A DNA stretch of 64,000 nt. It comes from Acetobacter vaccinii. Its GTDB lineage: Bacteria > Pseudomonadota > Alphaproteobacteria > Acetobacterales > Acetobacteraceae. The DNA is taken from the NCBI RefSeq assembly GCF_008365315.1, contig NZ_CP043506.1, positions 1,718,001-1,782,000 on the forward strand. Reading direction: 5' to 3'. The position numbers and the translations under genes were made by a program. Within the stretch, counting starts at the first letter, position 1, and the number at the start of each line of letters is the position of its first letter. The notes under the pieces were generated by a model. The model made no database searches. It worked only from the letters and a program-made list of their open reading frames with translations, and was not told the origin of the DNA. This document shows positions 1 through 64,000 of the stretch, piece by piece.

Positions 1-94
1 CGGCTTTCTGTGTGCAGAGGCACAGGCCCGCAAAGGGCAGGATATTACCGATTTTGGTGGTTGGAAGGCCTGGTTGAAGGCCGATAAGGCCTGA
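1..94 (+). CDS. C-terminal end of a probable allophanate hydrolase (partial)
   Basis: Only the last 30 codons are inside the window, in frame from base 2 to the TGA at 92-94. The peptide ends GFLCAEAQARKGQDITDFGG followed by WKAWLKADKA. The pattern of GF(I/L)C, then DIT, GGW and a short basic tail resembles the C terminus of allophanate hydrolases, the second enzyme of the urea carboxylase route. The identification rests on this short tail and on the next gene, a binding protein of the type found beside urea carboxylase genes. A different ATP-grasp or amidase-family tail remains possible. Confidence 0.45.
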   Translation, partial: GFLCAEAQARKGQDITDFGGWKAWLKADKA

Positions 95-122
95 CACGAC
101 CATATTGTGTGCGGTGAATAGA

Positions 123-158
123 CCCTATGCTGCGGGCATTCTGCGGCATAGGGTTTTT
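123..158 (+). terminator. Rho-independent terminator
   Basis: CCCTATGC at 123-130 pairs perfectly with GCATAGGG at 146-153, and five T residues follow. It lies 29 bases after the partial upstream gene and ends that transcription unit before the ABC binding-protein gene. Confidence 0.85.
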
Positions 159-273
159 GCGTCTGTTTGTTCGTGTGCAGAAAATTTCTATATTCTTGGG
201 AAAACTCTTGCCAGAAACATTCCTTTTGCGGAATGATGTATCAGGATTCGCCAATGGGAAGAGTAGAAAGCAC

Positions 274-1257
274 ATGGTGTCGAAACTAAAGAATTTCCTG
301 CTGACCTGCTGCCTTGTTGCCGCCGGTGGTGTTGCACAGGCCCATGCGGCACCGCTCCAGGTCGGTTACAGCGACTGGCCGGGCTGGGTGGCCTGGCAGG
401 TGGCGATCGACAAGCACTGGTTCAAGGACGCAGGGGTTGATGTCTCGTTCCAGTGGTTCGATTATAGCGCCTCGCTGGATGCGTATGCTTCTGGCAAGCT
501 GGATGGTATTCTTGCCACCAATGGTGATGTGCTGGTTACGGGTGCCAATGGCCGCAAGGGTGTCATGGTGCTGGTGGGCGATTATTCCGACGGGAATGAT
601 ATGATTGTGGCTGCGCCGGGTATTACCAGCGTGGCAGAACTGAAAGGCAAGAAGGTCGGGGTCGAGCGTGGGCTGGTGGAGCACCTGCTGCTGCTAGTAG
701 CCTTGCAGAAGGCAGGCCTGAAGGAAGACGATATTACGCTGGTGGATACCAGAACCAACGAGACACCGCAGGTTCTGGCATCGGGCGAAGTGGCGGCCAT
801 TGCAGCCTGGCAGCCCAATTCCGGGCAGGCGCTGCGGCAGGTGCCGGGGGCACGGCCGGTGTTTACCTCTGCCCAGGTGCCGGGCCTGATTTATGATGTG
901 CTGGCCGTTGACCCTGTCAGCCTTAAGGCCCATCCGGATGAGTGGAAGCGGGTTGTGAGTGTGTGGAAAAGGGTCGTCGCATTTGTGAACGACCCCAAGA
1001 CACAGGACGAGGCGCTGGAGATCATGGCGCGCAAGGTCGGGCTTAAACCTGTGGCCTACAAGAAGCTGCTGGCAGGTACCCACCTGCTGACACTGGATGA
1101 TAATACCAAGGTGTATGAAAAGAACGACACCCTGCAATCTATTTACGGTTCGACCGAAAACGCGAACCTGTTTAACGTCAAATACGGTGTTTATAAAACC
1201 CCGCAGAATGTCGATAGCTATATCGACCCGGCTATCATCAAGGCTCTGGCACACTAA
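274..1257 (+). CDS. ABC transporter periplasmic substrate-binding protein (NMT1/SsuA-like, urea-carboxylase-associated type)
   Basis: A 327-residue exported protein. The ATG at 274 was chosen over an upstream in-frame start because it opens a signal peptide (basic MVSKLKN, hydrophobic core, AHA-A cleavage site near residue 24) and has a GAAAG element just upstream. The mature protein begins LQVGYSDWPGWVAWQVA, typical of NMT1/SsuA-like solute receptors with two alpha/beta lobes, and has the SxDAYASGKLDG and TNGDVLV segments of that family. Similar receptors sit next to urea carboxylase/allophanate hydrolase genes, and the partial gene at 1-94 fits that setting. Permease and ATPase genes are not in the window. 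The ligand (urea, a derivative, or another N compound) is inferred from context only. Confidence 0.8.
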   Translation: MVSKLKNFLLTCCLVAAGGVAQAHAAPLQVGYSDWPGWVAWQVAIDKHWFKDAGVDVSFQWFDYSASLDAYASGKLDGILATNGDVLVTGANGRKGVMVLVGDYSDGNDMIVAAPGITSVAELKGKKVGVERGLVEHLLLLVALQKAGLKEDDITLVDTRTNETPQVLASGEVAAIAAWQPNSGQALRQVPGARPVFTSAQVPGLIYDVLAVDPVSLKAHPDEWKRVVSVWKRVVAFVNDPKTQDEALEIMARKVGLKPVAYKKLLAGTHLLTLDDNTKVYEKNDTLQSIYGSTENANLFNVKYGVYKTPQNVDSYIDPAIIKALAH

Positions 1258-1266
1258 GGTCCTGTG

Positions 1267-1292
1267 GGTGGGGGCTGCTGGTAGCTCCCACC
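1267..1292. terminator. Hairpin between convergent genes
   Basis: GGTGGGGGCT (1267-1276) pairs with AGCTCCCACC (1283-1292) apart from one position. It lies between the convergent stops of the binding-protein and acetate kinase genes. There is no T tract on either side, so terminator function is only plausible. Confidence 0.4.
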
Positions 1293-2516
1293 TTACAACT
1301 CCGGTCCAGACCTAGGCCACATCCCTTTGCTGCGTAAAACATCGCGCGTGTGCAGGGCAATCATCGCATCTTCATCCGTGGGGATGATGTGGATTTCAAC
1401 AGGGCTATCGGCTGTGCTGATACACCCTGTGCCTTTTGTATTGGCTTCTGCATCCAGCCTGAGGCCAAGCCATCCCAGTTTCTGCACCACGCTGGCTCGG
1501 ATGTCGGGCTGGTTCTCCCCAATGCCACCGCTAAAAATCAGAGCATCCACCCCCCCCAGGGCACAGGCCATGGCGGCAGCCTCGCGCGTGATATGGTAGA
1601 TGAAAACCTCTACCGCTCTGGCGGCCTCCGGTGTGCTGCTGGCCAGAAGGGTGCGGATATCTCCTGATAAACCGTTGGAAAGAGCCAGTAGGCCAGAGTG
1701 CTGATACAGCAGGTTCCGCACAGCTTCCGTATCCATCTGACAGTTGTTTTGCAGATAGAGCACCACGGCCGGGTCGAGCGCTCCACAGCGGGTACTCATG
1801 ACAAGCCCATCAAGGGGCGAAAAGCCCATGGTGGTGTCAATGCTCTTTCCATTGTCTATCGCACACAGGCTGGCACCACTGCCCAGATGGGCTGCAATGA
1901 CCCGACCTGTTGCCAGATGCGGGGCTGTCTGGCGTAAACGCTGGACAATGTATTCGTATGACAGACCATGGAAACCATATCGGCGGATACCAGCCTCCAT
2001 ATAGCTGTGTGGTAGAGCAAAACTGCGGGCGCAGAAGGGCATGTTGTGGTGGAATGCCGTGTCAAAACAGGCGACCTGGGGCAGGTCGGGGCGTAGCGTA
2101 TGTAAAGCCTCTATGGGTTCGAGGTTGTGGGGCATATGCAGGGGGGCAAGCGGTGTCAGCGCAGCCAGGGCCTGAACAAGTGCTGGGGTAATGTATTCGG
2201 GCTGGCTGTGTGCGGGGCCACCATGCACAATACGGTGGCCAATGGCTGTGATGTCACGCACGCCCAGAGTGCTGTCCACCTGTTTGAGTATTTCCCCCAG
2301 AACAGTGGCGTAGGGCACATCCGCATGGTTCCAGCGCTGTTCGGCCCGTAAAATGCCCTTGTTGTCCCGTAGCGTGAAATGGGGGGCTGGGCCGGTCATA
2401 TCCGTATGTCCGGCTAGCAGGGTATCTACCGTATCATCTGGCTGAATGTGACAGACGGACAGCTTGATGCTGGATGAGCCTGCGTTTAACGCAATGATGA
2501 TATCCGACATTGGCAT
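1293..2516 (-). CDS. ackA: Acetate kinase
   Basis: A 407-residue enzyme interconverting acetate + ATP and acetyl phosphate + ADP in the cytosol. The signature NAGSSSIKLSV follows the start, and the second acetokinase motif appears as FDTAFHHNMP. The GGLGEN-like motif of the ASKHA fold appears as FSGGIGENQPDIR near the C terminus. The ATG at 2516 was preferred over an in-frame start at 2618 because CAGGAG lies 6 bases upstream and the extra N-terminal residues do not match the family. No phosphotransacetylase gene is adjacent; the gene stands alone, convergent with the binding-protein gene. In acetic acid bacteria it may work with phosphoketolase-derived acetyl phosphate or in acetate handling (inference). 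Confidence 0.96.
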   Translation of the reverse strand: MPMSDIIIALNAGSSSIKLSVCHIQPDDTVDTLLAGHTDMTGPAPHFTLRDNKGILRAEQRWNHADVPYATVLGEILKQVDSTLGVRDITAIGHRIVHGGPAHSQPEYITPALVQALAALTPLAPLHMPHNLEPIEALHTLRPDLPQVACFDTAFHHNMPFCARSFALPHSYMEAGIRRYGFHGLSYEYIVQRLRQTAPHLATGRVIAAHLGSGASLCAIDNGKSIDTTMGFSPLDGLVMSTRCGALDPAVVLYLQNNCQMDTEAVRNLLYQHSGLLALSNGLSGDIRTLLASSTPEAARAVEVFIYHITREAAAMACALGGVDALIFSGGIGENQPDIRASVVQKLGWLGLRLDAEANTKGTGCISTADSPVEIHIIPTDEDAMIALHTRDVLRSKGMWPRSGPEL

Positions 2517-2868
2517 GGCTGCTCCTGCATGCTCCTGGGAGGCGGTTTTCAGAAATGACAGTGGCTGCACAGGATGTTCCGGTTGGGCGGTGAGAGTGTC
2601 GAGCCGTGACGCTGGCATATTCAGGGTTTTTCAACCAGTCCGACAGAGGTGAAAAACGGCGGCAAATAGCGGTGGAAACGAGAGTCTCCTGTTTGAAGTG
2701 CAAAAAGCTGTATTGAAAAAACTATTGCCTTTCAGAGTGTTACAGGCGCGCGTTTGGTGTTTGCCACGATGTGGAAGGCACGGAGGGCGGGATGTTTAAT
2801 GTCCGTCAATAAGTCGTGAAACCTCAACAAATCTGTCATTTGGAAAGCAGTGCAAAATATGCCTATTT

Positions 2869-4131
2869 GTGCCGGGATATTTCCATGGCATGCGTACGGA
2901 TGATATGAATTCCATCACCAGTAACACTTCCATGGCGTGTATGCATTCTATCGCCAATGATGGAATGACCTTGCGACCGACCGAAACTGGCGGTCGGGTT
3001 ATGGAACTTTTCCGTGATTACGCGGATATTAACCTGATCTGCGTGGCGGATGACTGGAACAGGCCTTTAGGGTTGATAGAGCGGCAGCATTATCTGTCGC
3101 TTATGTCCAGCCCATATGCTTACGCGCTGTACCACAAGCGCCCCCTGACATTGATGATGGACGCCCAACCCCTGATTGTGGAGGCCAATACCCCAATCCC
3201 TGTTTTTACCCACAAGGTTCTGAGCCGGGATGAAAACAGCATGCACAAGGGGTTCATTATTGTAGAAAATGGCATTTACCTTGGTACAGCCACACCGTTT
3301 GATCTTATTCGTGCGTCCTATATGCACAGCACAAACATGTCCAAGATGCTGCATGAAAAAACGCAGATCCTGAATGATATTTTTTCTGAAATAACAACAA
3401 CGACCCAGTCCATCAATCAGGGTGCGGAAACTCTGAAGCATGAATCGGATACGCTTTTTGTGCGTAATGACATGCAGAATATGAACCTTGTAAAATCAGA
3501 CGATAAAATAAAAATTCTTATGGAGAGCACGGAAGAAAAAGCCGAGCAGATTGAAAGTTCACGCGTTTTTATCAAAAATGCAACGCAGGATATTGAAGCA
3601 TCCTGTGGTCAGATCAATGATACGATAGAAAAATTTTACGAAATGTCGAATATTTCTTCCGACATTGGTAGTGTTCTCGAAATTATGGGGGATATTTCCT
3701 TCCAGATCCATATTCTGGGCGTCAATGCCTCTATCGAGGCGGCCCAGGCTGGAGATTACGGCAAAGGTTTTTCCGTTGTTGCGGATGAAGTGCGTAAACT
3801 TGCCGCTGTAACATCGAACTCGCTTGAGAAAATAAAGTCTCTTGTCAATTATTCCCGCACGACCATTCAAAACTGTGTGGAACTGATGAGTACTAATTCA
3901 AGCTCCCTGACTGAAATTACCAAGAAAGTTGATAATATCAGTAAGCTGTTCAATGAGTTTGGTATTTTTGCACAAACCCAGAAAGCAGAAATTCTGGACC
4001 TTTACAAATTGATGAGCGATGTGCGGGATTCCACACGCACTAATACGGAAACTGTGAACAAGACGAACGATATCTGCCAGATTCTCTTTTCCAATGTCTC
4101 TGACCTGACACGGCTGACAGCCCAGATATAG
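2869..4131 (+). CDS. Soluble methyl-accepting chemotaxis-like protein with CBS-like N-terminal region
   Basis: About 420 residues from a GTG start; ATG codons at 2890 and 2905 are alternatives, and none has a strong Shine-Dalgarno sequence. The C-terminal half has the MCP signalling hairpin: ISFQIHILGVNASIEAAQAG followed by FSVVADEVRKLA, close to the canonical tip. The rest of the half is coiled coil. No transmembrane segment is visible, so it is probably cytosolic. Residues about 55-165 (ICVADDWNRPLGLIERQHY ... NGIYLGTATPFDLIRA) look like a degenerate CBS-pair or GGDEF-associated sensor. No che genes are nearby. The ligand is unknown, and signalling could be to a chemotaxis-like array or unrelated to motility. 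Confidence 0.85.
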   Translation: MPGYFHGMRTDDMNSITSNTSMACMHSIANDGMTLRPTETGGRVMELFRDYADINLICVADDWNRPLGLIERQHYLSLMSSPYAYALYHKRPLTLMMDAQPLIVEANTPIPVFTHKVLSRDENSMHKGFIIVENGIYLGTATPFDLIRASYMHSTNMSKMLHEKTQILNDIFSEITTTTQSINQGAETLKHESDTLFVRNDMQNMNLVKSDDKIKILMESTEEKAEQIESSRVFIKNATQDIEASCGQINDTIEKFYEMSNISSDIGSVLEIMGDISFQIHILGVNASIEAAQAGDYGKGFSVVADEVRKLAAVTSNSLEKIKSLVNYSRTTIQNCVELMSTNSSSLTEITKKVDNISKLFNEFGIFAQTQKAEILDLYKLMSDVRDSTRTNTETVNKTNDICQILFSNVSDLTRLTAQI

Positions 4132-4140
4132 CCCGGACTG

Positions 4141-5328
4141 TCAGGGCATGCTTTGTAACGCCAGAGCTGCGGCCGAGGCGACATCATGCCGTAGTTGCAC
4201 AACGCGCCCTTTTCCATTCGGGTGGACGCGGTTGGTCAGGATCAGCACAAAGCTGCGGGTATTAGGGGCAAGCCAGAGGGATGTGCCTGTAAACCCTGTA
4301 TGCCCGAAAGAGTTGGACGGAAAATAATCCCCCCGCGGGGTAGAATAATGGGTGGCAATATCCCACCCCAAGCCGCGCAGGTCGTGCATACTCGCAGGCT
4401 GTTGGGGGGTGGACATTAACACCACATCCTGCGTGCTGAGTGGAAAAGGAGAGGGCAGGCCTGCCCGCCTGTTCAGAAGAGCCTGCGCGTAGAGGATGAG
4501 GTCATCCGCGCAGGAAAAAAGCCCCGCATGCCCGGCAACACCCCCCATGCGGCGAGCAGTTGGATCATGCACGACACCGCGCAGCATCATACCGGTTTCA
4601 TCAAACTGCGTCGGGGCTATGGGGCCTGCGCCGTGGGGGCTCGGGGTAAAGCCGGAATGCTGCATGGCCAACGGGGCCAGAATATGGGTGGTTGCGTAGT
4701 CCGCCAGGCGTTGGCCAGAGAGTTTTTCAATCACCAATCCAAGGGTGATGAAGTTGATGTCACTATACAGAAAATGCGTGCCGGGTGGCGTGACCGGGCG
4801 GCAGGCCATGGTCAGGGCTATTGCGGTGTCGCGCCCTTGCCAAGGGGTATCCAGTGGCAGGTCAGGGGGCAGGCCGGAGTAGTGGGTGAGCAAATGGCGG
4901 ATGGTAATGTCCTGTTTGCCGTTGGCGGCAAAGGCGGGCAGGTAGTGCCATACCGGCGTGTCCAGTGCGACCAGCCCTTGCGCGCGCAGTTGCATCAGGG
5001 CTGGGGCAGTCACAAGGGCTTTGGTGAGGGAGGCCATGTCAAACCGGGTATCCCAGGTCATGGTCTCGGGTGCTGGCACGATTGCGCGCTGGCCGAACAC
5101 CCCTGTCCACACCACTTTGCCTTGGTGGCCGACCGCAGCGACTGCGCCGGGTGTCAGGCCAGTCTTCACAGCGGTTTGGAACAGTGCCTCAACCGCCTGA
5201 AAGCCCTGTGTGCCTGTGTCTGGGGTCGTCGCTTGCGCGATCGTGGGCCTAATGGCTGGAACCCCAGCTACGAATGCCAGCCCGGAAAGAAGAAGCGTGC
5301 GGCGCTTTGACAGGGCAGAAGGAGGCAT
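4141..5328 (-). CDS. Exported serine beta-lactamase-fold hydrolase (class C / esterase EstB-like)
   Basis: A 395-residue protein with a Tat-like leader (SKRRTLLLSGLAFVAG, cleavage near residue 32), so it probably folds in the cytoplasm and acts in the periplasm. The catalytic S-x-x-K motif is S100-LT-K103. A Tyr-Ser-Asp stands at 188-190 in place of the class C Y-S-N, and a C-terminal H-T-G triad occurs in FGHTGFTG. This set fits the beta-lactamase/PBP4*/esterase family (PF00144). Substrate cannot be inferred: penicillin-binding-protein-like peptidase and esterase are both possible. It is convergent with the chemoreceptor gene (9-base gap) and divergent from the small gene at 5349. Confidence 0.88.
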   Translation of the reverse strand: MPPSALSKRRTLLLSGLAFVAGVPAIRPTIAQATTPDTGTQGFQAVEALFQTAVKTGLTPGAVAAVGHQGKVVWTGVFGQRAIVPAPETMTWDTRFDMASLTKALVTAPALMQLRAQGLVALDTPVWHYLPAFAANGKQDITIRHLLTHYSGLPPDLPLDTPWQGRDTAIALTMACRPVTPPGTHFLYSDINFITLGLVIEKLSGQRLADYATTHILAPLAMQHSGFTPSPHGAGPIAPTQFDETGMMLRGVVHDPTARRMGGVAGHAGLFSCADDLILYAQALLNRRAGLPSPFPLSTQDVVLMSTPQQPASMHDLRGLGWDIATHYSTPRGDYFPSNSFGHTGFTGTSLWLAPNTRSFVLILTNRVHPNGKGRVVQLRHDVASAAALALQSMP

Positions 5329-5348
5329 TGGGTGGTTCTTTCAACAAC

Positions 5349-5858
5349 ATGCGGGAGAGGTTTGTCTGCACGGCCCTTGCCCCGCCGGGCGTCCCTCTGG
5401 TGTGGGGAAGAAGGGCAGTGTATCAGGTCAGGGAAAGATTGTTCCAGCCTGTAGAGGATTTCTGCACACTCATGTTCAGCTCAGCCCAGGATGTCATGCT
5501 GATCGGTGGGATTCCTGCTGTTCTGAGTGCCAACACAACAGGTACTCTTCTCCGTGGCGTGTTCCTTGGCCTTGGGGGGGAGGTGGACTTCTACGCCCCA
5601 ACGCTTGCGGAACTGGAACAGCAGGGGGTTTCTGTCCTGCGTGGGTTTTTCAGGCTCTGCCGCAGGCAGGGGCGCTCCCCCTTGTTGCTGCGCGCCGCAG
5701 GTCAGCAGGGTTACGTAGTGGAAGACCTGTATGCCTGCCTGGAAGAGCCAGCCCGTAACAAGGGGATAGATTTGTACCGTGTGCTGAGGGAACAGACTCA
5801 GTGCTTCCATCAGGATAGTACAGATACTGCGGGTGAGATTGTCTATCTGGCCTTATAA
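5349..5858 (+). CDS. Hypothetical protein
   Basis: A 169-residue reading frame from an ATG at 5349; an in-frame start at 5274 would overlap the divergent hydrolase gene. The product has no signal peptide or obvious membrane segment and I do not recognise a domain. It is mixed alpha/beta in appearance, with a hydrophobic stretch AQDVMLIGGIPAVLSANTTG and a Cys/Arg-rich centre. It starts 21 bases from the start of the divergent hydrolase gene and ends just before a strong bidirectional terminator, which supports a real transcription unit. Codon usage looks like that of the neighbours. Confidence 0.55.
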   Translation: MRERFVCTALAPPGVPLVWGRRAVYQVRERLFQPVEDFCTLMFSSAQDVMLIGGIPAVLSANTTGTLLRGVFLGLGGEVDFYAPTLAELEQQGVSVLRGFFRLCRRQGRSPLLLRAAGQQGYVVEDLYACLEEPARNKGIDLYRVLREQTQCFHQDSTDTAGEIVYLAL

Positions 5859-5899
5859 GGCCCGTGATCGTAGTTTGTCCTGAGGCAGGGCAGACATAA

Positions 5900-5929
5900 A
5901 AAAGGGGAGGCCATATGGCCTCCCCTTTT
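5900..5929. terminator. Bidirectional Rho-independent terminator
   Basis: A perfect inverted repeat: AAAAGGGGAGGCC, loop ATAT, GGCCTCCCCTTTT. A runs on one side and T runs on the other allow termination of both converging genes (5349-5858 on plus, symporter on minus). Confidence 0.92.
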
Positions 5930-5957
5930 CTGTTTTGGGTTCCTGTTGGAACAGTAA

Positions 5958-7412
5958 TCAGCTTGCTGTCTGGGCGTTGTGGGCCGGACCAGGGCGGAGC
6001 ATCGAAATGGCCAGAACAATAACGATGTTGAGGCACATGGAGATAAGCCCGGTGGAAACATTGCCCGAAAACAGCCCCAGGTTGATCGGGTGGATAGGCT
6101 TAAGTCCATCCATCCAGCACAGGCCAAGGCCGACCACGCTACCAACAACCCAGCCGGTCAGGATGGCGGCAGTGGACAGACGCAGGCGCAGCAGCCCCAT
6201 GATGAGGGCCGGGAAGGTCTGCAGGATGATAACACCCCCCAGAAGCTGAAGGTCGATGGCGAACTTGGCGTTCAGGAACAGCACGCACAGCAGCGCCCCC
6301 AGCTTGACCAGCAGAGCCGTGATCCGGCTTGCCCGCACCGGGTTTGCCTGAGCAGGCAGCAGGTTCTTGGTCACCAGGTTGGCAGCGCCAATGGCCATGA
6401 CAGCGGCAGGCACCAGCGCACCCACAGCAATAGCGGCCAGGCAGAAGCCAGCAAACCAGGAGGGAAAGACCTTCTGGAACAGCATGGGCACCACAAGCGA
6501 GTTGTTGGTGGTGACAATGCCAGCCGCATGCGCCATGAAGCCCAGCATGGCAATCAGCCCCAGCACGATGGTGTAAACCGGCAGGTAGACTGCGTTCTGG
6601 CGGATGGTGTCAGCCGAGCGTGAAGCCAGAATACCTGTCAACGTATGCGGGTACAGGAAGGCTGCAAAGGCGGAGGACAGCGCAAGCGTTGCATAAGGCA
6701 GCCCCTGGCCGGGTGCCAGCACCGTGGCGTGGTCGGCTGTGTTGGTAAACAGCGCCGCGTAGCCACCCGTATGCATGGGAATGACCGTAACCGCCACCAG
6801 AACGGCGATATAGATCATGATGTCCTTGATAAAGGCAGTCAGTGCCGGGGCATGCAGCCCACCCAGCCACGTATAGGCGGCAAGGGAGACAAAGGCGATG
6901 ACCAGCGGCAGGTCACCGGGCAGACCAAGTGACTGCACAACAGTGCGAATACCGATAAGCTGAAGGGCAATATAGGGCATGACAGCGACAAGCCCTGTCA
7001 GCGCCACGATAATTTCGAGCGAACGACTGCCAAAGCGGGCACGGACAATATCCGCCGCCGTTGAATGGCCACCCGCATGCGCGATCTTCCACAGCTTGGG
7101 CATGACAAGGAAGATGAAGGGGTACACAATAATGGTGTATGGCAGCGCAAAGAAGCCATAAGCCCCCACGGCGTACACAAGGGCAGGCACCGCAATGACC
7201 GTGTAAGCGGTGTAGAAGTCACCCCCAACAAGGAACCACGTTACCCAGGGGCCGAACTCACGGCCACCCAGCCCCCATTCTTCATGGGAGTTGCCGCTTT
7301 TTTCCTTCTTGCTCAGAAGGCTGCGGATCCACTGGATGGAAGAGCCGATGATGATTGTCGCGGCAAAAAAGAAAACGAAGACACCAAGTGCCCACGGATC
7401 AATGTGGCTCAT
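5958..7412 (-). CDS. Sodium:solute symporter (SSS family, monocarboxylate/MctP-like)
   Basis: A 484-residue integral membrane protein with about 13 hydrophobic segments. The early GGREFGPWVTWFLVGGDFYT and FALPYTIIVYPF segments are typical of SSS/solute:Na+ symporters related to MctP and YidK-like organic acid carriers. It overlaps by 4 bases (ATGA) with the upstream small gene for a DUF3311 protein, a pairing common for this symporter subgroup. In an acetic acid bacterium a monocarboxylate such as acetate, lactate or pyruvate would be a reasonable substrate, but this is inference. Confidence 0.9.
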   Translation of the reverse strand: MSHIDPWALGVFVFFFAATIIIGSSIQWIRSLLSKKEKSGNSHEEWGLGGREFGPWVTWFLVGGDFYTAYTVIAVPALVYAVGAYGFFALPYTIIVYPFIFLVMPKLWKIAHAGGHSTAADIVRARFGSRSLEIIVALTGLVAVMPYIALQLIGIRTVVQSLGLPGDLPLVIAFVSLAAYTWLGGLHAPALTAFIKDIMIYIAVLVAVTVIPMHTGGYAALFTNTADHATVLAPGQGLPYATLALSSAFAAFLYPHTLTGILASRSADTIRQNAVYLPVYTIVLGLIAMLGFMAHAAGIVTTNNSLVVPMLFQKVFPSWFAGFCLAAIAVGALVPAAVMAIGAANLVTKNLLPAQANPVRASRITALLVKLGALLCVLFLNAKFAIDLQLLGGVIILQTFPALIMGLLRLRLSTAAILTGWVVGSVVGLGLCWMDGLKPIHPINLGLFSGNVSTGLISMCLNIVIVLAISMLRPGPAHNAQTAS

Positions 7413-7588
7413 GCGTCGTGTCCCTTTTTCCAGACAACCCAGATAATCACGGATGTTACCGGCACCCAGGCGAACTGGTACCAGTAGAAAAAGGGAAAGC
7501 CGAGTATGACGGGGTCCGCCCGGTCATAGAACGGCATCCAGAGCAGGCCGATAAACGGTAGCAGCAAAAGCAGGTTTAGATATTTCAT
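7409..7588 (-). CDS. DUF3311 small membrane protein
   Basis: A 59-residue protein starting MKYLNLLLLLPFIGLLWMPF, with two hydrophobic helices separated by YDRADPVILGFPFFYWYQF. The G-x-PFFYWYQ stretch between helices is the hallmark of the DUF3311 family, encoded directly upstream of SSS-type symporters. The internal ATG at 7588 is preferred over a longer frame beginning at 7663, whose extra residues are polar and unlike the family. The stop overlaps the symporter start by 4 bases, implying translational coupling. It is probably an accessory subunit of the carrier. Confidence 0.85.
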   Translation of the reverse strand: MKYLNLLLLLPFIGLLWMPFYDRADPVILGFPFFYWYQFAWVPVTSVIIWVVWKKGHDA

Positions 7589-7781
7589 TGCCTGAAGCCG
7601 GTTGTTTTTGTTTTTTTGTGCGTAGTCGGCCCGACAATGACAATGAAATTGCCCTGTTGTCAATTATATAGCGCGATTCTGGGGCCTTGGGGTAAAAGCT
7701 GCTGCTTTTGTGATCGGCATGGCTGTTATGTTTTTGTCGCAGGTCAGCCCGGCCCTGATGGTATGGGGCCGGGCAGCCGGA

Positions 7782-8282
7782 TCAGCGCGTCGTGTTGGTT
7801 TTGCGGTGCTGCAAGACCAGATTCAGCTTGTCGCTATACTGGCGGTAGCTGCCCTCTGGCACACAGCCCATTTCTTCCAGGTCTTCCAGGTCGGCACCAT
7901 GGTTGATCCACTGGTTGACTTCACGAAAGTCCAGTTCGGTCGGGATGTCCTTGGGTTCGTAAACAACCGGGGCATCTCCGCCTTCGGTCGCGCCAAAAAG
8001 CACAAAGCTGTCGTCAGCAGGGGCCTTGACTGTGCTTAGGCTGAACTCCCCGCACAGCACCTGTTTTTTCTCGGCTGTGCTGTGCAGCGCCAGTTTACGA
8101 AAGCGCGGGTGCCCGCCAGCAAAGCGTGTTTCAAGCGTTTTCAGCGTAGAGCGGGTAAAAGGTGTTGCCGCTTTTTTGTCGCTGCCATCAAGCACGCTCT
8201 GGGCAACGGCCTGATGCCCGCAGGGGGCAACGGCAAGCAGGGGAATGGCCAGGCATGCGCCAAGGGCGAAAAGACGTTTCAT
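7782..8282 (-). CDS. Hypothetical exported protein
   Basis: A 166-residue protein with a Sec signal peptide (MKRLFALGACLAIPLLAVAP, cleavage likely after AVAQ near residue 28). The mature part is hydrophilic, with two further cysteines (in VLCGEF and EMGCVPEG) that could form a disulfide in the periplasm. I do not recognise the family. It follows the single-span protein gene at 8323 by 40 bases on the same strand and may share its transcript with pdxJ. Confidence 0.7.
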   Translation of the reverse strand: MKRLFALGACLAIPLLAVAPCGHQAVAQSVLDGSDKKAATPFTRSTLKTLETRFAGGHPRFRKLALHSTAEKKQVLCGEFSLSTVKAPADDSFVLFGATEGGDAPVVYEPKDIPTELDFREVNQWINHGADLEDLEEMGCVPEGSYRQYSDKLNLVLQHRKTNTTR

Positions 8283-8322
8283 AACAGTGTGTGTCTCCTG
8301 TCTGGGGGCGGTGGGGCGTCGG

Positions 8323-8685
8323 TCAGCGCGGTGCTGCGGCGGGCGGGATGGTTATGGCCGTATGGAACTGCCCGCTTGTCGCGTCCCACAGGACAACCCT
8401 GTCACCAGTCTGCCCGGCAATGTGGAGTGCCAACTGGCCTGCCCCCACACCAGCCAGCCCGGCGACATGCTCACCGGGTTGCAGGTTCAACTGCACGGGC
8501 AGGGTAGAGGTCGGGGGTGTCGGGGTGTCGGTCAGCGGGACGGAGGGCAGGGTGTGCGGGGTGGGGGCATTCATCCTGTGCAGGATAACCCCGACAAGGC
8601 CCGCTACACCAACCACAATCAGAAAGCCCATACCGATTACGGCGCTCATCAGGGCTTTGGAGGGTTTGTAGTCCTGCTCTGTCAT
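8323..8685 (-). CDS. Single-span membrane protein (DUF6476-like)
   Basis: A 120-residue protein starting MTEQDYKPSKALMSAVIGMG. One transmembrane helix (about residues 13-36) is followed by a Pro/Thr-rich linker and a small domain (VQLNLQPGEHVAGLAG ... GDRVVLWDATSG). The composition fits short alphaproteobacterial DUF6476-type proteins, though the assignment is by resemblance only. Its ATG lies one base after the pdxJ stop, so translation is likely coupled to pdxJ. Confidence 0.65.
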   Translation of the reverse strand: MTEQDYKPSKALMSAVIGMGFLIVVGVAGLVGVILHRMNAPTPHTLPSVPLTDTPTPPTSTLPVQLNLQPGEHVAGLAGVGAGQLALHIAGQTGDRVVLWDATSGQFHTAITIPPAAAPR

Positions 8686-8686
8686 G

Positions 8687-9409
8687 TCAGGACACCATGC
8701 CCTGGGCAATACGGTGCTTCATTTCACGGATAACGGCAGGCAACCCATCGGCTATGGCCTGACCGATCAGGAAATGACCGATATTGAGTTCGCGTATCTG
8801 TGGGATACTGGCAACGGGGCCGACATTGTCGAATGTCAGCCCGTGGCCTGCATGCACTTCCAGTCCTAGTGCGGCGGCCTGTGTTGCCGCCTGTTGCAGG
8901 CGTTCAATTTCTCCAGCCTGTCCTGTCGCGTAAGCACCGGTATGCAGTTCAACAACCTGCGCACCCGTTTGCGCGGCGGCTGCAATCTGCTCCGAGGCTG
9001 GGTCGATGAAGAGCGAGACCCGGATGCCCCGTGCCACAAGGCGCTGCACATAAGGGGTTAACTGCTCCAGTTGGCCAGCAACATTCAGGCCGCCTTCAGT
9101 TGTCAGTTCTTCCCGCCGTTCTGGGACAAGGCAGCAGGCGTGGGGGGATAACTCCAGCGCCAGTGCCTGCATTTCTGCCGTGGCCGCCATTTCCATGTTC
9201 AGGGGGGCAGCAATTTCGGTCCGCAGGCGTTGCAGGTCGGCATCGCGGATGTGGCGGCGGTCTTCACGCAGGTGGGCGGTAATGCCATCGGCACCGGCCT
9301 GCACGGCCAGCAGGGCCATGGCTACGGGGTCGGGGTGCGCCCCCCCGCGCGCGTTGCGAATGGTGGCAACGTGGTCGATGTTGACGCCAAGCCTGATGGG
9401 CAGTGTCAT
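8687..9409 (-). CDS. pdxJ: Pyridoxine 5'-phosphate synthase
   Basis: A 240-residue TIM-barrel enzyme that condenses 1-deoxyxylulose 5-phosphate with 3-amino-2-oxopropyl phosphate to form pyridoxine 5'-phosphate. Family markers are GVNIDHVATIRNARGG at the N terminus, the catalytic Glu/Arg stretch ITAHLREDRRHI, the HTGAYA loop, and GHGLTFDN near the C terminus. It overlaps the pdxA stop by 4 bases, so the last two enzymes of the DXP-dependent vitamin B6 pathway are co-translated. Confidence 0.97.
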   Translation of the reverse strand: MTLPIRLGVNIDHVATIRNARGGAHPDPVAMALLAVQAGADGITAHLREDRRHIRDADLQRLRTEIAAPLNMEMAATAEMQALALELSPHACCLVPERREELTTEGGLNVAGQLEQLTPYVQRLVARGIRVSLFIDPASEQIAAAAQTGAQVVELHTGAYATGQAGEIERLQQAATQAAALGLEVHAGHGLTFDNVGPVASIPQIRELNIGHFLIGQAIADGLPAVIREMKHRIAQGMVS

Positions 9410-10380
9410 GCGGGTGTCCTTCTGTTGGCGCTTAACTGGGCGGCCAGCCTTATGGCGGCTTCCAGACTGTGTGGGTCTGCCCTGTCCTGCCCGGCAATGT
9501 CAAAGGCCGTGCCGTGGTCGGGGGATGTGCGGATAATAGGCAGGCCAAGCGTGACATTGACCCCGCCAGCCATGTCCAGCGTTTTCAGCGGGATCAGCCC
9601 CTGATCATGGTACATGCACAAGGCCACATCGTAACGGCTGCGGGCCTGGGGGGTAAACATGGTGTCGGAGGGGAGGGGGCCGCTTACATCGAATCCTTCC
9701 GAGCGCAGAAGAGTGATGGCGGGGATAATAACCTCGCGCTCCTCCAGCCCCATCAGGCCGTTTTCTCCGGCATGGGGGTTAAGCCCCGCCACGGCAATAC
9801 GGGGGGCGTGGGGCAGGCCGAAGTCCCGCTGGAGCCCATGCGCCACGGTGCGTGCGGTGCGGACAATCAGGTCGGTGGTCAACTGTGTAATGGCGGTGCG
9901 GAGGGCTACATGGACTGTCACAGGCACAACCCGCAGAAGCGGACTGGCCAGCATCATGACTTCCTGCCCTGCGACACCGCAGAGTTCGGCAAGGTAGCTG
10001 GTGTGGCCGGGGTGGGTAAAGCCAGCCCCCTGTACCACATCCTTGCTGATGGGGTTGGTGACAATCCCACTGGCTTTGCCCTGCAAGGCCAGTTCTGTTG
10101 CAAGGCGGATGCTGTCGATAACACTGGTGGCATTCCGGGTGTCGGGTTTGCCGGGGCAGGCCGGGGCGGCCAATGGCAGCGGCAGTACAGGGATAGCGTG
10201 GGGAAAGACCTCGCCCCCTTGGGTAATATCCTGCACGACCTGTGTTGGCACATGGGGGGCCAGAAGGGTGGGGTCTCCCAGCCATACAAAGGCTGGACCA
10301 TCCTGCTTCAGGCTATGCCAGGCTTTGATGGTAATTTCCGGCCCAATGCCCGAGGGATCACCTTGTGTCAGAACCAGCAT
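9406..10380 (-). CDS. pdxA: 4-hydroxythreonine-4-phosphate dehydrogenase
   Basis: About 324 residues. It oxidises 4-phosphohydroxy-L-threonine to the aminoacetone-phosphate intermediate consumed by PdxJ. Visible motifs are LVLTQGDPSGIGPEI at the start, HPGHTSYLAEL, the metal-binding histidine in CMYHDQGLIPLKTL, and SPDHGTAFDIAG near the end. The ATG at 10380 has AAAGG 6 bases upstream; ATG 10395 and TTG 10425 are alternatives in the same frame. It lies upstream of pdxJ and overlaps it by 4 bases. Confidence 0.95.
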   Translation of the reverse strand: MLVLTQGDPSGIGPEITIKAWHSLKQDGPAFVWLGDPTLLAPHVPTQVVQDITQGGEVFPHAIPVLPLPLAAPACPGKPDTRNATSVIDSIRLATELALQGKASGIVTNPISKDVVQGAGFTHPGHTSYLAELCGVAGQEVMMLASPLLRVVPVTVHVALRTAITQLTTDLIVRTARTVAHGLQRDFGLPHAPRIAVAGLNPHAGENGLMGLEEREVIIPAITLLRSEGFDVSGPLPSDTMFTPQARSRYDVALCMYHDQGLIPLKTLDMAGGVNVTLGLPIIRTSPDHGTAFDIAGQDRADPHSLEAAIRLAAQLSANRRTPA

Positions 10381-10432
10381 GCCGAGCCTTTCCATAATCT
10401 GGCGGATACCACCGGAAAGGCGCAAGAAAAAC

Positions 10433-11134
10433 TCAGAAACGCCCCGCCGTAAAGGTGGTCAGGAACTGTTGCAGCACGTTGGGGGCCAGTCCGCACTGTA
10501 CCATATGGGTCATGTCCGGGCGCATGGCTTGGTACCATATCGGGTCAAAATGGCGGGATAGGCGGATACGGTCGGGCAGGTCGGCAGGCATATGCAGTAG
10601 GTGGTGGAAGGGCGGCAGATGGCTGAGAGCCGGGTCTTCCTCCGGCCTGTTGGATAGATAGAGGGTCGGGCTGAAAAAGGGATGGCCGGTGCGGTGTTCG
10701 CTATCGCCGGCGCGCAGGTAATGGTCGTAGCCGTTGACGTAGCCACCGGTGGCCAGGTTGGCCTCTGTCAGGTCAGCATGGTGGCTGCGATAGAAACGTT
10801 CATTAAACAGCATATGGGGGGAGCAATCATGCAGGCCCTCCGTGCAGTAGTGGTGAAAGCCAGATCGGTAGGTTCCATCCGCCAACCCGGCCATGGCGCT
10901 TGTACAGGTCAGCCGGTACCATTCCTCGTTGAAATAGCGGTTGGGGGAATGGCCGGAGGGCGCTCCATGGGCTGCGTACCAGTCTTCCAGTTCCGGGTCG
11001 GAGAGGGGGACTATATCCTCGTGCAGGGGGGCATATGTCTGCCTGTACCACGTGGGGTCAAAGGCATACCAAAGGGCCGAGGAGGGGGCAGATGACATGG
11101 GTGTGGGCGCAGCCTCGTCATGATGGAGAGGCAT
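10433..11134 (-). CDS. Stand-alone W-Y repeat protein resembling non-catalytic parts of acetic acid bacterial glycosyltransferases
   Basis: A 233-residue protein without signal peptide or membrane helix. It contains four copies of a degenerate aromatic repeat built round FD/FN-x-x-(W/F)Y: FDPTWYRQTY, YFNEEWYRLT, LFNERFYRSH, and HFDPIWYQAM near the C terminus. Some are followed by an H-H/D-H-Y-x-x-x-G element (FHHYCTEGLHDCSP, YDHYLRAGDSEHR). Repeats of this type are normally seen beside glycosyltransferase domains in large proteins of Acetobacteraceae, but no catalytic domain is present here. Function is unknown; polysaccharide binding or assembly would be inference. A start at the ATG encoding Met13 is an alternative. 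Confidence 0.7.
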   Translation of the reverse strand: MPLHHDEAAPTPMSSAPSSALWYAFDPTWYRQTYAPLHEDIVPLSDPELEDWYAAHGAPSGHSPNRYFNEEWYRLTCTSAMAGLADGTYRSGFHHYCTEGLHDCSPHMLFNERFYRSHHADLTEANLATGGYVNGYDHYLRAGDSEHRTGHPFFSPTLYLSNRPEEDPALSHLPPFHHLLHMPADLPDRIRLSRHFDPIWYQAMRPDMTHMVQCGLAPNVLQQFLTTFTAGRF

Positions 11135-11262
11135 GATGTTACGGGTCGGAGGCTAATAAATTCTATACACGGACAGAGGTGTCGGGTCAGCCAGTGGGCT
11201 GCCGGAACAACCACCGCACAGCCTGCTTGATTCCGTGTGCATGATGGCGCTACCACTAGGCC

Positions 11263-11610
11263 ATGGTCAGACTGATAATTATTGTTCCCTTCCTGTTGGC
11301 GCTTGTTGTTTTCAGCGCCAGTAACCAGGACCCGCTGGATATGTGGCTGCTTACCTATAGCTGGAAGTGCTCTGCTGGAGTACTGGCGCTGCTGGTGGCT
11401 GCTACGGCCTTTTTGCTGGGGGCTTTCTGCCTGTGGGTGGTGGAACTGCGCCAGAGCCGCCGCGCCCGCCGGGCGGAACAGCAGGTGCGCGAGCTTGAGG
11501 CTCAACTCGCCCAGCTTCAGGCTGCCAATGCCCAGCTTGCAGCACCGCCTGCTGGGGTTGTGACCCAAACACATTCTCTTGCTGAAAACGGAACGATACC
11601 CAATGTCTGA
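11263..11610 (+). CDS. LapA-domain membrane protein
   Basis: A 115-residue protein with two N-terminal transmembrane segments (about residues 3-20 and 37-62) separated by a short periplasmic loop starting SNQDPLDMWLL. A cytoplasmic coiled coil follows (RRARRAEQQVRELEAQLAQL). This is the architecture of LapA (DUF1049) proteins, which in enterobacteria act with LapB on LPS assembly. It overlaps the pyrF start by 8 bases, the conserved alphaproteobacterial arrangement with pyrF/trpF. Confidence 0.85.
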   Translation: MVRLIIIVPFLLALVVFSASNQDPLDMWLLTYSWKCSAGVLALLVAATAFLLGAFCLWVVELRQSRRARRAEQQVRELEAQLAQLQAANAQLAAPPAGVVTQTHSLAENGTIPNV

Positions 11611-12316
11611 CCAGACACGCACAACAGGTCTGATTGTTGCCCTCGATACCCAGTCTCCGGCGCAGGCCAGCCAGTGGGCGCAGGACGTTGGGCCTGCTGC
11701 AGGAATGCTCAAGCTGGGTATGGAATTTGCCTACGCGGCAGGGTTTCAGGCTGTGGCGGATGTGGCCGGTGGTCGTCCCCTGTTTCTGGATCTGAAGCTG
11801 CATGACATCCCCAATACAGTTGGGTCTGCCGTGCGTGCTTTGTCATACCTGCGGCCACGGATGCTGACCCTGCATGCAGGAGGTGGACGCGCCATGATGG
11901 AAGCAGCCCGCAAAGCATGTGATGAGGCCTTTCCCCAAGGTGAACGGCCCTTGCTGCTGGCAGTCACGGTGCTGACCAGTCTGGATGATCAGGGGCTTGC
12001 AGAAACCGGTGTGGAAGATGGTGCCCGAGCCCAAGTGCTGCGGCTTGGCAAGCTGGCCGTGCAGTCCGGGATTGATGGTCTGGTCTGCTCGGCTCAGGAA
12101 CTGAGCATGCTGCGTGCTGAACTGGGTGACAACCCCGTGCTTGTGACACCCGGTATCCGCCCTGCGGGTGCCGCCAGTGGCGACCAGAAAAGGACCATGA
12201 CCCCCGCTCAAGCGCGGGATGCCGGGGCAGACTGGATTGTGGTTGGGCGGCCCATTACCCAGGCGGCAGACCCTGCTGCGGCTGCGGCGGCAATTGCGGC
12301 TGAACTGGCGGGCTGA
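11603..12316 (+). CDS. pyrF: Orotidine 5'-phosphate decarboxylase
   Basis: A 237-residue enzyme converting OMP to UMP, the last step of de novo pyrimidine synthesis. The catalytic stretch FLDLKLHDIPNTV contains the Lys-Asp pair of the active site, and VTPGIRPAG plus DWIVVGRPIT form the phosphate-binding end. The ATG at 11603 (MSDQTRTTG) was chosen over a TTG at 11579 because the extra residues are absent from the family. It sits between lapA and trpF in an apparent operon. Confidence 0.97.
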   Translation: MSDQTRTTGLIVALDTQSPAQASQWAQDVGPAAGMLKLGMEFAYAAGFQAVADVAGGRPLFLDLKLHDIPNTVGSAVRALSYLRPRMLTLHAGGGRAMMEAARKACDEAFPQGERPLLLAVTVLTSLDDQGLAETGVEDGARAQVLRLGKLAVQSGIDGLVCSAQELSMLRAELGDNPVLVTPGIRPAGAASGDQKRTMTPAQARDAGADWIVVGRPITQAADPAAAAAAIAAELAG

Positions 12317-12319
12317 GGG

Positions 12320-12970
12320 ATGGCGCATACGGGAGCGCAAAGCGTTGGTGTTAAAATCTGCGGCCTGACAGAGGCTGTAGGGTTTGATGCCTGTGTTGAG
12401 CATGGGGCCGACTGGGTCGGCTTTGTTTTTTTTCAGCGTTCCCCGCGCTTTGTAACGCCTGAGCAGGCACGTCAGCTCTCAGCCCGCACCATAGGGGGGC
12501 CAGCACGGGTTGGCCTGTTTGTGCGGCCAGATGCTGCCGTTATTGCTGATGTTCTCAAGCATGTCCGGCTGGATGTGTTGCAACTCTATACGAGTGTTGA
12601 TGAGGCAGAGTGGTTTTCAAAGCACTTTGACTTGCCAGTGTGGCTGTCGCTGCCGGTTAGCCGCCGGGCGGAACTCCCCGCTACCCGTGTGGCCGACAGG
12701 GTTCTGATAGAACCCAAGCCCCCAGCAGATGCGACCCGGCCGGGCGGCAATGGCCAGCAGATGGACTGGAGCATGATGGCGGACTGGCAACCTGCTTTCC
12801 CATGGATGCTGGCTGGCGGTCTGACACCGGACAATGTGGCGGCGGCCATAGCAAGGACAGGCGCTCCGGCGGTTGATGTTTCATCAGGCGTTGAGGAGGC
12901 TCCAGGTATCAAGAGCCCTGCGGCAATCGCGCGCTTTATCCGCAATGCACAGGCTGCGATAACTGTTTGA
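12320..12970 (+). CDS. trpF: Phosphoribosylanthranilate isomerase
   Basis: A 216-residue TIM-barrel enzyme isomerising N-(5-phosphoribosyl)anthranilate in tryptophan synthesis. The N-terminal KICGLTE carries the catalytic cysteine, and the phosphate-binding end is seen in MLAGGLTPDNV and VDVSSGVE. It begins 3 bases after the pyrF stop. In many relatives trpB and trpA follow directly; here the next features are a tRNA-Ser gene and an integrated element, and no trpBA is present in the window. Confidence 0.96.
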   Translation: MAHTGAQSVGVKICGLTEAVGFDACVEHGADWVGFVFFQRSPRFVTPEQARQLSARTIGGPARVGLFVRPDAAVIADVLKHVRLDVLQLYTSVDEAEWFSKHFDLPVWLSLPVSRRAELPATRVADRVLIEPKPPADATRPGGNGQQMDWSMMADWQPAFPWMLAGGLTPDNVAAAIARTGAPAVDVSSGVEEAPGIKSPAAIARFIRNAQAAITV

Positions 12971-13043
12971 TATAAAAAAATGTCGGAATGGTCGCTTTCC
13001 CTCTTGCCTCAATCCGTAATCTTGCTATTACGTCTCTCGCGCT

Positions 13044-13134
13044 GGAGAGATGGCCGAGCGGCTTAAGGCGCACGCTTGGAAAGCGTGTGTACGTTAATAG
13101 CGTACCGAGGGTTCGAATCCCTCTCTCTCCGCCA
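13044..13134 (+). tRNA. tRNA-Ser (anticodon GGA)
   Basis: Acceptor stem GGAGAGA pairs with TCTCTCC. The anticodon loop CTTGGAAAG gives GGA, a long variable arm (GTGTGTACG...CGTACCGAG) marks a class II serine tRNA, and the T arm carries GGTTCGAATCC. The CCA end is encoded. The 3' end doubles as the likely attachment site of the downstream island. Confidence 0.97.
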
Positions 13135-13135
13135 T
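13125..13135 (+). other. Candidate attL: tRNA-Ser 3' end repeat
   Basis: The 11 bases CTCTCCGCCAT at the tRNA-Ser 3' end recur in the same orientation at 18263-18273. The surrounding CT-rich bases are partly similar. The pairing with an adjacent integrase gene suggests attL and attR of an integrated element. Confidence 0.55.
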
Positions 13136-13210
13136 GCCACCTAAGTGGTTGATTTTACAGCACAAAATTTTTGGCTTCCCGCTGTGTGATACACGCTTGT
13201 GACACACGGA

Positions 13211-14752
13211 ATGGACATGGCCACACCTTACATGACCCAACGTAGAAACTGCTGGTATCTGCGTGTCAGGAACCCTGCTGACCTGCGTCCCCTTATGGGA
13301 TGTTATGTTGTTAAAAGCCTGAAAACCCATGATAGAATGACAGCCAGAAACAGGGCTGTGGCTCTGGTCGCTACACTGTCAAATATCTGGAACGACATGC
13401 GTCAGAAGCTCGCTCAAGCCATTACAGCCTACAGAGATGAACAGATTACGGCTTCTGACCTGAAAGACTTCCTGCAACGTCATCAGGAAGAAATCAGCCA
13501 GCTACCGGAAAATGACATCAAAGCTGTTGCTGAGTGGATGAAAGCCCGCATTGGCCTGCTGGAACATGACGTTCGTAAAGACAGGGAACATCTGGAACAC
13601 CTGACAATCCTGACTGACGCATGGCAGGAAGCACACAGCAAAGGTGTTACCGAAGGGCTGGAAAGAGCCATCAAACTTGGTGGTGTGGCAAGTCCTGCTC
13701 CTGTTGCTTCTGTGACTGAGGAAACAGCAGAATCAGACACCTATTCCATGACATCATGGCCGGACCTTGTTGAAGAATTTTTTCGGGACCATCCCGGCTA
13801 CAGCAGAAAAACCATCTCAGCCTATAAAACCACGATGAAGCAGGTGCTTGCTGTCATTGGTCGCAAACCCATGCGGGATATGACCAAGGATGACGTGAAA
13901 CGTTATGCTGACCATCTGCGTGACACTCCAGGCCGGGATGGACAGGTTCGCAAGACGAAAACCATTGAACGTCAGATGTCAGAAATCCGCACCTTTATGG
14001 CCTGGGCTGTGTCCTGTGGGTATGTTGCGGACAGGGGCTTTGCTGATGTCAAAGGTCGCGGAAGAACCCTGGAGGAAAAACAGCTACGTCAGGAAGATAT
14101 TCGCAGGGCTTTCACCTCTGATGAATTGAAGCGATTCTTCAACACGCCTCTGTTCCTTGGAAGTAAGTCTTCAACCATGCGAGCTTCACCAGGGAATTAC
14201 CGACACAGGGACCATGATTTCTGGTTTATGATGATTATGGCCCTGACAGGTGCGCGAGATGCTGAAATTGCTTATGCATCATCAGACCTTTATTATCTAA
14301 AAGATATTCCCTGCATCGATTTGCGGAAGTCTGGCACCAAGACCCAGAACAGCCCCCGTCTGATTCCTGTCCTTCCCCAACTGCAACAGGTCGGGTTTCT
14401 GGAATGGGCTAAAAGACAGAAAACCAAAGGCCGGAGTCTTGTGGAAAGCCCCACTGGTGTCATTTCAGTGGATGCATGGTCCAAACGTGGGAATCGTTAT
14501 CTCCGACAGGTAGGATATACCGATAAAGCATTGGTCTTGTATTCCTTCAGACATACCTTCCGGCAGGTTCTCCGCACGTCCGGCTTGCATCCAGAAATTG
14601 TAAATCGCATTTTTGGACATGAGACGGGTGAGGTAGGGTCTGGCTACGGTTCCAACCTCTCATATGAAGAAGCCAGACTGTTCATGGACAAGGTGAAATA
14701 CCCTGTATTCCTTGACCATCTGGCTGACCGGAATGGGACATTCCTCTGGTAG
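13211..14752 (+). CDS. Tyrosine-type site-specific integrase
   Basis: A 513-residue recombinase counted from the ATG at 13211; GTG 13199 and ATG 13217 are also possible. A long N-terminal half (RNCWYLRVRNPADLR, then helical DNA-binding segments) precedes a core-binding domain and the catalytic domain. The catalytic residues are visible: Arg in LTGARDAEIA (349), His-x-x-Arg in FRHTFRQ (448/451), His in IFGHETGE (470), and the nucleophile Tyr in SGYGSN (about 479). Its position next to the tRNA-Ser 3' end implies integration there. It converges on the resolvase gene with a 12-base gap. Confidence 0.93.
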   Translation: MDMATPYMTQRRNCWYLRVRNPADLRPLMGCYVVKSLKTHDRMTARNRAVALVATLSNIWNDMRQKLAQAITAYRDEQITASDLKDFLQRHQEEISQLPENDIKAVAEWMKARIGLLEHDVRKDREHLEHLTILTDAWQEAHSKGVTEGLERAIKLGGVASPAPVASVTEETAESDTYSMTSWPDLVEEFFRDHPGYSRKTISAYKTTMKQVLAVIGRKPMRDMTKDDVKRYADHLRDTPGRDGQVRKTKTIERQMSEIRTFMAWAVSCGYVADRGFADVKGRGRTLEEKQLRQEDIRRAFTSDELKRFFNTPLFLGSKSSTMRASPGNYRHRDHDFWFMMIMALTGARDAEIAYASSDLYYLKDIPCIDLRKSGTKTQNSPRLIPVLPQLQQVGFLEWAKRQKTKGRSLVESPTGVISVDAWSKRGNRYLRQVGYTDKALVLYSFRHTFRQVLRTSGLHPEIVNRIFGHETGEVGSGYGSNLSYEEARLFMDKVKYPVFLDHLADRNGTFLW

Positions 14753-14764
14753 CAGGTTACTTCT

Positions 14765-15376
14765 TCATGCCTCAAAAATACTGGTCTGGCGTGTAAACTG
14801 GTTATCCTGTTGCATAGCCTGAACACGTCTGACCAATGTGGCTAAAGACACACCAGAAATGGAAGACGCATGTCTGTAGCTTTTTCCTGATGCTAAAAGC
14901 TCCAGAGCATGTTGTACTTTAACGGAACTGACTTTGGGTCTGCCTATGGGACGACCTGACTTTGTTCCATATTTCTGAGCATGGTCTATGCCACACCGAA
15001 TGCGCTCATTAATGGTCTCACGTTCATTCTGAGCAATAACAGACATCAACAGATAACTGACTCGGCTTGACCTGTCTGACGTATCCACACCTTCTGTCAG
15101 ACTTCTGACTGTTATTCCTTTTTCGTTAAACTCTTCCAGTAAACGTGCAAGATGGGCTGTTCTTCTCCCAAGCCTGTCCACCTTCCAGACAGTCACAACA
15201 TCGCCCTTGTGCAACAGATTTAACAATCTGTTTAACTCTGGTCTGTCTTCTGTTGCACCGGAAATATTTTCTGTAAAAATTCTTTCTTTAGGAATCCCGG
15301 ATTCCAGTAAATGAGTGACCTGCATATCAGTGGACTGGTCTCTGGTGCTGACACGTGCATAACCATAAATTGCCAT
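14765..15376 (-). CDS. Serine recombinase (resolvase/invertase family)
   Basis: A 203-residue protein. The N-terminal catalytic domain carries the nucleophile Ser10 in YGYARVSTRDQ and the conserved VWKVDRLGRR. The long E helix is visible around SYLLMSVIAQNERE. A C-terminal helix-turn-helix (SYRHASSISGVSLATLVRRV) completes the resolvase/Hin architecture. Length is close to the usual 180-200. It probably resolves cointegrates or inverts DNA within the element; an 8-base direct repeat lies just upstream of its start. Confidence 0.93.
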   Translation of the reverse strand: MAIYGYARVSTRDQSTDMQVTHLLESGIPKERIFTENISGATEDRPELNRLLNLLHKGDVVTVWKVDRLGRRTAHLARLLEEFNEKGITVRSLTEGVDTSDRSSRVSYLLMSVIAQNERETINERIRCGIDHAQKYGTKSGRPIGRPKVSSVKVQHALELLASGKSYRHASSISGVSLATLVRRVQAMQQDNQFTRQTSIFEA

Positions 15377-15417
15377 TTTGAAATCTCTCCTTAAATTGTT
15401 AATCAGGTGATTAATTT

Positions 15418-15439
15418 TGAATACATAGTATTGAATACA
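15418..15439. repeat. Direct repeats upstream of the resolvase (candidate res/operator)
   Basis: TGAATACA occurs at 15418-15425 and again at 15432-15439, a 14-base period, and GTATTGAATAC between them is palindromic. The site is about 40 bases upstream of the resolvase start, where res subsites or autoregulatory operators of serine recombinases usually lie. An 8-base stem (AACCCTTA 15444-15451 with TAAGGGTT 15463-15470) follows. Confidence 0.4.
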
Positions 15440-15666
15440 ATTTAACCCTTATGTTTACAGTGTAAGGGTTCTGTGTTCCTAAAGGCAAGTTTTTAGAACA
15501 GTATTTATTTAATTAATTATTTTAAATAAAATTGATTTATTTCCAGTAATTGTGTTTTTAATTTTTGGCACTCTCTTGCAAGGAAGAAACTCTGTTTCTG
15601 ACTTGTCACGCACAAAGCAGAGGAACAGGAGATTTGTAAAATCTCCGGCGTGCGTATGGTGCCTAG

Positions 15667-17066
15667 CACTACAGTTGCATTTTGTGTCGTGAGTGAAAGC
15701 GCATAGCGTTGGCCTGATGTGTTCGTCGAAAGACGGACCATCTGAGGATATGGGCGACGGGTAGGCGGCGTTGTGCAAGCTTTACAACGATGCGCCTGAT
15801 TTCCTGTATGGACCATCGGATAAGGATGATCGTGTTCTGCGTTGTGTTTTTTTCGGTTTCAGTGAGTTTGCCTGATACCGCACACTTGCCATGACGGCAT
15901 AGGCAAGCATGACCAAAGAGACATGCCGATGCCAACCATGCCAGGAACGGGTTTCGTTATGATCGAGACCGAATTCGTTTTTGGCTGCTTCGAAACATTC
16001 TTCGATCCTCCAGCGCGTTCCTTCAACGTTCACGAGTTCCTGTATGGTCATCCCTTTCGGACACCAAGTCGTAAAATAGGCGAGGTCTCCATCGACGATG
16101 GTCCGACGGATCAACAGGCCACGTGTCCATGATCCGGCAATAGGGCAGTCAAATTCTTCAGCATCCAGATCGGCAAGCGCAAGATATGCCCAGTCATACA
16201 GTCGCTCACCCTTTGTGCCGTGCCCCGCAGACAGGCGGTGCCAGTCATTCTCTGACAGAGCCGCAGCAATATCTCTTGCTTCTCCTGCAATCAGCGGGTC
16301 TGTTGCCCATGACCCGAACCAGTGATTGCCTTTGACGCCAAGGACATATCCTATTCCTGCCCGACGAAGTGTGCGTTCCATATCGCCGACGCCATACACG
16401 CTGTCTGCTGCGACCCAGCGGAAGGGCACGCCTGCGCTCGATCATCATCGAGGCCAACGCCGGTTTGGTTGCAAACACCACGTCATCGGGAACGTGGGTC
16501 TGCTGGAGGCGCTCACGGTTCGATGTCCAGTCTTGCGGGAGATACAGGGCGCGGTCAATAAAGGCATGGCCACGCGCTGAGACATAGGTGGCAAATACCC
16601 CAATCTGGCAGTTCGTGATCTTGCCGGCAGATCCCGTATACTGCCGCCCGACACCGCATGACGCCTGACCTTTCTTCAGAAAACCGGTCTCATCAATCAC
16701 CAGTACACCATCTTCAGTGCCCAGATGCTCGATCACATATTCCCTCACGACATCACGAAGAGCATCGGCATCCCAGCGCCCGCGCCCCAAAAGTGCCTGC
16801 TGCCGCCAGGGACCGGGATCTCCTGCGGCTTCTGCCCGCATCCAACCTGTCTTGCGTGGATCATTGCCAATTAAAACATCAAGGAAAGAACACGCTGAAT
16901 CCGCGACACGCTTTTGCGTAAACAGTGGAGCAATCCGCTCCTTGGCTGATCGAAGCGAACGCACCCATAATTCCAGCGTCTCTTCAACAGACGCACCACC
17001 AGTCATCATATCCTGAATCATGGTTATTCATAGAGTCAGAACTCAACACAATATGCAACTGTAGTG
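15667..17066 (-). mobile_element. IS701-family insertion sequence (IS1452-like), 1.4 kb
   Basis: Terminal inverted repeats begin CACTACAGTTGCATTTTGTG on the left; the right end read in reverse is CACTACAGTTGCATATTGTG, one mismatch in 20. The enclosed 1400 bases carry a single transposase gene on the minus strand. Flanking tetramers are CTAG and CTAA, so no perfect target duplication remains. Size, terminal sequence and transposase resemble IS1452 of Acetobacter pasteurianus, recalled from the literature and not checked by alignment. Confidence 0.88.
15782..17021 (-). pseudogene. IS701-family transposase, frameshifted
   Basis: The N-terminal frame starts at 17021 (MIQDMMTGGASVEETLELWV) and carries the first DDE aspartate in GVLVIDETGFLKKGQASCGV. 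The C-terminal frame, ending at 15782, carries the second Asp in WVAADSVYGVGD and the Glu region RWRIEECFEAAKNEFGLD. The two halves are in different frames, and homology switches near 16430-16440 in a GAGCGCAGGCGTG run, where about two bases (GC) appear lost. Together they would make a normal-length transposase of about 410 residues. The copy is therefore probably inactive unless frameshifting or a sequencing error is involved. Confidence 0.85.
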
Positions 17067-17311
17067 CTAATCAACGAACGGGAAATGGAATCACACAGAA
17101 ACGCTCAAAAGCAGTGGGTTTTTTGATCCCTCCAAGTAGCCTGTATCTTGAACACTTCACGAATGACAGCGTGGAAAGCCTTGAACCTCACTCAGGTTGT
17201 ATCATAAACCGCAGTTCTGATATGAAACCAAGACATGAAAACCAGAGCTTTTTTGCCATGTCCCGGAAACGTGGGGTTTTGATATAGTATTCATAAAATT
17301 TTCGAGTGGTT

Positions 17312-18112
17312 TTAATAAATCTCGATATCTGTAATGCGTTTTATAAATTTTTCAGAAAGAACTCCTCCCATCCCAACAGAAAATGAAAAAATTGAAATTA
17401 TAAACATATTTGAAACATCAAACTTAAAGAAAAAGTTTGAGACGTTTTTTAATAAAAATACCAAAACTCCTAAAGCAGCACTTTGGAATGCGAGAGTTTG
17501 AGATTTTTTTATATTCCAATGTACGTTTCTCATAGATGTTTTTTGGTCTTTTGAATCTATATATGCAAAAACATTTTTTCTATTCCATGCGAATAAAGAG
17601 CCAAGACAAGACATAAATAGTGTAATGCTTAAATCTCTTAATTGTTGCGAATTCAACATAAAAAAACCAATATATCCCTGAAAGCCTTGATATGACGTTG
17701 GTGCCATTTGAGAATATAAATGCAAAAAAAATGATAAAAAACAAATAATATATGAAATATAAAAAAACTCGCATAAATATGAATAATAAGAATTATCTAT
17801 ATTTGTTGCATAATACTCTGCATTTAAATTAAGATCTCCCTTTATTATATTCAATATTATTTGCGCTGAAAATGAATCTTTTTTGTGAAAAAATAACCAT
17901 GATGCGTGATAGAAATTTTTTGCTAATACGATATCATTTTTATTATAAACATATCTCCATATTATGGAAATATCACTCAGAACAAAACGATTAATGGCAT
18001 TATTTGTTAGTCTCCATCCCAGTTTTGCATTTTGTATTTCACTTGAGATTTCATCCATTATTTTGTGGATTTCGTCATTTGAGCAAACGGATGTATCATC
18101 AATATACGGCAT
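17312..18112 (-). CDS. Hypothetical membrane protein, AT-rich, island cargo
   Basis: A 266-residue protein of unrecognised family. The first 105 or so residues are hydrophilic and helical. The rest has about four transmembrane segments: near residues 108-133 (FFYISYIICFLSFFLHLY), 155-175 (LSITLFMSCLGSLFAW), 208-225 (FQSAALGVLVFLL) and 235-255 (MFIISIFSFSVGMGGVL). AAGGTG lies 9 bases before the ATG. Base composition is far lower in GC than the backbone and codons favour A/T, indicating horizontal origin. It is the only non-mobility gene in the element. A defence or membrane-effector role is speculation; no catalytic motif is visible. Confidence 0.7.
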   Translation of the reverse strand: MPYIDDTSVCSNDEIHKIMDEISSEIQNAKLGWRLTNNAINRFVLSDISIIWRYVYNKNDIVLAKNFYHASWLFFHKKDSFSAQIILNIIKGDLNLNAEYYATNIDNSYYSYLCEFFYISYIICFLSFFLHLYSQMAPTSYQGFQGYIGFFMLNSQQLRDLSITLFMSCLGSLFAWNRKNVFAYIDSKDQKTSMRNVHWNIKKSQTLAFQSAALGVLVFLLKNVSNFFFKFDVSNMFIISIFSFSVGMGGVLSEKFIKRITDIEIY

Positions 18113-18262
18113 TACGGCACACCTTAAAAATTTTATGCCCTTGTCATGTTAGGCAGATATATGTGATACACACTGGCCTAAAACAGTAAAAAAATCAAAA
18201 TTTTTTGTAAAAATCCATTATAAAATCAATATGTTACGTTCATAGCATTTTTTTATCTCTCC

Positions 18263-18273
18263 CTCTCCGCCAT
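18263..18273 (+). other. Candidate attR
   Basis: CTCTCCGCCAT is identical to the tRNA-Ser 3' end at 13125-13135 and marks a sharp return from AT-rich DNA to normal composition. It is short, so confidence is limited. Confidence 0.5.
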
Positions 18274-18322
18274 ATTGTTATTCCCCACAGCAAAATCAAT
18301 CAGTTAAACTAAATGTGTGCCA

Positions 18323-18430
18323 TTATGAAATCGTGCTGATTGCTTCTTGGGCGAGGCGTTTCTATTCTACCACCCGGGTGTAGCGCTCGACTTCTGCAAA
18401 CGTTTTATGGCTGGTGATTGTTGCATTCTT
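18323..18430 (-). pseudogene. Remnant of a second tyrosine integrase (C terminus)
   Basis: The minus strand reads NATITSHKTFAEVERYTRVV, then E, an in-frame stop, and KRLAQEAI. This matches the very C terminus of XerC/phage-type integrases (GHKT-x-x-EVERYTR-x-x-x-x-x-RLA), including the nucleophilic Tyr. The glycine before His is Ser, a TAG interrupts the frame, and nothing upstream continues the domain. It is a dead fragment of an integrase unrelated to the intact one at 13.2 kb and suggests an earlier insertion at this site. Confidence 0.75.
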
Positions 18431-18506
18431 TGGGAAGTCCCGCCTGTTGGCTCCATCCTGAAAAATTATTGTAGAAGCCGTTGACCGAAATTAGGTGCCA
18501 GAGCAC

Positions 18507-18783
18507 TCAATCAAGAGTTTTTCGAACTCTCCAAGTCGCATCAAAGTGGTTGAACAAAATATCAATTGCTTTCGCCTGTGTCAGACGTTCCCGGAACAGC
18601 CTGATGGTTTTGGCATCTGGCACGCGGTCAGACTGTTCCAGGCCAAGGATAGGACAGAGATTTTTCCAGATCAGGGCGGAACGCGTTAAAATCCACAGTC
18701 CGGGAAAGCGCTTCGAGTGGGTCACAAAGCCTGCTTAACTGCGCAAGCCGCTGCTCAACATCAAAGAAACCGGGCTGTTTCAT
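18507..18783 (-). pseudogene. IS5-family (IS1031-like) transposase remnant with internal deletion
   Basis: From the ATG at 18783 the minus strand reads MKQPGFFDVEQRLAQLSRLC, continuing to TVDFNAFRPDLEK, the N terminus of IS5-group transposases of acetic acid bacteria. The frame then shifts near 18662 and resumes with LGLEQSDRVPDAKTIRLFRE, a block that normally lies about 75 residues further on. The reading frame ends at FDATWRVRKTLD, and all DDE catalytic parts are missing. It is an internally deleted, truncated copy. Confidence 0.82.
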
Positions 18784-18965
18784 ATCGCCATTTCTCCAGT
18801 CAGGGCCGGAAAAATGGACTTACAGCGCAGACCTCAATACCAAGATGTTTTTAGACGCCGCCACCTGCTTTGGTGTTATGGAAATAAATGTATGGTCAGT
18901 TATTGCATTGATTGTATGGAGTGTGATCGACTGATTCCCGGTCATATATATGGAAGCCTTGTGTC

Positions 18966-20369
18966 ATGTCCGAGTATCCGTATCTCGCGCGCTGGAAAGA
19001 AGAGATCAGCCAGAGCCCCAAAGCCATTTATCTGACACTGGTGGATGCTCTGGCTCTTTCCATCCGCAAAGGTGACTTGCAGGAAGGGCACAAACTGCCG
19101 CCCCAGCGGACTATTGCCAGCTATATCGGCACAAATCTGACAACAGTAACCCGTGCCTTTGCAGAAGCGCGGCGGCGCGGCCTGATTGATGCAACAGTCG
19201 GTCGGGGCACTTTTGTGCGTGTTGGCGCGGGGGAAAGCCATTGGCGGCATACCGGGCCAGCAGTGGTGGATCTGACCATGAACCTGCCGCCTATTCCGCA
19301 GGAACCCTCGCTCCAGCATATTATTCAAAGCGATATCACGGCTCTTTTGAAGCAGCAGGATCTGAACAGTCTGATGTCCTACCGTGTGACGGGGGGGACA
19401 ATCGAGGACCGTCAGTTAGGCGCGAAGTGGATTGCCCCTGTTGTTGGCCCCCGCAGGACGGATGAAATTCTGGTGTCTCCTGGCGCACAGAGTGCTCTGG
19501 CAGCCATTGTCAGCACGCATACCCAGCCGGGTGATGTCATTGTTACAGACCGCATTGCCTACCCCGGTATTCGGACAATAGCGGCGCAGTTTGGCCTTAT
19601 TCTGGTTGGGGTTGATAGTGACAGGGAAGGGATTATGCCTGATCAGCTTGATCGAGCCTGTGCGGAACATCACCCGCGTTTGCTGTATTGTATCCCAACC
19701 ATTCACAACCCCACGACGGCAACAATGTCCCTGCAAAGGCGCAAGGATATTCTGTCCGTGGCGCAGTGCCACCACCTGCATATTGCGGAGGATGACCCCT
19801 ACAGCCTGTTGATGGATGATCCGCTGCCCGCACTGGCGGCCCTTGATCATAGTCGTGTCAGCTACGTAGCGACGTTGGCCAAGGTGCTCAGCCCAGGCTT
19901 GCGTACAGCCTATGTTGCCTTGCCCAGTGCCGATATGACCCGGCGGGTGACGGCGGCCATTCGGGCTATTGCGTTGACGAACGCGGGTTTGCTGAGTGCC
20001 CTGACAACCCGGTGGATGCAGACAGGCCAAGCCTATACGATCCTGCACGCTATCCAGAAGGAACTGCGGCTGCGTCAGTCAATTGCACGCAGGATACTGG
20101 GTGAAAAGCATTGTATGAACCCTGATGGGCCACATGTCTGGCTGAAATTGCCTGACTGGTGGGGCAGTTCCGATTTTGTGGCCTATGCGCGCAGGCGGGG
20201 GTTGGCGCTTGTGCCCAGCACAGTGTTTACCATCAGTGGGGAACCGCCACAGCGGGCACGGATTGCCTTGGGCAGTGCTCCAGATGCCGCCAGCCTTGAG
20301 GAATCCCTGCATGGGGTCATGTCGGTTTTGGAGCATAAACGCTCCCCTGGGTTTACGGATATTGTCTGA
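18966..20369 (+). CDS. MocR-type transcriptional regulator (GntR HTH + aminotransferase-like domain)
   Basis: A 467-residue protein. Residues about 10-85 form a GntR winged helix (GDLQEGHKLPPQRTIASYIG ... TVTRAFAEARRRGLIDATVG). The remainder is a fold-type I aminotransferase-like domain with a probable PLP-binding Lys306 in YVATLAKVLSPGLRTAY and an Asp in HIAEDDPYS. MocR proteins sense PLP or amino compounds and often control adjacent genes. The next gene on the same strand is the first gene of the Nit1C-like cluster, 338 bases away, making it a candidate regulator of that cluster, but control is not shown by the sequence. Confidence 0.93.
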   Translation: MSEYPYLARWKEEISQSPKAIYLTLVDALALSIRKGDLQEGHKLPPQRTIASYIGTNLTTVTRAFAEARRRGLIDATVGRGTFVRVGAGESHWRHTGPAVVDLTMNLPPIPQEPSLQHIIQSDITALLKQQDLNSLMSYRVTGGTIEDRQLGAKWIAPVVGPRRTDEILVSPGAQSALAAIVSTHTQPGDVIVTDRIAYPGIRTIAAQFGLILVGVDSDREGIMPDQLDRACAEHHPRLLYCIPTIHNPTTATMSLQRRKDILSVAQCHHLHIAEDDPYSLLMDDPLPALAALDHSRVSYVATLAKVLSPGLRTAYVALPSADMTRRVTAAIRAIALTNAGLLSALTTRWMQTGQAYTILHAIQKELRLRQSIARRILGEKHCMNPDGPHVWLKLPDWWGSSDFVAYARRRGLALVPSTVFTISGEPPQRARIALGSAPDAASLEESLHGVMSVLEHKRSPGFTDIV

Positions 20370-20451
20370 CCTGCTGAGGGCATATGGACTCGGTTGGCTA
20401 TAGGCTGTCAGCATAGTGGGGGCGTTCGGTTCGAGATAAGCTGCCGCTTGG

Positions 20452-20469
20452 TATCACAAAAACGTGATA
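20452..20469. promoter_or_regulatory. Inverted repeat, candidate operator
   Basis: TATCAC (20452-20457) and GTGATA (20464-20469) are separated by six bases, AAAAAC. It lies between the MocR gene and the first Nit1C-like gene and could bind the MocR protein or a nitrogen regulator. No experimental basis. Confidence 0.35.
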
Positions 20470-20490
20470 TTAAAAGCACATAAAAACAAT

Positions 20491-20506
20491 GGGTTATGTG
20501 GTTGCA
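20491..20506 (+). promoter_or_regulatory. Candidate sigma-54 promoter
   Basis: GGGTTATGTGGTTGCA matches the -24 GG / -12 TTGCA pattern with exact spacing; the first consensus T is G. Nitrogen-starvation genes are often sigma-54 dependent, which makes the match reasonable, but such short matches arise by chance and no enhancer-binding activator gene is in the window. Confidence 0.28.
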
Positions 20507-20707
20507 TTGGGATTGTCTGTAGCTGTCTGAAGTATTGTATGCTTGTGTGCCCCCGTGGGGGTGATCTGTTTTTCAGATTGCTCTGATTGTCATCATATTA
20601 AATGCCATACAAAATTTTACGCCCGATATATTCCATGCCACGTTTTCTTCCAGAGCAGCGGCTGCCCCGGCACCTCGTCGGTTACCGCGCCATACGGGAG
20701 AGACATT

Positions 20708-21190
20708 ATGCCGAAAATCGAACATGCCCCCCACCAGGATGGTGATTGCTTTGTTGATTACGAAAACAAGGTTTTTGAAGACGTTAAAGCTAAACCGGGT
20801 GAAAAAGCACTGATCACCTTCCACACGGTTGCGTTTGAAGGTTCGATTGGTTTCGTTAATCTGTTGCAGGCAACACGGCTTATCCGCAAGGGGTTTGAAA
20901 CATCAGTCCTTCTGTATGGGCCGGGTGTCACCCTTGGCGTGCAGCGCGGCTTTCCCCGTCTGGGGGACGAGGCCTTCCCCGGTCATATGAACTGCAACAA
21001 GCAGATTACGAAAATTCTTGAGGAAGGCGGTAAAGTTTACGCCTGTCGCTTTGCTCTCCAGGCGCTGTATGGCCATGGTGAAAAGTCGCTTATCCCCGGC
21101 ATTACGCCAATTAACCCGCAGGATGTACTGGACCTGATCCTGATCGCCCGTCGGGATAATGCATTTATCCTTGATACCTGGACTGTCTAA
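20708..21190 (+). CDS. nitB: MSMEG_0572/Sll0783-family nitrogen starvation response protein
   Basis: A 160-residue cytosolic protein whose ATG at 20708 follows a GGGAG ribosome site. The sequence ([20 protein letters not shown] ... [20 protein letters not shown], ending [20 protein letters not shown]) matches the small family that opens Nit1C clusters and has a DsrE-like alpha/beta appearance. Biochemical function is unknown. In Synechocystis the sll0783 cluster responds to nitrogen starvation. The name nitB follows usage for the Pseudomonas cyanide-assimilation cluster. It begins the run of coupled genes to 29.3 kb. Confidence 0.85.
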
Positions 21191-21214
21191 AAACTGTCGG
21201 GAAGGACTGCCAGT

Positions 21215-22183
21215 ATGTCACGTATTGTTCGCGCTGCAGCAATCCAGATCAGCCCTGTGCTGGGTGATGATGGTCTGGGCACTGCACGAAAAGTCTGCCA
21301 GGCTATCCGCGATGCCGCCGAAAAAGGCGTGAATCTGGCAGTTTTTCCTGAAACTTTTGTACCTTACTATCCATATTTTTCGTTTATTCAGCCTGCTTTC
21401 CGTTTTGGTTCAGAACATCTGGAACTGTACGAACGGGCAGTTGTCATTCCCGGCCCGGTTACGGATATGGTGGCTGAAACCGCCCGTCAGACGGGTGTGG
21501 TTGTGGTGCTGGGCGTGAACGAGCGTGATTTTGGCACGCTATATAACACACAGGTCATTTTTGATGCGACCGGTGAAATCCTGCTCAAACGCCGCAAGAT
21601 AACGCCAACCTACCATGAGCGCATGGTCTGGGGGCAGGGTGATGGTGCAGGCCTGAAGGTGGTGGACAGTGCTGTGGGCCGTATCGGTGCGCTGGCCTGC
21701 TGGGAACATTATAACCCACTGGCCCGCTACGCGCTGATGACACAGCATGAAGAAATCCATTGTGCCCAGTTCCCCGGTTCTTTGGTGGGGCAGATTTTTG
21801 CAGACCAGATGGAAGTCACAATTCGGCACCATGCGCTGGAATCCGGGTGCTTTGTTGTGAATGCCACAGGCTGGCTGACAGAAGAGCAGGTGCAGAGCAT
21901 CGCCGGTAATCCGGCGTTGGAAGGGCCGCTACGGGGTGGGTGCTTTACCGCCATTGTGTCCCCCGAAGGCAAGCTGCTTGGTGCCCCCCTGACCGAGGGG
22001 GAAGGGATGGTCATTGCCGACCTTGATTTCGGCCTTATTACCAAGCGTAAGCGCATGATGGACAGCGTTGGGCATTATGCCCGGCCAGAACTGCTCAGCC
22101 TGCTGCACGACCGCCGCCCAGCCAGTCCGGTCCATTATGTGGGCGAGGACACACCAGACACTCTGGGGGGGACTGGGGCATGA
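21215..22183 (+). CDS. nitC: Nit1-type nitrilase
   Basis: A 322-residue carbon-nitrogen hydrolase superfamily enzyme. The catalytic triad is visible: Glu46 in [13 protein letters not shown], Lys128 in [13 protein letters not shown] and Cys162 in [13 protein letters not shown]. The extended PYYPYFSF and [12 protein letters not shown] signatures place it with true branch-1 nitrilases that hydrolyse nitriles to acid and ammonia. In Nit1C clusters the natural nitrile is unknown; cyanide hydrolysis has been proposed for cyanotrophic pseudomonads. It starts 24 bases after nitB and its stop overlaps the next start by 4 bases. Confidence 0.95.
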
Positions 22184-23289
22184 CCGTACCCACTCTTGGC
22201 ACGCTTTCAGGCCGTCAGCTTGTGACGGATCTGCAATCCTTTGGTTTGCAGATTGGGGGGCAGACGGGGGGCATGACCCGCAAGGGCGGGGCTGGCCCTT
22301 CGGACCATAAGACAATCACCATTGCGGGTCAGACTGTCATGGTGCCGGTCTATACATCCGGGGCGCGGCGTTCACCTTTTCAGGCCAGTCCACCTGATGG
22401 GAAGGGGGCGAGTATCCTTGTGCGTGATGGGCAGCCCTTGGGCACCATCCATTTTCCAGCAGCCCCACGTTTTTATGGTCTGACGACGGCAGAGGGTGTT
22501 CCGTATTGGAAGATTGCCCTGCTGCATGGGCGCGATACTCTGGCAACCACTGTGCATCAGACCTGTATCCGCTATGCGGATCGTCGGACATCCTGCCAGT
22601 TTTGCGCCATAGGCCAGTCGCTGGAAGCTGATCGAACCATTGCCTATAAAACGCCTGCCCAACTGGCTGAAGTTGCAAAAGCCGCTGTAGAGCTGGATGG
22701 TGTGCGCGACATGGTGCTGACAACAGGCACCCCCAATGTCGTGGACCGGGGGGCTGCCGTGCTGGCAGATTCAGCCCGTGCCATCCGTGCCGCAGTGGAC
22801 CTGCCCTTGCAGGTGCAGTGCGAACCCCCGCGTGATCACACGTGGTTCCAACGCCTGCGGGAGGCCGGGGCAGACAGCCTTGGCATGCACCTTGAGGCTG
22901 CAACACAGGCTGTGCGTGAAAAAATCATGCCCGGCAAGGCGACTGTCAGTGTTGAGCGTTATATGGATGCGTTTGCCAGTGCTGTGCCTGTTTTTGGGCG
23001 TGGGCAGGTCAATACTTACATTCTGGCAGGCCTGGGTGACAGTGCGGCGGATATTCTGGCTTTGGCCGAGCGGCTGATAGCACTTGGGGTTTATCCTTTT
23101 GTTGTGCCGTTTGTGCCTATCTCGGGCACACCACTGGAAAATCATGCGCCACCGAGTGCTGATTTCATGAAATCCGTTCTGGCACCGCTTGGCCGTATGC
23201 TGCGGGAGGCTAACATGAAGTCGACCGACATTCGGGCCGGGTGTGGCCGCTGTGGGGCGTGTTCTTCCCTTTCGGCGTATGAGCAATGA
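22180..23289 (+). CDS. nitD: MSMEG_0568-family radical SAM protein
   Basis: A 369-residue protein. Cys129, Cys139 and Cys142 ([18 protein letters not shown]) probably ligate the SAM-binding Fe-S cluster with C-x9-C-x2-C spacing, wider than the standard C-x3-C-x2-C. The barrel is recognisable by [17 protein letters not shown] and [10 protein letters not shown] second cluster of cysteines (355, 358, 361 in AGCGRCGAC) at the C terminus could hold an auxiliary Fe-S centre. Substrate is unknown. Translation is coupled to the nitrilase gene (ATGA) and to the next gene (ATGA). Confidence 0.92.
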
Positions 23290-23849
23290 CGGTGTGGCTG
23301 GAAGGGGTGGAAAACCGCCCGTTCGTTCCAACAGAATATGTGGTGCGGCTGGCCCGTACTCCGTGGGAGCTCGCGGGTTATTACGCCCTGCGGCGCACTG
23401 TGTTCTGCACGGAGCAGGGTGTGTTCCGCGATGATGACCGCGATATCATCGACCAGGTTGCCATGCCTATTATTGCAGCCTGCTGCATGGCGGGCATGCC
23501 TGACCGCGTTGTTGGTGCTGTGCGTATTCATGAGGTGGAACCGGGCCTGTGGCGTGGTTCCCGCCTTGCGGTGCATGCTGAACATCGCAAACTCGGGCGC
23601 ATCGGGGCGGAACTGATCCGTATGGCGGTCAGCACGGCGCATGGTCTGGGGGCCACCCGATTTTTGGCACAGGTGCAGGAACAGAATGTATTGTTCTTTC
23701 GTCGCCTGCATTGGAAAAGCCTTGGGGAAATCACACTGCACGGTCTGCCGCACCATGATATGGAGGCCGACCTGTCGCGCTACCCACCCCATGGGCAGGA
23801 CCAGACATGGCTACTGCGGCCGCAGTCCCGTAGCAGGCAGGTGGCATAA
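23286..23849 (+). CDS. nitE: MSMEG_0567/Sll0786-family GNAT acetyltransferase
   Basis: A 187-residue GNAT-fold protein. It has YYALRRTVFCTEQGVF near the start and the acetyl-CoA-binding region SRLAVHAEHRKLGRIGAELI, with the R/Q-x-x-G-x-A/G motif as KLGRIGA. Family members occur only in Nit1C-type clusters, sometimes fused to the AIR-synthase-like domain encoded by the next gene. Acyl acceptor is unknown. It overlaps the radical SAM gene by 4 bases and the following gene by 1. Confidence 0.88.
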   Translation: MTVWLEGVENRPFVPTEYVVRLARTPWELAGYYALRRTVFCTEQGVFRDDDRDIIDQVAMPIIAACCMAGMPDRVVGAVRIHEVEPGLWRGSRLAVHAEHRKLGRIGAELIRMAVSTAHGLGATRFLAQVQEQNVLFFRRLHWKSLGEITLHGLPHHDMEADLSRYPPHGQDQTWLLRPQSRSRQVA

Positions 23850-24820
23850 TGGTACAGGTGCTGTCCACCATGCTGCGGCGCTTGCGGAATAGCCGTGCCA
23901 TTGCGGCCAAGCAGGACATTACCCAGGCGGTTTCCATATTGGGGACCAAAGCCAGAGGTGATATCCGCCTTGGGGATGACTGTGCGGCCATACCGGATGG
24001 AGACGGCTACCTTCTGCTTGCCAGCGAGGGATTTCAGGACAGTTTTGTGCGCGCCATGCCCTGGTTTGCCGGGTATTGTGGGGTCATGGTCAATGTCAGC
24101 GACATTGCTGCCATGGGTGGGCGACCGCTGGCAGTGGTGGACGCGTTGTGGAGCGATACATCAGACGCAGCTACTGCCATCCTGACAGGCCTGCATGACG
24201 GTGCGCAGACATATGGTGTGCCTGTTGTAGGTGGGCATACCAACATGCGTAGCACCCATAATTCGCTTTCTGTCGCCATTCTGGGTCGTGCCAATCGCCT
24301 GTTAAGCAGTTTTGACGCCCGCCCCGGTGAGGTGCTGATTGCTGCCATTGACCTGCGCGGTCGCTGGCATGACCCCCATCCTTTCTGGGATTCAAGCTCC
24401 GCCCTTTGCCATACGGATGATGCTGCTCGCCTGCGGGGGGATATTCAACTCCTGCCCGCCATTGCCGAGGACGGGTTGAGCCGCGCGGCCAAAGATATCA
24501 GCATGGCGGGCCTGCTGGGCACGGCCCTTATGCTGGCAGAATGTTCAGCCGTGGGTATGACCATTGCGCTGGATAATATTCCCCGCCCTGCGGGTGCGCC
24601 TATGGAGCGCTGGCTATCGTCTTTTCCCAGCTATGGCTACCTGCTGACTGCCCGGCCGGAGCATGCTGCGGCAGTTCTGGCGCGTTTTCAGGCCCGTGGG
24701 ATTGCAGCGGCGGTTATTGGCCAGTGTAACACAACACAGCGGCTGGACGTGACATGGGCCGGGAAGGCAGAAACCTTCTGGGACCTGGCTCAGATGCCGC
24801 TGATGGGGTGTGCGCCATGA
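23849..24820 (+). CDS. nitF: Sll0787-family AIR synthase-like protein
   Basis: A 323-residue protein of the PurM/ThiL/HypE superfamily. Visible markers are the nucleotide-binding LGDDCAAIPDGDGYLLLASE, the NVSDIAAMGGRP loop, and VVGGHTNMRSTHNSLSV; these ATP-dependent enzymes typically activate amides or carboxylates. The substrate in this cluster is unknown. The start overlaps the GNAT stop (TAATG) and its own stop overlaps the next start (ATGA), so the two neighbours are translationally linked. Confidence 0.88.
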   Translation: MVQVLSTMLRRLRNSRAIAAKQDITQAVSILGTKARGDIRLGDDCAAIPDGDGYLLLASEGFQDSFVRAMPWFAGYCGVMVNVSDIAAMGGRPLAVVDALWSDTSDAATAILTGLHDGAQTYGVPVVGGHTNMRSTHNSLSVAILGRANRLLSSFDARPGEVLIAAIDLRGRWHDPHPFWDSSSALCHTDDAARLRGDIQLLPAIAEDGLSRAAKDISMAGLLGTALMLAECSAVGMTIALDNIPRPAGAPMERWLSSFPSYGYLLTARPEHAAAVLARFQARGIAAAVIGQCNTTQRLDVTWAGKAETFWDLAQMPLMGCAP

Positions 24821-25968
24821 GCCTGTCGATCGGTATCCTCACCCATTCCACCAACCCGCGGGGTGGGGTTGTGCATGGCATGGCGCTGGCCGAGGCCTTG
24901 TGTGAGGCCGGGCATGAGGCCACGCTGATTGCCCCGGATGTCACGGGTGCAGGTTTTTTTCGGGCACCGCGTTGCCCTGTGCACTGTATTCCGGCGCAGG
25001 CTGTGCAGGACCTGCCCGCTTTGGTGGAATGCCGCATTGGCGAGATCCGTAACGCCATAAACCCAGCGCGTTTTGATGTGCTGCACGCGCAGGACCCCAT
25101 AAGTGCCAATGCACTGGCGGACCTTGTGCAGGCAGGGGAGGTACGGGGGTTTGCCCGTACAGTCCACCATATGGACAGTTTTACCCACCCCGGACTTGCC
25201 GGGCGGCAGTTACGCGGGCTTACGGCTGCGCGTGAGCTGTTTACCGTCAGCGCGGTGTGGGAAGGCATTGTGCACAACACCCATGGCCGCAAGGCGCCCA
25301 ATGTCGGGAATGGTGTTGACACGCAGCACTTTACACCAGCACCGGCCAAGCAGGATGGCACCTTGCGCGCCCGCTACGGCCTGCCTGCTGACAGGCAACT
25401 GGTTCTGGCTGTTGGTGGGGTGGAGCGTCGTAAAAATACCCTGCTGTTGCTGGATGCTTTTCTGGCGTTCTGTCAGGAAAACCCAAGCCTGCATCTGGTT
25501 ATTGCGGGTGGAGTGTCCCTGCTGGACCATTCCGCCTATCGGAGCCAGTTTGAGGCGCGGCTTAAGGACAGCAGCATGGCCGAGCATGTGAGCGTGATCG
25601 GCCCGGTGGCCGATGCAGATATGCCAGCCCTTTACCGGCAGGCGGCCGTGCTGGCGTATCCTTCCATCACGGAGGGGTTTGGCCTGTGCCCGCTGGAGGC
25701 ACTGGCCTGTGGCACCCCGGTTGTTGTGCCTAACATGGCCCCGTTTAACGAGCATTTTTTAGATATGGATGTGCTGTGGTGCCGCCCTGACTGTGCCCAT
25801 ACGCTGGGCATGGCCCTGAGGGATGCGGTGCAGGACAAGAGCCAAGACCGCTTTTTGGCGAGAGGCCCTGTCACGGCCCGTCGTTTTGACTGGCGCAGTG
25901 TCGCCAGCCGTCATCTTCCCGCGTATGGGCGCCTGGCAGAACTGTCGCGCGCTCATGCCCCGCTGTAA
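24817..25968 (+). CDS. MSMEG_0565-family glycosyltransferase (GT4)
   Basis: A 383-residue GT-B glycosyltransferase. The N-terminal IGILTHSTNPRGGVVHGMAL forms the glycine-rich loop, and the C-terminal domain has LAVGGVERRKNTLLLLDAF and the retaining E-x7-E region SITEGFGLCPLEALACGTPV. The ATG at 24817, which overlaps nitF by 4 bases, was preferred over an in-frame start at 24754. Its presence implies that the cluster makes or modifies a sugar-linked compound. Donor and acceptor are unknown. Confidence 0.9.
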   Translation: MSLSIGILTHSTNPRGGVVHGMALAEALCEAGHEATLIAPDVTGAGFFRAPRCPVHCIPAQAVQDLPALVECRIGEIRNAINPARFDVLHAQDPISANALADLVQAGEVRGFARTVHHMDSFTHPGLAGRQLRGLTAARELFTVSAVWEGIVHNTHGRKAPNVGNGVDTQHFTPAPAKQDGTLRARYGLPADRQLVLAVGGVERRKNTLLLLDAFLAFCQENPSLHLVIAGGVSLLDHSAYRSQFEARLKDSSMAEHVSVIGPVADADMPALYRQAAVLAYPSITEGFGLCPLEALACGTPVVVPNMAPFNEHFLDMDVLWCRPDCAHTLGMALRDAVQDKSQDRFLARGPVTARRFDWRSVASRHLPAYGRLAELSRAHAPL

Positions 25969-25981
25969 GGGATTGAGAACA

Positions 25982-26269
25982 ATGCCTGAAATGATATTTC
26001 GTGTGCGCTGGCCAGATGGTACGGAAAGCGACTGCTATTCACCCTCGTTGGTGGTGCAGGAGTATTTTACGCCCGGCCAGGATTATCCAGCCCCGGAATT
26101 TCTTGAAAAAGCAGAAACAGCCCTGACAGAAGCCAGCGACCGCGTGCAGGCCCGTTATGGCTTTGCCTGTAGCCGGGCACTTGGCCAGTTGCAGACCATC
26201 AAACGGGTTTGCGCGCCGTTTCTCCATCGACCTGACGCGCTGGTACGTGTCCTGTCCTTTAAGTCCTGA
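25982..26269 (+). CDS. nitG: MSMEG_0570-family nitrogen starvation response protein
   Basis: A 95-residue protein starting MPEMIFRVRWPDGTESDCYS, with the typical SPSLVVQEYF and AETALTEASDRVQARYGFAC stretches. The ATG at 25982 has AAGGG upstream and yields the usual family size; a longer frame from 25823 overlaps the glycosyltransferase. No catalytic motif is recognised. It occurs only in Nit1C-like clusters, where it may be a small partner of the flavoprotein encoded next. Confidence 0.85.
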   Translation: MPEMIFRVRWPDGTESDCYSPSLVVQEYFTPGQDYPAPEFLEKAETALTEASDRVQARYGFACSRALGQLQTIKRVCAPFLHRPDALVRVLSFKS

Positions 26270-26283
26270 TGTGGAAAATTATT

Positions 26284-27531
26284 ATGACACAGAATGAAAA
26301 AACAATTCCTGTTGTTATTGTTGGTGGTGGACAGGCAGGTTTGTCCATGAGCTGGTACCTGTGCCGTGAAGGTGTCGAGCATGTCGTGTTCGAAGCCAAA
26401 ACGGCCTGCCATGCGTGGGAGGATGAACGGTGGGATAACTTCTGCCTCGTCACACCCAACTGGCAGTGTGCGCTGCCCGGCCACCCCTATCAGGGTAAAG
26501 ACCCGCACGGGTTTATGGTGAAGGAGGAAATCCTTGAGTATGTCAAAGGGTTCGTGAATTCATTTTCCGCACCGTTGCATGAAAACACGGCAGTGACCTC
26601 CATTACACGGCATGAAAACGGGGGCTACCGCGTTGTTGCTGGTGGGGCGGTCTGGCATGCTCAGCACGTGGTGGTGGCCTCTGGCGCGTATCAGGATGCT
26701 GTCATCCCTGGTTACGCCAGCGCGATTGACCCTGCGATTGTGCAGGTACATTCACAGGATTACCGCAACGCAGGCCAGTTGCCTGATGGCGCGGTGCTGG
26801 TTGTAGGCAGCGGTCAGTCCGGGGCGCAGATTGTTGAAGATCTGTTTCTTGAAAACCGCAAGGTGCATCTGTGTGTCGGTTCTGCCCCCCGTGTATCGCG
26901 CTTTTACCGTGGGCGCGATGTCGTAGACTGGCTTGCGGACATGCATTTTTATGAGCTGACAGTGGATAACCACCCCCTGCGGGATGGCGCACGCGACAAG
27001 ACCAACCATTACGTTACAGGCCGCAACGGCGGTCATGATCTGGATCTGCGTCTGTTTGCCAACAAAGGTGTTGGTCTGCACGGCACACTGGATACAATCC
27101 GTGACGAAATCGCGCATTTTCTGCCTGATCTGGCTGAAAATCTGGATGATGCTGACAAAACAAATGCCGACATCAAACAGTCGATTGATGAGTATATTGC
27201 GCGCGAAGGTATCAGCGCCCCAACCGAGGCTCCTTATGTGCCAGTATGGCAGCCCGAGGCCCAGAATGCTCCGTTGGATCTGAAAGCGGCCGGTATTACC
27301 TCAATTGTATGGTGCATCGGTTTCCGCCCAGACTACCACTGGATTGATGTGCCGGTGTTTAATGGTGCCAACAAGCCCGTCTGGCATCGGGGTGTGACGG
27401 ATGCTCCGGGCTTTTACTTCTTGGGGCTGCCGTGGCTGCACACTTGGGGGTCTGGTCGCTTTTCCGGCGTTTCGCAGGATGCTGCGTGGCTGGCAGGCCA
27501 GATTACCGGTAAAGATGTTCCTGTCGCCTGA
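26284..27531 (+). CDS. nitH: MSMEG_0569-family flavin-dependent oxidoreductase
   Basis: About 415 residues from the ATG at 26284, which has GGAAAA 7 bases upstream; an ATG at 26269 overlapping the nitG stop is the alternative. An N-terminal FAD Rossmann motif (VVIVGGGQAGLSMSWYL) and a second nucleotide-binding motif (AVLVVGSGQSGAQIVEDLF) indicate a class B flavin monooxygenase-like enzyme using FAD and NAD(P)H. The C terminus has GFYFLGLPWLHTWGSGRFSG. The substrate is unknown; in cyanotroph work this is the oxygenase candidate of the cluster. Confidence 0.92.
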   Translation: MTQNEKTIPVVIVGGGQAGLSMSWYLCREGVEHVVFEAKTACHAWEDERWDNFCLVTPNWQCALPGHPYQGKDPHGFMVKEEILEYVKGFVNSFSAPLHENTAVTSITRHENGGYRVVAGGAVWHAQHVVVASGAYQDAVIPGYASAIDPAIVQVHSQDYRNAGQLPDGAVLVVGSGQSGAQIVEDLFLENRKVHLCVGSAPRVSRFYRGRDVVDWLADMHFYELTVDNHPLRDGARDKTNHYVTGRNGGHDLDLRLFANKGVGLHGTLDTIRDEIAHFLPDLAENLDDADKTNADIKQSIDEYIAREGISAPTEAPYVPVWQPEAQNAPLDLKAAGITSIVWCIGFRPDYHWIDVPVFNGANKPVWHRGVTDAPGFYFLGLPWLHTWGSGRFSGVSQDAAWLAGQITGKDVPVA

Positions 27532-29319
27532 GTGAAAGACCCTGCTATGCTGCCGTGGAAAACATATGACGCCATGCACGCGGCCGTAACGGCCGAGCCA
27601 GAGAGTTTCTGGCTGGACGCAGCACGGCGGATTACATGGCAGCAGGCGCCTGTTCAGGCATGTGGGAGGCGGTCAGATGGTTGGTATGACTGGTTTCCCA
27701 CAGCTACGCTTAATACCTGTTACAATGCGGTGGATAGGCATGTTGAGGGTGGGCGTGGCCATCAGGCAGCCCTGATCTGGCATTCCTGCGCCACCAAGGA
27801 GCGGCAGGTTGTAAGCTACCGAGCACTCCAGCGCAGGGTTGCCGGGTTTGCCGGGGGGCTGCGGGCTCTTGGTGTGCAAAAGGGCGACCGTGTGCTGGTT
27901 GCCATGCCGACTATGATTGAAACAGCCATTGCCATGCTGGCCTGTGCCCGTCTGGGGGCCGTGCATGTGGTGGTGTTTGCCGGTTATGCGGGGCCAGAAC
28001 TTGCCCGGCGGATTGATGATGTTGCCCCCAGGGTTGTGATTGTCGCCAGTTGCAGCTTTCAGGGTCAGACAGCGGTGCCATCAGTCCCAGCGTTGAATGA
28101 GGCCCTGGCCGAGGCTGAGCACGTGCCTCAGGCTTGTATTATCATGCAGCGGAACGCCTGCCCGGCACAGCTTGTGCCCGGCCGGGACTATGATTTCCAT
28201 GCGCTGGAGCAGTCTCCCCCGGCAGAGCCGGTGGAAGTGCGCGCGCAAGACCCGCTGTATATCCTCCATACGTCCGGCACTACTGGCAGAGCCAAGGGGA
28301 TTGTGCGGGATAACGGGGGGCATGCTGTGGCCCTCGCACTGTCTATGGAGCTGATTTACGGTTGCAAGGCGGGTGATACATTCTTGACCACGTCCGACCT
28401 TGGGTGGGTGGTTGGCCATTCTTATGGCGTTTACGCACCCTTGATCAGCGGATGCACAAGCCTGATTGTGGAAGGCGGGGCTTCAGCATCTGCCATACGG
28501 GTGCTTTGTCAGGAACATGCCGTGACATGCCTGTTCACGACCCCGACCCAGATGCGGCTGATGCGACAGGAAAGCCGTAACCTGCCCGATGTGACATGGC
28601 CAGATCTGGCCCGTGTGTGTGTGGCGGGGGAATATGCAGACCCCACGCTGCTGGACTGGGCACGTGCCTATTTTCAGCGACCGGTAGCCAACCACTGGTG
28701 GCAGACCGAGACAGGGTGGAGCATTGCCGCCCACTTCTTTGGTCTGGATGAGGCTGATGCGGCTGTGTCCATGAATGATATTGGGCGGCCCGCACCAGGG
28801 TTCTGCCCGTCCATTGTGCCGTCGGAGGCCGGTGGGCAGGGGGGCGAGATTGTTCTGTCCCTTCCGCTGCCGCCGGGGTGCCTGTCAGGACTATGGCGGG
28901 ACAAGGCAGTCCATGCCCCGGATCTGTATCTTGACGAGGATAAAACACATTATCGGACTTTTGATATTGGCATGATTGATGGCGACCACGTCATTCACAT
29001 GCTTGGGCGCTCTGATGATGTGATCAAGGTAGCCGGGCGGCGTATTTCTGGTGTGCAGATTGAAAAAATCATCGCAGCCCACCCCGCCGTTCATGCCTGT
29101 GCCGTCGCAGCCAGCCCCGATGGTTTGAGGGGGCAGCGTCCCGTGGCGTATGTGGTGCCAGAAGCCGGGTTGGACAGCCCGCCCTGCGCGGATGATCTTA
29201 TTAGCCAGGTTGCCCAAGCGCTTGGGCGGTGGGTTGGGTTGCGGGAAATCCGTTTTGTGGCACAGTTGCCGACGACGGTCTCGGGGAAAATAACCCGTAA
29301 AAAACTTCTGGTTTCTTGA
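27532..29319 (+). CDS. Acyl-CoA synthetase, PrpE/acetate-CoA ligase-like (ANL superfamily)
   Basis: A 595-residue adenylate-forming enzyme from a GTG directly after the nitH stop; an ATG at 27547 is an alternative. The AMP-binding P-loop is LHTSGTTGRAKGIVRDNGG, in the PrpE-like form. NHWWQTETGWS and a C-terminal catalytic lysine in TTVSGKITRKKLLVS are also present. It activates a short-chain carboxylate to its CoA ester. Being coupled to the Nit1C-like genes, it could process the carboxylic acid released by the nitrilase or supply an acyl-CoA to the GNAT (inference). It is not part of the seven-gene core described elsewhere. Confidence 0.9.
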   Translation: MKDPAMLPWKTYDAMHAAVTAEPESFWLDAARRITWQQAPVQACGRRSDGWYDWFPTATLNTCYNAVDRHVEGGRGHQAALIWHSCATKERQVVSYRALQRRVAGFAGGLRALGVQKGDRVLVAMPTMIETAIAMLACARLGAVHVVVFAGYAGPELARRIDDVAPRVVIVASCSFQGQTAVPSVPALNEALAEAEHVPQACIIMQRNACPAQLVPGRDYDFHALEQSPPAEPVEVRAQDPLYILHTSGTTGRAKGIVRDNGGHAVALALSMELIYGCKAGDTFLTTSDLGWVVGHSYGVYAPLISGCTSLIVEGGASASAIRVLCQEHAVTCLFTTPTQMRLMRQESRNLPDVTWPDLARVCVAGEYADPTLLDWARAYFQRPVANHWWQTETGWSIAAHFFGLDEADAAVSMNDIGRPAPGFCPSIVPSEAGGQGGEIVLSLPLPPGCLSGLWRDKAVHAPDLYLDEDKTHYRTFDIGMIDGDHVIHMLGRSDDVIKVAGRRISGVQIEKIIAAHPAVHACAVAASPDGLRGQRPVAYVVPEAGLDSPPCADDLISQVAQALGRWVGLREIRFVAQLPTTVSGKITRKKLLVS

Positions 29320-29882
29320 AAGATAAAACCATGGTGGGTGCCGGTCTATTCGTTGACTGACGGTACAGGTGGCCGGCGCGACCATAACCAGCATGTTGCC
29401 TCGTGCTGATAGCACGAACTTTGCTGGTCCATTTGTGCTGTCTCGCTATGTTGGAAGAAGCCAGTCCGCTCACCCAGAATGATATGTCCTTGCATTGCAA
29501 GAAGGCCAAATACTGGGCCAGAGCAGCCTAGAGAAAATGACAGATGCTGGGGATGATCTGGCATAAGTGCTCGTAGTACGGTCTGTTCCGTGCTCAAGGC
29601 TGCGGGTCGTCAGCATCGGTATGGTTGTTCAAACCCGATCCTTATTTGCCGTGCTGTACCTTGTCCGCCTGAGCCGTAGAGGTTGGCTGTGCTGCGATTA
29701 TGCCAGAAACAGAGAGGCCGCAGAAATATTCATAAAGCCAGAGTGGCCTAACATTACCCGATGTTATATTGGCAGAAGAACCAAACCGAACGATAATTCA
29801 CGGCGCTGCCTGTTATGGGGCAATGAAGATATTTTTTCACGACGTGTTTTTTCCATATAACACTCAATGAAAGTGGGGTGTC
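29320..29882. other. Non-coding interval after the Nit1C-like cluster
   Basis: No gene I can support. It contains a 7-base palindromic stem TCGTGCT-GAT-AGCACGA at 29401-29417 and an AT-rich stretch just before the AraC gene. Short frames on both strands have atypical composition and no recognisable motif. Confidence 0.5.
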
Positions 29883-30635
29883 ATGAAACGCAGTGCCGAC
29901 ATTCCGCGCCCGGCACCGCCCGTTGTAGGCTTTGCGGATAGCTACACTGGCGGGTTTGTTGATGGGTTTCACACTCATGATCGGGGCCAGTTGTCATTGC
30001 TTTTGTCGGGGAGTGTCACGGTCAACACGCCTGACCGCAGTTTTGTCATGGGTGTCGGGCAGGGCATGTGGATCCCGGCTGACACATTGCACCAGAGCTT
30101 GTGCCGCACAGACCTGATGTTTCAGGTTGTCTATATTGACCCCAGTCTGGGTGGTGCCCATCCCTCATGCAAGGTGTTTGATGTTTCCACCCTCATGCGG
30201 GGGCTTGTGGATGAAATCATAGCCATGCGGTACGAGTTTGCGATGGACGCCCGCATGTCAGCCATAGCCGCGCTGCTGCTGGATGAGATTGAACGTGCCC
30301 CACGGCTTGCTGAGCGCCTGTTACTGCCTGCCGACCCCCGCCTGCGGCGCGTGTGCGAGGCCATAACCGCCGAGCCAGGCGACCGGCATGATATTGATTA
30401 CTGGGCGCGTGAGGCTGGTATGGCCAGACGTACGTTCACCCGCCTGTTTCAGGTGGAAATGGGCATGGGTTTTGCCGCATGGCGGCGGCGGGTCAGGGTG
30501 GTGGAGGCTGCCTCGCGCATTGCAGCGGGTAAATCCATTGCGGAAGTCGCATTTGATCTGGGGTATGATAACGCGGGCAGCTTTAGCACAATGTTCCGCC
30601 GTATATTTGGGGTGGCACCCGGAACCCTCAAATAG
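29883..30635 (+). CDS. AraC-family transcriptional regulator
   Basis: A 250-residue regulator. The N-terminal cupin (FHTHDRGQLSLLLSGSVTV, WIPADTLHQSL) carries histidines that may bind a ligand or metal. The C-terminal tandem helix-turn-helix spans residues about 150-248, with AREAGMARRTFTRLFQVEMG and IAEVAFDLGYDNAGSFSTMF. GTGGGG lies just upstream of the ATG. Location between the Nit1C-like cluster and a TonB-dependent receptor gene makes it a candidate regulator of either. Confidence 0.92.
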   Translation: MKRSADIPRPAPPVVGFADSYTGGFVDGFHTHDRGQLSLLLSGSVTVNTPDRSFVMGVGQGMWIPADTLHQSLCRTDLMFQVVYIDPSLGGAHPSCKVFDVSTLMRGLVDEIIAMRYEFAMDARMSAIAALLLDEIERAPRLAERLLLPADPRLRRVCEAITAEPGDRHDIDYWAREAGMARRTFTRLFQVEMGMGFAAWRRRVRVVEAASRIAAGKSIAEVAFDLGYDNAGSFSTMFRRIFGVAPGTLK

Positions 30636-31088
30636 CTCCAACACCGCTGACCGTGCGTATGGTGGTTGTGTGCAGCCATAGGCAGCGATAACAATAAATC
30701 TGCTGTTGTTGCAAAGCAGTCGCACTTGCAAAGATGGCAGATGCTGTGTGGCCTGCAACAGCAGCGTCATGATAGCTGACCTGTGCATCCAAGATCCTAA
30801 AAAACATATCTAACCAATTGTAAAAAAATGGTTTTGTGCGGGATCGGACGCTCCTTCGCAGCCATATACCATGGGTTTTTTGCCATATTTGAGGGCGGGG
30901 TAAGCCGTCGTGAACGATGGTTGCATTGGTGTTCAGGCGTAATTTATTCGCGTTTGGGCCAAGAGCGGCCTGGCCTCTTGCATCCATCGGCTGAGTGCGA
31001 TTATCCCTGCAACTGAGAATTATTATTAATATCTGAACCGGTCGCTAATACCCGGGGTGCCAGAGCCAGCGTAGAAAATAGGTTAGGT
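30636..31088 (+). other. Intergenic region upstream of the TonB-dependent receptor
   Basis: No gene recognised in 450 bases. It includes the Fur-box-like site at 31015-31033 and AT-rich segments near 30800. A 119-codon frame on the minus strand lacks family resemblance and is not called. Confidence 0.5.
31015..31033 (+). promoter_or_regulatory. Fur-box-like sequence
   Basis: GAGAATTATTATTAATATC matches the classical 19-base Fur consensus at 14 of 19 positions by eye. It lies 56 bases before the siderophore-type receptor gene, where Fur repression would be expected. Confidence 0.5.
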
Positions 31089-33290
31089 ATGCAGCGTAGT
31101 AGGATTATTTACTCGGTTCTTTTTTCGTTCATTCTGAGCGATGTGGCTTTCGCCGCTGATCAGCCGAAAAAAACCGACAAGCCAGGGCAACATGGGGCGA
31201 CAGCCCCGGCACGGGCTGCGACTGGCAAGTCCAAGGGTAATAAATCGCTGATCGAACAGGTCGAGGTGCGCGGCCGCAAAGGCTCCACCGTTGCGTCATC
31301 CGCAACCAAAAGCGATACCCCGCTTGTTGAAACTGCCCAGTCTGTCACTGTTGTTTCCCGAAATGAAATGGATGTGCGCGGTGTGCTCAGCCTTAACCAG
31401 GCGGTGCGTTACGCGGCGGGTATTACCCCCGACCTGCGTGGTGGCATTGGCACACGGTACGACCAGTTTCTTCTGCGTGGTTTCAGCGTTCCTACTTTTC
31501 TGGATGGTCTGAAACTACAAGGTAGCCCCACAGGTTATGCCGAAGCACAGACCGACACCTCACGCCTGAGCCGGATTGAAATCCTCAAAGGCCCGGCATC
31601 TGCCCTGTATGGTCAGTCCAGCCCGGGCGGGCTTGCGGCGCTGTCCAGCAAGCTGACAACAGCACAGCGTTTTTATGGCAGCGTGAATACCACCGGCGGT
31701 ATGTTTGATCTTTACCGTGTGGATGCCGATGTCGGTGGGTTTGCAACGGATAACGGCTTTGTCCGCTATCGTGTTTATGGCACGGCCAATGGCCAGCATA
31801 CGCAGTTGTCCAAAACAGGCAGCAGGCGCTTTTCTATCAGCCCGGTTATTTCAGTGGGGGGAGATGGCCCGACAACGCTGACTCTGCTGGGTAATTACCA
31901 GTATGACCCAGAAAGTGGCACCTATGGTGGTGTGCCGCTTGTCGGCTCGCTCAAGCCTGCATCCTTTGGCTATCTGCCAAGGAATTTCTATGATGGTGAT
32001 GTTGAGGTTGAAAAATTTAACCGCAAACATGGCGCGTTTACCTATATCTTCAACCATCGCTTTAACGACGACTGGAGCTTTAGCTCACGCGGTCGGTATG
32101 ATGATATCAAGGTTGACCAGCGCAGCACCTATGACGCAGGCTACTATAGCAGTGTAGATACCGTGCCGCGCTATGCTTACGGCACGAAAGAACACGTGCA
32201 TAACCTGGCGTTTGACAGCCAGTTCAAAGGGCGTGTTCATACTGGCCCGCTCACCCATGGCCTTATGTTCGGTTACGATTACATGTGGCAGCAGGCGAAC
32301 GAGATTTATACGCAGGGTGATGCCCCCGACCTGAATGTGCTGCACCCGAATTACCATATGTTCTTTGCCCCGCAGGATGTGCTGGGTCGCTATTCGGCTG
32401 ATTCCCACCAGATTGGTGTGTATGGTCAGGACGAAATCCGCTGGCGTGGACTGGTGCTTAACGGCAGCCTGCGTAATGACTGGTATCAGTCGCACCAGAT
32501 GGAGCATCTCTCGGGTTCCGATACACGGCAGAACACCAGCCAGATTACCTGGCGGGCATCGGGGCTGTACCATTTCAAGTTCGGTCTTTCGCCCTACATC
32601 AGCTATTCCACATCCTTTCAGCCGCAGTCTGGCCTTGTGTCCAGCGATGGTGGCCGCACCATGCATCAGGCTGACCCGTCCGTTGGCAAACAGCTTGAAG
32701 GTGGTGTGAAGTATCAGATCCCCGGCACGCAGGTCCTGCTGACGGCTGCGGGGTTCCATATTGAACAGACCAATGTGCTCGTGTCTGTTGGGAGCCTTCC
32801 CTACAGTGTTCAAAGTGGCAAGGTGCATTCAGATGGGTTTGAGTTTGAGGCCCACGCCGATGTTTACAAGGGCCTGCTGCTGACCGCTGCTGTCAGTGTT
32901 CAGAAGGTGCATGACGATTCCACCGGCAAGCCGCTTATTCAGTCCGGTAAAGGCAATGCGTCACTGTTCGCCTTCTATACCATGCCGTCTGGCCCGCTGA
33001 AGGGGCTCGGTTTTGGGGGTGGCATGCGCTACACATCCAAAGCCTATGGTGGCGAGGGTGATGACGGCAGCGTCTGGGTGCCGCAGTATGCGCTGTTTGA
33101 TGGCTCGCTCCGTTACGACCTGTCGCATCTTTCCCCCTCGCTGCATGGGTGGACAGCTTCGGCCAGCGTTCGCAACCTGTTTGACAAGCATTATGTGTCC
33201 AACTGCATGGCTTATGCGTCTTACGGACAGGCGTTCTGCTACTACGGTGAACGTCGCAATGCCCAGGCAAGCATTGGATATGCCTGGTAA
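31089..33290 (+). CDS. TonB-dependent siderophore receptor (FhuA-like)
   Basis: A 733-residue outer-membrane receptor. A signal peptide (cleavage near AFA-A, residue 22) is followed by a Lys/Ala-rich linker. The plug domain (about residues 55-195) contains TPLVETAQSVTVVSR, DQFLLRGFSVPTFLDG and RIEILKGPASALYGQSSPGG, all typical of ferric hydroxamate receptors. A 22-strand barrel follows, ending in the aromatic ASIGYAW. It energises ferri-siderophore uptake through TonB-ExbBD. The Fur-like site upstream supports iron regulation. No permease or periplasmic binding gene is adjacent. Confidence 0.94.
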   Translation: MQRSRIIYSVLFSFILSDVAFAADQPKKTDKPGQHGATAPARAATGKSKGNKSLIEQVEVRGRKGSTVASSATKSDTPLVETAQSVTVVSRNEMDVRGVLSLNQAVRYAAGITPDLRGGIGTRYDQFLLRGFSVPTFLDGLKLQGSPTGYAEAQTDTSRLSRIEILKGPASALYGQSSPGGLAALSSKLTTAQRFYGSVNTTGGMFDLYRVDADVGGFATDNGFVRYRVYGTANGQHTQLSKTGSRRFSISPVISVGGDGPTTLTLLGNYQYDPESGTYGGVPLVGSLKPASFGYLPRNFYDGDVEVEKFNRKHGAFTYIFNHRFNDDWSFSSRGRYDDIKVDQRSTYDAGYYSSVDTVPRYAYGTKEHVHNLAFDSQFKGRVHTGPLTHGLMFGYDYMWQQANEIYTQGDAPDLNVLHPNYHMFFAPQDVLGRYSADSHQIGVYGQDEIRWRGLVLNGSLRNDWYQSHQMEHLSGSDTRQNTSQITWRASGLYHFKFGLSPYISYSTSFQPQSGLVSSDGGRTMHQADPSVGKQLEGGVKYQIPGTQVLLTAAGFHIEQTNVLVSVGSLPYSVQSGKVHSDGFEFEAHADVYKGLLLTAAVSVQKVHDDSTGKPLIQSGKGNASLFAFYTMPSGPLKGLGFGGGMRYTSKAYGGEGDDGSVWVPQYALFDGSLRYDLSHLSPSLHGWTASASVRNLFDKHYVSNCMAYASYGQAFCYYGERRNAQASIGYAW

Positions 33291-33329
33291 TAGCAACCCG
33301 ATAGTAACCGGTTGCCTGCACTGCCTTTA

Positions 33330-33352
33330 CCCTGCTCTTTTTCAGAGCAGGG
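33330..33352 (+). terminator. Hairpin after the TonB receptor gene
   Basis: CCCTGCTC (33330-33337) pairs with GAGCAGGG (33345-33352). A T-rich stretch begins about 15 bases later, so termination here is likely but not a textbook case. Confidence 0.6.
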
Positions 33353-33582
33353 TGGGGGAGCGCAGGTTTTTGTTTTTATAAAAAGCCCACTTGGTCGGCT
33401 GTCCATGGGGCTGATAACAGAAATGTCACAGCATACTGGTGGACGCTGTGGTGTTTTTGCACCTCTCCTGTCTTGCGTGCCCTAATATTGCCCAATGAAC
33501 CCACAATGCTGTGTGGCGTTAGGGACATGATCCGATCCAATCGGGTTCCGGGTCGATAATAAATAAGACAGGAGTTTCCAAC

Positions 33583-34032
33583 ATGCGTTTTACTCCGATT
33601 GTTGCCGCCGCCGCACTGTCGTTTGCCACTCTGGCCCCCGCCGCGATGGCGGAAGAGAGTGCAATGGGCAAGCCCAGCGGCAGTGTGGTTATCCGCACCA
33701 AATCAGCCGATGTGGGCGTGGGTTACACCTGGGGGCAGGCAACACTGCATTTTCAGGGCCATAACTATCATTACAAGGTCAGTGGCGGGCAGATTGCGGC
33801 TGTTGGTTTCTCGGAAGTGGTCAGCCGGGGTGAGGTTTATAACCTGCACCGGGCAGAGGACATGGCAGGCACCTTTGCCCAGGCCAATGGTGAGGCCACG
33901 CTGGGTCGGGGCCTTGGTGGCAGCGTGTATGAGAACAAGAACGGCGTACGCCTGAAAATTGAAAGCAGCGCCAAAGGGGCACGTCTGTCTGCTGGTGCAG
34001 GTGGCCTGACGTTTGAACTGCTGAAGAAATAA
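33583..34032 (+). CDS. Hypothetical exported protein, beta-rich
   Basis: A 149-residue protein with a clear Sec signal peptide (MRFTPIVAAAALSFATLAPA, cut after AMA near residue 22) and an AGGAG ribosome site. The mature part is rich in Gly and short beta strands: GVGYTWGQATLHFQGHNYHY, GGQIAAVGFSEVVSRGEVYN, then GEATLGRGLGGSVYENKNGV. Similar proteins are common in Acetobacteraceae as uncharacterised periplasmic proteins. No catalytic or metal motif is visible. It stands alone between the TonB receptor and a nitroreductase gene. Confidence 0.75.
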   Translation: MRFTPIVAAAALSFATLAPAAMAEESAMGKPSGSVVIRTKSADVGVGYTWGQATLHFQGHNYHYKVSGGQIAAVGFSEVVSRGEVYNLHRAEDMAGTFAQANGEATLGRGLGGSVYENKNGVRLKIESSAKGARLSAGAGGLTFELLKK

Positions 34033-34285
34033 GACACCCACCGTGCTTCTAGGTCGGCGCGGCCCCCAGTGATGGGGCCGGGCTGGCCGGTGGGGGTGGC
34101 GGCATATCCGTAGCGTTGGCAGGGGCATAGCCCACAGCATGGCTGCATGCTCTGTCTATTGGCCGCATTCAGGGCGTTGATAATGTCAGAGGTGCGACTC
34201 AGTCTGTGGTTTTTGACTTCATGGTCAGAAATTGCGAACCTGAGGGCCGTATTAAAGGCATCCTGCCCGCGCAAGGAGATATGTC

Positions 34286-34939
34286 GTGACTGTTGTTGAC
34301 ACTCTGACCAAACGCTACACGGCCAAGGCTTATGACAAAAGCCGCACAATCCCATCAGATATTGTAACGCAACTGCTTGCGGCCCTGCGCTACAGCCCGT
34401 CCTCGGTCAATTCCCAGCCGTGGCACTTTTTTGTCGCGGATACAGATGCAGGCAAGGCGCGGATTGCAAAAGCTACCAGCGGTGTGTTTGCCTTCAATGC
34501 ACCGCGTGTCCTCAATGCTTCTCATGTGGTCGTGCTGTGCGCACGTGATAACCTGAACCCGGATTACCTGCGCTCCCTGGCAGATCAGGAGCAGGCTGAC
34601 GGGCGTTTTGCCAATGCAGAGGCCCGTACAACCGCAGAGAAAGCCCGTGCCGGTTTTGTCGGTCTGCACGAGCAGGCAGGTGATGTCCCCACCTGGACCC
34701 AGAAGCAGACGTATATTGCCCAAGGCTTTTTGCTGCTGTCAGCCGGGCTGCTGGGGGTTGATGCCACCCCGATGGAAGGGTTTGATGCCGCCACCCTTGC
34801 AGAAGAGCTGAAGCTGAAAGAACAGGGGTTGATCCCTGCGGTTATTGTAGCCCTTGGCTATCATTCGGAAGATGACTTTAACGCCAAGCTGCCTAAATCC
34901 CGCTTGCAGGATCAGGTTGTCTTTACCCATCTGTCCTAA
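34286..34939 (+). CDS. nfsB: NAD(P)H nitroreductase, NfsB-like
   Basis: A 217-residue FMN flavoprotein of the oxygen-insensitive nitroreductase family. It starts at a GTG with AAGGAG 8 bases upstream. Motifs are KRYTAKAYDKSRTIP, ALRYSPSSVNSQPWHFFVA (FMN and active-site region) and the C-terminal ALGYHSEDDFNAKLPKSRL. Size matches E. coli NfsB (217). It reduces nitroaromatics and quinones; the physiological role is usually unclear. It converges on the diguanylate cyclase gene. Confidence 0.93.
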   Translation: MTVVDTLTKRYTAKAYDKSRTIPSDIVTQLLAALRYSPSSVNSQPWHFFVADTDAGKARIAKATSGVFAFNAPRVLNASHVVVLCARDNLNPDYLRSLADQEQADGRFANAEARTTAEKARAGFVGLHEQAGDVPTWTQKQTYIAQGFLLLSAGLLGVDATPMEGFDAATLAEELKLKEQGLIPAVIVALGYHSEDDFNAKLPKSRLQDQVVFTHLS

Positions 34940-34947
34940 GAGGGTTT

Positions 34948-34974
34948 GCGGGTGTGCCTTTATGGAACACCCGC
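34948..34974. terminator. Hairpin between convergent genes
   Basis: GCGGGTGT (34948-34955) pairs with ACACCCGC (34967-34974) between the stops of nfsB and the GGDEF gene. No T tract, so strength is uncertain. Confidence 0.4.
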
Positions 34975-35002
34975 TGCTTAGGCCGATTATCTGGCAGGCA
35001 GG

Positions 35003-36082
35003 CTAAGCCAGAACCTTGTCATGGTCCGGAGGCGGGGCGGAGGAAAAAAACAGATCATTGCTGTTGCTGCGCTTGCAGGAATACATGGCAAGATCGGCCT
35101 GCCGCATGAGTGTTTCCTGGCTCTCCCCATCTTCAGGGAACATGGAAATACCAATACTACAGCTTATTTTTAAAGGGTGCGTATTCAGCATGATCGGGTG
35201 GGATGCCAGCCGTTGGAGTGATTTGGCAAAACTCCGAACATCATGAATGTCCGCTTTGGTCAGGATGGCCACAAACTCGTCACCACCCAGCCGGGCTATA
35301 AAGGCCTGTGTTTCATTCACAAGCTGTTTCAGCCGATCCCCCATGACACGCAGCACCTCGTCTCCCGCGTGGTGGCCATGTTCGTCATTGATTTCCTTAA
35401 ACCGGTTCAGGTCAATAATCAGAACAGCGGCTTTGTGTCTGTTTTTGCGGCACTGCGTAATGGCTTCGGCCAGAAAATCCTCAAAGCTTGCGCGGTTGGG
35501 TAACCCGGTCAGAGAGTCGGTAGAGGCAAGATGCTTGAAATGTTGCAACGCATCCTTGCGCCCATAGTAATCAATCATATATGCCGAAATACCCATCCAT
35601 GTGATGATAAAGGACAGGCCAGTGATCAGGGTGTCTGGCAGCGGGGTATTCAGGGCATAGACGGTGGCATTGGGCGGGATGATGAATATTTTGCCCAGGC
35701 AATGGATGGTAACAATATCAAGCCCGATGACAAGACCAACCAGGTAGCTGGAAATCCTGCCGCCAATTTTGCGGTCGATGATTCTGAAAGCCAGAAAAAA
35801 CCCGCAAATAGTAATCAGGAAAGAAATAATTTCAGCAGGCAGGTTAATGGCGACCGCATCTGTTCCCAGAAAGCGGCACATGGCAATAAAATGCCCGGAC
35901 CATATTGTGACACCAAAGAAGAGTGATGTCAGGCACAGCCAATTGGTGGGTATGGTACGGCGGACGTCTCTACGCCGCAGGTGGTAAGTAATGGCGCATG
36001 CGCCCACAGAGCAAACGAGTGCTGTGATTTCAAGAGGTCTGAGATCATGCAGGGGTAAAATAAACGGCGCTGAACCTATCAC
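35003..36082 (-). CDS. Membrane diguanylate cyclase (MHYT-like sensor + GGDEF)
   Basis: A 359-residue protein. Residues 1-170 form about six or seven transmembrane helices with the MHYT-like pattern of buried His/Met/Cys (IWSGHFIAMCRFLGTDA, DIVTIHCLGKIF), suggesting an O2, CO or NO sensor with bound metal. The C-terminal GGDEF domain begins TDSLTGLPNRASFEDFL and has an intact active-site RLGGDEFVAIL, so it should make cyclic di-GMP from GTP. No EAL domain is present. In acetic acid bacteria c-di-GMP activates cellulose synthesis; a link here is inference. Confidence 0.93.
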   Translation of the reverse strand: MIGSAPFILPLHDLRPLEITALVCSVGACAITYHLRRRDVRRTIPTNWLCLTSLFFGVTIWSGHFIAMCRFLGTDAVAINLPAEIISFLITICGFFLAFRIIDRKIGGRISSYLVGLVIGLDIVTIHCLGKIFIIPPNATVYALNTPLPDTLITGLSFIITWMGISAYMIDYYGRKDALQHFKHLASTDSLTGLPNRASFEDFLAEAITQCRKNRHKAAVLIIDLNRFKEINDEHGHHAGDEVLRVMGDRLKQLVNETQAFIARLGGDEFVAILTKADIHDVRSFAKSLQRLASHPIMLNTHPLKISCSIGISMFPEDGESQETLMRQADLAMYSCKRSNSNDLFFSSAPPPDHDKVLA

Positions 36083-36238
36083 AATGACCTCGACGCTGGA
36101 GATACCTTACCACGATACAGGTGTGCTGCGGTTTCTTACAAGCAGGAGTGGTCGGGGTGCGCCTTGCTGTGGGTGGGTAAGGCGTCTTGCGTTTGCGGTG
36201 TCAGCCCCCGGATGGGGGCCTGTGTACAGGGCAGGGCG

Positions 36239-37819
36239 TTAGTCCGGGTGGCTGACGCGGGCGACAGTAGCAAGGATCTGGCGCGCCAGTTCATGCCATT
36301 CGCGGGGTTTGAAGTCACTGGCAATCCTGGCCTCCAGAGTGTGGCGCAAGGTATTGTCAAACGTCACTTTTTCTATGGCCCGGCACAGGTCAGCCGCATC
36401 ATTGGTTTTGAAATAGACTGCAAAATCACCTCCGGATTCCAGTAGTGCAGAGTTATCCGCAACAACAGGCACCTTGCCAAAGCAGAGGGATTCAGTCACA
36501 GGCAGCCCCCATCCTTCGTAAAGGCTTGGATAAACCGTGCACAAACATTTGCGATAGGCGTCAAAAAGCAGGCTATCAGACACGTCGTGGATGATGATGA
36601 TTTTCTTTGAGACAATTTTATGACGTTTCAGGTAGTCATAAAAAAGGTCGGCTTTCCAGCCTTTGCCGCCAATGCAGACTAGGTAGGGGGTATCGGCCCC
36701 ATGCTTTTCCTGGAGTAGCTTCCAGGCTTGTGCCGTCAGCAGGTGGCCTTTGCGGGGCTCGATGGTGGAAACCAGCAGAACAAATTTTTCTGGCAGGGTT
36801 ATGCTGTTTGCCTGCCCAGTCGGAGGCAGAGGAGTGTCCGCCCCAAGCCTGGCATCGAGTGGTACAACCTCAATCCCCTTGTCCTGTGTGGAACGGGATG
36901 ATGCGGAGATGAAGTTTTGCAGGTCTCTTTTGGTCGATTCTGAATTGGCAAGAAAAGTCGCTGCATGGTCAATGATTTTTTCGATCCAGATATTGTAATC
37001 CGAAACCAGCTTATCCACGCAGAATTCCGGGTGGATGGTCGGGATCAGATCATGAATAAAAGGAATATACTTTATACCATAAGCCTGTTTGAGATGTTCA
37101 AGGCTCTGGAAGTAATTTTTCACAGACCAGTTGGAACCAAGCGAGACAATGCAGGTGCCACGCCGGAAAGGCATGTCGCCTGAAATTGCAAGGAATGTTC
37201 TTAACTGTTCAATTTCCGCCTGCCAGATGGGGTCTTTGGGGTCCGCACTGTGTTTGGAGGTTGTAATCAGGCTTTTAAACAGCTCATTCGGTAACTGTAC
37301 CCAGGCTTTTGGCCCGGATAGAAACACACAGGTGCCAACAGTCGTCGGAGATTCTTCCAGTGCTGCAAAAACAACTTCACTTTGAATGCGCTGGATTCCC
37401 GTGGGGATGCGGCGGCGCCAGAAATGGAGCAGCAGATCGGTAACATCAAAGAAAACGGTTTTTGAAAGATTTTCGTCAGAGGAGCGCCATTTGAGTATCT
37501 TTTTGGCGCGGTCCTGCAAATCCTGATCGGCGCTGTCAAAATACTCAGCGGTAAAGGTGTGTGCTTCTTCATGCTGGGTGTTGTTCAAAAACGCGGTCAC
37601 ATAGGCGTTGGCGGCACCGTGCCTGTCGCCCATTTCACGCCGCATGTGGCCGACTTGTACCCAGATATGGGTCAGGCTTTTGTCCTTATCCAGCGCGGAG
37701 AGGTAATGCTGCTCAGCTTCCTGCCAGTTTTTCTGGGCGCGGGCGGTGTTCCCCTTTTTGATTCTGCGATGCACGCCAAACGTAACTCTGACCCCGGCAG
37801 ACTTCTTGATTTTGAACAC
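36239..37819 (-). CDS. Glycosyltransferase family 4 with N-terminal TPR-like helices
   Basis: A 526-residue protein. Residues about 20-110 contain TPR-like helices (RAQKNWQEAEQHYLSALDKD, MGDRHGAANAYVTAFL). A GT-B glycosyltransferase follows, with TVFFDVTDLLLHFWRRRIPT at the start of the N-lobe and IHDLIPTIHPEFC. The donor site is seen in LLVSTIEPRKGHLLTAQAW and YPSLYEGWGLPVTESLCFGK (the E-x7-E motif). Such proteins build surface polysaccharides. No other polysaccharide genes flank it. The coding region has somewhat lower GC than its neighbours, suggesting acquisition or relaxed codon use. Confidence 0.9.
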   Translation of the reverse strand: MFKIKKSAGVRVTFGVHRRIKKGNTARAQKNWQEAEQHYLSALDKDKSLTHIWVQVGHMRREMGDRHGAANAYVTAFLNNTQHEEAHTFTAEYFDSADQDLQDRAKKILKWRSSDENLSKTVFFDVTDLLLHFWRRRIPTGIQRIQSEVVFAALEESPTTVGTCVFLSGPKAWVQLPNELFKSLITTSKHSADPKDPIWQAEIEQLRTFLAISGDMPFRRGTCIVSLGSNWSVKNYFQSLEHLKQAYGIKYIPFIHDLIPTIHPEFCVDKLVSDYNIWIEKIIDHAATFLANSESTKRDLQNFISASSRSTQDKGIEVVPLDARLGADTPLPPTGQANSITLPEKFVLLVSTIEPRKGHLLTAQAWKLLQEKHGADTPYLVCIGGKGWKADLFYDYLKRHKIVSKKIIIIHDVSDSLLFDAYRKCLCTVYPSLYEGWGLPVTESLCFGKVPVVADNSALLESGGDFAVYFKTNDAADLCRAIEKVTFDNTLRHTLEARIASDFKPREWHELARQILATVARVSHPD

Positions 37820-38135
37820 GCGCCACCTCTGACAATAAAATGGTTTACACTCTTAATATTCAAGGCGAACAGAATGGAGGATAAGCCGCCAAGGGTCCTG
37901 CGGTTGCAGTCATCCTGATATGTAACAGAGTTGAAAGGGGCAAAAAACCCCCGGCTTTCTGCGCCACACGGGCTGAGAGCCATGTGTTTTTGGCCAAGAG
38001 ACAGTGCGGCATACAGGGCAACCCTGCGGGCGCAGTCTTGTTGTGTATGCCACCTGCCATCCAGATAGACGCAAATCTGCTAACTGGAACAAGGTGTGAC
38101 GCCAAAAACGAGCTAATTTTTAGGGGGATATAAAG
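37820..38135 (-). other. Intergenic region, no gene seen
   Basis: About 315 bases between the glycosyltransferase start and tRNA-Phe. It includes AT-rich promoter-like sequence just upstream of the glycosyltransferase. No convincing frame or RNA fold was recognised. Confidence 0.5.
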
Positions 38136-38211
38136 TGGTGCCCAAGACCGGGATCGAACCAGTGACACTGCGATTTTCAGTCGCATGCTCTACCAACTGA
38201 GCTACTTGGGC
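38136..38211 (-). tRNA. tRNA-Phe (anticodon GAA)
   Basis: 76 bases with encoded CCA. Acceptor GCCCAAG pairs with CTTGGGC, the D arm contains AGCTCAGTTGGTAGAGC, the anticodon loop is ACTGAAAAT with GAA, and the T arm contains GGTTCGATCC. The clustering downstream of yacG is common in alphaproteobacteria. Confidence 0.97.
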
Positions 38212-38285
38212 ACCGCAGCCTTGCGGCGTGAGAGAGGGTTTATCCCAGCCAGTCGGAGAGATCAAGCGGTGTTTGCTGATTTATT

Positions 38286-38453
38286 TCAGTTTTCTTGCTC
38301 GGTGGGCGGTGCAGGCTCTGCTGTGGGCACCCGATAGTCTTCCGAAAACCAGCGTCCAAGGTCAACGTCGGCACAGCGGCGTGAGCAGAAGGGGCGAAAG
38401 GTCTGGTTAACGGGCTGCCCGCAGATAGGGCATGACGGAGCGGCGCGGGTCAT
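38286..38453 (-). CDS. yacG: DNA gyrase inhibitor YacG-like zinc ribbon protein
   Basis: A 55-residue protein. Four cysteines, C8-x2-C11 and C23-x3-C27, form the zinc site, followed by DLGRWFSEDYRVP, the characteristic YacG helix. In E. coli YacG binds GyrB and inhibits gyrase. The start overlaps the stop of the RNase E/G-like gene by 4 bases (ATGA), the conserved alphaproteobacterial maf-rng-yacG order. Confidence 0.93.
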   Translation of the reverse strand: MTRAAPSCPICGQPVNQTFRPFCSRRCADVDLGRWFSEDYRVPTAEPAPPTEQEN

Positions 38454-39544
38454 GGTGTGTGCAATGTCCAGTGCAGGTCGGGCAGGGTGGGGTCAAGGTG
38501 CAGGGCAAGGGGGTGGCCAAGCTGGCTGCGACAGTCGGCCAGTGCTTCACTATCCTGTTCCAGCGCCTGAATAATGCGGCTGCCCCCCCGCAGGACGGTG
38601 CTGGCTGGTGCAGAGGTTACAATATGCTGCAAGGCTTTGAGGGCACGGCCGTGGGGGCTATTGCGGAGTTCTGCCAGCGAAGGGTGTATCCTGGCACGCA
38701 CGATTTCAATCAGGCCCAAGGCGGTGACGCCAAGGCAGCGTGGGCGCAATGGGTCTTCTTCCAACGCGGCGCGGGTGGGCTCCAGCAGGGCCTGCCTCTT
38801 GCGGGCTGCCAGCCCGGCTGGGTCAACAAGGATCGCACCGGAGATATTGCGTAGGCGGATCTGGCGCATCAAGGCGGGCAGGGCGTCCCTGTTGGCGGCA
38901 TACTGCGCAGTCTGTTTGGGTGCCCGCCCCGGTGTGGGTGGGGCATCCATATCAATGGCCGTCAGGGCCGGTGTGGGGGTGATGGTCGCCCGCATGCCAC
39001 CGGGGAGGGAGACATCGTCCTCCTCCAGTGCCTCACAGGCGCTGATAATGTCTTCAGGCGGCGGAGCAAAGCCGGGCAGGCGGCGTGCACGTAAGCTGTG
39101 CGGGATGCGGGCCGCCGCTGCGGGTGTGTCCACACAGATGTTTGCCTGAGGCCATTGTGCTGCCAGCCTGTCCAAAGGTGTGGGGCCGGGGGCAAGGCGT
39201 GTACCAGGTGCAGCAGCGGGGGTTGTGTCGACCAGCGCGAGTCGCACACCTTTGCCACCCTGTGCTGCCCGGGTGATGCGTGTGGTAATGGACTGGCCTT
39301 CTGTCAGGGCCGGGCTGCCCTGGGGCAGGGGCATAAAGCCTTCCGCCTCCAGCCCGATCTGGACAAAAGCACCGCCCATGGACGGCACAAGGGTTGTGAT
39401 ACGCCCGCTATACAGGTCTCCCACACCATCGGGCGCTCCGGGGCGCCAGAGGGCGAAGTCAACAAGAACAGAGTGGTCGCTGACAGCCAGACGCATTTCG
39501 CCGGGGGAGGAGGCGATATGCAGCAGCGTGGTCACGCCAGCCAT
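38450..39544 (-). CDS. Ribonuclease E/G family protein (short, alphaproteobacterial type)
   Basis: A 364-residue protein related to RNase G/E. The S1-like N terminus (VGDLYSGRITTLVPSMGGAF, QIGLEAEGFMPL) resembles the RNA-binding domain. The catalytic half retains aspartates in LTAIDMDAPP and ISGAILVDPAGL, but the Asn that follows the first Asp in RNase E is replaced, and the zinc-link C-P-x-C motif is absent. It may therefore be a divergent or reduced-activity member. It lies between maf (13-base overlap) and yacG in the operon and is distinct from the full RNase E gene at 42.6-45.4 kb. Confidence 0.88.
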   Translation of the reverse strand: MAGVTTLLHIASSPGEMRLAVSDHSVLVDFALWRPGAPDGVGDLYSGRITTLVPSMGGAFVQIGLEAEGFMPLPQGSPALTEGQSITTRITRAAQGGKGVRLALVDTTPAAAPGTRLAPGPTPLDRLAAQWPQANICVDTPAAAARIPHSLRARRLPGFAPPPEDIISACEALEEDDVSLPGGMRATITPTPALTAIDMDAPPTPGRAPKQTAQYAANRDALPALMRQIRLRNISGAILVDPAGLAARKRQALLEPTRAALEEDPLRPRCLGVTALGLIEIVRARIHPSLAELRNSPHGRALKALQHIVTSAPASTVLRGGSRIIQALEQDSEALADCRSQLGHPLALHLDPTLPDLHWTLHTP

Positions 39545-40167
39545 CGTCCGGGTTGCCCGCGGAGCAACTGTGCGGTTTCAAACAACGGTAGGCCAATAAC
39601 GGCCGAGGCACTGCCCGACAGAAAGCGGATAAAAGCCGCAGCATGGCCTTGCAGGGCGTATCCACCTGCTTTGCCGTCCCAGTCTCCTGCGTCCAGCAGG
39701 GCGGTTATCTGCTGTTCGGTCAGGCGGGAAAAAGCAACGGCAGTTTCAACCAGCCGTGCAGCAGGCCGCCCTTTTGTCCAGGCGGGGGAGGGGGCAACCG
39801 CTACCGCGGTCAGGACTGTATGCCGTCTGCCGGATAAGGCTGTCAGGCAAGTCCGGGCAGTCTCGCGGTCTTCCGCTTTGGGCAGAATACGGCGGCCAAG
39901 GGCCACCACAGTATCCGCCGCCACAATCAGGGCGGGCTCTACCGTGTTGAGGGCAACAGTATTGGCTTTGGTGGCCGCCATGCGCTGCGCGTAAAGGCGT
40001 GGTGTTTCGTTGCGCTTTGGCGTTTCGTCTATATCGGCTGGCAGGATGCGGTCGGGCGTGAGCCCGATCTGGCGCAGCAGGTCGATCCGGCGTGCAGAAG
40101 CAGAGGCCAGGACCAGAAGGGGCGCCTGCTCCAAAGTGCCGGGCGCTTCCTGGGTGGGGGTGGACAC
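39532..40167 (-). CDS. maf: Maf-family nucleoside triphosphate pyrophosphatase
   Basis: A 211-residue house-cleaning enzyme that hydrolyses non-canonical or pyrimidine nucleoside triphosphates to monophosphates. Features are LVLASASARRIDLLRQIGL at the start, the catalytic VAADTVVALGRRILPKAED, and GKAGGYALQG with FIRFLSGSASAVIGLPL at the end. It starts 7 bases after infA and overlaps the RNase E/G-like gene. Confidence 0.95.
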   Translation of the reverse strand: MSTPTQEAPGTLEQAPLLVLASASARRIDLLRQIGLTPDRILPADIDETPKRNETPRLYAQRMAATKANTVALNTVEPALIVAADTVVALGRRILPKAEDRETARTCLTALSGRRHTVLTAVAVAPSPAWTKGRPAARLVETAVAFSRLTEQQITALLDAGDWDGKAGGYALQGHAAAFIRFLSGSASAVIGLPLFETAQLLRGQPGRWLA

Positions 40168-40174
40168 CGGTAGC

Positions 40175-40393
40175 TTACTTGAAACGGAAGGTAATGCGGC
40201 CTTTTGTCAGGTCGTACGGGGTCATTTCCACGTTGACCCGGTCGCCAGCCAGAACACGGATACGGTTCTTGCGCATCTTGCCGCTGGTATGGGCAAGAAT
40301 GACGTGTTCATTGTCCAGCTTGACGCGGAACATGGCATTGGGCAGCAGTTCGGTAACTGTGCCGCTGAATTCAATCATGTCTTCTTTAGACAT
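40175..40393 (-). CDS. infA: Translation initiation factor IF-1
   Basis: The 72-residue S1/OB-fold protein of the ribosome A site. The sequence [20 protein letters not shown] ... [13 protein letters not shown] is nearly invariant in alphaproteobacteria. The ATG at 40393 has AAAGGA 5 bases upstream; an ATG two codons earlier lies within the ribosome site and is unlikely. Confidence 0.98.
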
Positions 40394-40462
40394 TAGCATC
40401 CTTTGTGTATGCTGAAATTGCGGGTCTGTGGCCCGCAGGTATGGTGGAGGGGCGCTTGCGGG

Positions 40463-41776
40463 TCAAGCGTTAGCTGTTTTTGCCGCTAGGGCATCGAGCC
40501 GGGCGGAAACACTCAGCGCATGGGCTTCAAGCCCTTCGGCATGGGCCAGAGCCACTGCGGACGGGCCAATCCGGCGCAGGGCATCAGGCCCGCCGGACAG
40601 GAAAGTCGTGCGCTTCATAAAGTCATGCACCGACAGGCCCGAGGCAAAGCGGGCTGTGCGGGAGGTGGGCAGAACGTGGTTGGGGCCACCTACGTAATCA
40701 CCAACGGCTTCAGGGCAGAAACGGCCGAGAAAAGCCGCTCCGGCGTGGCGGACATGGGCAAAAAGGGCCTCCGGATCATCCACCATCAGTTCCAGATGTT
40801 CTGGGGCAAGGCGGTTGGCCAGTTCCACGGCTTCACGCATGTCGCGGGTAATCAGCACCGCTCCGTTGCGTGCCCAGCTTGCACCGGCAATGGCTGCGCG
40901 TGACAGCACACCCAGTTCTTTTTCCACGGCCTCGATAACAGTGTCGGCAAAGGCAGCGTCGGGCGTAATCAGGGTGGATTGTGCCAGTTCGTCATGCTCA
41001 GCCTGAGCCAGCAGGTCCAGGGCGATGACCCGCGGGTCTGACCCCGAATCGGCAATCACAACCACGTCTGACGGGCCTGCAATGCTGTCGATCCCGACAT
41101 GACCAAACACCTGTCGCTTGGCTTCGGCCACATAGGCGTTGCCAGGGCCGACAATGCGGTCCACCGGGCGGATGGTCTGGGTGCCATAGGCCATGGCCCC
41201 AACGGCCTGAGCGCCCCCGACACGATAGATTTCCGTTATGCCAGCCCGGTCGGCGGCGGCCAGCACCAGCGGGTTGATCACGCCAGAGGGTGTGGGCACG
41301 CACATGGCAAGGCGCTGCACACCCGCTACCTTGGCGGGGATGGCGTTCATCAACACTGACGACGGATAGGCGGCCTTGCCACCAGGCACGTAAAGCCCGG
41401 CAGCGTCGAGCGGAATCCAGCGCATGCCCAGTGTCATCCCGACGTCGTCCGTATAGCGGATGTCGGCAGGGAGCTGCTTACGGTGGAAGTCTTCTATCCT
41501 GCGGGCGGCAACGTCCAGCGCATCCAGCAGGTCCTGGCTGACCTGGGCGCGGGCCTGAGCGACCTCATCCGGGGTAAAGGCAAGGGTCTGGGGTGTGACG
41601 GCAAGGTTGTCAAAACGCTCTGTCAGGGCGCACAGGGCGGCATCGCCCTCGCGGCGGACGGCGGACAGAATGTCGGCCACGGGCTTGTTGACTTCCTGGC
41701 CCTGTTCTTCCCGGCTGTCCAGCAGGGCGGTAAAGGCGGTTTCGAAATCTGCGTCGCGTGTATCAAGCCGTTTCAT
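40463..41776 (-). CDS. hisD: Histidinol dehydrogenase
   Basis: A 437-residue zinc enzyme oxidising L-histidinol to histidine in two steps with NAD. The NAD-binding region GPGNAYVAEAKRQVFGHVGI and the catalytic IDSIAGPSDVVVIADSGS are clear, and the zinc ligands lie in AQAEHDEL, the Glu-His pair in APEHLEL, and GGPNHVLPT. It begins 15 bases after hisG and is followed by infA across a 69-base gap. Confidence 0.97.
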   Translation of the reverse strand: MKRLDTRDADFETAFTALLDSREEQGQEVNKPVADILSAVRREGDAALCALTERFDNLAVTPQTLAFTPDEVAQARAQVSQDLLDALDVAARRIEDFHRKQLPADIRYTDDVGMTLGMRWIPLDAAGLYVPGGKAAYPSSVLMNAIPAKVAGVQRLAMCVPTPSGVINPLVLAAADRAGITEIYRVGGAQAVGAMAYGTQTIRPVDRIVGPGNAYVAEAKRQVFGHVGIDSIAGPSDVVVIADSGSDPRVIALDLLAQAEHDELAQSTLITPDAAFADTVIEAVEKELGVLSRAAIAGASWARNGAVLITRDMREAVELANRLAPEHLELMVDDPEALFAHVRHAGAAFLGRFCPEAVGDYVGGPNHVLPTSRTARFASGLSVHDFMKRTTFLSGGPDALRRIGPSAVALAHAEGLEAHALSVSARLDALAAKTANA

Positions 41777-41791
41777 GGGGTATTGTTTGCC

Positions 41792-42523
41792 TTACACATT
41801 TTCCGTCGCGGGGGAGAGTGCCGTCAACGCCGCGCGAAAGCGCGACAAAATGCTGCCAATGCGTTCCGGCTGGGTTTTCAGCGCGGTTCTGTTCACAATC
41901 AGGCGGCTGGTGACATGGGAAATGGTTTCCACTTCCTTCAGGCCATTGGCGCGCAGGGTGGAGCCGGTATCAACCAGATCAACAATCAACCGGGACAGGC
42001 CGAGCATGGGGGCCAGTTCCATAGCGCCATGCAGGTGCACGATTGTGGCGTTAATGCCCCGTGCCGCAAAAAAGCGGCGGGTGATGGTGGGGTATTTGGT
42101 CGCAACCCGGACCTCGGACCAGCGCGCCCATTCCTGCGGGTCATGGGGTAGATGGGCTGCCTGCGCGACAGAAATGCGGCATGCACCAATCCCCAGGTCC
42201 AGCGGGGTATAAATTTCGGGGTAGTCGAATTCAGCCAGAACATCCGCCCCGCAAATGCCGATCTGAGCCCCGCCTGACGCCACAAAGGTTGCAACGTCAA
42301 AGGAGCGAACCCGCACGACATCCACAGTCGGGTCCTGGGTGGAAAAGCGTAGCTTGCGGCTGCCACCTTCCAGGCAATCGTCCGACGGAGCCATGCCGGT
42401 GTGGCTGATAAGAGGGGTTACCGCCTTGAGAATACGGCCTTTTGGTAAGGCCAGAACCATATGCCCATGGTGCTCCTGGCCGAAAGTGTTTTCGGTCGGG
42501 CTGTTTGGCAGGGGCTTGGTCAT
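41792..42523 (-). CDS. hisG: ATP phosphoribosyltransferase (short form)
   Basis: A 243-residue first enzyme of histidine synthesis, coupling ATP and PRPP. LALPKGRILKAVTPLI starts the periplasmic-binding-like fold, and LIVDLVDTGSTLRANGL is the PRPP loop. The ATG at 42523 is preceded by GGAG at 6 bases; the longer frame from 42604 is not supported. Length suits the short HisG form, which requires a HisZ regulatory subunit encoded elsewhere. Confidence 0.96.
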   Translation of the reverse strand: MTKPLPNSPTENTFGQEHHGHMVLALPKGRILKAVTPLISHTGMAPSDDCLEGGSRKLRFSTQDPTVDVVRVRSFDVATFVASGGAQIGICGADVLAEFDYPEIYTPLDLGIGACRISVAQAAHLPHDPQEWARWSEVRVATKYPTITRRFFAARGINATIVHLHGAMELAPMLGLSRLIVDLVDTGSTLRANGLKEVETISHVTSRLIVNRTALKTQPERIGSILSRFRAALTALSPATENV

Positions 42524-42604
42524 GGAAACTCCGGTGGGCTGGGCTGTATACTGCTGATGCTCTCCTACCACACGCTGGGCAGGAAGCGAAACCGGCAGAA
42601 TCAC

Positions 42605-42632
42605 AAGAGGGCGGCATTGCTGCCGCCCTCTT
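42605..42632 (-). terminator. Terminator hairpin after rne
   Basis: A perfect 12-base stem (AAGAGGGCGGCA/TGCCGCCCTCTT) with a 4-base loop, immediately after the rne stop. The T-rich tail on the minus strand is short, so it may also protect the 3' end. Confidence 0.7.
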
Positions 42633-42649
42633 GCAGGGGTTTGAGGCTC

Positions 42650-45421
<2,772 letters not shown>

Positions 45422-45889
45422 AAAAAGAAAAACTCCGGTACGCCGGTGGCCAGCCTGCGCGGTGCGGCTGCCGGGGCGGCAGGGCACGGAGCAGGGGCGC
45501 TTCCGGCGGCGATAAAGAGGCATACATCGGGACAGGCAGGACGCATGGCCCGCCATACGCCACAGGCTTCACAACGACGCCGCTACGGTGGCCTGTGGCC
45601 TGCGGTCTGTCCGTCATGTTCTGGGCGGTCGGGCGGGTAATGGTTGCTGTCCTCTGTCTTGGGGTTTTCCTTTCCGCCATCGTGCCTGAAAGGGCGTAGT
45701 CTGGGCGACTTTCAGGTCCTGGTGGGCGGGACAAGGAAAACGTGGAATGCATGGCAGGCATTTGCGCCCACATGGCATGCCTTCCGAGCATGGCGCAAAT
45801 GACGGCAGTCTGCAAGTCATTCATGTTACACGGGCGGCATGCTGGGCAGTTTTTTATGCTGTGGCGTCGGGCTTTCATGGTAAGATGAT
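45422..45889 (-). other. Long 5' leader of rne and divergent promoter region
   Basis: 468 bases without a supported gene between rne (minus) and the amidase gene (plus). The first 100 bases next to rne are very GC-rich and can fold, for example CTGCCG-GGG-CGGCAG near 45466-45481. RNase E genes are commonly autoregulated through a structured leader; that function here is inferred. Confidence 0.5.
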
Positions 45890-45919
45890 ATGTCTTCGCA
45901 ATACAGTAAGGGTACAGGC

Positions 45920-46789
45920 ATGGCATGGCGCGCTGAGGGTGGCATATGGCTGCGCGACGGGGTTGTGCTGCGGCGCAGGCAGCTTGTGGCAGGTTTGGTG
46001 GCCAGTCAGTGTGTGGCAACGCCTTTGCTGGCGGCTGGTCGGGTAGCCCATAAAACCTTGCATGCCCCTGCTGTGATTGGTCAGGCCAGGCCGGAACTGC
46101 CGTTGGTCATGCTTGACCCCGGTCATGGTGGCAAAGACCCTGGGGCCATTGGCTTTTCCGGTACATATGAGAAGCATGTGGCCGAGGCCGCAGCCATGGA
46201 GCTGCGCAGGCAGTTGCTGGCAACGGGCCGTTACCGTGTGGGTATGACTCGCACGGCGGACCGTTTTGTACCGCTGGATGGTCGGGTGGAGCTTGCCCAG
46301 CAGCATCAGGCATCTTTATTTATTTCCATGCATGCGGATGCGCTCCAGAATGCCACCGTGCGCGGGGCGAGCGTGTACACGCATTCCCACGGGGCGTCGG
46401 ATAGTCAGACGGCTGATCTGGCGCGGATTGAAAACAGTGCCGACCGTTTTGGTGGCCCCATGGTGCATGGTGCATCGCCCGAGGTGCAGCGGATTCTGGA
46501 AAGTCTGGTGACGGAGGAAAGCCGCAAGGGTTCGGCCCATATGGCGCGGGCGGTTGTGTCGGCTTTTCAGTCGCGGATGATCCTGCTGCCGCATCCGCAC
46601 AGGCATGCGGCATTTGCAGTCCTCAAGTCAGCTCGCATCCCATCCGTGCTGGTGGAAATGGGTTTTATGTCCAACAGGCTGGATGAGGCCGCGTTGCGGC
46701 AGACCGGGCACCGCGCAATGGTCGCGGGGGCAATGTGCACAGCAGTGCAGCGTTATTTTGCATCAGCAGGGGTGGGGTTGGCAGGCTAA
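45920..46789 (+). CDS. N-acetylmuramoyl-L-alanine amidase (Amidase_3, AmiC-like)
   Basis: About 289 residues from the ATG at 45920, which has AAGGGT upstream; an ATG at 45890 is an alternative. The leader VVLRRRQLVAGLVASQCVAT is Tat-like, so export as a folded enzyme is likely. The zinc enzyme motifs are visible: LDPGHGGKDPGA (His), the following Glu in the helix, MHADAL (His) and VLVEMGFMSNRLDE (catalytic Glu). It cleaves the amide between MurNAc and the peptide in septal peptidoglycan. No AMIN domain is present. Confidence 0.93.
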   Translation: MAWRAEGGIWLRDGVVLRRRQLVAGLVASQCVATPLLAAGRVAHKTLHAPAVIGQARPELPLVMLDPGHGGKDPGAIGFSGTYEKHVAEAAAMELRRQLLATGRYRVGMTRTADRFVPLDGRVELAQQHQASLFISMHADALQNATVRGASVYTHSHGASDSQTADLARIENSADRFGGPMVHGASPEVQRILESLVTEESRKGSAHMARAVVSAFQSRMILLPHPHRHAAFAVLKSARIPSVLVEMGFMSNRLDEAALRQTGHRAMVAGAMCTAVQRYFASAGVGLAG

Positions 46790-46864
46790 GGCAGAAGCCT
46801 AGCAAAGGGGTTATGCGGCAATGCCGCTAACGCCTGAACCAAACAAACATCTTGTAAGAAAAGC

Positions 46865-46951
46865 TGGTGCCCAGAAGAAGACTCGAACTTCCACGACCTT
46901 GCGGCCACAGGTACCTGAAACCTGCGCGTCTACCAATTCCGCCATCTGGGC
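46865..46951 (-). tRNA. tRNA-Leu (anticodon CAG), copy 1
   Basis: 87 bases with encoded CCA. Acceptor GCCCAGA pairs with TCTGGGC, the D arm is GCGGAATTGGTAGACGC, the anticodon loop TTCAGGT gives CAG, a long variable arm is present, and the T arm carries AGTTCGAGTCT. It is identical to copy 2. Confidence 0.97.
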
Positions 46952-47038
46952 ACAGAGGCAACCCGGTTGTAGCCGGGGTGGTGGGTAGTCTGGAGCTTAA
47001 ACAGAACACATTGCTGTGGTTGTGTAAGCTCAAAAAAT

Positions 47039-47125
47039 TGGTGCCCAGAAGAAGACTCGAACTTCCACGACCTTGCGGCCACAGGTACCTGAAACCTGCG
47101 CGTCTACCAATTCCGCCATCTGGGC
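47039..47125 (-). tRNA. tRNA-Leu (anticodon CAG), copy 2
   Basis: Identical over all 87 bases to the copy starting 174 bases earlier, including flanking AGAGGCAACC. The pair is likely a tandem duplication that raises the dose of the tRNA reading CUG codons, abundant in this GC-rich genome. Confidence 0.97.
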
Positions 47126-47309
47126 ACAGAGGCAACCTGAACGTATCCAGGCTGGTGTGGGGGATTTACAGTGTGGGCAGGGTGGCGTCAACTGGCCGGA
47201 CAACTTTTTTTGCAATTTTGTGTTCGGGTGTTCTCTGGCCTGCCGGGCGGGAATGAACCACAATGCTTTCAATCATATAGCCGCGCTATGGGAAGAGGGA
47301 CGCTAGAGG

Positions 47310-48266
47310 ATGGGTGACAGCAAGGTAGCCGCCGTTTTTGGCGGGAACGGGTTTATTGGTCAGTATGTGGTGCAGCAGTTGGCACTGGCGGGCTATACCG
47401 TGCGTGTGGCCAGTCGCAGGCCAGATCAAGGTGCCTTGCTGCGGCCGCTGGGGCGTTTGGGGCAGGTAGCCCCGTTCTATGCCTCGGTGCTGGATGATGC
47501 TTCGGTCGCCTGCGTGGTGCGTGGTGCGGATGTGGTGGTCAACCTTGTTGCCGTGCTGTCGCCCTCTGGTCGGCAGACCCTCAAGGCGGTGAATGTTGAG
47601 GGGGCAGGGCGTGTCGCCCGTCTGGCCGCGCAGGCCGGTGTGGGGCGCTTTATCCATATGTCGGCATTGGGGGCGTCCACCACGGCGTCCTCGGCCTATG
47701 CCCGGAGCCGTGCCGAGGGTGAGGCTCAGGTGCAGCAGTATCGGCCAGATGCCGCAATCATCCGCCCCTCGGTGGTATTCGGGCCGGAGGATAACTTCTT
47801 CAACCTTTTCGCAATGCTTGCCCGCTACCTGCCTGCGCTACCTGTCTATGGTGCGCGTACCCGGGTGCAGCCTGTTTATGCCGGGGATGTTGCGCGTGTG
47901 GTCGCGGCTCTGGCCCAGCAGGATGGCAGTGTGGCGCGTGTCTGGTCGCTCGGTGGGCCGTCGGTCATGACCATGGCGGATATTGCTACTCTTGTTTTGG
48001 AGGAAACCCGCAAGGACAAGTCGCTCTTCCACGTTCCGGGTTGGCTGGCGCGGCTTCAGGCTACGGTGCTGGAGCGTCTGCCTGGTGCCCTGCTGACGCA
48101 TGACGCCCTGCGCCTGTTGGCCACGGACAATGTGTTGCCGGGTGGTGAAACCGGATTCGAATCCTTTGGCCTGACCCCGCGGACAGTCCAGTCCTGTGTG
48201 CCGTTTTATCTGGAGCGGTATAGGGCTGGGGGTGGGCGCTCCGGGATTGTTGTTGGAGAACTGTAA
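47310..48266 (+). CDS. Complex I NDUFA9-subunit-family NAD(P)-binding protein
   Basis: A 318-residue atypical short-chain dehydrogenase. The N-terminal VAAVFGGNGFIGQYVVQQL is the Rossmann NAD(P) motif. MSALGASTTASSAYARSRAE includes the Tyr-x-x-x-Lys region, with Arg in place of Lys, as in the NDUFA9/YbjT group. RPSVVFGPEDNFFNLFAMLA is the family signature. In alphaproteobacteria it is thought to stabilise or assemble respiratory complex I, or to act in quinone metabolism. It is monocistronic, upstream of gltD. Confidence 0.88.
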   Translation: MGDSKVAAVFGGNGFIGQYVVQQLALAGYTVRVASRRPDQGALLRPLGRLGQVAPFYASVLDDASVACVVRGADVVVNLVAVLSPSGRQTLKAVNVEGAGRVARLAAQAGVGRFIHMSALGASTTASSAYARSRAEGEAQVQQYRPDAAIIRPSVVFGPEDNFFNLFAMLARYLPALPVYGARTRVQPVYAGDVARVVAALAQQDGSVARVWSLGGPSVMTMADIATLVLEETRKDKSLFHVPGWLARLQATVLERLPGALLTHDALRLLATDNVLPGGETGFESFGLTPRTVQSCVPFYLERYRAGGGRSGIVVGEL

Positions 48267-48353
48267 GTTACCGACATAAAGGTCCGAAATAGACCCTTTT
48301 TTGTGGGGGATATTATATTTTCGAGTAACGGAGCGATTAAAAAATCCAGAAAG

Positions 48354-48373
48354 GACAGCAATGCTGTCTTTTT
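48354..48373 (+). terminator. Rho-independent terminator upstream of gltD
   Basis: GACAGC-AAT-GCTGTC followed by five T residues. It lies 88 bases after the NDUFA9-like gene and before gltD; it may end the former or attenuate the latter. Confidence 0.7.
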
Positions 48374-48397
48374 ATCTGGAGCAAGAAAAGGCACTTT

Positions 48398-48421
48398 GCC
48401 CTTCGCTAGAGTTTGAAGGGC
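48398..48421 (+). promoter_or_regulatory. Leader hairpin upstream of gltD
   Basis: GCCCTTC (48398-48404) pairs with GAAGGGC (48415-48421), about 40 bases before the gltD start. Together with the terminator just upstream it could form part of a regulatory leader; this is a suggestion only. Confidence 0.35.
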
Positions 48422-48458
48422 GAGGTCTGTCTGGCGCGCCCTCTTCCGGGGATTGCGC

Positions 48459-49907
48459 ATGACAAGCAAGATGCTGAAATTTGTCTCCGTTTCGCAGAGG
48501 CAGCCTGAAAAACGCACGGCAGACGACCGCCGTGTTGATTTTGACGAAATCTATGAAGACTTTGTGCCAGAGCAGGCTACGGAGCAGGCCAGCCGCTGCT
48601 CGCAGTGCGGTGTGCCGTTCTGCTCAGTCCATTGCCCGTTGGGAAACAACATTCCCGACTGGCTGATGCTGACCGCACAGGGCCGCCTTGAGGAAGCGTA
48701 TGATATTTCCTCGGCGACCAACACCTTCCCCGAAATTTGTGGCCGTATCTGCCCGCAGGACCGCCTGTGCGAAGGCAACTGCGTGATCGAGCCGGGCTTT
48801 GAGAGCGTGACCATCGGCGCGGTTGAGCGGTACATTACCGACACGGCGTTTGAAAATGGCTGGGTCAAGCCGACCCTGCCCGTGCAGGAACGCACCCAGT
48901 CGGTCGGGATTGTGGGGGCTGGTCCTGCCGGTCTGGCTGCGGCTGAGCGGCTGCGCGCGCAGGGCTTTCAGGTCCATGTGTACGACCGTTATGACCGTGT
49001 GGGTGGGCTGCTGGTGTATGGCATCCCCGGCTTCAAGCTGGAAAAGCATATCGTGGCCCGCCGTCATGCCCTGCTGGAAGAAAGCGGGGTGGTGTTCCAC
49101 CTTGGTCAGGGCATTGGCGCTGGTGCGGGCGAACTGGCGTTTGAAGACCTGCGCGCCAAGCATGATGCCGTGCTGATTGCCACAGGTGTCTATAAATCGC
49201 GCGAACTGGGTGGACCGGGCTCCGGTCTGGCCGGGATCGAGCGCGCACTGGATTACCTGACCGCGTCCAACCGTCGCTCGTTGGGTGATGAACTGCCGCC
49301 CGAGGCCAGCGCGCTGGATGCACAGGGCAAAGCCGTCGTGGTGCTGGGCGGTGGTGATACCGCCATGGACTGCGTACGCACGGCCATCCGTCAGGGTGCG
49401 GAGTCTGTCCGCTGCCTGTACCGTCGTGACAAGGCCAACATGCCCGGCTCCACGCGTGAAGTGAAAAACGCTGAAGAAGAAGGCGTGATGTTCGAGTGGC
49501 TGGCCGCGCCCGAGGCCTTCCTGGGGGACAGCCATGTGACCGGCGTGCGCGCCACGCGCATGGCTCTGGGCCTGCCCGATGCCTCTGGTCGCCAGTCGGT
49601 GGAGGCGGTGGAGGGGTCTTCCTTCACGCTCAAGGCTGACCTTGTCATCAAGGCGCTGGGGTTTGACCCAGAGCCTCTGCCCCAGCTTTGGGCGCAGCCG
49701 GGGCTGGATGTGTCACGCTGGGGCACTCTCAAGGTTGGTCATGACTCGTTCATGACATCGCTGCCTGGTGTGTTTGCTGCAGGTGACATCGTGCGTGGGG
49801 CCAGCCTTGTGGTGTGGGCTATCCGCGACGGGCGTGACGCCGCAGCCAGCATCCACCAGTGGATTGAAGACAATGTGACGGCATCCGCCATGGCGGAGCA
49901 GGGATAA
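48459..49907 (+). CDS. gltD: Glutamate synthase (NADPH) small subunit
   Basis: About 482 residues from the ATG at 48459; a TTG two codons earlier is also in frame. Two N-terminal cysteine groups (CSQCGVPFCSVHCP and CGRICPQDRLCEGNC) hold [4Fe-4S] clusters. An FAD motif (VGIVGAGPAGLAAAERL) and an NADPH motif (VVVLGGGDTAMDC) follow. It passes electrons from NADPH to GltB. The stop overlaps the gltB start (TAATG). The order gltD-gltB is the reverse of E. coli. Confidence 0.97.
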   Translation: MTSKMLKFVSVSQRQPEKRTADDRRVDFDEIYEDFVPEQATEQASRCSQCGVPFCSVHCPLGNNIPDWLMLTAQGRLEEAYDISSATNTFPEICGRICPQDRLCEGNCVIEPGFESVTIGAVERYITDTAFENGWVKPTLPVQERTQSVGIVGAGPAGLAAAERLRAQGFQVHVYDRYDRVGGLLVYGIPGFKLEKHIVARRHALLEESGVVFHLGQGIGAGAGELAFEDLRAKHDAVLIATGVYKSRELGGPGSGLAGIERALDYLTASNRRSLGDELPPEASALDAQGKAVVVLGGGDTAMDCVRTAIRQGAESVRCLYRRDKANMPGSTREVKNAEEEGVMFEWLAAPEAFLGDSHVTGVRATRMALGLPDASGRQSVEAVEGSSFTLKADLVIKALGFDPEPLPQLWAQPGLDVSRWGTLKVGHDSFMTSLPGVFAAGDIVRGASLVVWAIRDGRDAAASIHQWIEDNVTASAMAEQG

Positions 49908-52900
49908 TGGATATGGAACAGTTTCCAAACACCGGCAGCGTTGAGAGCGGCGAAGACTTCCTGAAAGCGTGGGACGCCAACGTCACGGCGCTGGAAGGGT
50001 TGTACCACCCGGAAGACGAGCGTGATTCCTGCGGTGTAGGCCTGATCGCAACCCTGGATGGCAAGCGTCGGCGCGAAGTGGTTGAGGCGGGCATTGCCGC
50101 GCTGAAGGCCATCTGGCACCGCGGCGCGGTGGATGCCGACGGCAAGACAGGCGATGGTGCGGGGATTCATGTTGAAATCCCGCAGGCATTTTTTGCCGAT
50201 GCCATTACTAAGTCAGGTGACCGCCCTAGCGATGGGCCGATTGCTGTCGGGCAGGTGTTTCTGCCCAAGACCGATTTTGTGGCGCAGGAACAGTGCCGCC
50301 AGATTATCGAAACCGAGATTCTGGCTTTCGGCTACGGCATTTATGGCTGGCGGCAGGTGCCGATCGACACCTCCTGCATTGGTGAAAAAGCCAACGCGAC
50401 CCGGCCGGAAATCGAGCAGATCCTGATCCGTAACCTGCCCGGCAAGGACGAGGCCACGTTTGAGCGTGACCTGTATGTGATCCGTCGGCGGATTGAAAAG
50501 GCGGCCATTGCTGCCCAGGTGGACCTGTATATCTGCTCGCTGTCATGCCGCTCGCTGATCTACAAGGGCATGTTCCTGGCCGAACATCTGACCGTGTTTT
50601 ATCCAGACCTGCTGGATGAACGCTTTGTCAGCCGCTTTGCCATTTACCATCAGCGTTATTCCACCAACACCTTCCCGACCTGGAAGCTGGCACAGCCGTT
50701 CCGCCGTCTGGCCCATAATGGTGAAATCAACACCATTTCGGGCAACATCAACTGGATGAAAAGCCACGAAACGCGGCTGTCTCACCCAGAGCTGGACCCG
50801 TGGATGGGTGACATCAAGCCGCTGGTGCAGGCTGGTGGCTCTGATACCGCAACGCTGGACAACGTGTTTGAACTGCTGACCTTCGGCGGGCGTGATGCTC
50901 CTGCCGTCAAGGCCCTGATGATTCCGGCCAGCGTGGGGGGTAATTCCTCCATGAAGCCAGAACACAAGGACATGTTCATTTACTGCAACGCTGTTATGGA
51001 ACCGTGGGACGGCCCCGCAGCTCTGTGCGCCACCGATGGTCGCTGGGTTGTGGCTGGGTTGGACCGTTCCGGCCTGCGGCCGCTGCGCTACACCATCACG
51101 ACCGATAATCTGCTGATCGTGGGCTCCGAAACCGGCATGGTCCGGGTGCCTGAAAGTGCCGTTCTCAGCCGTGGGCGCCTTGGCCCGGGCGAAATGCTGG
51201 GCGTGGATCTGGATGATGCCAAGCTGTACGGCAACACGGAACTGCTGGACATTCTGTCTGCCCGGCAGGATTTTTCCGACTGGATCAAGCGCACCCACAA
51301 GATCGGACAGCTTGTCCGTTCCGATGTGACAGAACCTGTCCTGTATACGGGTGAGGAACTGCGCCGCCGCCAGCTCACGGTTGGCACCACGCTGGAAGAA
51401 CTGGAAGCGATCCTTCACCCGATGGTGGAACACGCCAGCGAAGCCGTGGGGTCGATGGGGGATGATACACCGCTGGCGGTGCTGTCGTCGCGCTATCGTG
51501 GGCTGTCGCATTACTTCCGCCAGATGTTCAGCCAGGTGACCAACCCGCCCATCGACTCCTTGCGTGAATCGCGGGTGATGAGCCTGGCCACCCGTCTTGG
51601 CAACCTTGGCAACATTCTCGACCAGTCGGCCGACCAGTGCGACATGCTGCAACTGCCCAGCCCGGTGCTGACATCGGGTGAGTATGAGGCCCTGCGGGGT
51701 TTCTGCGGGGCATCGGGCTGCGTGATCGACTGCACCTTCCCCGCGCGGGAAGGGGAGGCCGGGCTGCGTGAAGCCATTGCCCGCATCCGGCGTGAAGCCG
51801 AAGACGGCGTGCGGGGTGGCTGCACCCATGTGTTCCTGACGGACGAGGGACAGTCCGCCGACCGGGCCGCCATTCCGATGATCCTGGCCACCGGCGCGGT
51901 CCATACGCATCTGGTGCGGACATCGCTGCGTACGTTCACATCGCTGAACGTGCGCACGTCCACTGCGCTGGATGTACATGCCATTGCTGTCACCATTGGC
52001 GTGGGTGCGACAACAGTTAACCCCTATCTGGCGCAGGAAAGCATTGCAGACCGGCATCGTCGGGGGCTGTTTGGCAACCGCAGCCTGCGTGAATGCATGG
52101 AGCGTTACCGCAAGGCGGTGGACAAGGGGCTGCTCAAGGTCATGTCCAAGATGGGTATTTCCATCGTGGCGTCCTATCGTGGTGGCTGCAACTTTGAGGC
52201 CATTGGCCTGTCACGCGCACTCACGGCTGAGTTTTTCCCCGGTATGCCGTCGCGTATTTCGGGCATTGGTCTGTCGGGCATTGCCAGCAAGGTGCTGGGC
52301 CTGCATGCCAGCGCCTGGGGTGGTGCGGCTGCTACGCTGGCTCTGCCAGTGGGTGGGCTGTACAAGCTGCGCCGCAGTGGGGAGCAGCATGCATTTGATG
52401 GTACGCTGATCCACATGCTGCAAACAGCCGTGGCGACAGACAACTTTACCATCTACCGCCGTTATGCCGATGCCGTGCGGGCTCAGCCCCCCGTGGCCCT
52501 GCGTGACCTGCTGGACTTCCGTGAAGGGCGCATGCCCATCCCGGTGGAGGAGGTTGAAAGCATTACGCAACTGCGTAAGCGCCTGATCTCCCCGGCGATT
52601 TCGCTTGGGGCGCTCAGCCCCGAAGCGCATGAAACGCTGTCCATTGCGATGAACCGGATCGGGGCAAAGTCCGACTCTGGTGAGGGTGGGGAAGACCCGG
52701 CCCGTGCCAAGCCGCGCCCCAATGGGGACAATGCCTCCTCGGCCATCAAACAGGTGGCATCGGGCCGCTTTGGTGTGACCGCGCAGTATCTGAACGACTG
52801 CCGGGAACTGGAAATCAAGGTTGCGCAGGGTGCCAAGCCGGGTGAGGGCGGGCAGCTTCCGGGCTTCAAGGTGACGGAGCTGATTGCCAAGCTGCGCCAT

Positions 52901-54466
52901 GCCACACCGGGTGTGACGCTGATCTCCCCGCCGCCGCACCATGACATCTATTCCATCGAAGATCTGGCCCAGCTCATTTATGACCTGAAGCAGATCAACC
53001 CGGATGCCACGGTGACAGTCAAGCTGGTGGCCCGCTCGGGTATTGGCACCATCGCCGCAGGCGTGGCCAAGGCCAAGGCGGATGCCATTCTGATTTCCGG
53101 CCATTGTGGTGGCACCGGGGCCAGCCCAGTCAGTTCCATCAAATACGCGGGTCTGCCGTGGGAAATGGGGCTGGCGGAAACGCATCAGGTGCTCATGCTC
53201 AACCGTCTGCGCCACCGTGTCCGCCTGCGGGCCGATGGTGGCATCAAGACCGGGCGTGACGTGGTGATTGCGGCCATGCTGGGGGCGGAAGAGTTTGGTA
53301 TTGGCACAGCCAGCCTTGTCGCCATGGGCTGCATCATGGTGCGCCAGTGCCACTCCAACACCTGCCCTGTGGGTGTGTGTTCGCAGGACCCGGCCATGCG
53401 GGCCAAGTTTGAGGGCACGCCTGAGAAGGTTATCAACCTGTTCTCCTTCATCGCGGAGGACGTGCGGAATATCCTGGCCTCGCTGGGCTTCCGTACGCTG
53501 AACGAGGTTATCGGCCGCACGGATCTGCTGCGGCAGGTTTCCCGTGGAACAGACGATCTGGACGATCTGGACCTGAACTCCCTTCTGTCTCAGGCTGATC
53601 CGGGGCCGTTTGCCCGCCATTGCACCCTTGAAGGGCGTAATGAAGTACCCGACACGCTGGACGCACAGATGATCGGTGATGCCCGGCCGCTGTTTGAACA
53701 TGGTGAGAAAATGCAGCTCCACTACAATGTGGAGAACACTCAGCGCGCCATTGGCACGCGCATTTCCTCCATGATCGTGCGGCAGTTTGGCATGCGCACA
53801 CTGGCTCCTGGCCACCTGACCGTGCGGCTGCGTGGGTCAGCCGGGCAGTCCCTTGGGGCATTTGCCGTGCAGGGGCTGAAGCTGGAAGTGCTGGGTGACG
53901 CCAACGACTACGTGGGCAAGGGCCTGTCTGGGGCAACCATTACGGTCCGCCCGGCACCGTCCTCCACACTGGTGTCGCAGCAGAACGCCATTATCGGCAA
54001 CACCGTGCTGTATGGTGCCACGGCGGGCGAACTGTTTGCCGCAGGGCAGGCGGGTGAGCGTTTTGCCGTGCGTAACTCTGGCGCGGTGGCGGTGATTGAG
54101 GGCTGTGGCTCCAACGCGTGCGAATACATGACCGGCGGTACCGTTGTGGTGCTGGGCGAGGTTGGTGACAACTTTGGCGCAGGCTTTACCGGCGGCATGG
54201 CATTTGTGCTGGATGAAACCAACAGCTTTGAAGACCGCATCAACCCCGAAGCCCTGATCTGGACCCGGGTGACGGAGCCGGAATGGGCCAGCAGCCTGCG
54301 GCGTCTGGTTGAACGGCATGTGGAGGAAACAGGGTCGGCCTATGCCGCAACCCTCCTGCACAAGTGGGACGAATACCTGCCCATGTTCTGGCAGATTGTC
54401 CCGCGTGACTATGCCAAGATCATCGGCTTCAGCGTGCCTGAGGCGGAGCTTGAGCGCAGCGCCTGA
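49907..54466 (+). CDS. gltB: Glutamate synthase (NADPH) large subunit
   Basis: 1519 residues. It makes two glutamates from glutamine and 2-oxoglutarate. Cys42 (in DSCGVGLIATL) should become the N-terminal nucleophile of the glutaminase domain after removal of a 41-residue propeptide. The synthase domain has the FMN barrel (AKADAILISGHCGGTGASPV) and the [3Fe-4S] cysteines in CHSNTCPVGVC. The C-terminal GXGXG beta-helix region includes IEGCGSNACEYMTGGTVVVL. Length matches the family. With gltD it forms the main ammonia-assimilation route, next to genes unrelated to nitrogen. Confidence 0.98.
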   Translation: MDMEQFPNTGSVESGEDFLKAWDANVTALEGLYHPEDERDSCGVGLIATLDGKRRREVVEAGIAALKAIWHRGAVDADGKTGDGAGIHVEIPQAFFADAITKSGDRPSDGPIAVGQVFLPKTDFVAQEQCRQIIETEILAFGYGIYGWRQVPIDTSCIGEKANATRPEIEQILIRNLPGKDEATFERDLYVIRRRIEKAAIAAQVDLYICSLSCRSLIYKGMFLAEHLTVFYPDLLDERFVSRFAIYHQRYSTNTFPTWKLAQPFRRLAHNGEINTISGNINWMKSHETRLSHPELDPWMGDIKPLVQAGGSDTATLDNVFELLTFGGRDAPAVKALMIPASVGGNSSMKPEHKDMFIYCNAVMEPWDGPAALCATDGRWVVAGLDRSGLRPLRYTITTDNLLIVGSETGMVRVPESAVLSRGRLGPGEMLGVDLDDAKLYGNTELLDILSARQDFSDWIKRTHKIGQLVRSDVTEPVLYTGEELRRRQLTVGTTLEELEAILHPMVEHASEAVGSMGDDTPLAVLSSRYRGLSHYFRQMFSQVTNPPIDSLRESRVMSLATRLGNLGNILDQSADQCDMLQLPSPVLTSGEYEALRGFCGASGCVIDCTFPAREGEAGLREAIARIRREAEDGVRGGCTHVFLTDEGQSADRAAIPMILATGAVHTHLVRTSLRTFTSLNVRTSTALDVHAIAVTIGVGATTVNPYLAQESIADRHRRGLFGNRSLRECMERYRKAVDKGLLKVMSKMGISIVASYRGGCNFEAIGLSRALTAEFFPGMPSRISGIGLSGIASKVLGLHASAWGGAAATLALPVGGLYKLRRSGEQHAFDGTLIHMLQTAVATDNFTIYRRYADAVRAQPPVALRDLLDFREGRMPIPVEEVESITQLRKRLISPAISLGALSPEAHETLSIAMNRIGAKSDSGEGGEDPARAKPRPNGDNASSAIKQVASGRFGVTAQYLNDCRELEIKVAQGAKPGEGGQLPGFKVTELIAKLRHATPGVTLISPPPHHDIYSIEDLAQLIYDLKQINPDATVTVKLVARSGIGTIAAGVAKAKADAILISGHCGGTGASPVSSIKYAGLPWEMGLAETHQVLMLNRLRHRVRLRADGGIKTGRDVVIAAMLGAEEFGIGTASLVAMGCIMVRQCHSNTCPVGVCSQDPAMRAKFEGTPEKVINLFSFIAEDVRNILASLGFRTLNEVIGRTDLLRQVSRGTDDLDDLDLNSLLSQADPGPFARHCTLEGRNEVPDTLDAQMIGDARPLFEHGEKMQLHYNVENTQRAIGTRISSMIVRQFGMRTLAPGHLTVRLRGSAGQSLGAFAVQGLKLEVLGDANDYVGKGLSGATITVRPAPSSTLVSQQNAIIGNTVLYGATAGELFAAGQAGERFAVRNSGAVAVIEGCGSNACEYMTGGTVVVLGEVGDNFGAGFTGGMAFVLDETNSFEDRINPEALIWTRVTEPEWASSLRRLVERHVEETGSAYAATLLHKWDEYLPMFWQIVPRDYAKIIGFSVPEAELERSA

Positions 54467-54497
54467 TACAGCGTTTACGGCTTTATCAGCACGCCGG

Positions 54498-54537
54498 ACG
54501 GGCGGAGGTGGCAACACCTCCGCCCGTTCTGCTTTTT
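54498..54537 (+). terminator. Rho-independent terminator after gltB
   Basis: ACGGGCGGAGGTG pairs with CACCTCCGCCCGT across a GCAA loop, followed by a short gap and five T residues. A strong end for the gltDB operon. Confidence 0.9.
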
Positions 54538-54599
54538 GGGGGCAAGCCCTGCGCGTACGTGCTCTCGCATCCGTCGGGTTTGCACGTTACAGTGGCCTT

Positions 54600-56447
54600 A
54601 TGAAACAGAGCAGCCTTTCCCCCCGTATCCTGCACGCTGGCGTGTGCGCCGCGCAGGAAACCTCGTCCACCGCCCCGGCGGCACATGCGGGCAAGGCCCT
54701 GCCGCGCTGGGACCTGTCAGCCCTGTACGCCGGTATGGACGACCCCGCCCTTGGGGCAGACCTGGCGGAAGCCACGCGCCAGGCGCAGGCGTTTGCCAGC
54801 CAGTATCAAGGCAAGCTTGCAGCCCTGAGCGGCCCGGAACTGGCACAGGCTCTGGCGCAGTTTGAAGGGATTGAGGAAAAACTGGGCCGGGCAGGCTCTT
54901 ACGCCTCGCTCCTGTTTGCCGCGGATTCGTCCGATGCCGCAGTCAGTCGTTTCAGCCAGTCGATTAATGAGCAACTGACAACCATTTCAGCCGACCTGCT
55001 GTTCTTTTCCCTCGAACTCAACCGGCTGGATGATGACAGCCTTGAAGACAGGCTGAAAAGCCCGGACTTGCAGCGCTGGCAGCCTTATCTGCGGGACGTG
55101 CGGATGTACCGCCCCCACCAGCTTGCGGATGAGGTGGAAAAGGTTCTGCTGGAAAAATCCGTGACCGGGGCCCAGGCATGGTGCCGCCTGTTTGATGAGA
55201 CCATAGCCAGCCTGCGTGTAACGGTGGATGGGCAGGAGATGACGGTGGGTGAGGCGCTTAACCGCCTTTCCGATAGTGACCGTGGGGTGCGTGAGCGCGC
55301 AGGTCAGGCCGTGGGTGGGGTGTTTGCCGACAAGCTGCGCCTGTTCTCGCTCATCACCAACACTCTGGCCAAGGACAAGTCCATTGCGGATGGGCTGCGG
55401 CATTACCCCCGTCCGACCTCGGCCCGCAACCTGTCCAATATGGTTGAAGACGAGGTGGTGGATGCGCTTGTCTCTGCCGTCAAAGCCGATTACCCCCGGC
55501 TGTCCCATCGCTATTATAGCCTCAAGGCCAAATGGATGGGGCTGGAAAAGCTGGAGCACTGGGACCGTAACGCCCCGCTGCCCGGCGGGGATGACCGCGA
55601 AATCCCGTGGGAAGAAGCCAAGGCCATTGTGCAAAAGGCGTATGACGGTTTTGACCCGCGTGTGGGCAAGGTGATCGAGACCTTCCTGACCAACCCGTGG
55701 ATTGATGTGCCGCCCGCTCCCGGCAAGTCACCCGGTGCGTTTGCCCACCCGACGGTGCCATCGGCCCACCCGTATATCCTGCTCAATTACCATGGCCGTA
55801 TTCGGGATGTGATGACGCTTGCGCATGAGCTGGGGCATGGGGTGCATCAGGTTCTGGCGGCACGGCAGGGCTATTTTATGTCCGACACTCCCCTGACCCT
55901 GGCTGAAACCGCCAGCGTGTTTGGGGAGATGCTGACATTCCAGTCCCTTCTGGATGCTGAAAAAGACCCCGCCCGCCGTCGTCTGCTCCTGGCAGGCAAG
56001 GTGGAAGACATGCTCAACACCGTTGTGCGGCAGGTGGCGTTTTACGACTTTGAAACCAGAGTCCATGACGAGCGCCGCACCGGTGAACTGCTGCCCGAAC
56101 GGATTGGTGAAATCTGGCGCGATGTGCAGACCGAAAGCCTGGGCCCGGCCTTTAACTTTACGCCGGATTACGATGTGTTCTGGGCGTATATTCCGCACTT
56201 CATCCATTCGCCGTTCTATGTGTACGCCTATGCGTTTGGGGACTGCCTGGTGAATGCGCTCTATCGTGTGTTCAGCGAGGGTGCACCCGGTTTTCAGGAC
56301 AAATACGTTGCCATGCTGGAGGCCGGGGGCACCCTGCGCCACAAGGAACTGTTGGCTCCCTTCGGGCTTGATGCGTCTGACCCTGCCTTCTGGCGCAAGG
56401 GGCTGGATGTCATTTCCGGATTTATTGACGAACTGGAACAGGGCTGA
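54600..56447 (+). CDS. pepF: M3-family oligoendopeptidase (PepF-like)
   Basis: A 615-residue cytosolic zinc metallopeptidase that trims short peptides. The HExxH zinc motif is seen in MTLAHELGHGVHQVL, the third ligand Glu is in LAETASVFGEML, and substrate-site residues lie in FIHSPFYVYAYAFG. KALPRWDLSALYAGMDDPAL opens the family fold. The ATG at 54600 was chosen; a frame from 54309 overlaps gltB. The next gene starts 2 bases after the stop. Confidence 0.93.
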   Translation: MKQSSLSPRILHAGVCAAQETSSTAPAAHAGKALPRWDLSALYAGMDDPALGADLAEATRQAQAFASQYQGKLAALSGPELAQALAQFEGIEEKLGRAGSYASLLFAADSSDAAVSRFSQSINEQLTTISADLLFFSLELNRLDDDSLEDRLKSPDLQRWQPYLRDVRMYRPHQLADEVEKVLLEKSVTGAQAWCRLFDETIASLRVTVDGQEMTVGEALNRLSDSDRGVRERAGQAVGGVFADKLRLFSLITNTLAKDKSIADGLRHYPRPTSARNLSNMVEDEVVDALVSAVKADYPRLSHRYYSLKAKWMGLEKLEHWDRNAPLPGGDDREIPWEEAKAIVQKAYDGFDPRVGKVIETFLTNPWIDVPPAPGKSPGAFAHPTVPSAHPYILLNYHGRIRDVMTLAHELGHGVHQVLAARQGYFMSDTPLTLAETASVFGEMLTFQSLLDAEKDPARRRLLLAGKVEDMLNTVVRQVAFYDFETRVHDERRTGELLPERIGEIWRDVQTESLGPAFNFTPDYDVFWAYIPHFIHSPFYVYAYAFGDCLVNALYRVFSEGAPGFQDKYVAMLEAGGTLRHKELLAPFGLDASDPAFWRKGLDVISGFIDELEQG

Positions 56448-56449
56448 GC

Positions 56450-57817
56450 ATGGCGCGCGATCTCGACAATACCGGCTTTTTTGGAGAATTCCGGCGCATG
56501 GTGCAGACCACGGGTACCGTGGGGGGCATTGCCGCGCGTCTGGCCGGGCACAAAATGGGCGTTTTTACAGGCGGGGCAGGTCATGCGGAGGACCTGAAGT
56601 CCGTTCTGGGGGGGCTGAAAGGCCCCTTGATGAAGGCCGCACAGCTTCTGGCCACCATTCCTGGTGCGTTGCCTGAAGAATATGCCGAAGAACTGGCCCA
56701 GTTGCAGTCCAACGCTCCCCCGATGGGGTGGAACTTTGTGCGCAGGCGCATGACGGCGGAGCTTGGGCCGGGGTGGGAAAAGAATTTCCGCTCTTTCGGG
56801 CGCGATGCCGCGGCTGCGGCCAGCCTGGGGCAGGTGCATCAGGCCATTCTTAACGACGGGCGACGGGTGGCGTGCAAGTTGCAGTACCCCGACATGACCG
56901 CTGCGGTCGAGGCCGATCTGCGCCAGTTCCGTATGGCCATTGGGGTTTACCACAAGCTGGACAACGCCATCCGACAGGATGACGTGGTGGAGGAACTGGC
57001 CGAACGCCTGCGGGAGGAACTGGACTACCGGCGCGAGGCCGCCAATATGCGCCTGTACCGGGCTGCGCTGGCAGCCTGCCCGGAGGTTACTGTGCCCCGC
57101 CCTGTAGATGAACTCAGCACCCGGCGGCTGTTGACAATGGAGTGGGTGAACGGGCGCAACCTCAACACCGCCCTGCGCGACGGGCTGGATGATGAGCAGA
57201 AAAAAGCCATTGCCCGCGCATTGTTCCGGGGTTGGTACGTGCCGCTCTATCACTACGGTGTTGTGCATGGTGACCCGCACATGGGCAACTTTACCCTGCG
57301 GGATGATGGCGGCCTGAACCTGCTGGATTTTGGTGCGATCCGTATTTTCAGTCCGTCGTTCATCAAAGGGAATATCGACCTGTACAAAGCCCTGCGCGCC
57401 GGGGATGTGGATAGTGCTGCGGAAGCCTACAAGGCATGGGGTTTCCGGGATCTGACGCGGGAGAAGGTGGTTGTCCTGAATGAATGGGCAGGCCTGCTGT
57501 TTGCCCCGCTGATGGACGACCGCGAACGCTATATTCAGGAAGACAACGACCCGGCCCATGGGCGCGAGGTGCTCAGCCGTGTGCATGATGGCCTGCAAAA
57601 GGCCGGTGGCGTACGCCTGCCGCGTGAGTTTGTGCTGGTTGACCGCTCGGCCATCGGGCTGGGGTCTGTGTTCATGCGTCTGAAAGTGAAGATGAACTGG
57701 TGCAAACTGTTCCACGAAATTGTGGAGGAGTTTGACGAGCACGCATTGGCCGAACGTCAGAAGGCAGTGGTCGAGGCCGCATCCTTTCCGCCTGATGCCC
57801 AGCCCGCACAGGGCTGA
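56450..57817 (+). CDS. ABC1/UbiB-family protein kinase-like protein
   Basis: A 455-residue atypical kinase-like protein. The N-terminal extension has LKGPLMKAAQLLATIPGALP, the K-x-G-Q-like motif of the family (here K-x-A-Q). An Ala-rich nucleotide loop (AAAAASLGQVHQA) is followed by the VVHGDPHMGNF and LLDFGAIR catalytic motifs. ABC1 proteins support coenzyme Q biosynthesis as ATPases. No ubi genes are adjacent. It is probably co-transcribed with pepF. Confidence 0.9.
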   Translation: MARDLDNTGFFGEFRRMVQTTGTVGGIAARLAGHKMGVFTGGAGHAEDLKSVLGGLKGPLMKAAQLLATIPGALPEEYAEELAQLQSNAPPMGWNFVRRRMTAELGPGWEKNFRSFGRDAAAAASLGQVHQAILNDGRRVACKLQYPDMTAAVEADLRQFRMAIGVYHKLDNAIRQDDVVEELAERLREELDYRREAANMRLYRAALAACPEVTVPRPVDELSTRRLLTMEWVNGRNLNTALRDGLDDEQKKAIARALFRGWYVPLYHYGVVHGDPHMGNFTLRDDGGLNLLDFGAIRIFSPSFIKGNIDLYKALRAGDVDSAAEAYKAWGFRDLTREKVVVLNEWAGLLFAPLMDDRERYIQEDNDPAHGREVLSRVHDGLQKAGGVRLPREFVLVDRSAIGLGSVFMRLKVKMNWCKLFHEIVEEFDEHALAERQKAVVEAASFPPDAQPAQG

Positions 57818-57853
57818 GGCATTCAGGCGGCGCACACCACCCCCAAGCGCTTG

Positions 57854-58438
57854 TCAGTAAGCGCGATAGGTGGCGGTGTGCATGTGCTGGCGGTTGTAGT
57901 CGAACTGGTCTTTGTTGAGCTGAAAGCCCACTTCAAAGCTGTAGCCCGGGTCCACGCTCTTGGGGGCAATGGGCAGGTCCACAATGGCCACCTTGGTGCC
58001 GGTCTGGAAGGTGGAGAAGGTTGCCGGGAATGTGACCGAGTGGTGGAAGACGTGCTTGTTGACGATCTTGTCGCCATGCATCACCACAATAAACCACGGC
58101 AGGCTGATTTTTTCTTCCGTTGCCGCGGGGCCACGCTCGACTGCCAGACGCAGCACGATTCGGGTTTTCAGGTTTTTCTCACCACCGGGCAGGCAGTCGC
58201 CCTGGAGCCTGACAATGCTGGCATGAACCACCATGTCCCGGAAGGTGGTGCCCTTGCCGTTATACAGGGTGTAATCTGCGGCTTCTGGCGGAATATGCGT
58301 AATGGGGCAGGCCGGGGCAAAGCTGTCATAAGCCTGATTGGTGCAGCCGGTCAGGGCTGTCATCAGGCCCAGCGCCCCAGCACCAGACAGGGCAATACGG
58401 GGGATCAGGCGGTGCAGGCGCGCGGTATCATGTGACAT
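57854..58438 (-). CDS. Hypothetical lipoprotein
   Basis: A 194-residue protein with an N-terminal hydrophobic segment and a lipobox (LTGC, Cys near residue 32), so it is probably anchored in a membrane facing the periplasm. The mature domain contains ACPITHIPPEAADYTLYNGKG and a beta-rich remainder (VAIVDLPIAPKSVDPGYSFE). The pattern matches uncharacterised acetic acid bacterial proteins. The ATG at 58438 was chosen over 58453 and 58492, which extend the N terminus without a better ribosome site. It is divergent from ispH. Confidence 0.72.
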   Translation of the reverse strand: MSHDTARLHRLIPRIALSGAGALGLMTALTGCTNQAYDSFAPACPITHIPPEAADYTLYNGKGTTFRDMVVHASIVRLQGDCLPGGEKNLKTRIVLRLAVERGPAATEEKISLPWFIVVMHGDKIVNKHVFHHSVTFPATFSTFQTGTKVAIVDLPIAPKSVDPGYSFEVGFQLNKDQFDYNRQHMHTATYRAY

Positions 58439-58674
58439 GGAAAAGTCCGGCATTAGGGGTAGGACAGGGGGTGGCAGCGTGTGTAAAGCCATGGCGTATG
58501 CGGCCAGGCAGGTCTTTCAGGGCCCTGATGCTGCAAAACGGGTTGCATCGTGTGCGTCCTTTGCGTAGGCCACAACTGCCGCACCTTAACGGGTTCCGGG
58601 CATAGCCTGTTTTCAATATGCTTCTTCATAGCCAGTTTTCTTCTATACAGCCCGCTGCTTCTTTGGGGAACACC

Positions 58675-59676
58675 ATGCCCGATCAAACTCAAACCACTGT
58701 CACGACCCAGGACGCAGGCGCGTCTCAGGGCAGGTCTCTCAAGGTTCTTCTGGCGGGCCCGCGCGGCTTCTGCGCTGGTGTGGACCGTGCCATCCGTGTT
58801 GTGGAAGAGGCAATCCGCCGCTATGGCGCGCCTGTCTACGTCCGGCATGAGATTGTCCATAACCGCACGGTTGTGGAGGAACTGGAAGCCCAGGGCGCCA
58901 TTTTTGTCGAGGAACTGGACGAAGTGCCAGAAGATGGCCACGTCGTGTTCTCGGCCCATGGTGTGCCCAAGACCGTGCCGGTGGAAGCCGAACGCCGCAG
59001 CCTGCTGTATCTGGATGCAACCTGCCCGCTGGTGTCCAAAGTGCACCGCGAGGCCGAGCGCCACTACGCAGCCGGTGGGCCGGAGAGCCGGCACATCCTC
59101 ATGATCGGTCATGCAGGCCATCCCGAGGTTGTGGGCACCATGGGCCAGTTGCCGCCCGGTGCCATGACCCTGATCAACGATGCGGAGGAAGCCCGCACCG
59201 TACAGCCCGAAGACCCCACGCGGCTTGCCTTTATCACCCAGACCACGCTGTCGGTGGATGATACGGCCGAGATTGTGGACATCCTGCGTTCGCGCTTCCC
59301 CCTGATCGAAGGGCCAAAGCGCGAGGATATCTGCTACGCCACCACCAACCGGCAGGAAGCGGTCAAGGCCATTGCGCCTGAGTGTGATCTGGTGATTGTG
59401 ATTGGTTCGCCCAATTCTTCCAACTCCCAGCGGCTGCGGGAAGTGGCTGAGCGCTCTGGTGCCTCGCGCGCGCTGCTGGTGCCGCGGCTGGATGCGCTGG
59501 ACTGGTCCGTGCTGGAAGGCGTGAGCACCCTGGGGATTACCGCCGGTGCCTCTGCCCCCGAAGCACTGGTGCAGGAAATGCTGGCGGAAATGGCCAAGCG
59601 CTACACGCTGGGTATTGAAGAGCGGATTGTGAAGGAAGAAAACGTCACATTCCGCCTGCCAGCACCTTTGGGCTGA
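58675..59676 (+). CDS. ispH: 4-hydroxy-3-methylbut-2-enyl diphosphate reductase
   Basis: A 333-residue last enzyme of the MEP isoprenoid pathway, giving IPP and DMAPP. The three cluster cysteines occur in [21 protein letters not shown] and [18 protein letters not shown] hallmarks [20 protein letters not shown] and [14 protein letters not shown] are present. The ATG at 58675 has GGGGAA upstream; the longer frame from 58618 is unlikely. The next gene, thrB, starts 11 bases downstream. Confidence 0.97.
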
Positions 59677-59687
59677 CGAGTGAGGCC

Positions 59688-60665
59688 ATGGCCGTTTACA
59701 CGGAGATCAGTGACGAAGCGCTGAGCGGATTTCTTGAAAGTTTTGATATCGGTACGCTTGTGTCATTCCGTGGCATTGCGGAAGGGGTCGAAAACAGCAA
59801 TTTCCAGCTTCGTACATCCACGGGTGACTTTATTCTCACCCTGTATGAAAAACGGGTGAATGTTCAGGAACTACCTTGGTTCCTGGGCTTCATGCAGCAT
59901 CTGGCCAGCCAGGGGGTCACATGCCCCCAGCCCGTAGCGGACAGGCAGGGCCAGACACTGCGCACGCTGGCTGATCGCCCGGCGGCTATTACGACGTTTT
60001 TGCCCGGTGTATGGCCGCGTGAGGTCAGGCTGGAGCATTGCCGCCCGCTGGGTCGCGCCCTGGCGCAACTGCATCTGGCTGGCCAAAGCTACACGCAGGA
60101 ACGCGCCAACAGCCTTGGCCCACAGGCCTGGGGCCCCTTGCTGGCCGCCTGCCAGCAGGAGCGGGTGGAAGCTGTGCAGCCCGGATTGCAGGCGGAACTG
60201 GCAGCAGCTCTGGCGCATATTGTGCCTGCCTGGCCGGGGCATGAGGGCAATGCCGCACTGCCACGCGGGCAGATCCATGCCGATTTGTTCCCCGATAACG
60301 TGTTCTTCCTCGACCATGAATTGTCGGGGCTGATCGACTTCTATTTCGCCTGCACGGATTTTCTGGCTTACGACATTGCCATCTGCCTCAATGCCTGGTG
60401 CTTTGATGCCGATGGCACGTTTAATGCCGAGTTCTCTCGCCATCTTGTGCAGGGGTATGAGGATGTCCGGCCTTTGACGGAGGCCGAGCGCCACGCCATG
60501 CCGGTATTGGCCCAGGGTGCCGCCATGCGCTTTTTGCTGACCCGGCTGTATGACTGGATCAACACCCCGGCCGGGGCTTTGGTGACCCCCAAAAACCCGC
60601 TCGAATATTTGCCGCGTCTGCGCTTTCATTGCGCTGTGGAGGATGGCCGTGGTTACGGATTCTGA
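59688..60665 (+). CDS. thrB: Homoserine kinase (APH-fold type)
   Basis: A 325-residue kinase phosphorylating homoserine for threonine synthesis. It belongs to the choline-kinase/aminoglycoside phosphotransferase fold used by alphaproteobacteria and pseudomonads, not the GHMP fold. The start [20 protein letters not shown], the catalytic [16 protein letters not shown] and the metal Asp in [17 protein letters not shown] are clear. The order ispH-thrB-rnhA is a conserved alphaproteobacterial operon. Its 3' end overlaps rnhA by 23 bases. Confidence 0.95.
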
Positions 60666-61128
60666 TAGCCAGAGTGACGACCAGACACGTGCTGTCGTTG
60701 ATATCTGGACCGATGGGGGCTGCAAGCCCAACCCTGGCCCCGGTGGCTGGGGGGTGCTGCTACGCTGCAAGGGCAAGGAGCGAGAACTCTCCGGTGGGGA
60801 GGAAGCCACCACCAACAATCGTATGGAACTGACAGCAGCGGCAGAAGCGCTGGAAGCTCTGACACGCCCCTGCACAGTCAGCCTTTATACCGACAGTGAG
60901 TATGTGCGTAACGGTATTACGCGCTGGCATACAGGCTGGGTGCGCCGGAACTGGCGGAATGCTGCGGGTGACCCGGTGGCCAATATGGACTTGTGGCGCA
61001 GGCTGCTGGATGCCGCCAAACGGCATGAGGTGTCATGGCATTGGGTCAAGGGCCATTCCGGCGTGCCGGAAAACGAACGTGTTGACGAGTTGGCAACACA
61101 GGCCCGGATCAGGATTGAACAGGCCTGA
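60643..61128 (+). CDS. rnhA: Ribonuclease HI
   Basis: A 161-residue enzyme degrading RNA in RNA-DNA hybrids. The catalytic D-E-D-D set is visible: Asp in [19 protein letters not shown], Glu in [13 protein letters not shown], Asp in SLYTDSEYV and Asp in ENERVDELA. The ATG lies inside thrB (23-base overlap), consistent with coupled translation; the first 18 residues are outside the conserved fold. Confidence 0.96.
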
Positions 61129-61181
61129 GTGGGTCGGCCCCGGTTAGTCTGGGGAGCATACACAGACGTGCGAGGCTTATG

Positions 61182-61223
61182 ACAGGCCGGGATGGGAGAT
61201 ACTCTTCCATTCCGGCCTGTTTG
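61182..61223. terminator. Bidirectional terminator between rnhA and the OmpA-like gene
   Basis: ACAGGCCGG(G)ATGG pairs with CCAT(T)CCGGCCTGT around a short loop, followed by TTT. It lies between convergent genes. Confidence 0.75.
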
Positions 61224-61285
61224 CTTATGGCCCGTTGTTCCCTCAGGTTATGCCCAGACGTGAAGGTGATTGTGCCGCCCTGATC

Positions 61286-62146
61286 TCAGGGTGCCGGGCT
61301 GTCGGACTGGTAAATGTCGATATGATCTTGCGGGACATCGGTTGTACCGCCCGCTTTGGGGATGCCCACAACACGCAGGTAAATACGGGTGGAGGGGATG
61401 CCCCCGTTCATCAACACACTGCGTGCCGCCAGACCACGCGCCAGCGCCATGCGCCGGGGCAGGGAAGGATCTTCCGCATCGCCAGAGCTATAGGCGTCGA
61501 TCATGGCGCGGGCATGGGGTTTGGAGGCAAGAGCCTGCCCGAAGCTGAGAATGGCCTGATGTGTTTCCGGGTTCAGCGCATCGGAACCGGGGGCGAATGT
61601 CAGGCGCACACCGCCCGCTATGGTGCTGACCGTACCAACTGCATTCAGGGTCACAGCGGGCTGTGGCGGCACGGGGAAAGAATGTGTCTCTACATCGGAG
61701 GGAACGGGTGTCAGCTCAGGCACCGGGGGGGGGGCTGACGGCAGAGTAGCCGAAGGCGCTTTGTGGGCCGGTGTTTTGGCTTGTGCCTCAGCCTTGGGCG
61801 CGCCATCCACAGGTGCAGGTGCAGGTGCAGGTGCAGGTGCAGGTGCAGGTGCAGGTGCAGGTGCAGGTGCAGGTGCAGGTGCTGCAGGGCGCGGTGTGTT
61901 GGGTGTGGCCGTCGGTTTAGGGGTGCTGTGCTGGGTGTGGCGGCGTGGGGCCGGGGCCGGTTTGCTGTCCTCGACACTGCTGTCTGGTGTGTCCGCTGCC
62001 GGGGCAGGCGTGCTGGGGGCGGCATCACCCAGGCTGCTCAGAGCCTGACTGTCCGTGACAACCTGCGCCCGTGCCACTGCGATCGAGAACACGGAGACCA
62101 CACATAGCAGGGAGGCCCGGCGGGAGAGGGAGGAGATTTTGTACAT
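61286..62146 (-). CDS. Exported Ala-Pro-rich protein with OmpA-like C-terminal domain
   Basis: A 286-residue protein. A signal peptide (cut near AVARA-Q, residue 27) is followed by a long Pro/Ala/Thr linker containing an (AP)n run of about 13 units. A C-terminal domain (VRLTFAPGSDALNPETHQAI ... RMALARGLAARSVLMNGGIP) resembles the peptidoglycan-binding OmpA fold, with the usual R-A-x-x-V-x-x-x-L helix. The protein probably links the envelope to the wall. The linker length is set by the tandem repeat at 61811-61882. Confidence 0.82.
   Translation of the reverse strand: MYKISSLSRRASLLCVVSVFSIAVARAQVVTDSQALSSLGDAAPSTPAPAADTPDSSVEDSKPAPAPRRHTQHSTPKPTATPNTPRPAAPAPAPAPAPAPAPAPAPAPAPAPVDGAPKAEAQAKTPAHKAPSATLPSAPPPVPELTPVPSDVETHSFPVPPQPAVTLNAVGTVSTIAGGVRLTFAPGSDALNPETHQAILSFGQALASKPHARAMIDAYSSGDAEDPSLPRRMALARGLAARSVLMNGGIPSTRIYLRVVGIPKAGGTTDVPQDHIDIYQSDSPAP
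61811..61882. repeat. Perfect hexanucleotide tandem repeat, 12 copies
   Basis: AGGTGC is repeated 12 times without error (72 bases). On the coding strand it encodes Ala-Pro repeats in the linker of the OmpA-like protein. The unit is a multiple of three, so copy-number changes alter linker length but not frame. Confidence 0.97.
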
Positions 62147-62272
62147 CGCGCTCAGACTAACTCAGAAAGGGCAGGGGGTGGAATGGGCAAAACCTGTCTT
62201 ATATCGGGTGCTGCCCGCCCGCAGGCCATGGCAGGAGGCTGGGACAGAGAACCACGACGGAGCGACCACCTG

Positions 62273-63079
62273 TTACGCGCAGAACTGCTCGGTCACGATA
62301 CGGTCGGACAGGGTCTGTCCGGGGTCAAACAGCACGGTCACGCTCAGATTCCGGTCCTCGCAGACTTCAACACGGGTAATGTCGCGCAGTTCAACAGAAT
62401 CGGCCACAGCGGCTACGGGGCGTTTTTCATGCTCCAGCACGGTAAATGTGACATGCGCGTTTGATGGCAGCAGTGCTCCCCGCCAGCGGCGGGGCCGGAA
62501 GGGGCAGATGGGGGTTAGGGGCAGCAGGTTGCCCGAAAGCGGCACAATCGGGCCGTGGGCTGACAGGTTATAGGCTGTTGACCCGGCAGGCGTGGCCAGC
62601 AGGGCACCGTCACAGATCAGTTCCTCAAGGCGTACGTAGCCGTCCACATCAATCCGCAGTTTGGCTGCCTGCCGGGTCTGGCGGAACAGATAGACATCGT
62701 TGAGGGCCAGGGCCTCGCAGGTTTCCCCGTGGATGGAGGTCGCCTTCATGCGCAGCGGGTGCAGGGTTGCGGCCTGGGCCTGACTCAGGCGTTCGGGCAG
62801 GTTGGCCTCGTCCGTCGGGTTCATCAAAAAGCCGACCGAGCCGCAATTCATGCCATAAACCGGCGTGTGCAGCTCCCGCACAAGGACATCGCGCAGGGTT
62901 TCCAGCATGGAGCCGTCCCCACCCAGACAAACGATAACATCAGCCTCTTCCATCGGGTGGTCACCATAACGGGCGACAAGCCGGTCGCGTTCTACACACG
63001 CCGCAGGCGTGCTGGCGGCGGTAAAGGCAAGGCGACTGGGGGGCTGGCGGGAAAGAGGTGCTGGCGGGGCGGGGGTCAT
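62273..63079 (-). CDS. nadK: NAD kinase
   Basis: A 268-residue enzyme phosphorylating NAD to NADP. The [12 protein letters not shown] motif and [11 protein letters not shown] are diagnostic, and the substrate site includes [10 protein letters not shown] and [16 protein letters not shown]. The ATG at 63079 was chosen; an in-frame TTG at 63163 gives an unusual extension that almost meets the next gene. Confidence 0.95.
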
Positions 63080-63159
63080 GCTGGTGGCCTGTATCAGCCC
63101 GGAATGGTGTGCCGGAGGGGTGGGGCAGAGTGTGCAGGGTAAGCGTGACCTCGCAATGG

Positions 63160-64000
63160 TCAAGGGGCAGGGTGGGCTGCAAACTGTTGGGCCATGGGTG
63201 TGTGCAGCAGTTCATCATACACTGCCAGGGTGGCGTGCTGCATGGTCCAGGTCGTATAATGGGCCAGCACCATCTGTCGTGCTGCTGTTGCCATGTCCAG
63301 TAGCCAGCCGGACGGAGCTGTCAGGATGCGGGCCATGGCCGAGGCCAGGGCTGAGGCATCTCCCGGAGGGATGCTCAGTCCGGTTACGCCGTCCTCAACA
63401 GTTTCGGTCGCAGCGCCATGGCGGGCAACAATGACGGGCCTGCACATGGCCTGCGCTTCCACAACGACACGCCCAAAGGGTTCAGGTTTAAGGGACGGTG
63501 CCAGCACCATGGCTGACAGTGCCAGGGCTGCGGGCATGTCGTCACAATGGCCTGCAAAATGCAGCCGTTCCTTTATGCCGGATCGGGCGGCCTGTTCCTG
63601 CAATTCCCGCGCATAGCGTCCATCACCCGCGGCGGAGCCGACAAAAACGCACCGCCAGTCCAGTTGTGGGTGCGTGGTGGCAAGCTGTTGCAGGGCCTGG
63701 AGCACAAGGCTCTGCCCTTTCCAGGCAGTCAGCCTGCCGGGCATGAGGATAACCGGGGATTCGGAGGGCAGGTTCCATTTTTCGGCCAGATGATGCACCC
63801 GTTGGCCTGTTATGGCTTCAGGGCTGAACTGGGTGATATCCGCCCCACGGGGGATCAGGCGCAGGCGGTCGGTGCCCACGTCGTAGTCTTCTACCAGCCG
63901 TTGGGCGATGGAGCGGCTGATGGCGATCACCCGGTCTCCACTAGCCAGCACGGCATTGTAAAGCGCTTTGCCGGGGAAATTGTTGGCATGCACACCATGC
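63160..64000 (-). CDS. Glycosyltransferase family 4 (5' end beyond the window)
   Basis: The C-terminal 279 residues of a GT-B glycosyltransferase; the frame is open to the window edge, so the start is missing. Visible features are [35 protein letters not shown], the donor-site [20 protein letters not shown], and the E-x7-E region [20 protein letters not shown]. It belongs to the LPS/teichoic-like GT4 group. It is followed by nadK on the same strand after 80 bases. Confidence 0.9.

Follow-up and report, generated by a model that had tools for sequence, protein, structure and literature searches.

Acetic acid bacteria (AAB) carry a variant of the Nit1C gene cluster which, judging from its sequence, appears on balance to have moved off sigma-54 control and been left to a MocR-like regulator that senses an amino compound, with an acyl-CoA ligase coupled to the GNAT protein NitE or to the nitrilase NitC. 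In the 64,000-nucleotide stretch of Acetobacter vaccinii DNA that was analysed (the window), the functional unit starts upstream of position 20708, with a MocR-like gene (R) at 18966 and a promoter and leader region at 20452-20707 (Table 1). R and the altered regulation had been missed by the initial annotation. The Nit1C cluster and its form with a GT4 glycosyltransferase are known; the ligase, the same-strand MocR gene, the absence of a sigma-54 site and the candidate leader are added in AAB.

Table 1. Features of the cluster and its upstream region (positions in the window).
Feature	Position	Strand	Remarks
R, MocR-like regulator, EnuR/EhuR-related	18966..20369	+	Pfam GntR wHTH and class I Aminotran_1_2
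Inverted repeat TATCAC-N6-GTGATA	20452..20469		TCAC-N6-GTGA core mostly conserved in AAB
Direct boxes ATTGTCTG / ATTGTATG	20512..20541	+	22 bases apart; proposed R half-sites
Proposed sigma-70-like promoter TTGTCA-17-CAAAAT	20587..20615	+	9/12 consensus bases; conserved block
Candidate structured 5' leader of nitB mRNA	20632..20710	+	Shine-Dalgarno GGGAGA in outer stem
nitB	20708..21190	+	MSMEG_0572/Sll0783 family; TIGR04044, 280.2 bits
nitC	21215..22183	+	Nit6803-type nitrilase; TIGR04048, 567.2 bits (cut-off 502.6)
nitD	22180..23289	+	MSMEG_0568-type radical SAM; TIGR04043, 587 bits
nitE	23286..23849	+	GNAT; TIGR04045, 236 bits
nitF	23849..24820	+	AIR-synthase/ThiL/HypE superfamily; TIGR04049, 435.6 bits
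GT4 glycosyltransferase	24817..25968	+	MSMEG_0565 family; TIGR04047, 413.1 bits (scored from upstream start 24754)
nitG	25982..26269	+	MSMEG_0570 family; TIGR04042, 127.7 bits
nitH	26269..27531	+	MSMEG_0569 flavin-dependent oxidoreductase; TIGR04046, 656.5 bits; alternative start 26284
L, ANL acyl-CoA ligase, PrpE-related	27532..29319	+	Pfam AMP-binding, AMP-binding_C, ACAS_N

Gene content and order

All nine ORFs that the initial annotation had placed close together on the plus strand between 20708 and 29319 were found, in the order nitB-C-D-E-F-GT4-G-H followed by the ANL ligase gene, and every junction is an overlap or a gap of at most 24 bases. A 24-base gap separates nitB from nitC; nitC/nitD and nitD/nitE overlap by 4 bases each, nitE/nitF by 1 base and nitF/GT4 by 4 bases, given the GT4 start at 24817. 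The GT4 gene and nitG are 13 bases apart, nitG and nitH overlap by 1 base (or leave a 14-base gap with the alternative nitH start), and the distance from nitH to the ligase is 0 or 15 bases for starts at GTG 27532 or ATG 27547, respectively. The ligase likely starts at ATG 27547, where the 590-residue form in the near-identical database entry P0001 begins.

The proposed gene identities and the assignment to Nit1C also held, as all eight proteins from NitB to NitH, including the GT4, scored above the curated cut-off of the respective NCBIfam family, the small proteins among them staying within the MSMEG_0570 and MSMEG_0572 families (TIGR04042 and TIGR04044). The seven core genes nitB, C, D, E, F, G and H lie on one strand in the same order as in known Nit1C loci, and the nitrilase belongs to the Nit1C-linked Nit6803 subfamily (best structure match 3wuy, 1.1e-143). 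The order including GT4 and ligase recurred in 50/50 AAB loci with at least 1.5 kb of sequence after nitH, so it is not due to chance, and it was identical on chromosomes and plasmids; a public AAB plasmid record already bears the Nit1C family names. Radical SAM, GNAT, AIRS, NitB, NitG and NitH were present in 95/95 complete proteobacterial loci and GT4 in 81/95 (50/50 AAB and 31/45 others complete past nitH). The locus sample used here and below includes the best 80 of at least 397 matches and leans to close relatives. No transporter was found inside the operon in four annotated loci, including that of Rhodococcus; one had an MFS transporter about 4 kb upstream of nitB, and in another an ABC binding protein was encoded at a distance of about 9 kb.

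The probable catalytic positions are conserved. The NitC triad (E46, K128, C162) was invariant in 40/40 sequences, as were the NitD cysteines C129-X9-C139-X2-C142, C214, C355 and C361 (C358, 39/40) and G42-D43-D44, N82 and D85 of NitF, whose GDD motif is intact. NitB C113 was invariant in 46/46. NitB may have a DsrE-like fold, the best Foldseek match of a model with a mean pLDDT of only 63.8 being 3mc3 (E 1.1e-3, with none at or below 0.001); three of its top five matches are named DsrE and two are unnamed small proteins. NitG was modelled confidently (mean pLDDT 94.8) and gave no close PDB match by Foldseek (best E 1.2). NitE is marginally FeeM-like (N-acyl amino acid synthase; Pfam FeeM 27.6, cut-off 27).

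The ligase, present in 50/50 complete AAB loci, shares with PrpE and AcsA the ANL fold with ACAS_N and intact catalytic motifs, but it is shorter (590 aa) and forms its own clade beside the propionyl-CoA synthetases (PrpE; SH-aLRT 100). Its scores fell below the PrpE equivalog cut-offs (468.9 vs 827.4 for TIGR02316; 495 vs 955 bits for NF007815) and below those of the NCBIfam propionate- and acetate-CoA ligase (AcsA) models, despite matching both. The A3 motif, T392-E393, D478 and K586 were conserved in 10/10 aligned sequences and presumably fill their usual ANL roles, K586 being the catalytic lysine. The enzyme is 33-35% identical to the two other Acs-type enzymes of the genome. Its best PDB match is 5gxd, with which the pocket aligns at WVVGHSY and AGE, a pocket that we take to admit acids larger than acetate.

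The linked regulator and the nitB promoter

R lies upstream of nitB in 54/54 AAB loci, at a distance of about 6 kb in L033, and in 49/51 other proteobacterial loci, together 103/105 of those sampled, and in 0/11 cyanobacterial Nit1C loci. It combines a GntR wHTH with an aminotransferase domain, in which K306, from the fold presumably the PLP lysine, and R432 were invariant in 33/33 aligned sequences, all from loci with a linked R. In the R tree, the 27 divergently oriented copies form one group (98), the same-strand copies form the neighbouring group, and two unlinked paralogues fall within the clade. Since its best NCBIfam EhuR score (364.8 bits) is below the equivalog cut-off of 480, R is filed as related to EhuR/EnuR rather than as either. 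It shares the domain layout, the PLP lysine and an ATTGT half-site with these regulators of ectoine catabolism, but it is linked to Nit1C and not to ectoine genes.

The EnuR operator is given in PMC8739950 as ATTGTn6ACAAT. Putative ATTGT-type half-sites were found near the operon promoter, EnuR-like in the half-site and unlike ATTGTn6ACAAT in spacing, and a comparison of 48 distinct AAB intergenic sequences shows the two direct boxes to be largely conserved. Where a sigma-54 site is present, the R-type boxes nearby read TTGAYYGCAT; in the same-strand clade they read TTGTATG/TTGTCTG. Two boxes, a TTGT and, at 20606-20612, an inverted CATACAA, overlap the proposed sigma-70-like promoter, which is one of 2 matches at 9/12 in the region, where shuffles led us to expect 0.6. 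The inverted repeat further upstream was considered as the R operator and rejected, the pattern ATCAC-N5-9-GTGAT occurring in only 1/103 other loci.

The ligase-bearing loci contrast with the others in their promoters. Counting sites with a score of at least 13, a sigma-54-type promoter preceded nitB in 39/43 loci in which no ligase was seen (33/37 after removal of six loci cut off near nitH) and in 0/56 ligase-bearing Acetobacteraceae loci; the best site in the window scored 10.5. The rate was about 1% in shuffled sequence and 3/43 on the reverse strand. An rpoN match was absent from 6/14 AAB genomes, including that of the window, and present in 28/28 others tested. Loss of rpoN cannot by itself account for the altered promoter, because the four non-AAB genomes with a ligase retain rpoN and lack the site. 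Nor can R alone be the replacement for sigma-54 control, as it occurs with both promoter types. In the core-gene tree, L138 and L140 (ligase-free, sigma-54-bearing) sit between two ligase-bearing groups, and the number of independent events behind the contrast is small, perhaps two; a Fisher p value, which takes the loci as independent, was set aside. NtrC-like sites (at least 10/12 matches) occurred in 5/43 divergent-R and 0/60 same-strand loci, against about 1% in mononucleotide shuffles; suggestive in a few loci only, they were set aside as evidence, and so mild an enrichment leaves an ancestral NtrC-type activator unproven.

A candidate leader of the nitB mRNA

The conserved block before nitB is a candidate RNA element, its pairing being well supported in most AAB. 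Across 32 other AAB sequences, the 17 pairs of the model were formed in 96.3% of cells (32-46% in slid versions), 14/17 pairs varied yet stayed paired, and there were 7 compensatory cells, a number reached in 1/500 shuffles; these counts lean toward the model, because the structure was hand-written and 11 of 43 aligned rows were dropped as misaligned, shifted or near copies (the window, L037, L038, L043, L051, L064, L067, L073, L076, L079 and L082). In five other AAB copies, the fold had z-scores of -1.84 to -3.46, with the Shine-Dalgarno sequence in a stem each time. A covariance model scored 43.7 bits in the window and, with the 150 best first-look candidates scored per genome, gave one match per genome in 11/20 genomes, 11/11 directly before nitB. 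Among rows outside the model, it matched the window, L064 and L067 well and L037, L038, L043, L051 and L076 weakly; it gave no match in L033-L036, L057, L065, L082 or any non-AAB locus supplied. None of 4227 Rfam families matched the leader of the window or of L045 at E up to 1, and at gathering thresholds only tRNAs were found in the window.

The same block could instead be a DNA-level protein site, a reading that we regard as a serious possibility but the less probable one. The block is near-palindromic, and the divergent window copy folds with a different 5' partner rather than the outer stem of the model, its z-score of -0.75 at full length being no better than shuffles. Two pair measures were weak (4 pairs changed on both sides, reached in 33/500 shuffles; 17 further pair types, 121/500), and RNAalifold on a mixed alignment of 43 sequences, which left out L033-L036, L057, L065 and identical copies, found no more than 11 pairs, of which 2 were compensatory. 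The pairing probability of the Shine-Dalgarno sequence was 0.77 in AAB and 0.65 at other loci, too modest a difference to make its occlusion a special AAB trait. A protein site is opposed by the pairing and compensatory counts, by the five stably folding copies and by the location of the block downstream of the proposed promoter.

Function and relation to known systems

We propose that R, having been left in charge when AAB Nit1C moved off nitrogen-type sigma-54 control, senses an amino compound able to react with PLP, the simplest candidate being an intermediate of the pathway. It would repress through the ATTGTATG boxes over the sigma-70-like promoter until released by that compound. NitE would acylate an amino substrate, with the ligase either supplying its acyl-CoA or removing the acid product of NitC; NitD, NitF and NitH might build or modify a core that the GT4 glycosylates. 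The pathway is probably biosynthetic, and its established effect in two other bacteria is to make the NADP pool more reduced. The promoter contrast, the linkage of R in nearly all sampled proteobacterial loci, its EnuR-like putative half-sites, the FeeM match of NitE and the lower NADPH/NADP of both published mutants are consistent with this proposal. So are the inducers of EnuR, described in PMC8739950 as diamino acids, either N-acetylated or free, from the pathway of that regulator. L102, which has both ligase and sigma-54 site, and L105, L106, L113 and L126, which have neither (best scores 12.0, 12.5, 9 and 8.5), break the contrast; the marginal FeeM score, the sub-cut-off EhuR score of R and the unlinked paralogues inside its clade also weigh against the proposal, and all of it is read from sequence. 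More tentatively, in two Acetobacteraceae lineages Nit1C may have passed from sigma-54-dependent starvation control to induction by its own intermediate, R sensing an N-acylated (di)amino acid that NitE forms with ligase-fed acyl groups and the leader adding translational control. If so, the ligand of R would reveal the chemical class of the Nit1C product. The ligase itself points to an acid product or acyl donor that is short. R would offer a metabolite-sensing handle, kept across Proteobacteria and apparently in charge after the loss of the sigma-54 promoter, that turns the question of the product into a ligand screen in laboratory-tractable AAB, for a cluster that spans cyanobacteria to mycobacteria with redox and nitrogen phenotypes.

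Scavenging of nitriles or cyanide, with NitC making acid and ammonia from a C3-type nitrile or cyanohydrin, the ligase forming the CoA ester and the rest being accessory, is an unlikely but credible alternative. NitC of Pseudomonas pseudoalcaligenes is described in PMC11049912 and PMC8567248 as required for growth on cyanide and involved in the use of 3-cyanoalanine, a plain catabolic role that counts against our proposal; the PrpE-related ligase with its 5gxd-like pocket would suit such a pathway, and loss of sigma-54 control would fit catabolic use of carbon or nitrogen. However, six genes dispensable for nitrile hydrolysis were kept in all 95 complete loci, Rhodococcus retains the other genes without a Nit6803 nitrilase, and the four annotated operons contain no transporter.

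It is rather improbable that the cluster is an ordinary nitrogen-starvation system with control unchanged in AAB. The family names and the GlnR and nitrogen-starvation data from elsewhere (PMC6039565 and PMC3901256) favour that reading, as do the sigma-54-type sites of most other proteobacterial loci. The NtcA consensus is GTAN8TAC, and such sites, which also favour it, lie 72-110 bases before nitB in 7/11 cyanobacterial loci (0.19 expected in shuffles). The complete absence of the sigma-54 site from ligase-bearing Acetobacteraceae and of an rpoN match from this genome speak against it; because of both, a lack of induction under nitrogen limitation, named initially as evidence against Nit1C, would probably not argue against it.

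Mobile elements are close by: an integrase gene (13199-14752) adjoins a tRNA-Ser gene, with a resolvase and a transposase nearby. NitB occurs on 25 Acetobacter/Komagataeibacter plasmids and patchily within the genus (10/14 genomes among those listed). No att duplication bounding an island was found at the locus; a second tRNA-like match is another tRNA-Ser gene. That the cluster is silent cargo of such an element with no selected role in its host is nevertheless very improbable, as the genes are all intact, catalytic residues are conserved, the regulatory region is kept across genera, and chromosomes and plasmids share the gene order.

The AAB variant that we propose can be set against several relatives, and the earlier description of an undescribed system was too strong: Nit1C is named, its GT4 form is published, and phenotypes of the whole cluster and of single genes exist. 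The M. smegmatis cluster gives resistance to peroxide and a higher NADPH/NADP ratio (PMC6039565), a Synechocystis mutant in sll0783 is in a more oxidised state (PMC3901256), and NADPH/NADP is lower in both mutants; among the papers listed in literature searches, neither titles nor the opening lines of abstracts name a product. The gpr cluster of M. smegmatis (MSMEG_0565-0572) has the same families, including GT4, but is described as GlnR-controlled. In the Rhodococcus locus, one 482-aa protein, a fusion judging by its length, stands for GNAT and AIRS, two proteins named only carbon-nitrogen hydrolase replace the Nit6803 nitrilase, and the annotation shows no ligase and no MocR. The nit1C cluster of P. 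pseudoalcaligenes CECT 5344 shares the nitBCDEFGH core and the NitC-type nitrilase; its regulator, however, is NitA, a Fis-family sigma-54-dependent protein in the opposite orientation, and GT4 and ligase are not named in the portion of the published description available. The GT4-bearing beta-proteobacterial form reported in 2005 (Podar et al., PMC1199592) has its seven core genes in common with the window and in identical order, its GT4 gene likewise placed between ORF5 and ORF6 and the flavoprotein gene at the end. The window cluster differs from it by the ligase after nitH, the same-strand MocR gene, the candidate leader hairpin and the absence of a sigma-54 site.

Identity and distribution of the Nit1C operon

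The initial annotation placed nine tightly packed reading frames on one strand, and these were confirmed at the positions it gave; neighbouring frames overlap or are separated by no more than 24 bases. Its assignment of the cluster to Nit1C was also right: eight proteins score above the curated threshold that NCBIfam sets for the respective Nit1C family (TIGR04044, NitB; TIGR04048, NitC; TIGR04043, NitD; TIGR04045, NitE; TIGR04049, NitF; TIGR04047, GT4; TIGR04042, NitG; TIGR04046, NitH). The ninth gene encodes an ANL acyl-CoA ligase that scores below the PrpE and AcsA equivalog cut-offs. The further proposal of an undescribed system did not hold for the gene set, because the whole module is already annotated with the same family names on Acetobacter oryzifermentans and Acidisoma plasmids.

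Features of the Nit1C region and its surroundings
Feature	Position	Strand	Remarks
tRNA-Ser(GGA), integrase, resolvase, DDE transposase	13044-17021		Low-GC DNA; integrase (PHROG integrase) at 13199-14752
R, MocR-like regulator gene	18966-20369	+	GntR and aminotransferase domains
Candidate leader of the nitB mRNA	~20632-20710	+
Nit1C operon	20708-29319	+	nitB to nitH with GT4, then ligase
nitG	25982-26269	+
AraC-type regulator, then TonB-dependent receptor	29883-33290		Downstream of the operon
gltD-gltB-like glutamate synthase genes	48453-54466		Pfam; 19 kb from Nit1C

The tRNA-Ser gene has the integrase gene directly after it, then the resolvase and transposase genes in low-GC DNA. This arrangement resembles the left boundary of an integrated element, which may carry Nit1C; no att repeat for this element was found. 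Within the family, 53 of the 397 sampled genomes have a NitB match above the cut-off (10 of 14 same-genus genomes among those listed); the corresponding figures for the class and phylum samples are 10 of 385 and 16 of 398. PLSDB returned 515 plasmid records with a NitB match, 25 of them from Acetobacter or Komagataeibacter. A NitB match is also present in 374 Klebsiella and 30 Escherichia plasmid records; those among the matches listed are 75.6% identical, and many come from clinical isolates. The A. oryzoeni plasmid NZ_CP042809.1 has NitB at three places, a possible amplification. On the Rhodococcus qingshengii plasmid pLP1 (locus L192), the Nit6803 nitrilase is replaced by two proteins named carbon-nitrogen hydrolase. 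IS elements flank that actinobacterial cluster on both sides.

Ligase linkage and the sigma-54 promoter

We compared 54 loci from acetic acid bacteria (AAB), 51 from other Proteobacteria and 11 from cyanobacteria by tblastn, in a sample weighted to close relatives (the genome-contig scan covered the best 80 of 397, and loci L142 and L148 are one plasmid). Gene order was counted where the DNA reached 1.5 kb past nitH. On this basis, gene order is B-C-D-E-F-GT4-G-H-ligase in every one of the 50 AAB loci. The other 45 proteobacterial loci have B to H throughout, GT4 in 31 and the ligase in six, namely L102 (Oxalicibacterium) and five Acetobacteraceae entries. The order deviates in L114, with nitH between nitD and nitE.

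The R-nitB intergenic DNA was scanned for GG-N10-GC, which we take to be the sigma-54 promoter consensus, and a score of at least 13 was called a site. Such a site lies 52-146 bases before nitB in 39 of 43 ligase-free loci (33/37 when six that end near nitH are excluded), against a shuffled rate of about 1% and 3/43 on the reverse strand. The four without a qualifying site are L113 and L126, clearly, and L105 and L106, narrowly below the threshold. No site was found in the 56 ligase-bearing Acetobacteraceae loci (52 distinct sequences), nor in four truncated AAB loci. In L102, ligase and site occur together.

The rpoN gene, detected by a Sigma54_DBD match, was not found in 6 of 14 AAB genomes, the genome studied here included, and was found in all 28 other genomes tested. 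Four non-AAB ligase-bearing genomes retain rpoN and are missing the site, indicating that promoter loss is not simply a result of rpoN loss. In a core-gene tree, the ligase-free, sigma-54-bearing loci L138 and L140 fall between two ligase-bearing groups. The simplest history, judged from the sequences, would be two losses of the sigma-54 promoter, with either one gain and a loss of the ligase or two gains. The ligase/sigma-54 contrast rests on few independent events.

The regulator R and a candidate leader RNA

R lies upstream of nitB in all 54 AAB loci (about 6 kb off in L033) and in 49 of 51 other proteobacterial loci (L103 and L128 are without it); none of the 11 cyanobacterial loci has it there. 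In most Proteobacteria R is divergent. A same-strand R is typical of one group of Acetobacteraceae (L137-L140, L142-L144, L148) and of the AAB, in which 52 of 54 loci show this arrangement and L057 and L065 have R divergent. A tree was built from 47 linked R proteins together with 12 paralogues; linked R formed one clade (support 98) that also contains two unlinked paralogues, L158 and L159. The best-scoring family was EhuR, below its cut-off. K306, presumably the PLP lysine given this type of fold, is invariant (33/33), as is R432.

Elements largely shared by 48 distinct AAB intergenic sequences are direct boxes reading ATTGTATG, a TTGT box, and a CATACAA box in inverted orientation. They lie over a sigma-70-like promoter, with 2 such promoter matches in the region versus 0.6 expected. 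At divergent-R loci the repeats read TTGAYYGCAT; they lie upstream of the sigma-54 site, and their spacing is often 11 bases. In published work, predicted GabR and OapR motifs include two direct repeats and one inverted (PMC5320631), and the EnuR consensus, ATTGTn6ACAAT, overlaps a sigma-70 promoter in Ruegeria (PMC8739950). We infer that R is a repressor which an amino compound would release. For regulatory reasons, nitrogen limitation would probably not induce Nit1C in this host.

Immediately 5' of nitB we detected a conserved 79-position hairpin, matching no Rfam family. Its structure was drawn by hand from the same 32 AAB sequences used to score it, after removal of 11 divergent or duplicate rows, including that of the window; 96.3% of cells were paired versus 32-46% when slid, and 14 of 17 pairs vary yet stay paired. 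Compensatory cells numbered 7 (shuffled mean 2.0, equalled in 1/500; slid, 0-5). Weaker measures were pairs changed on both sides (4; 33/500 shuffles) and further pair types (17; 121/500). A search of 20 genomes gave one match in each of 11, directly before nitB in 11/11, and none in nine, including one Acetobacter and the four from sampled genus g42. Full-length single-sequence folds gave z from -1.84 to -3.46 for five AAB copies and -0.75 for the window copy; the Shine-Dalgarno sequence (SD) is inside a stem in all six. The window, L037 and L064 copies fold with a 5' partner other than the model's. Mean SD pairing shows a modest excess, 0.77 in AAB versus 0.65 at other loci. Taken together, these results make the leader RNA a good candidate in most AAB and a weak one in the window copy.

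Enzymes and comparison with known Nit1C systems

NitC retains E46, K128 and C162 (40/40), and NitF its GDD motif. NitD carries an unusual CX9CX2C motif plus C214, C355, C358 and C361, and the additional cysteines could be the site of a second cluster. In NitB, C113 is invariant; the fold matches are DsrE-like, from a poor predicted model and with none at E 0.001 or better. NitG gave a confident model (pLDDT 94.8) for which Foldseek found no close or convincing PDB match; its C63 is invariant, and conservation of C18 is 90% or more. The NitE match to FeeM is marginal. The ligase falls in a supported clade of Nit1C-linked and unplaced relatives beside PrpE, distinct from two other Acs-type enzymes of the same genome. 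Its best PDB match is 5gxd, which we take to be an acryloyl/propionyl-CoA ligase.

NitB and NitD-H are kept in 95/95 complete proteobacterial loci, and also in the Rhodococcus cluster with its substituted nitrilase; at the level of gene content, this favours biosynthesis more than nitrile breakdown. No Nit1C product is named among the literature titles and abstract openings listed, where coverage of subscription journals is thin. Seven of 11 cyanobacterial loci (L089, L091, L096, L098, L100, L101, L110) have GTAN8TAC, presumably the NtcA site consensus, 72-110 bases before nitB, versus 0.19 expected in shuffles.

Earlier reports describe lost peroxide resistance, and lower NADPH/NADP under nitrogen starvation, in Mycobacterium smegmatis delta-gpr (PMC6039565), a more oxidised state in a Synechocystis sll0783 mutant (PMC3901256), and a requirement for NitC in cyanide growth of Pseudomonas (PMC11049912). 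A separate MocR appears to repress the cio/nit4 genes of P. pseudoalcaligenes (PMC8567248); we draw a parallel with R and claim no orthology. What sets this Nit1C variant apart from the known cluster is its regulator, promoter switch and ligase, with the leader possibly a further novel trait.
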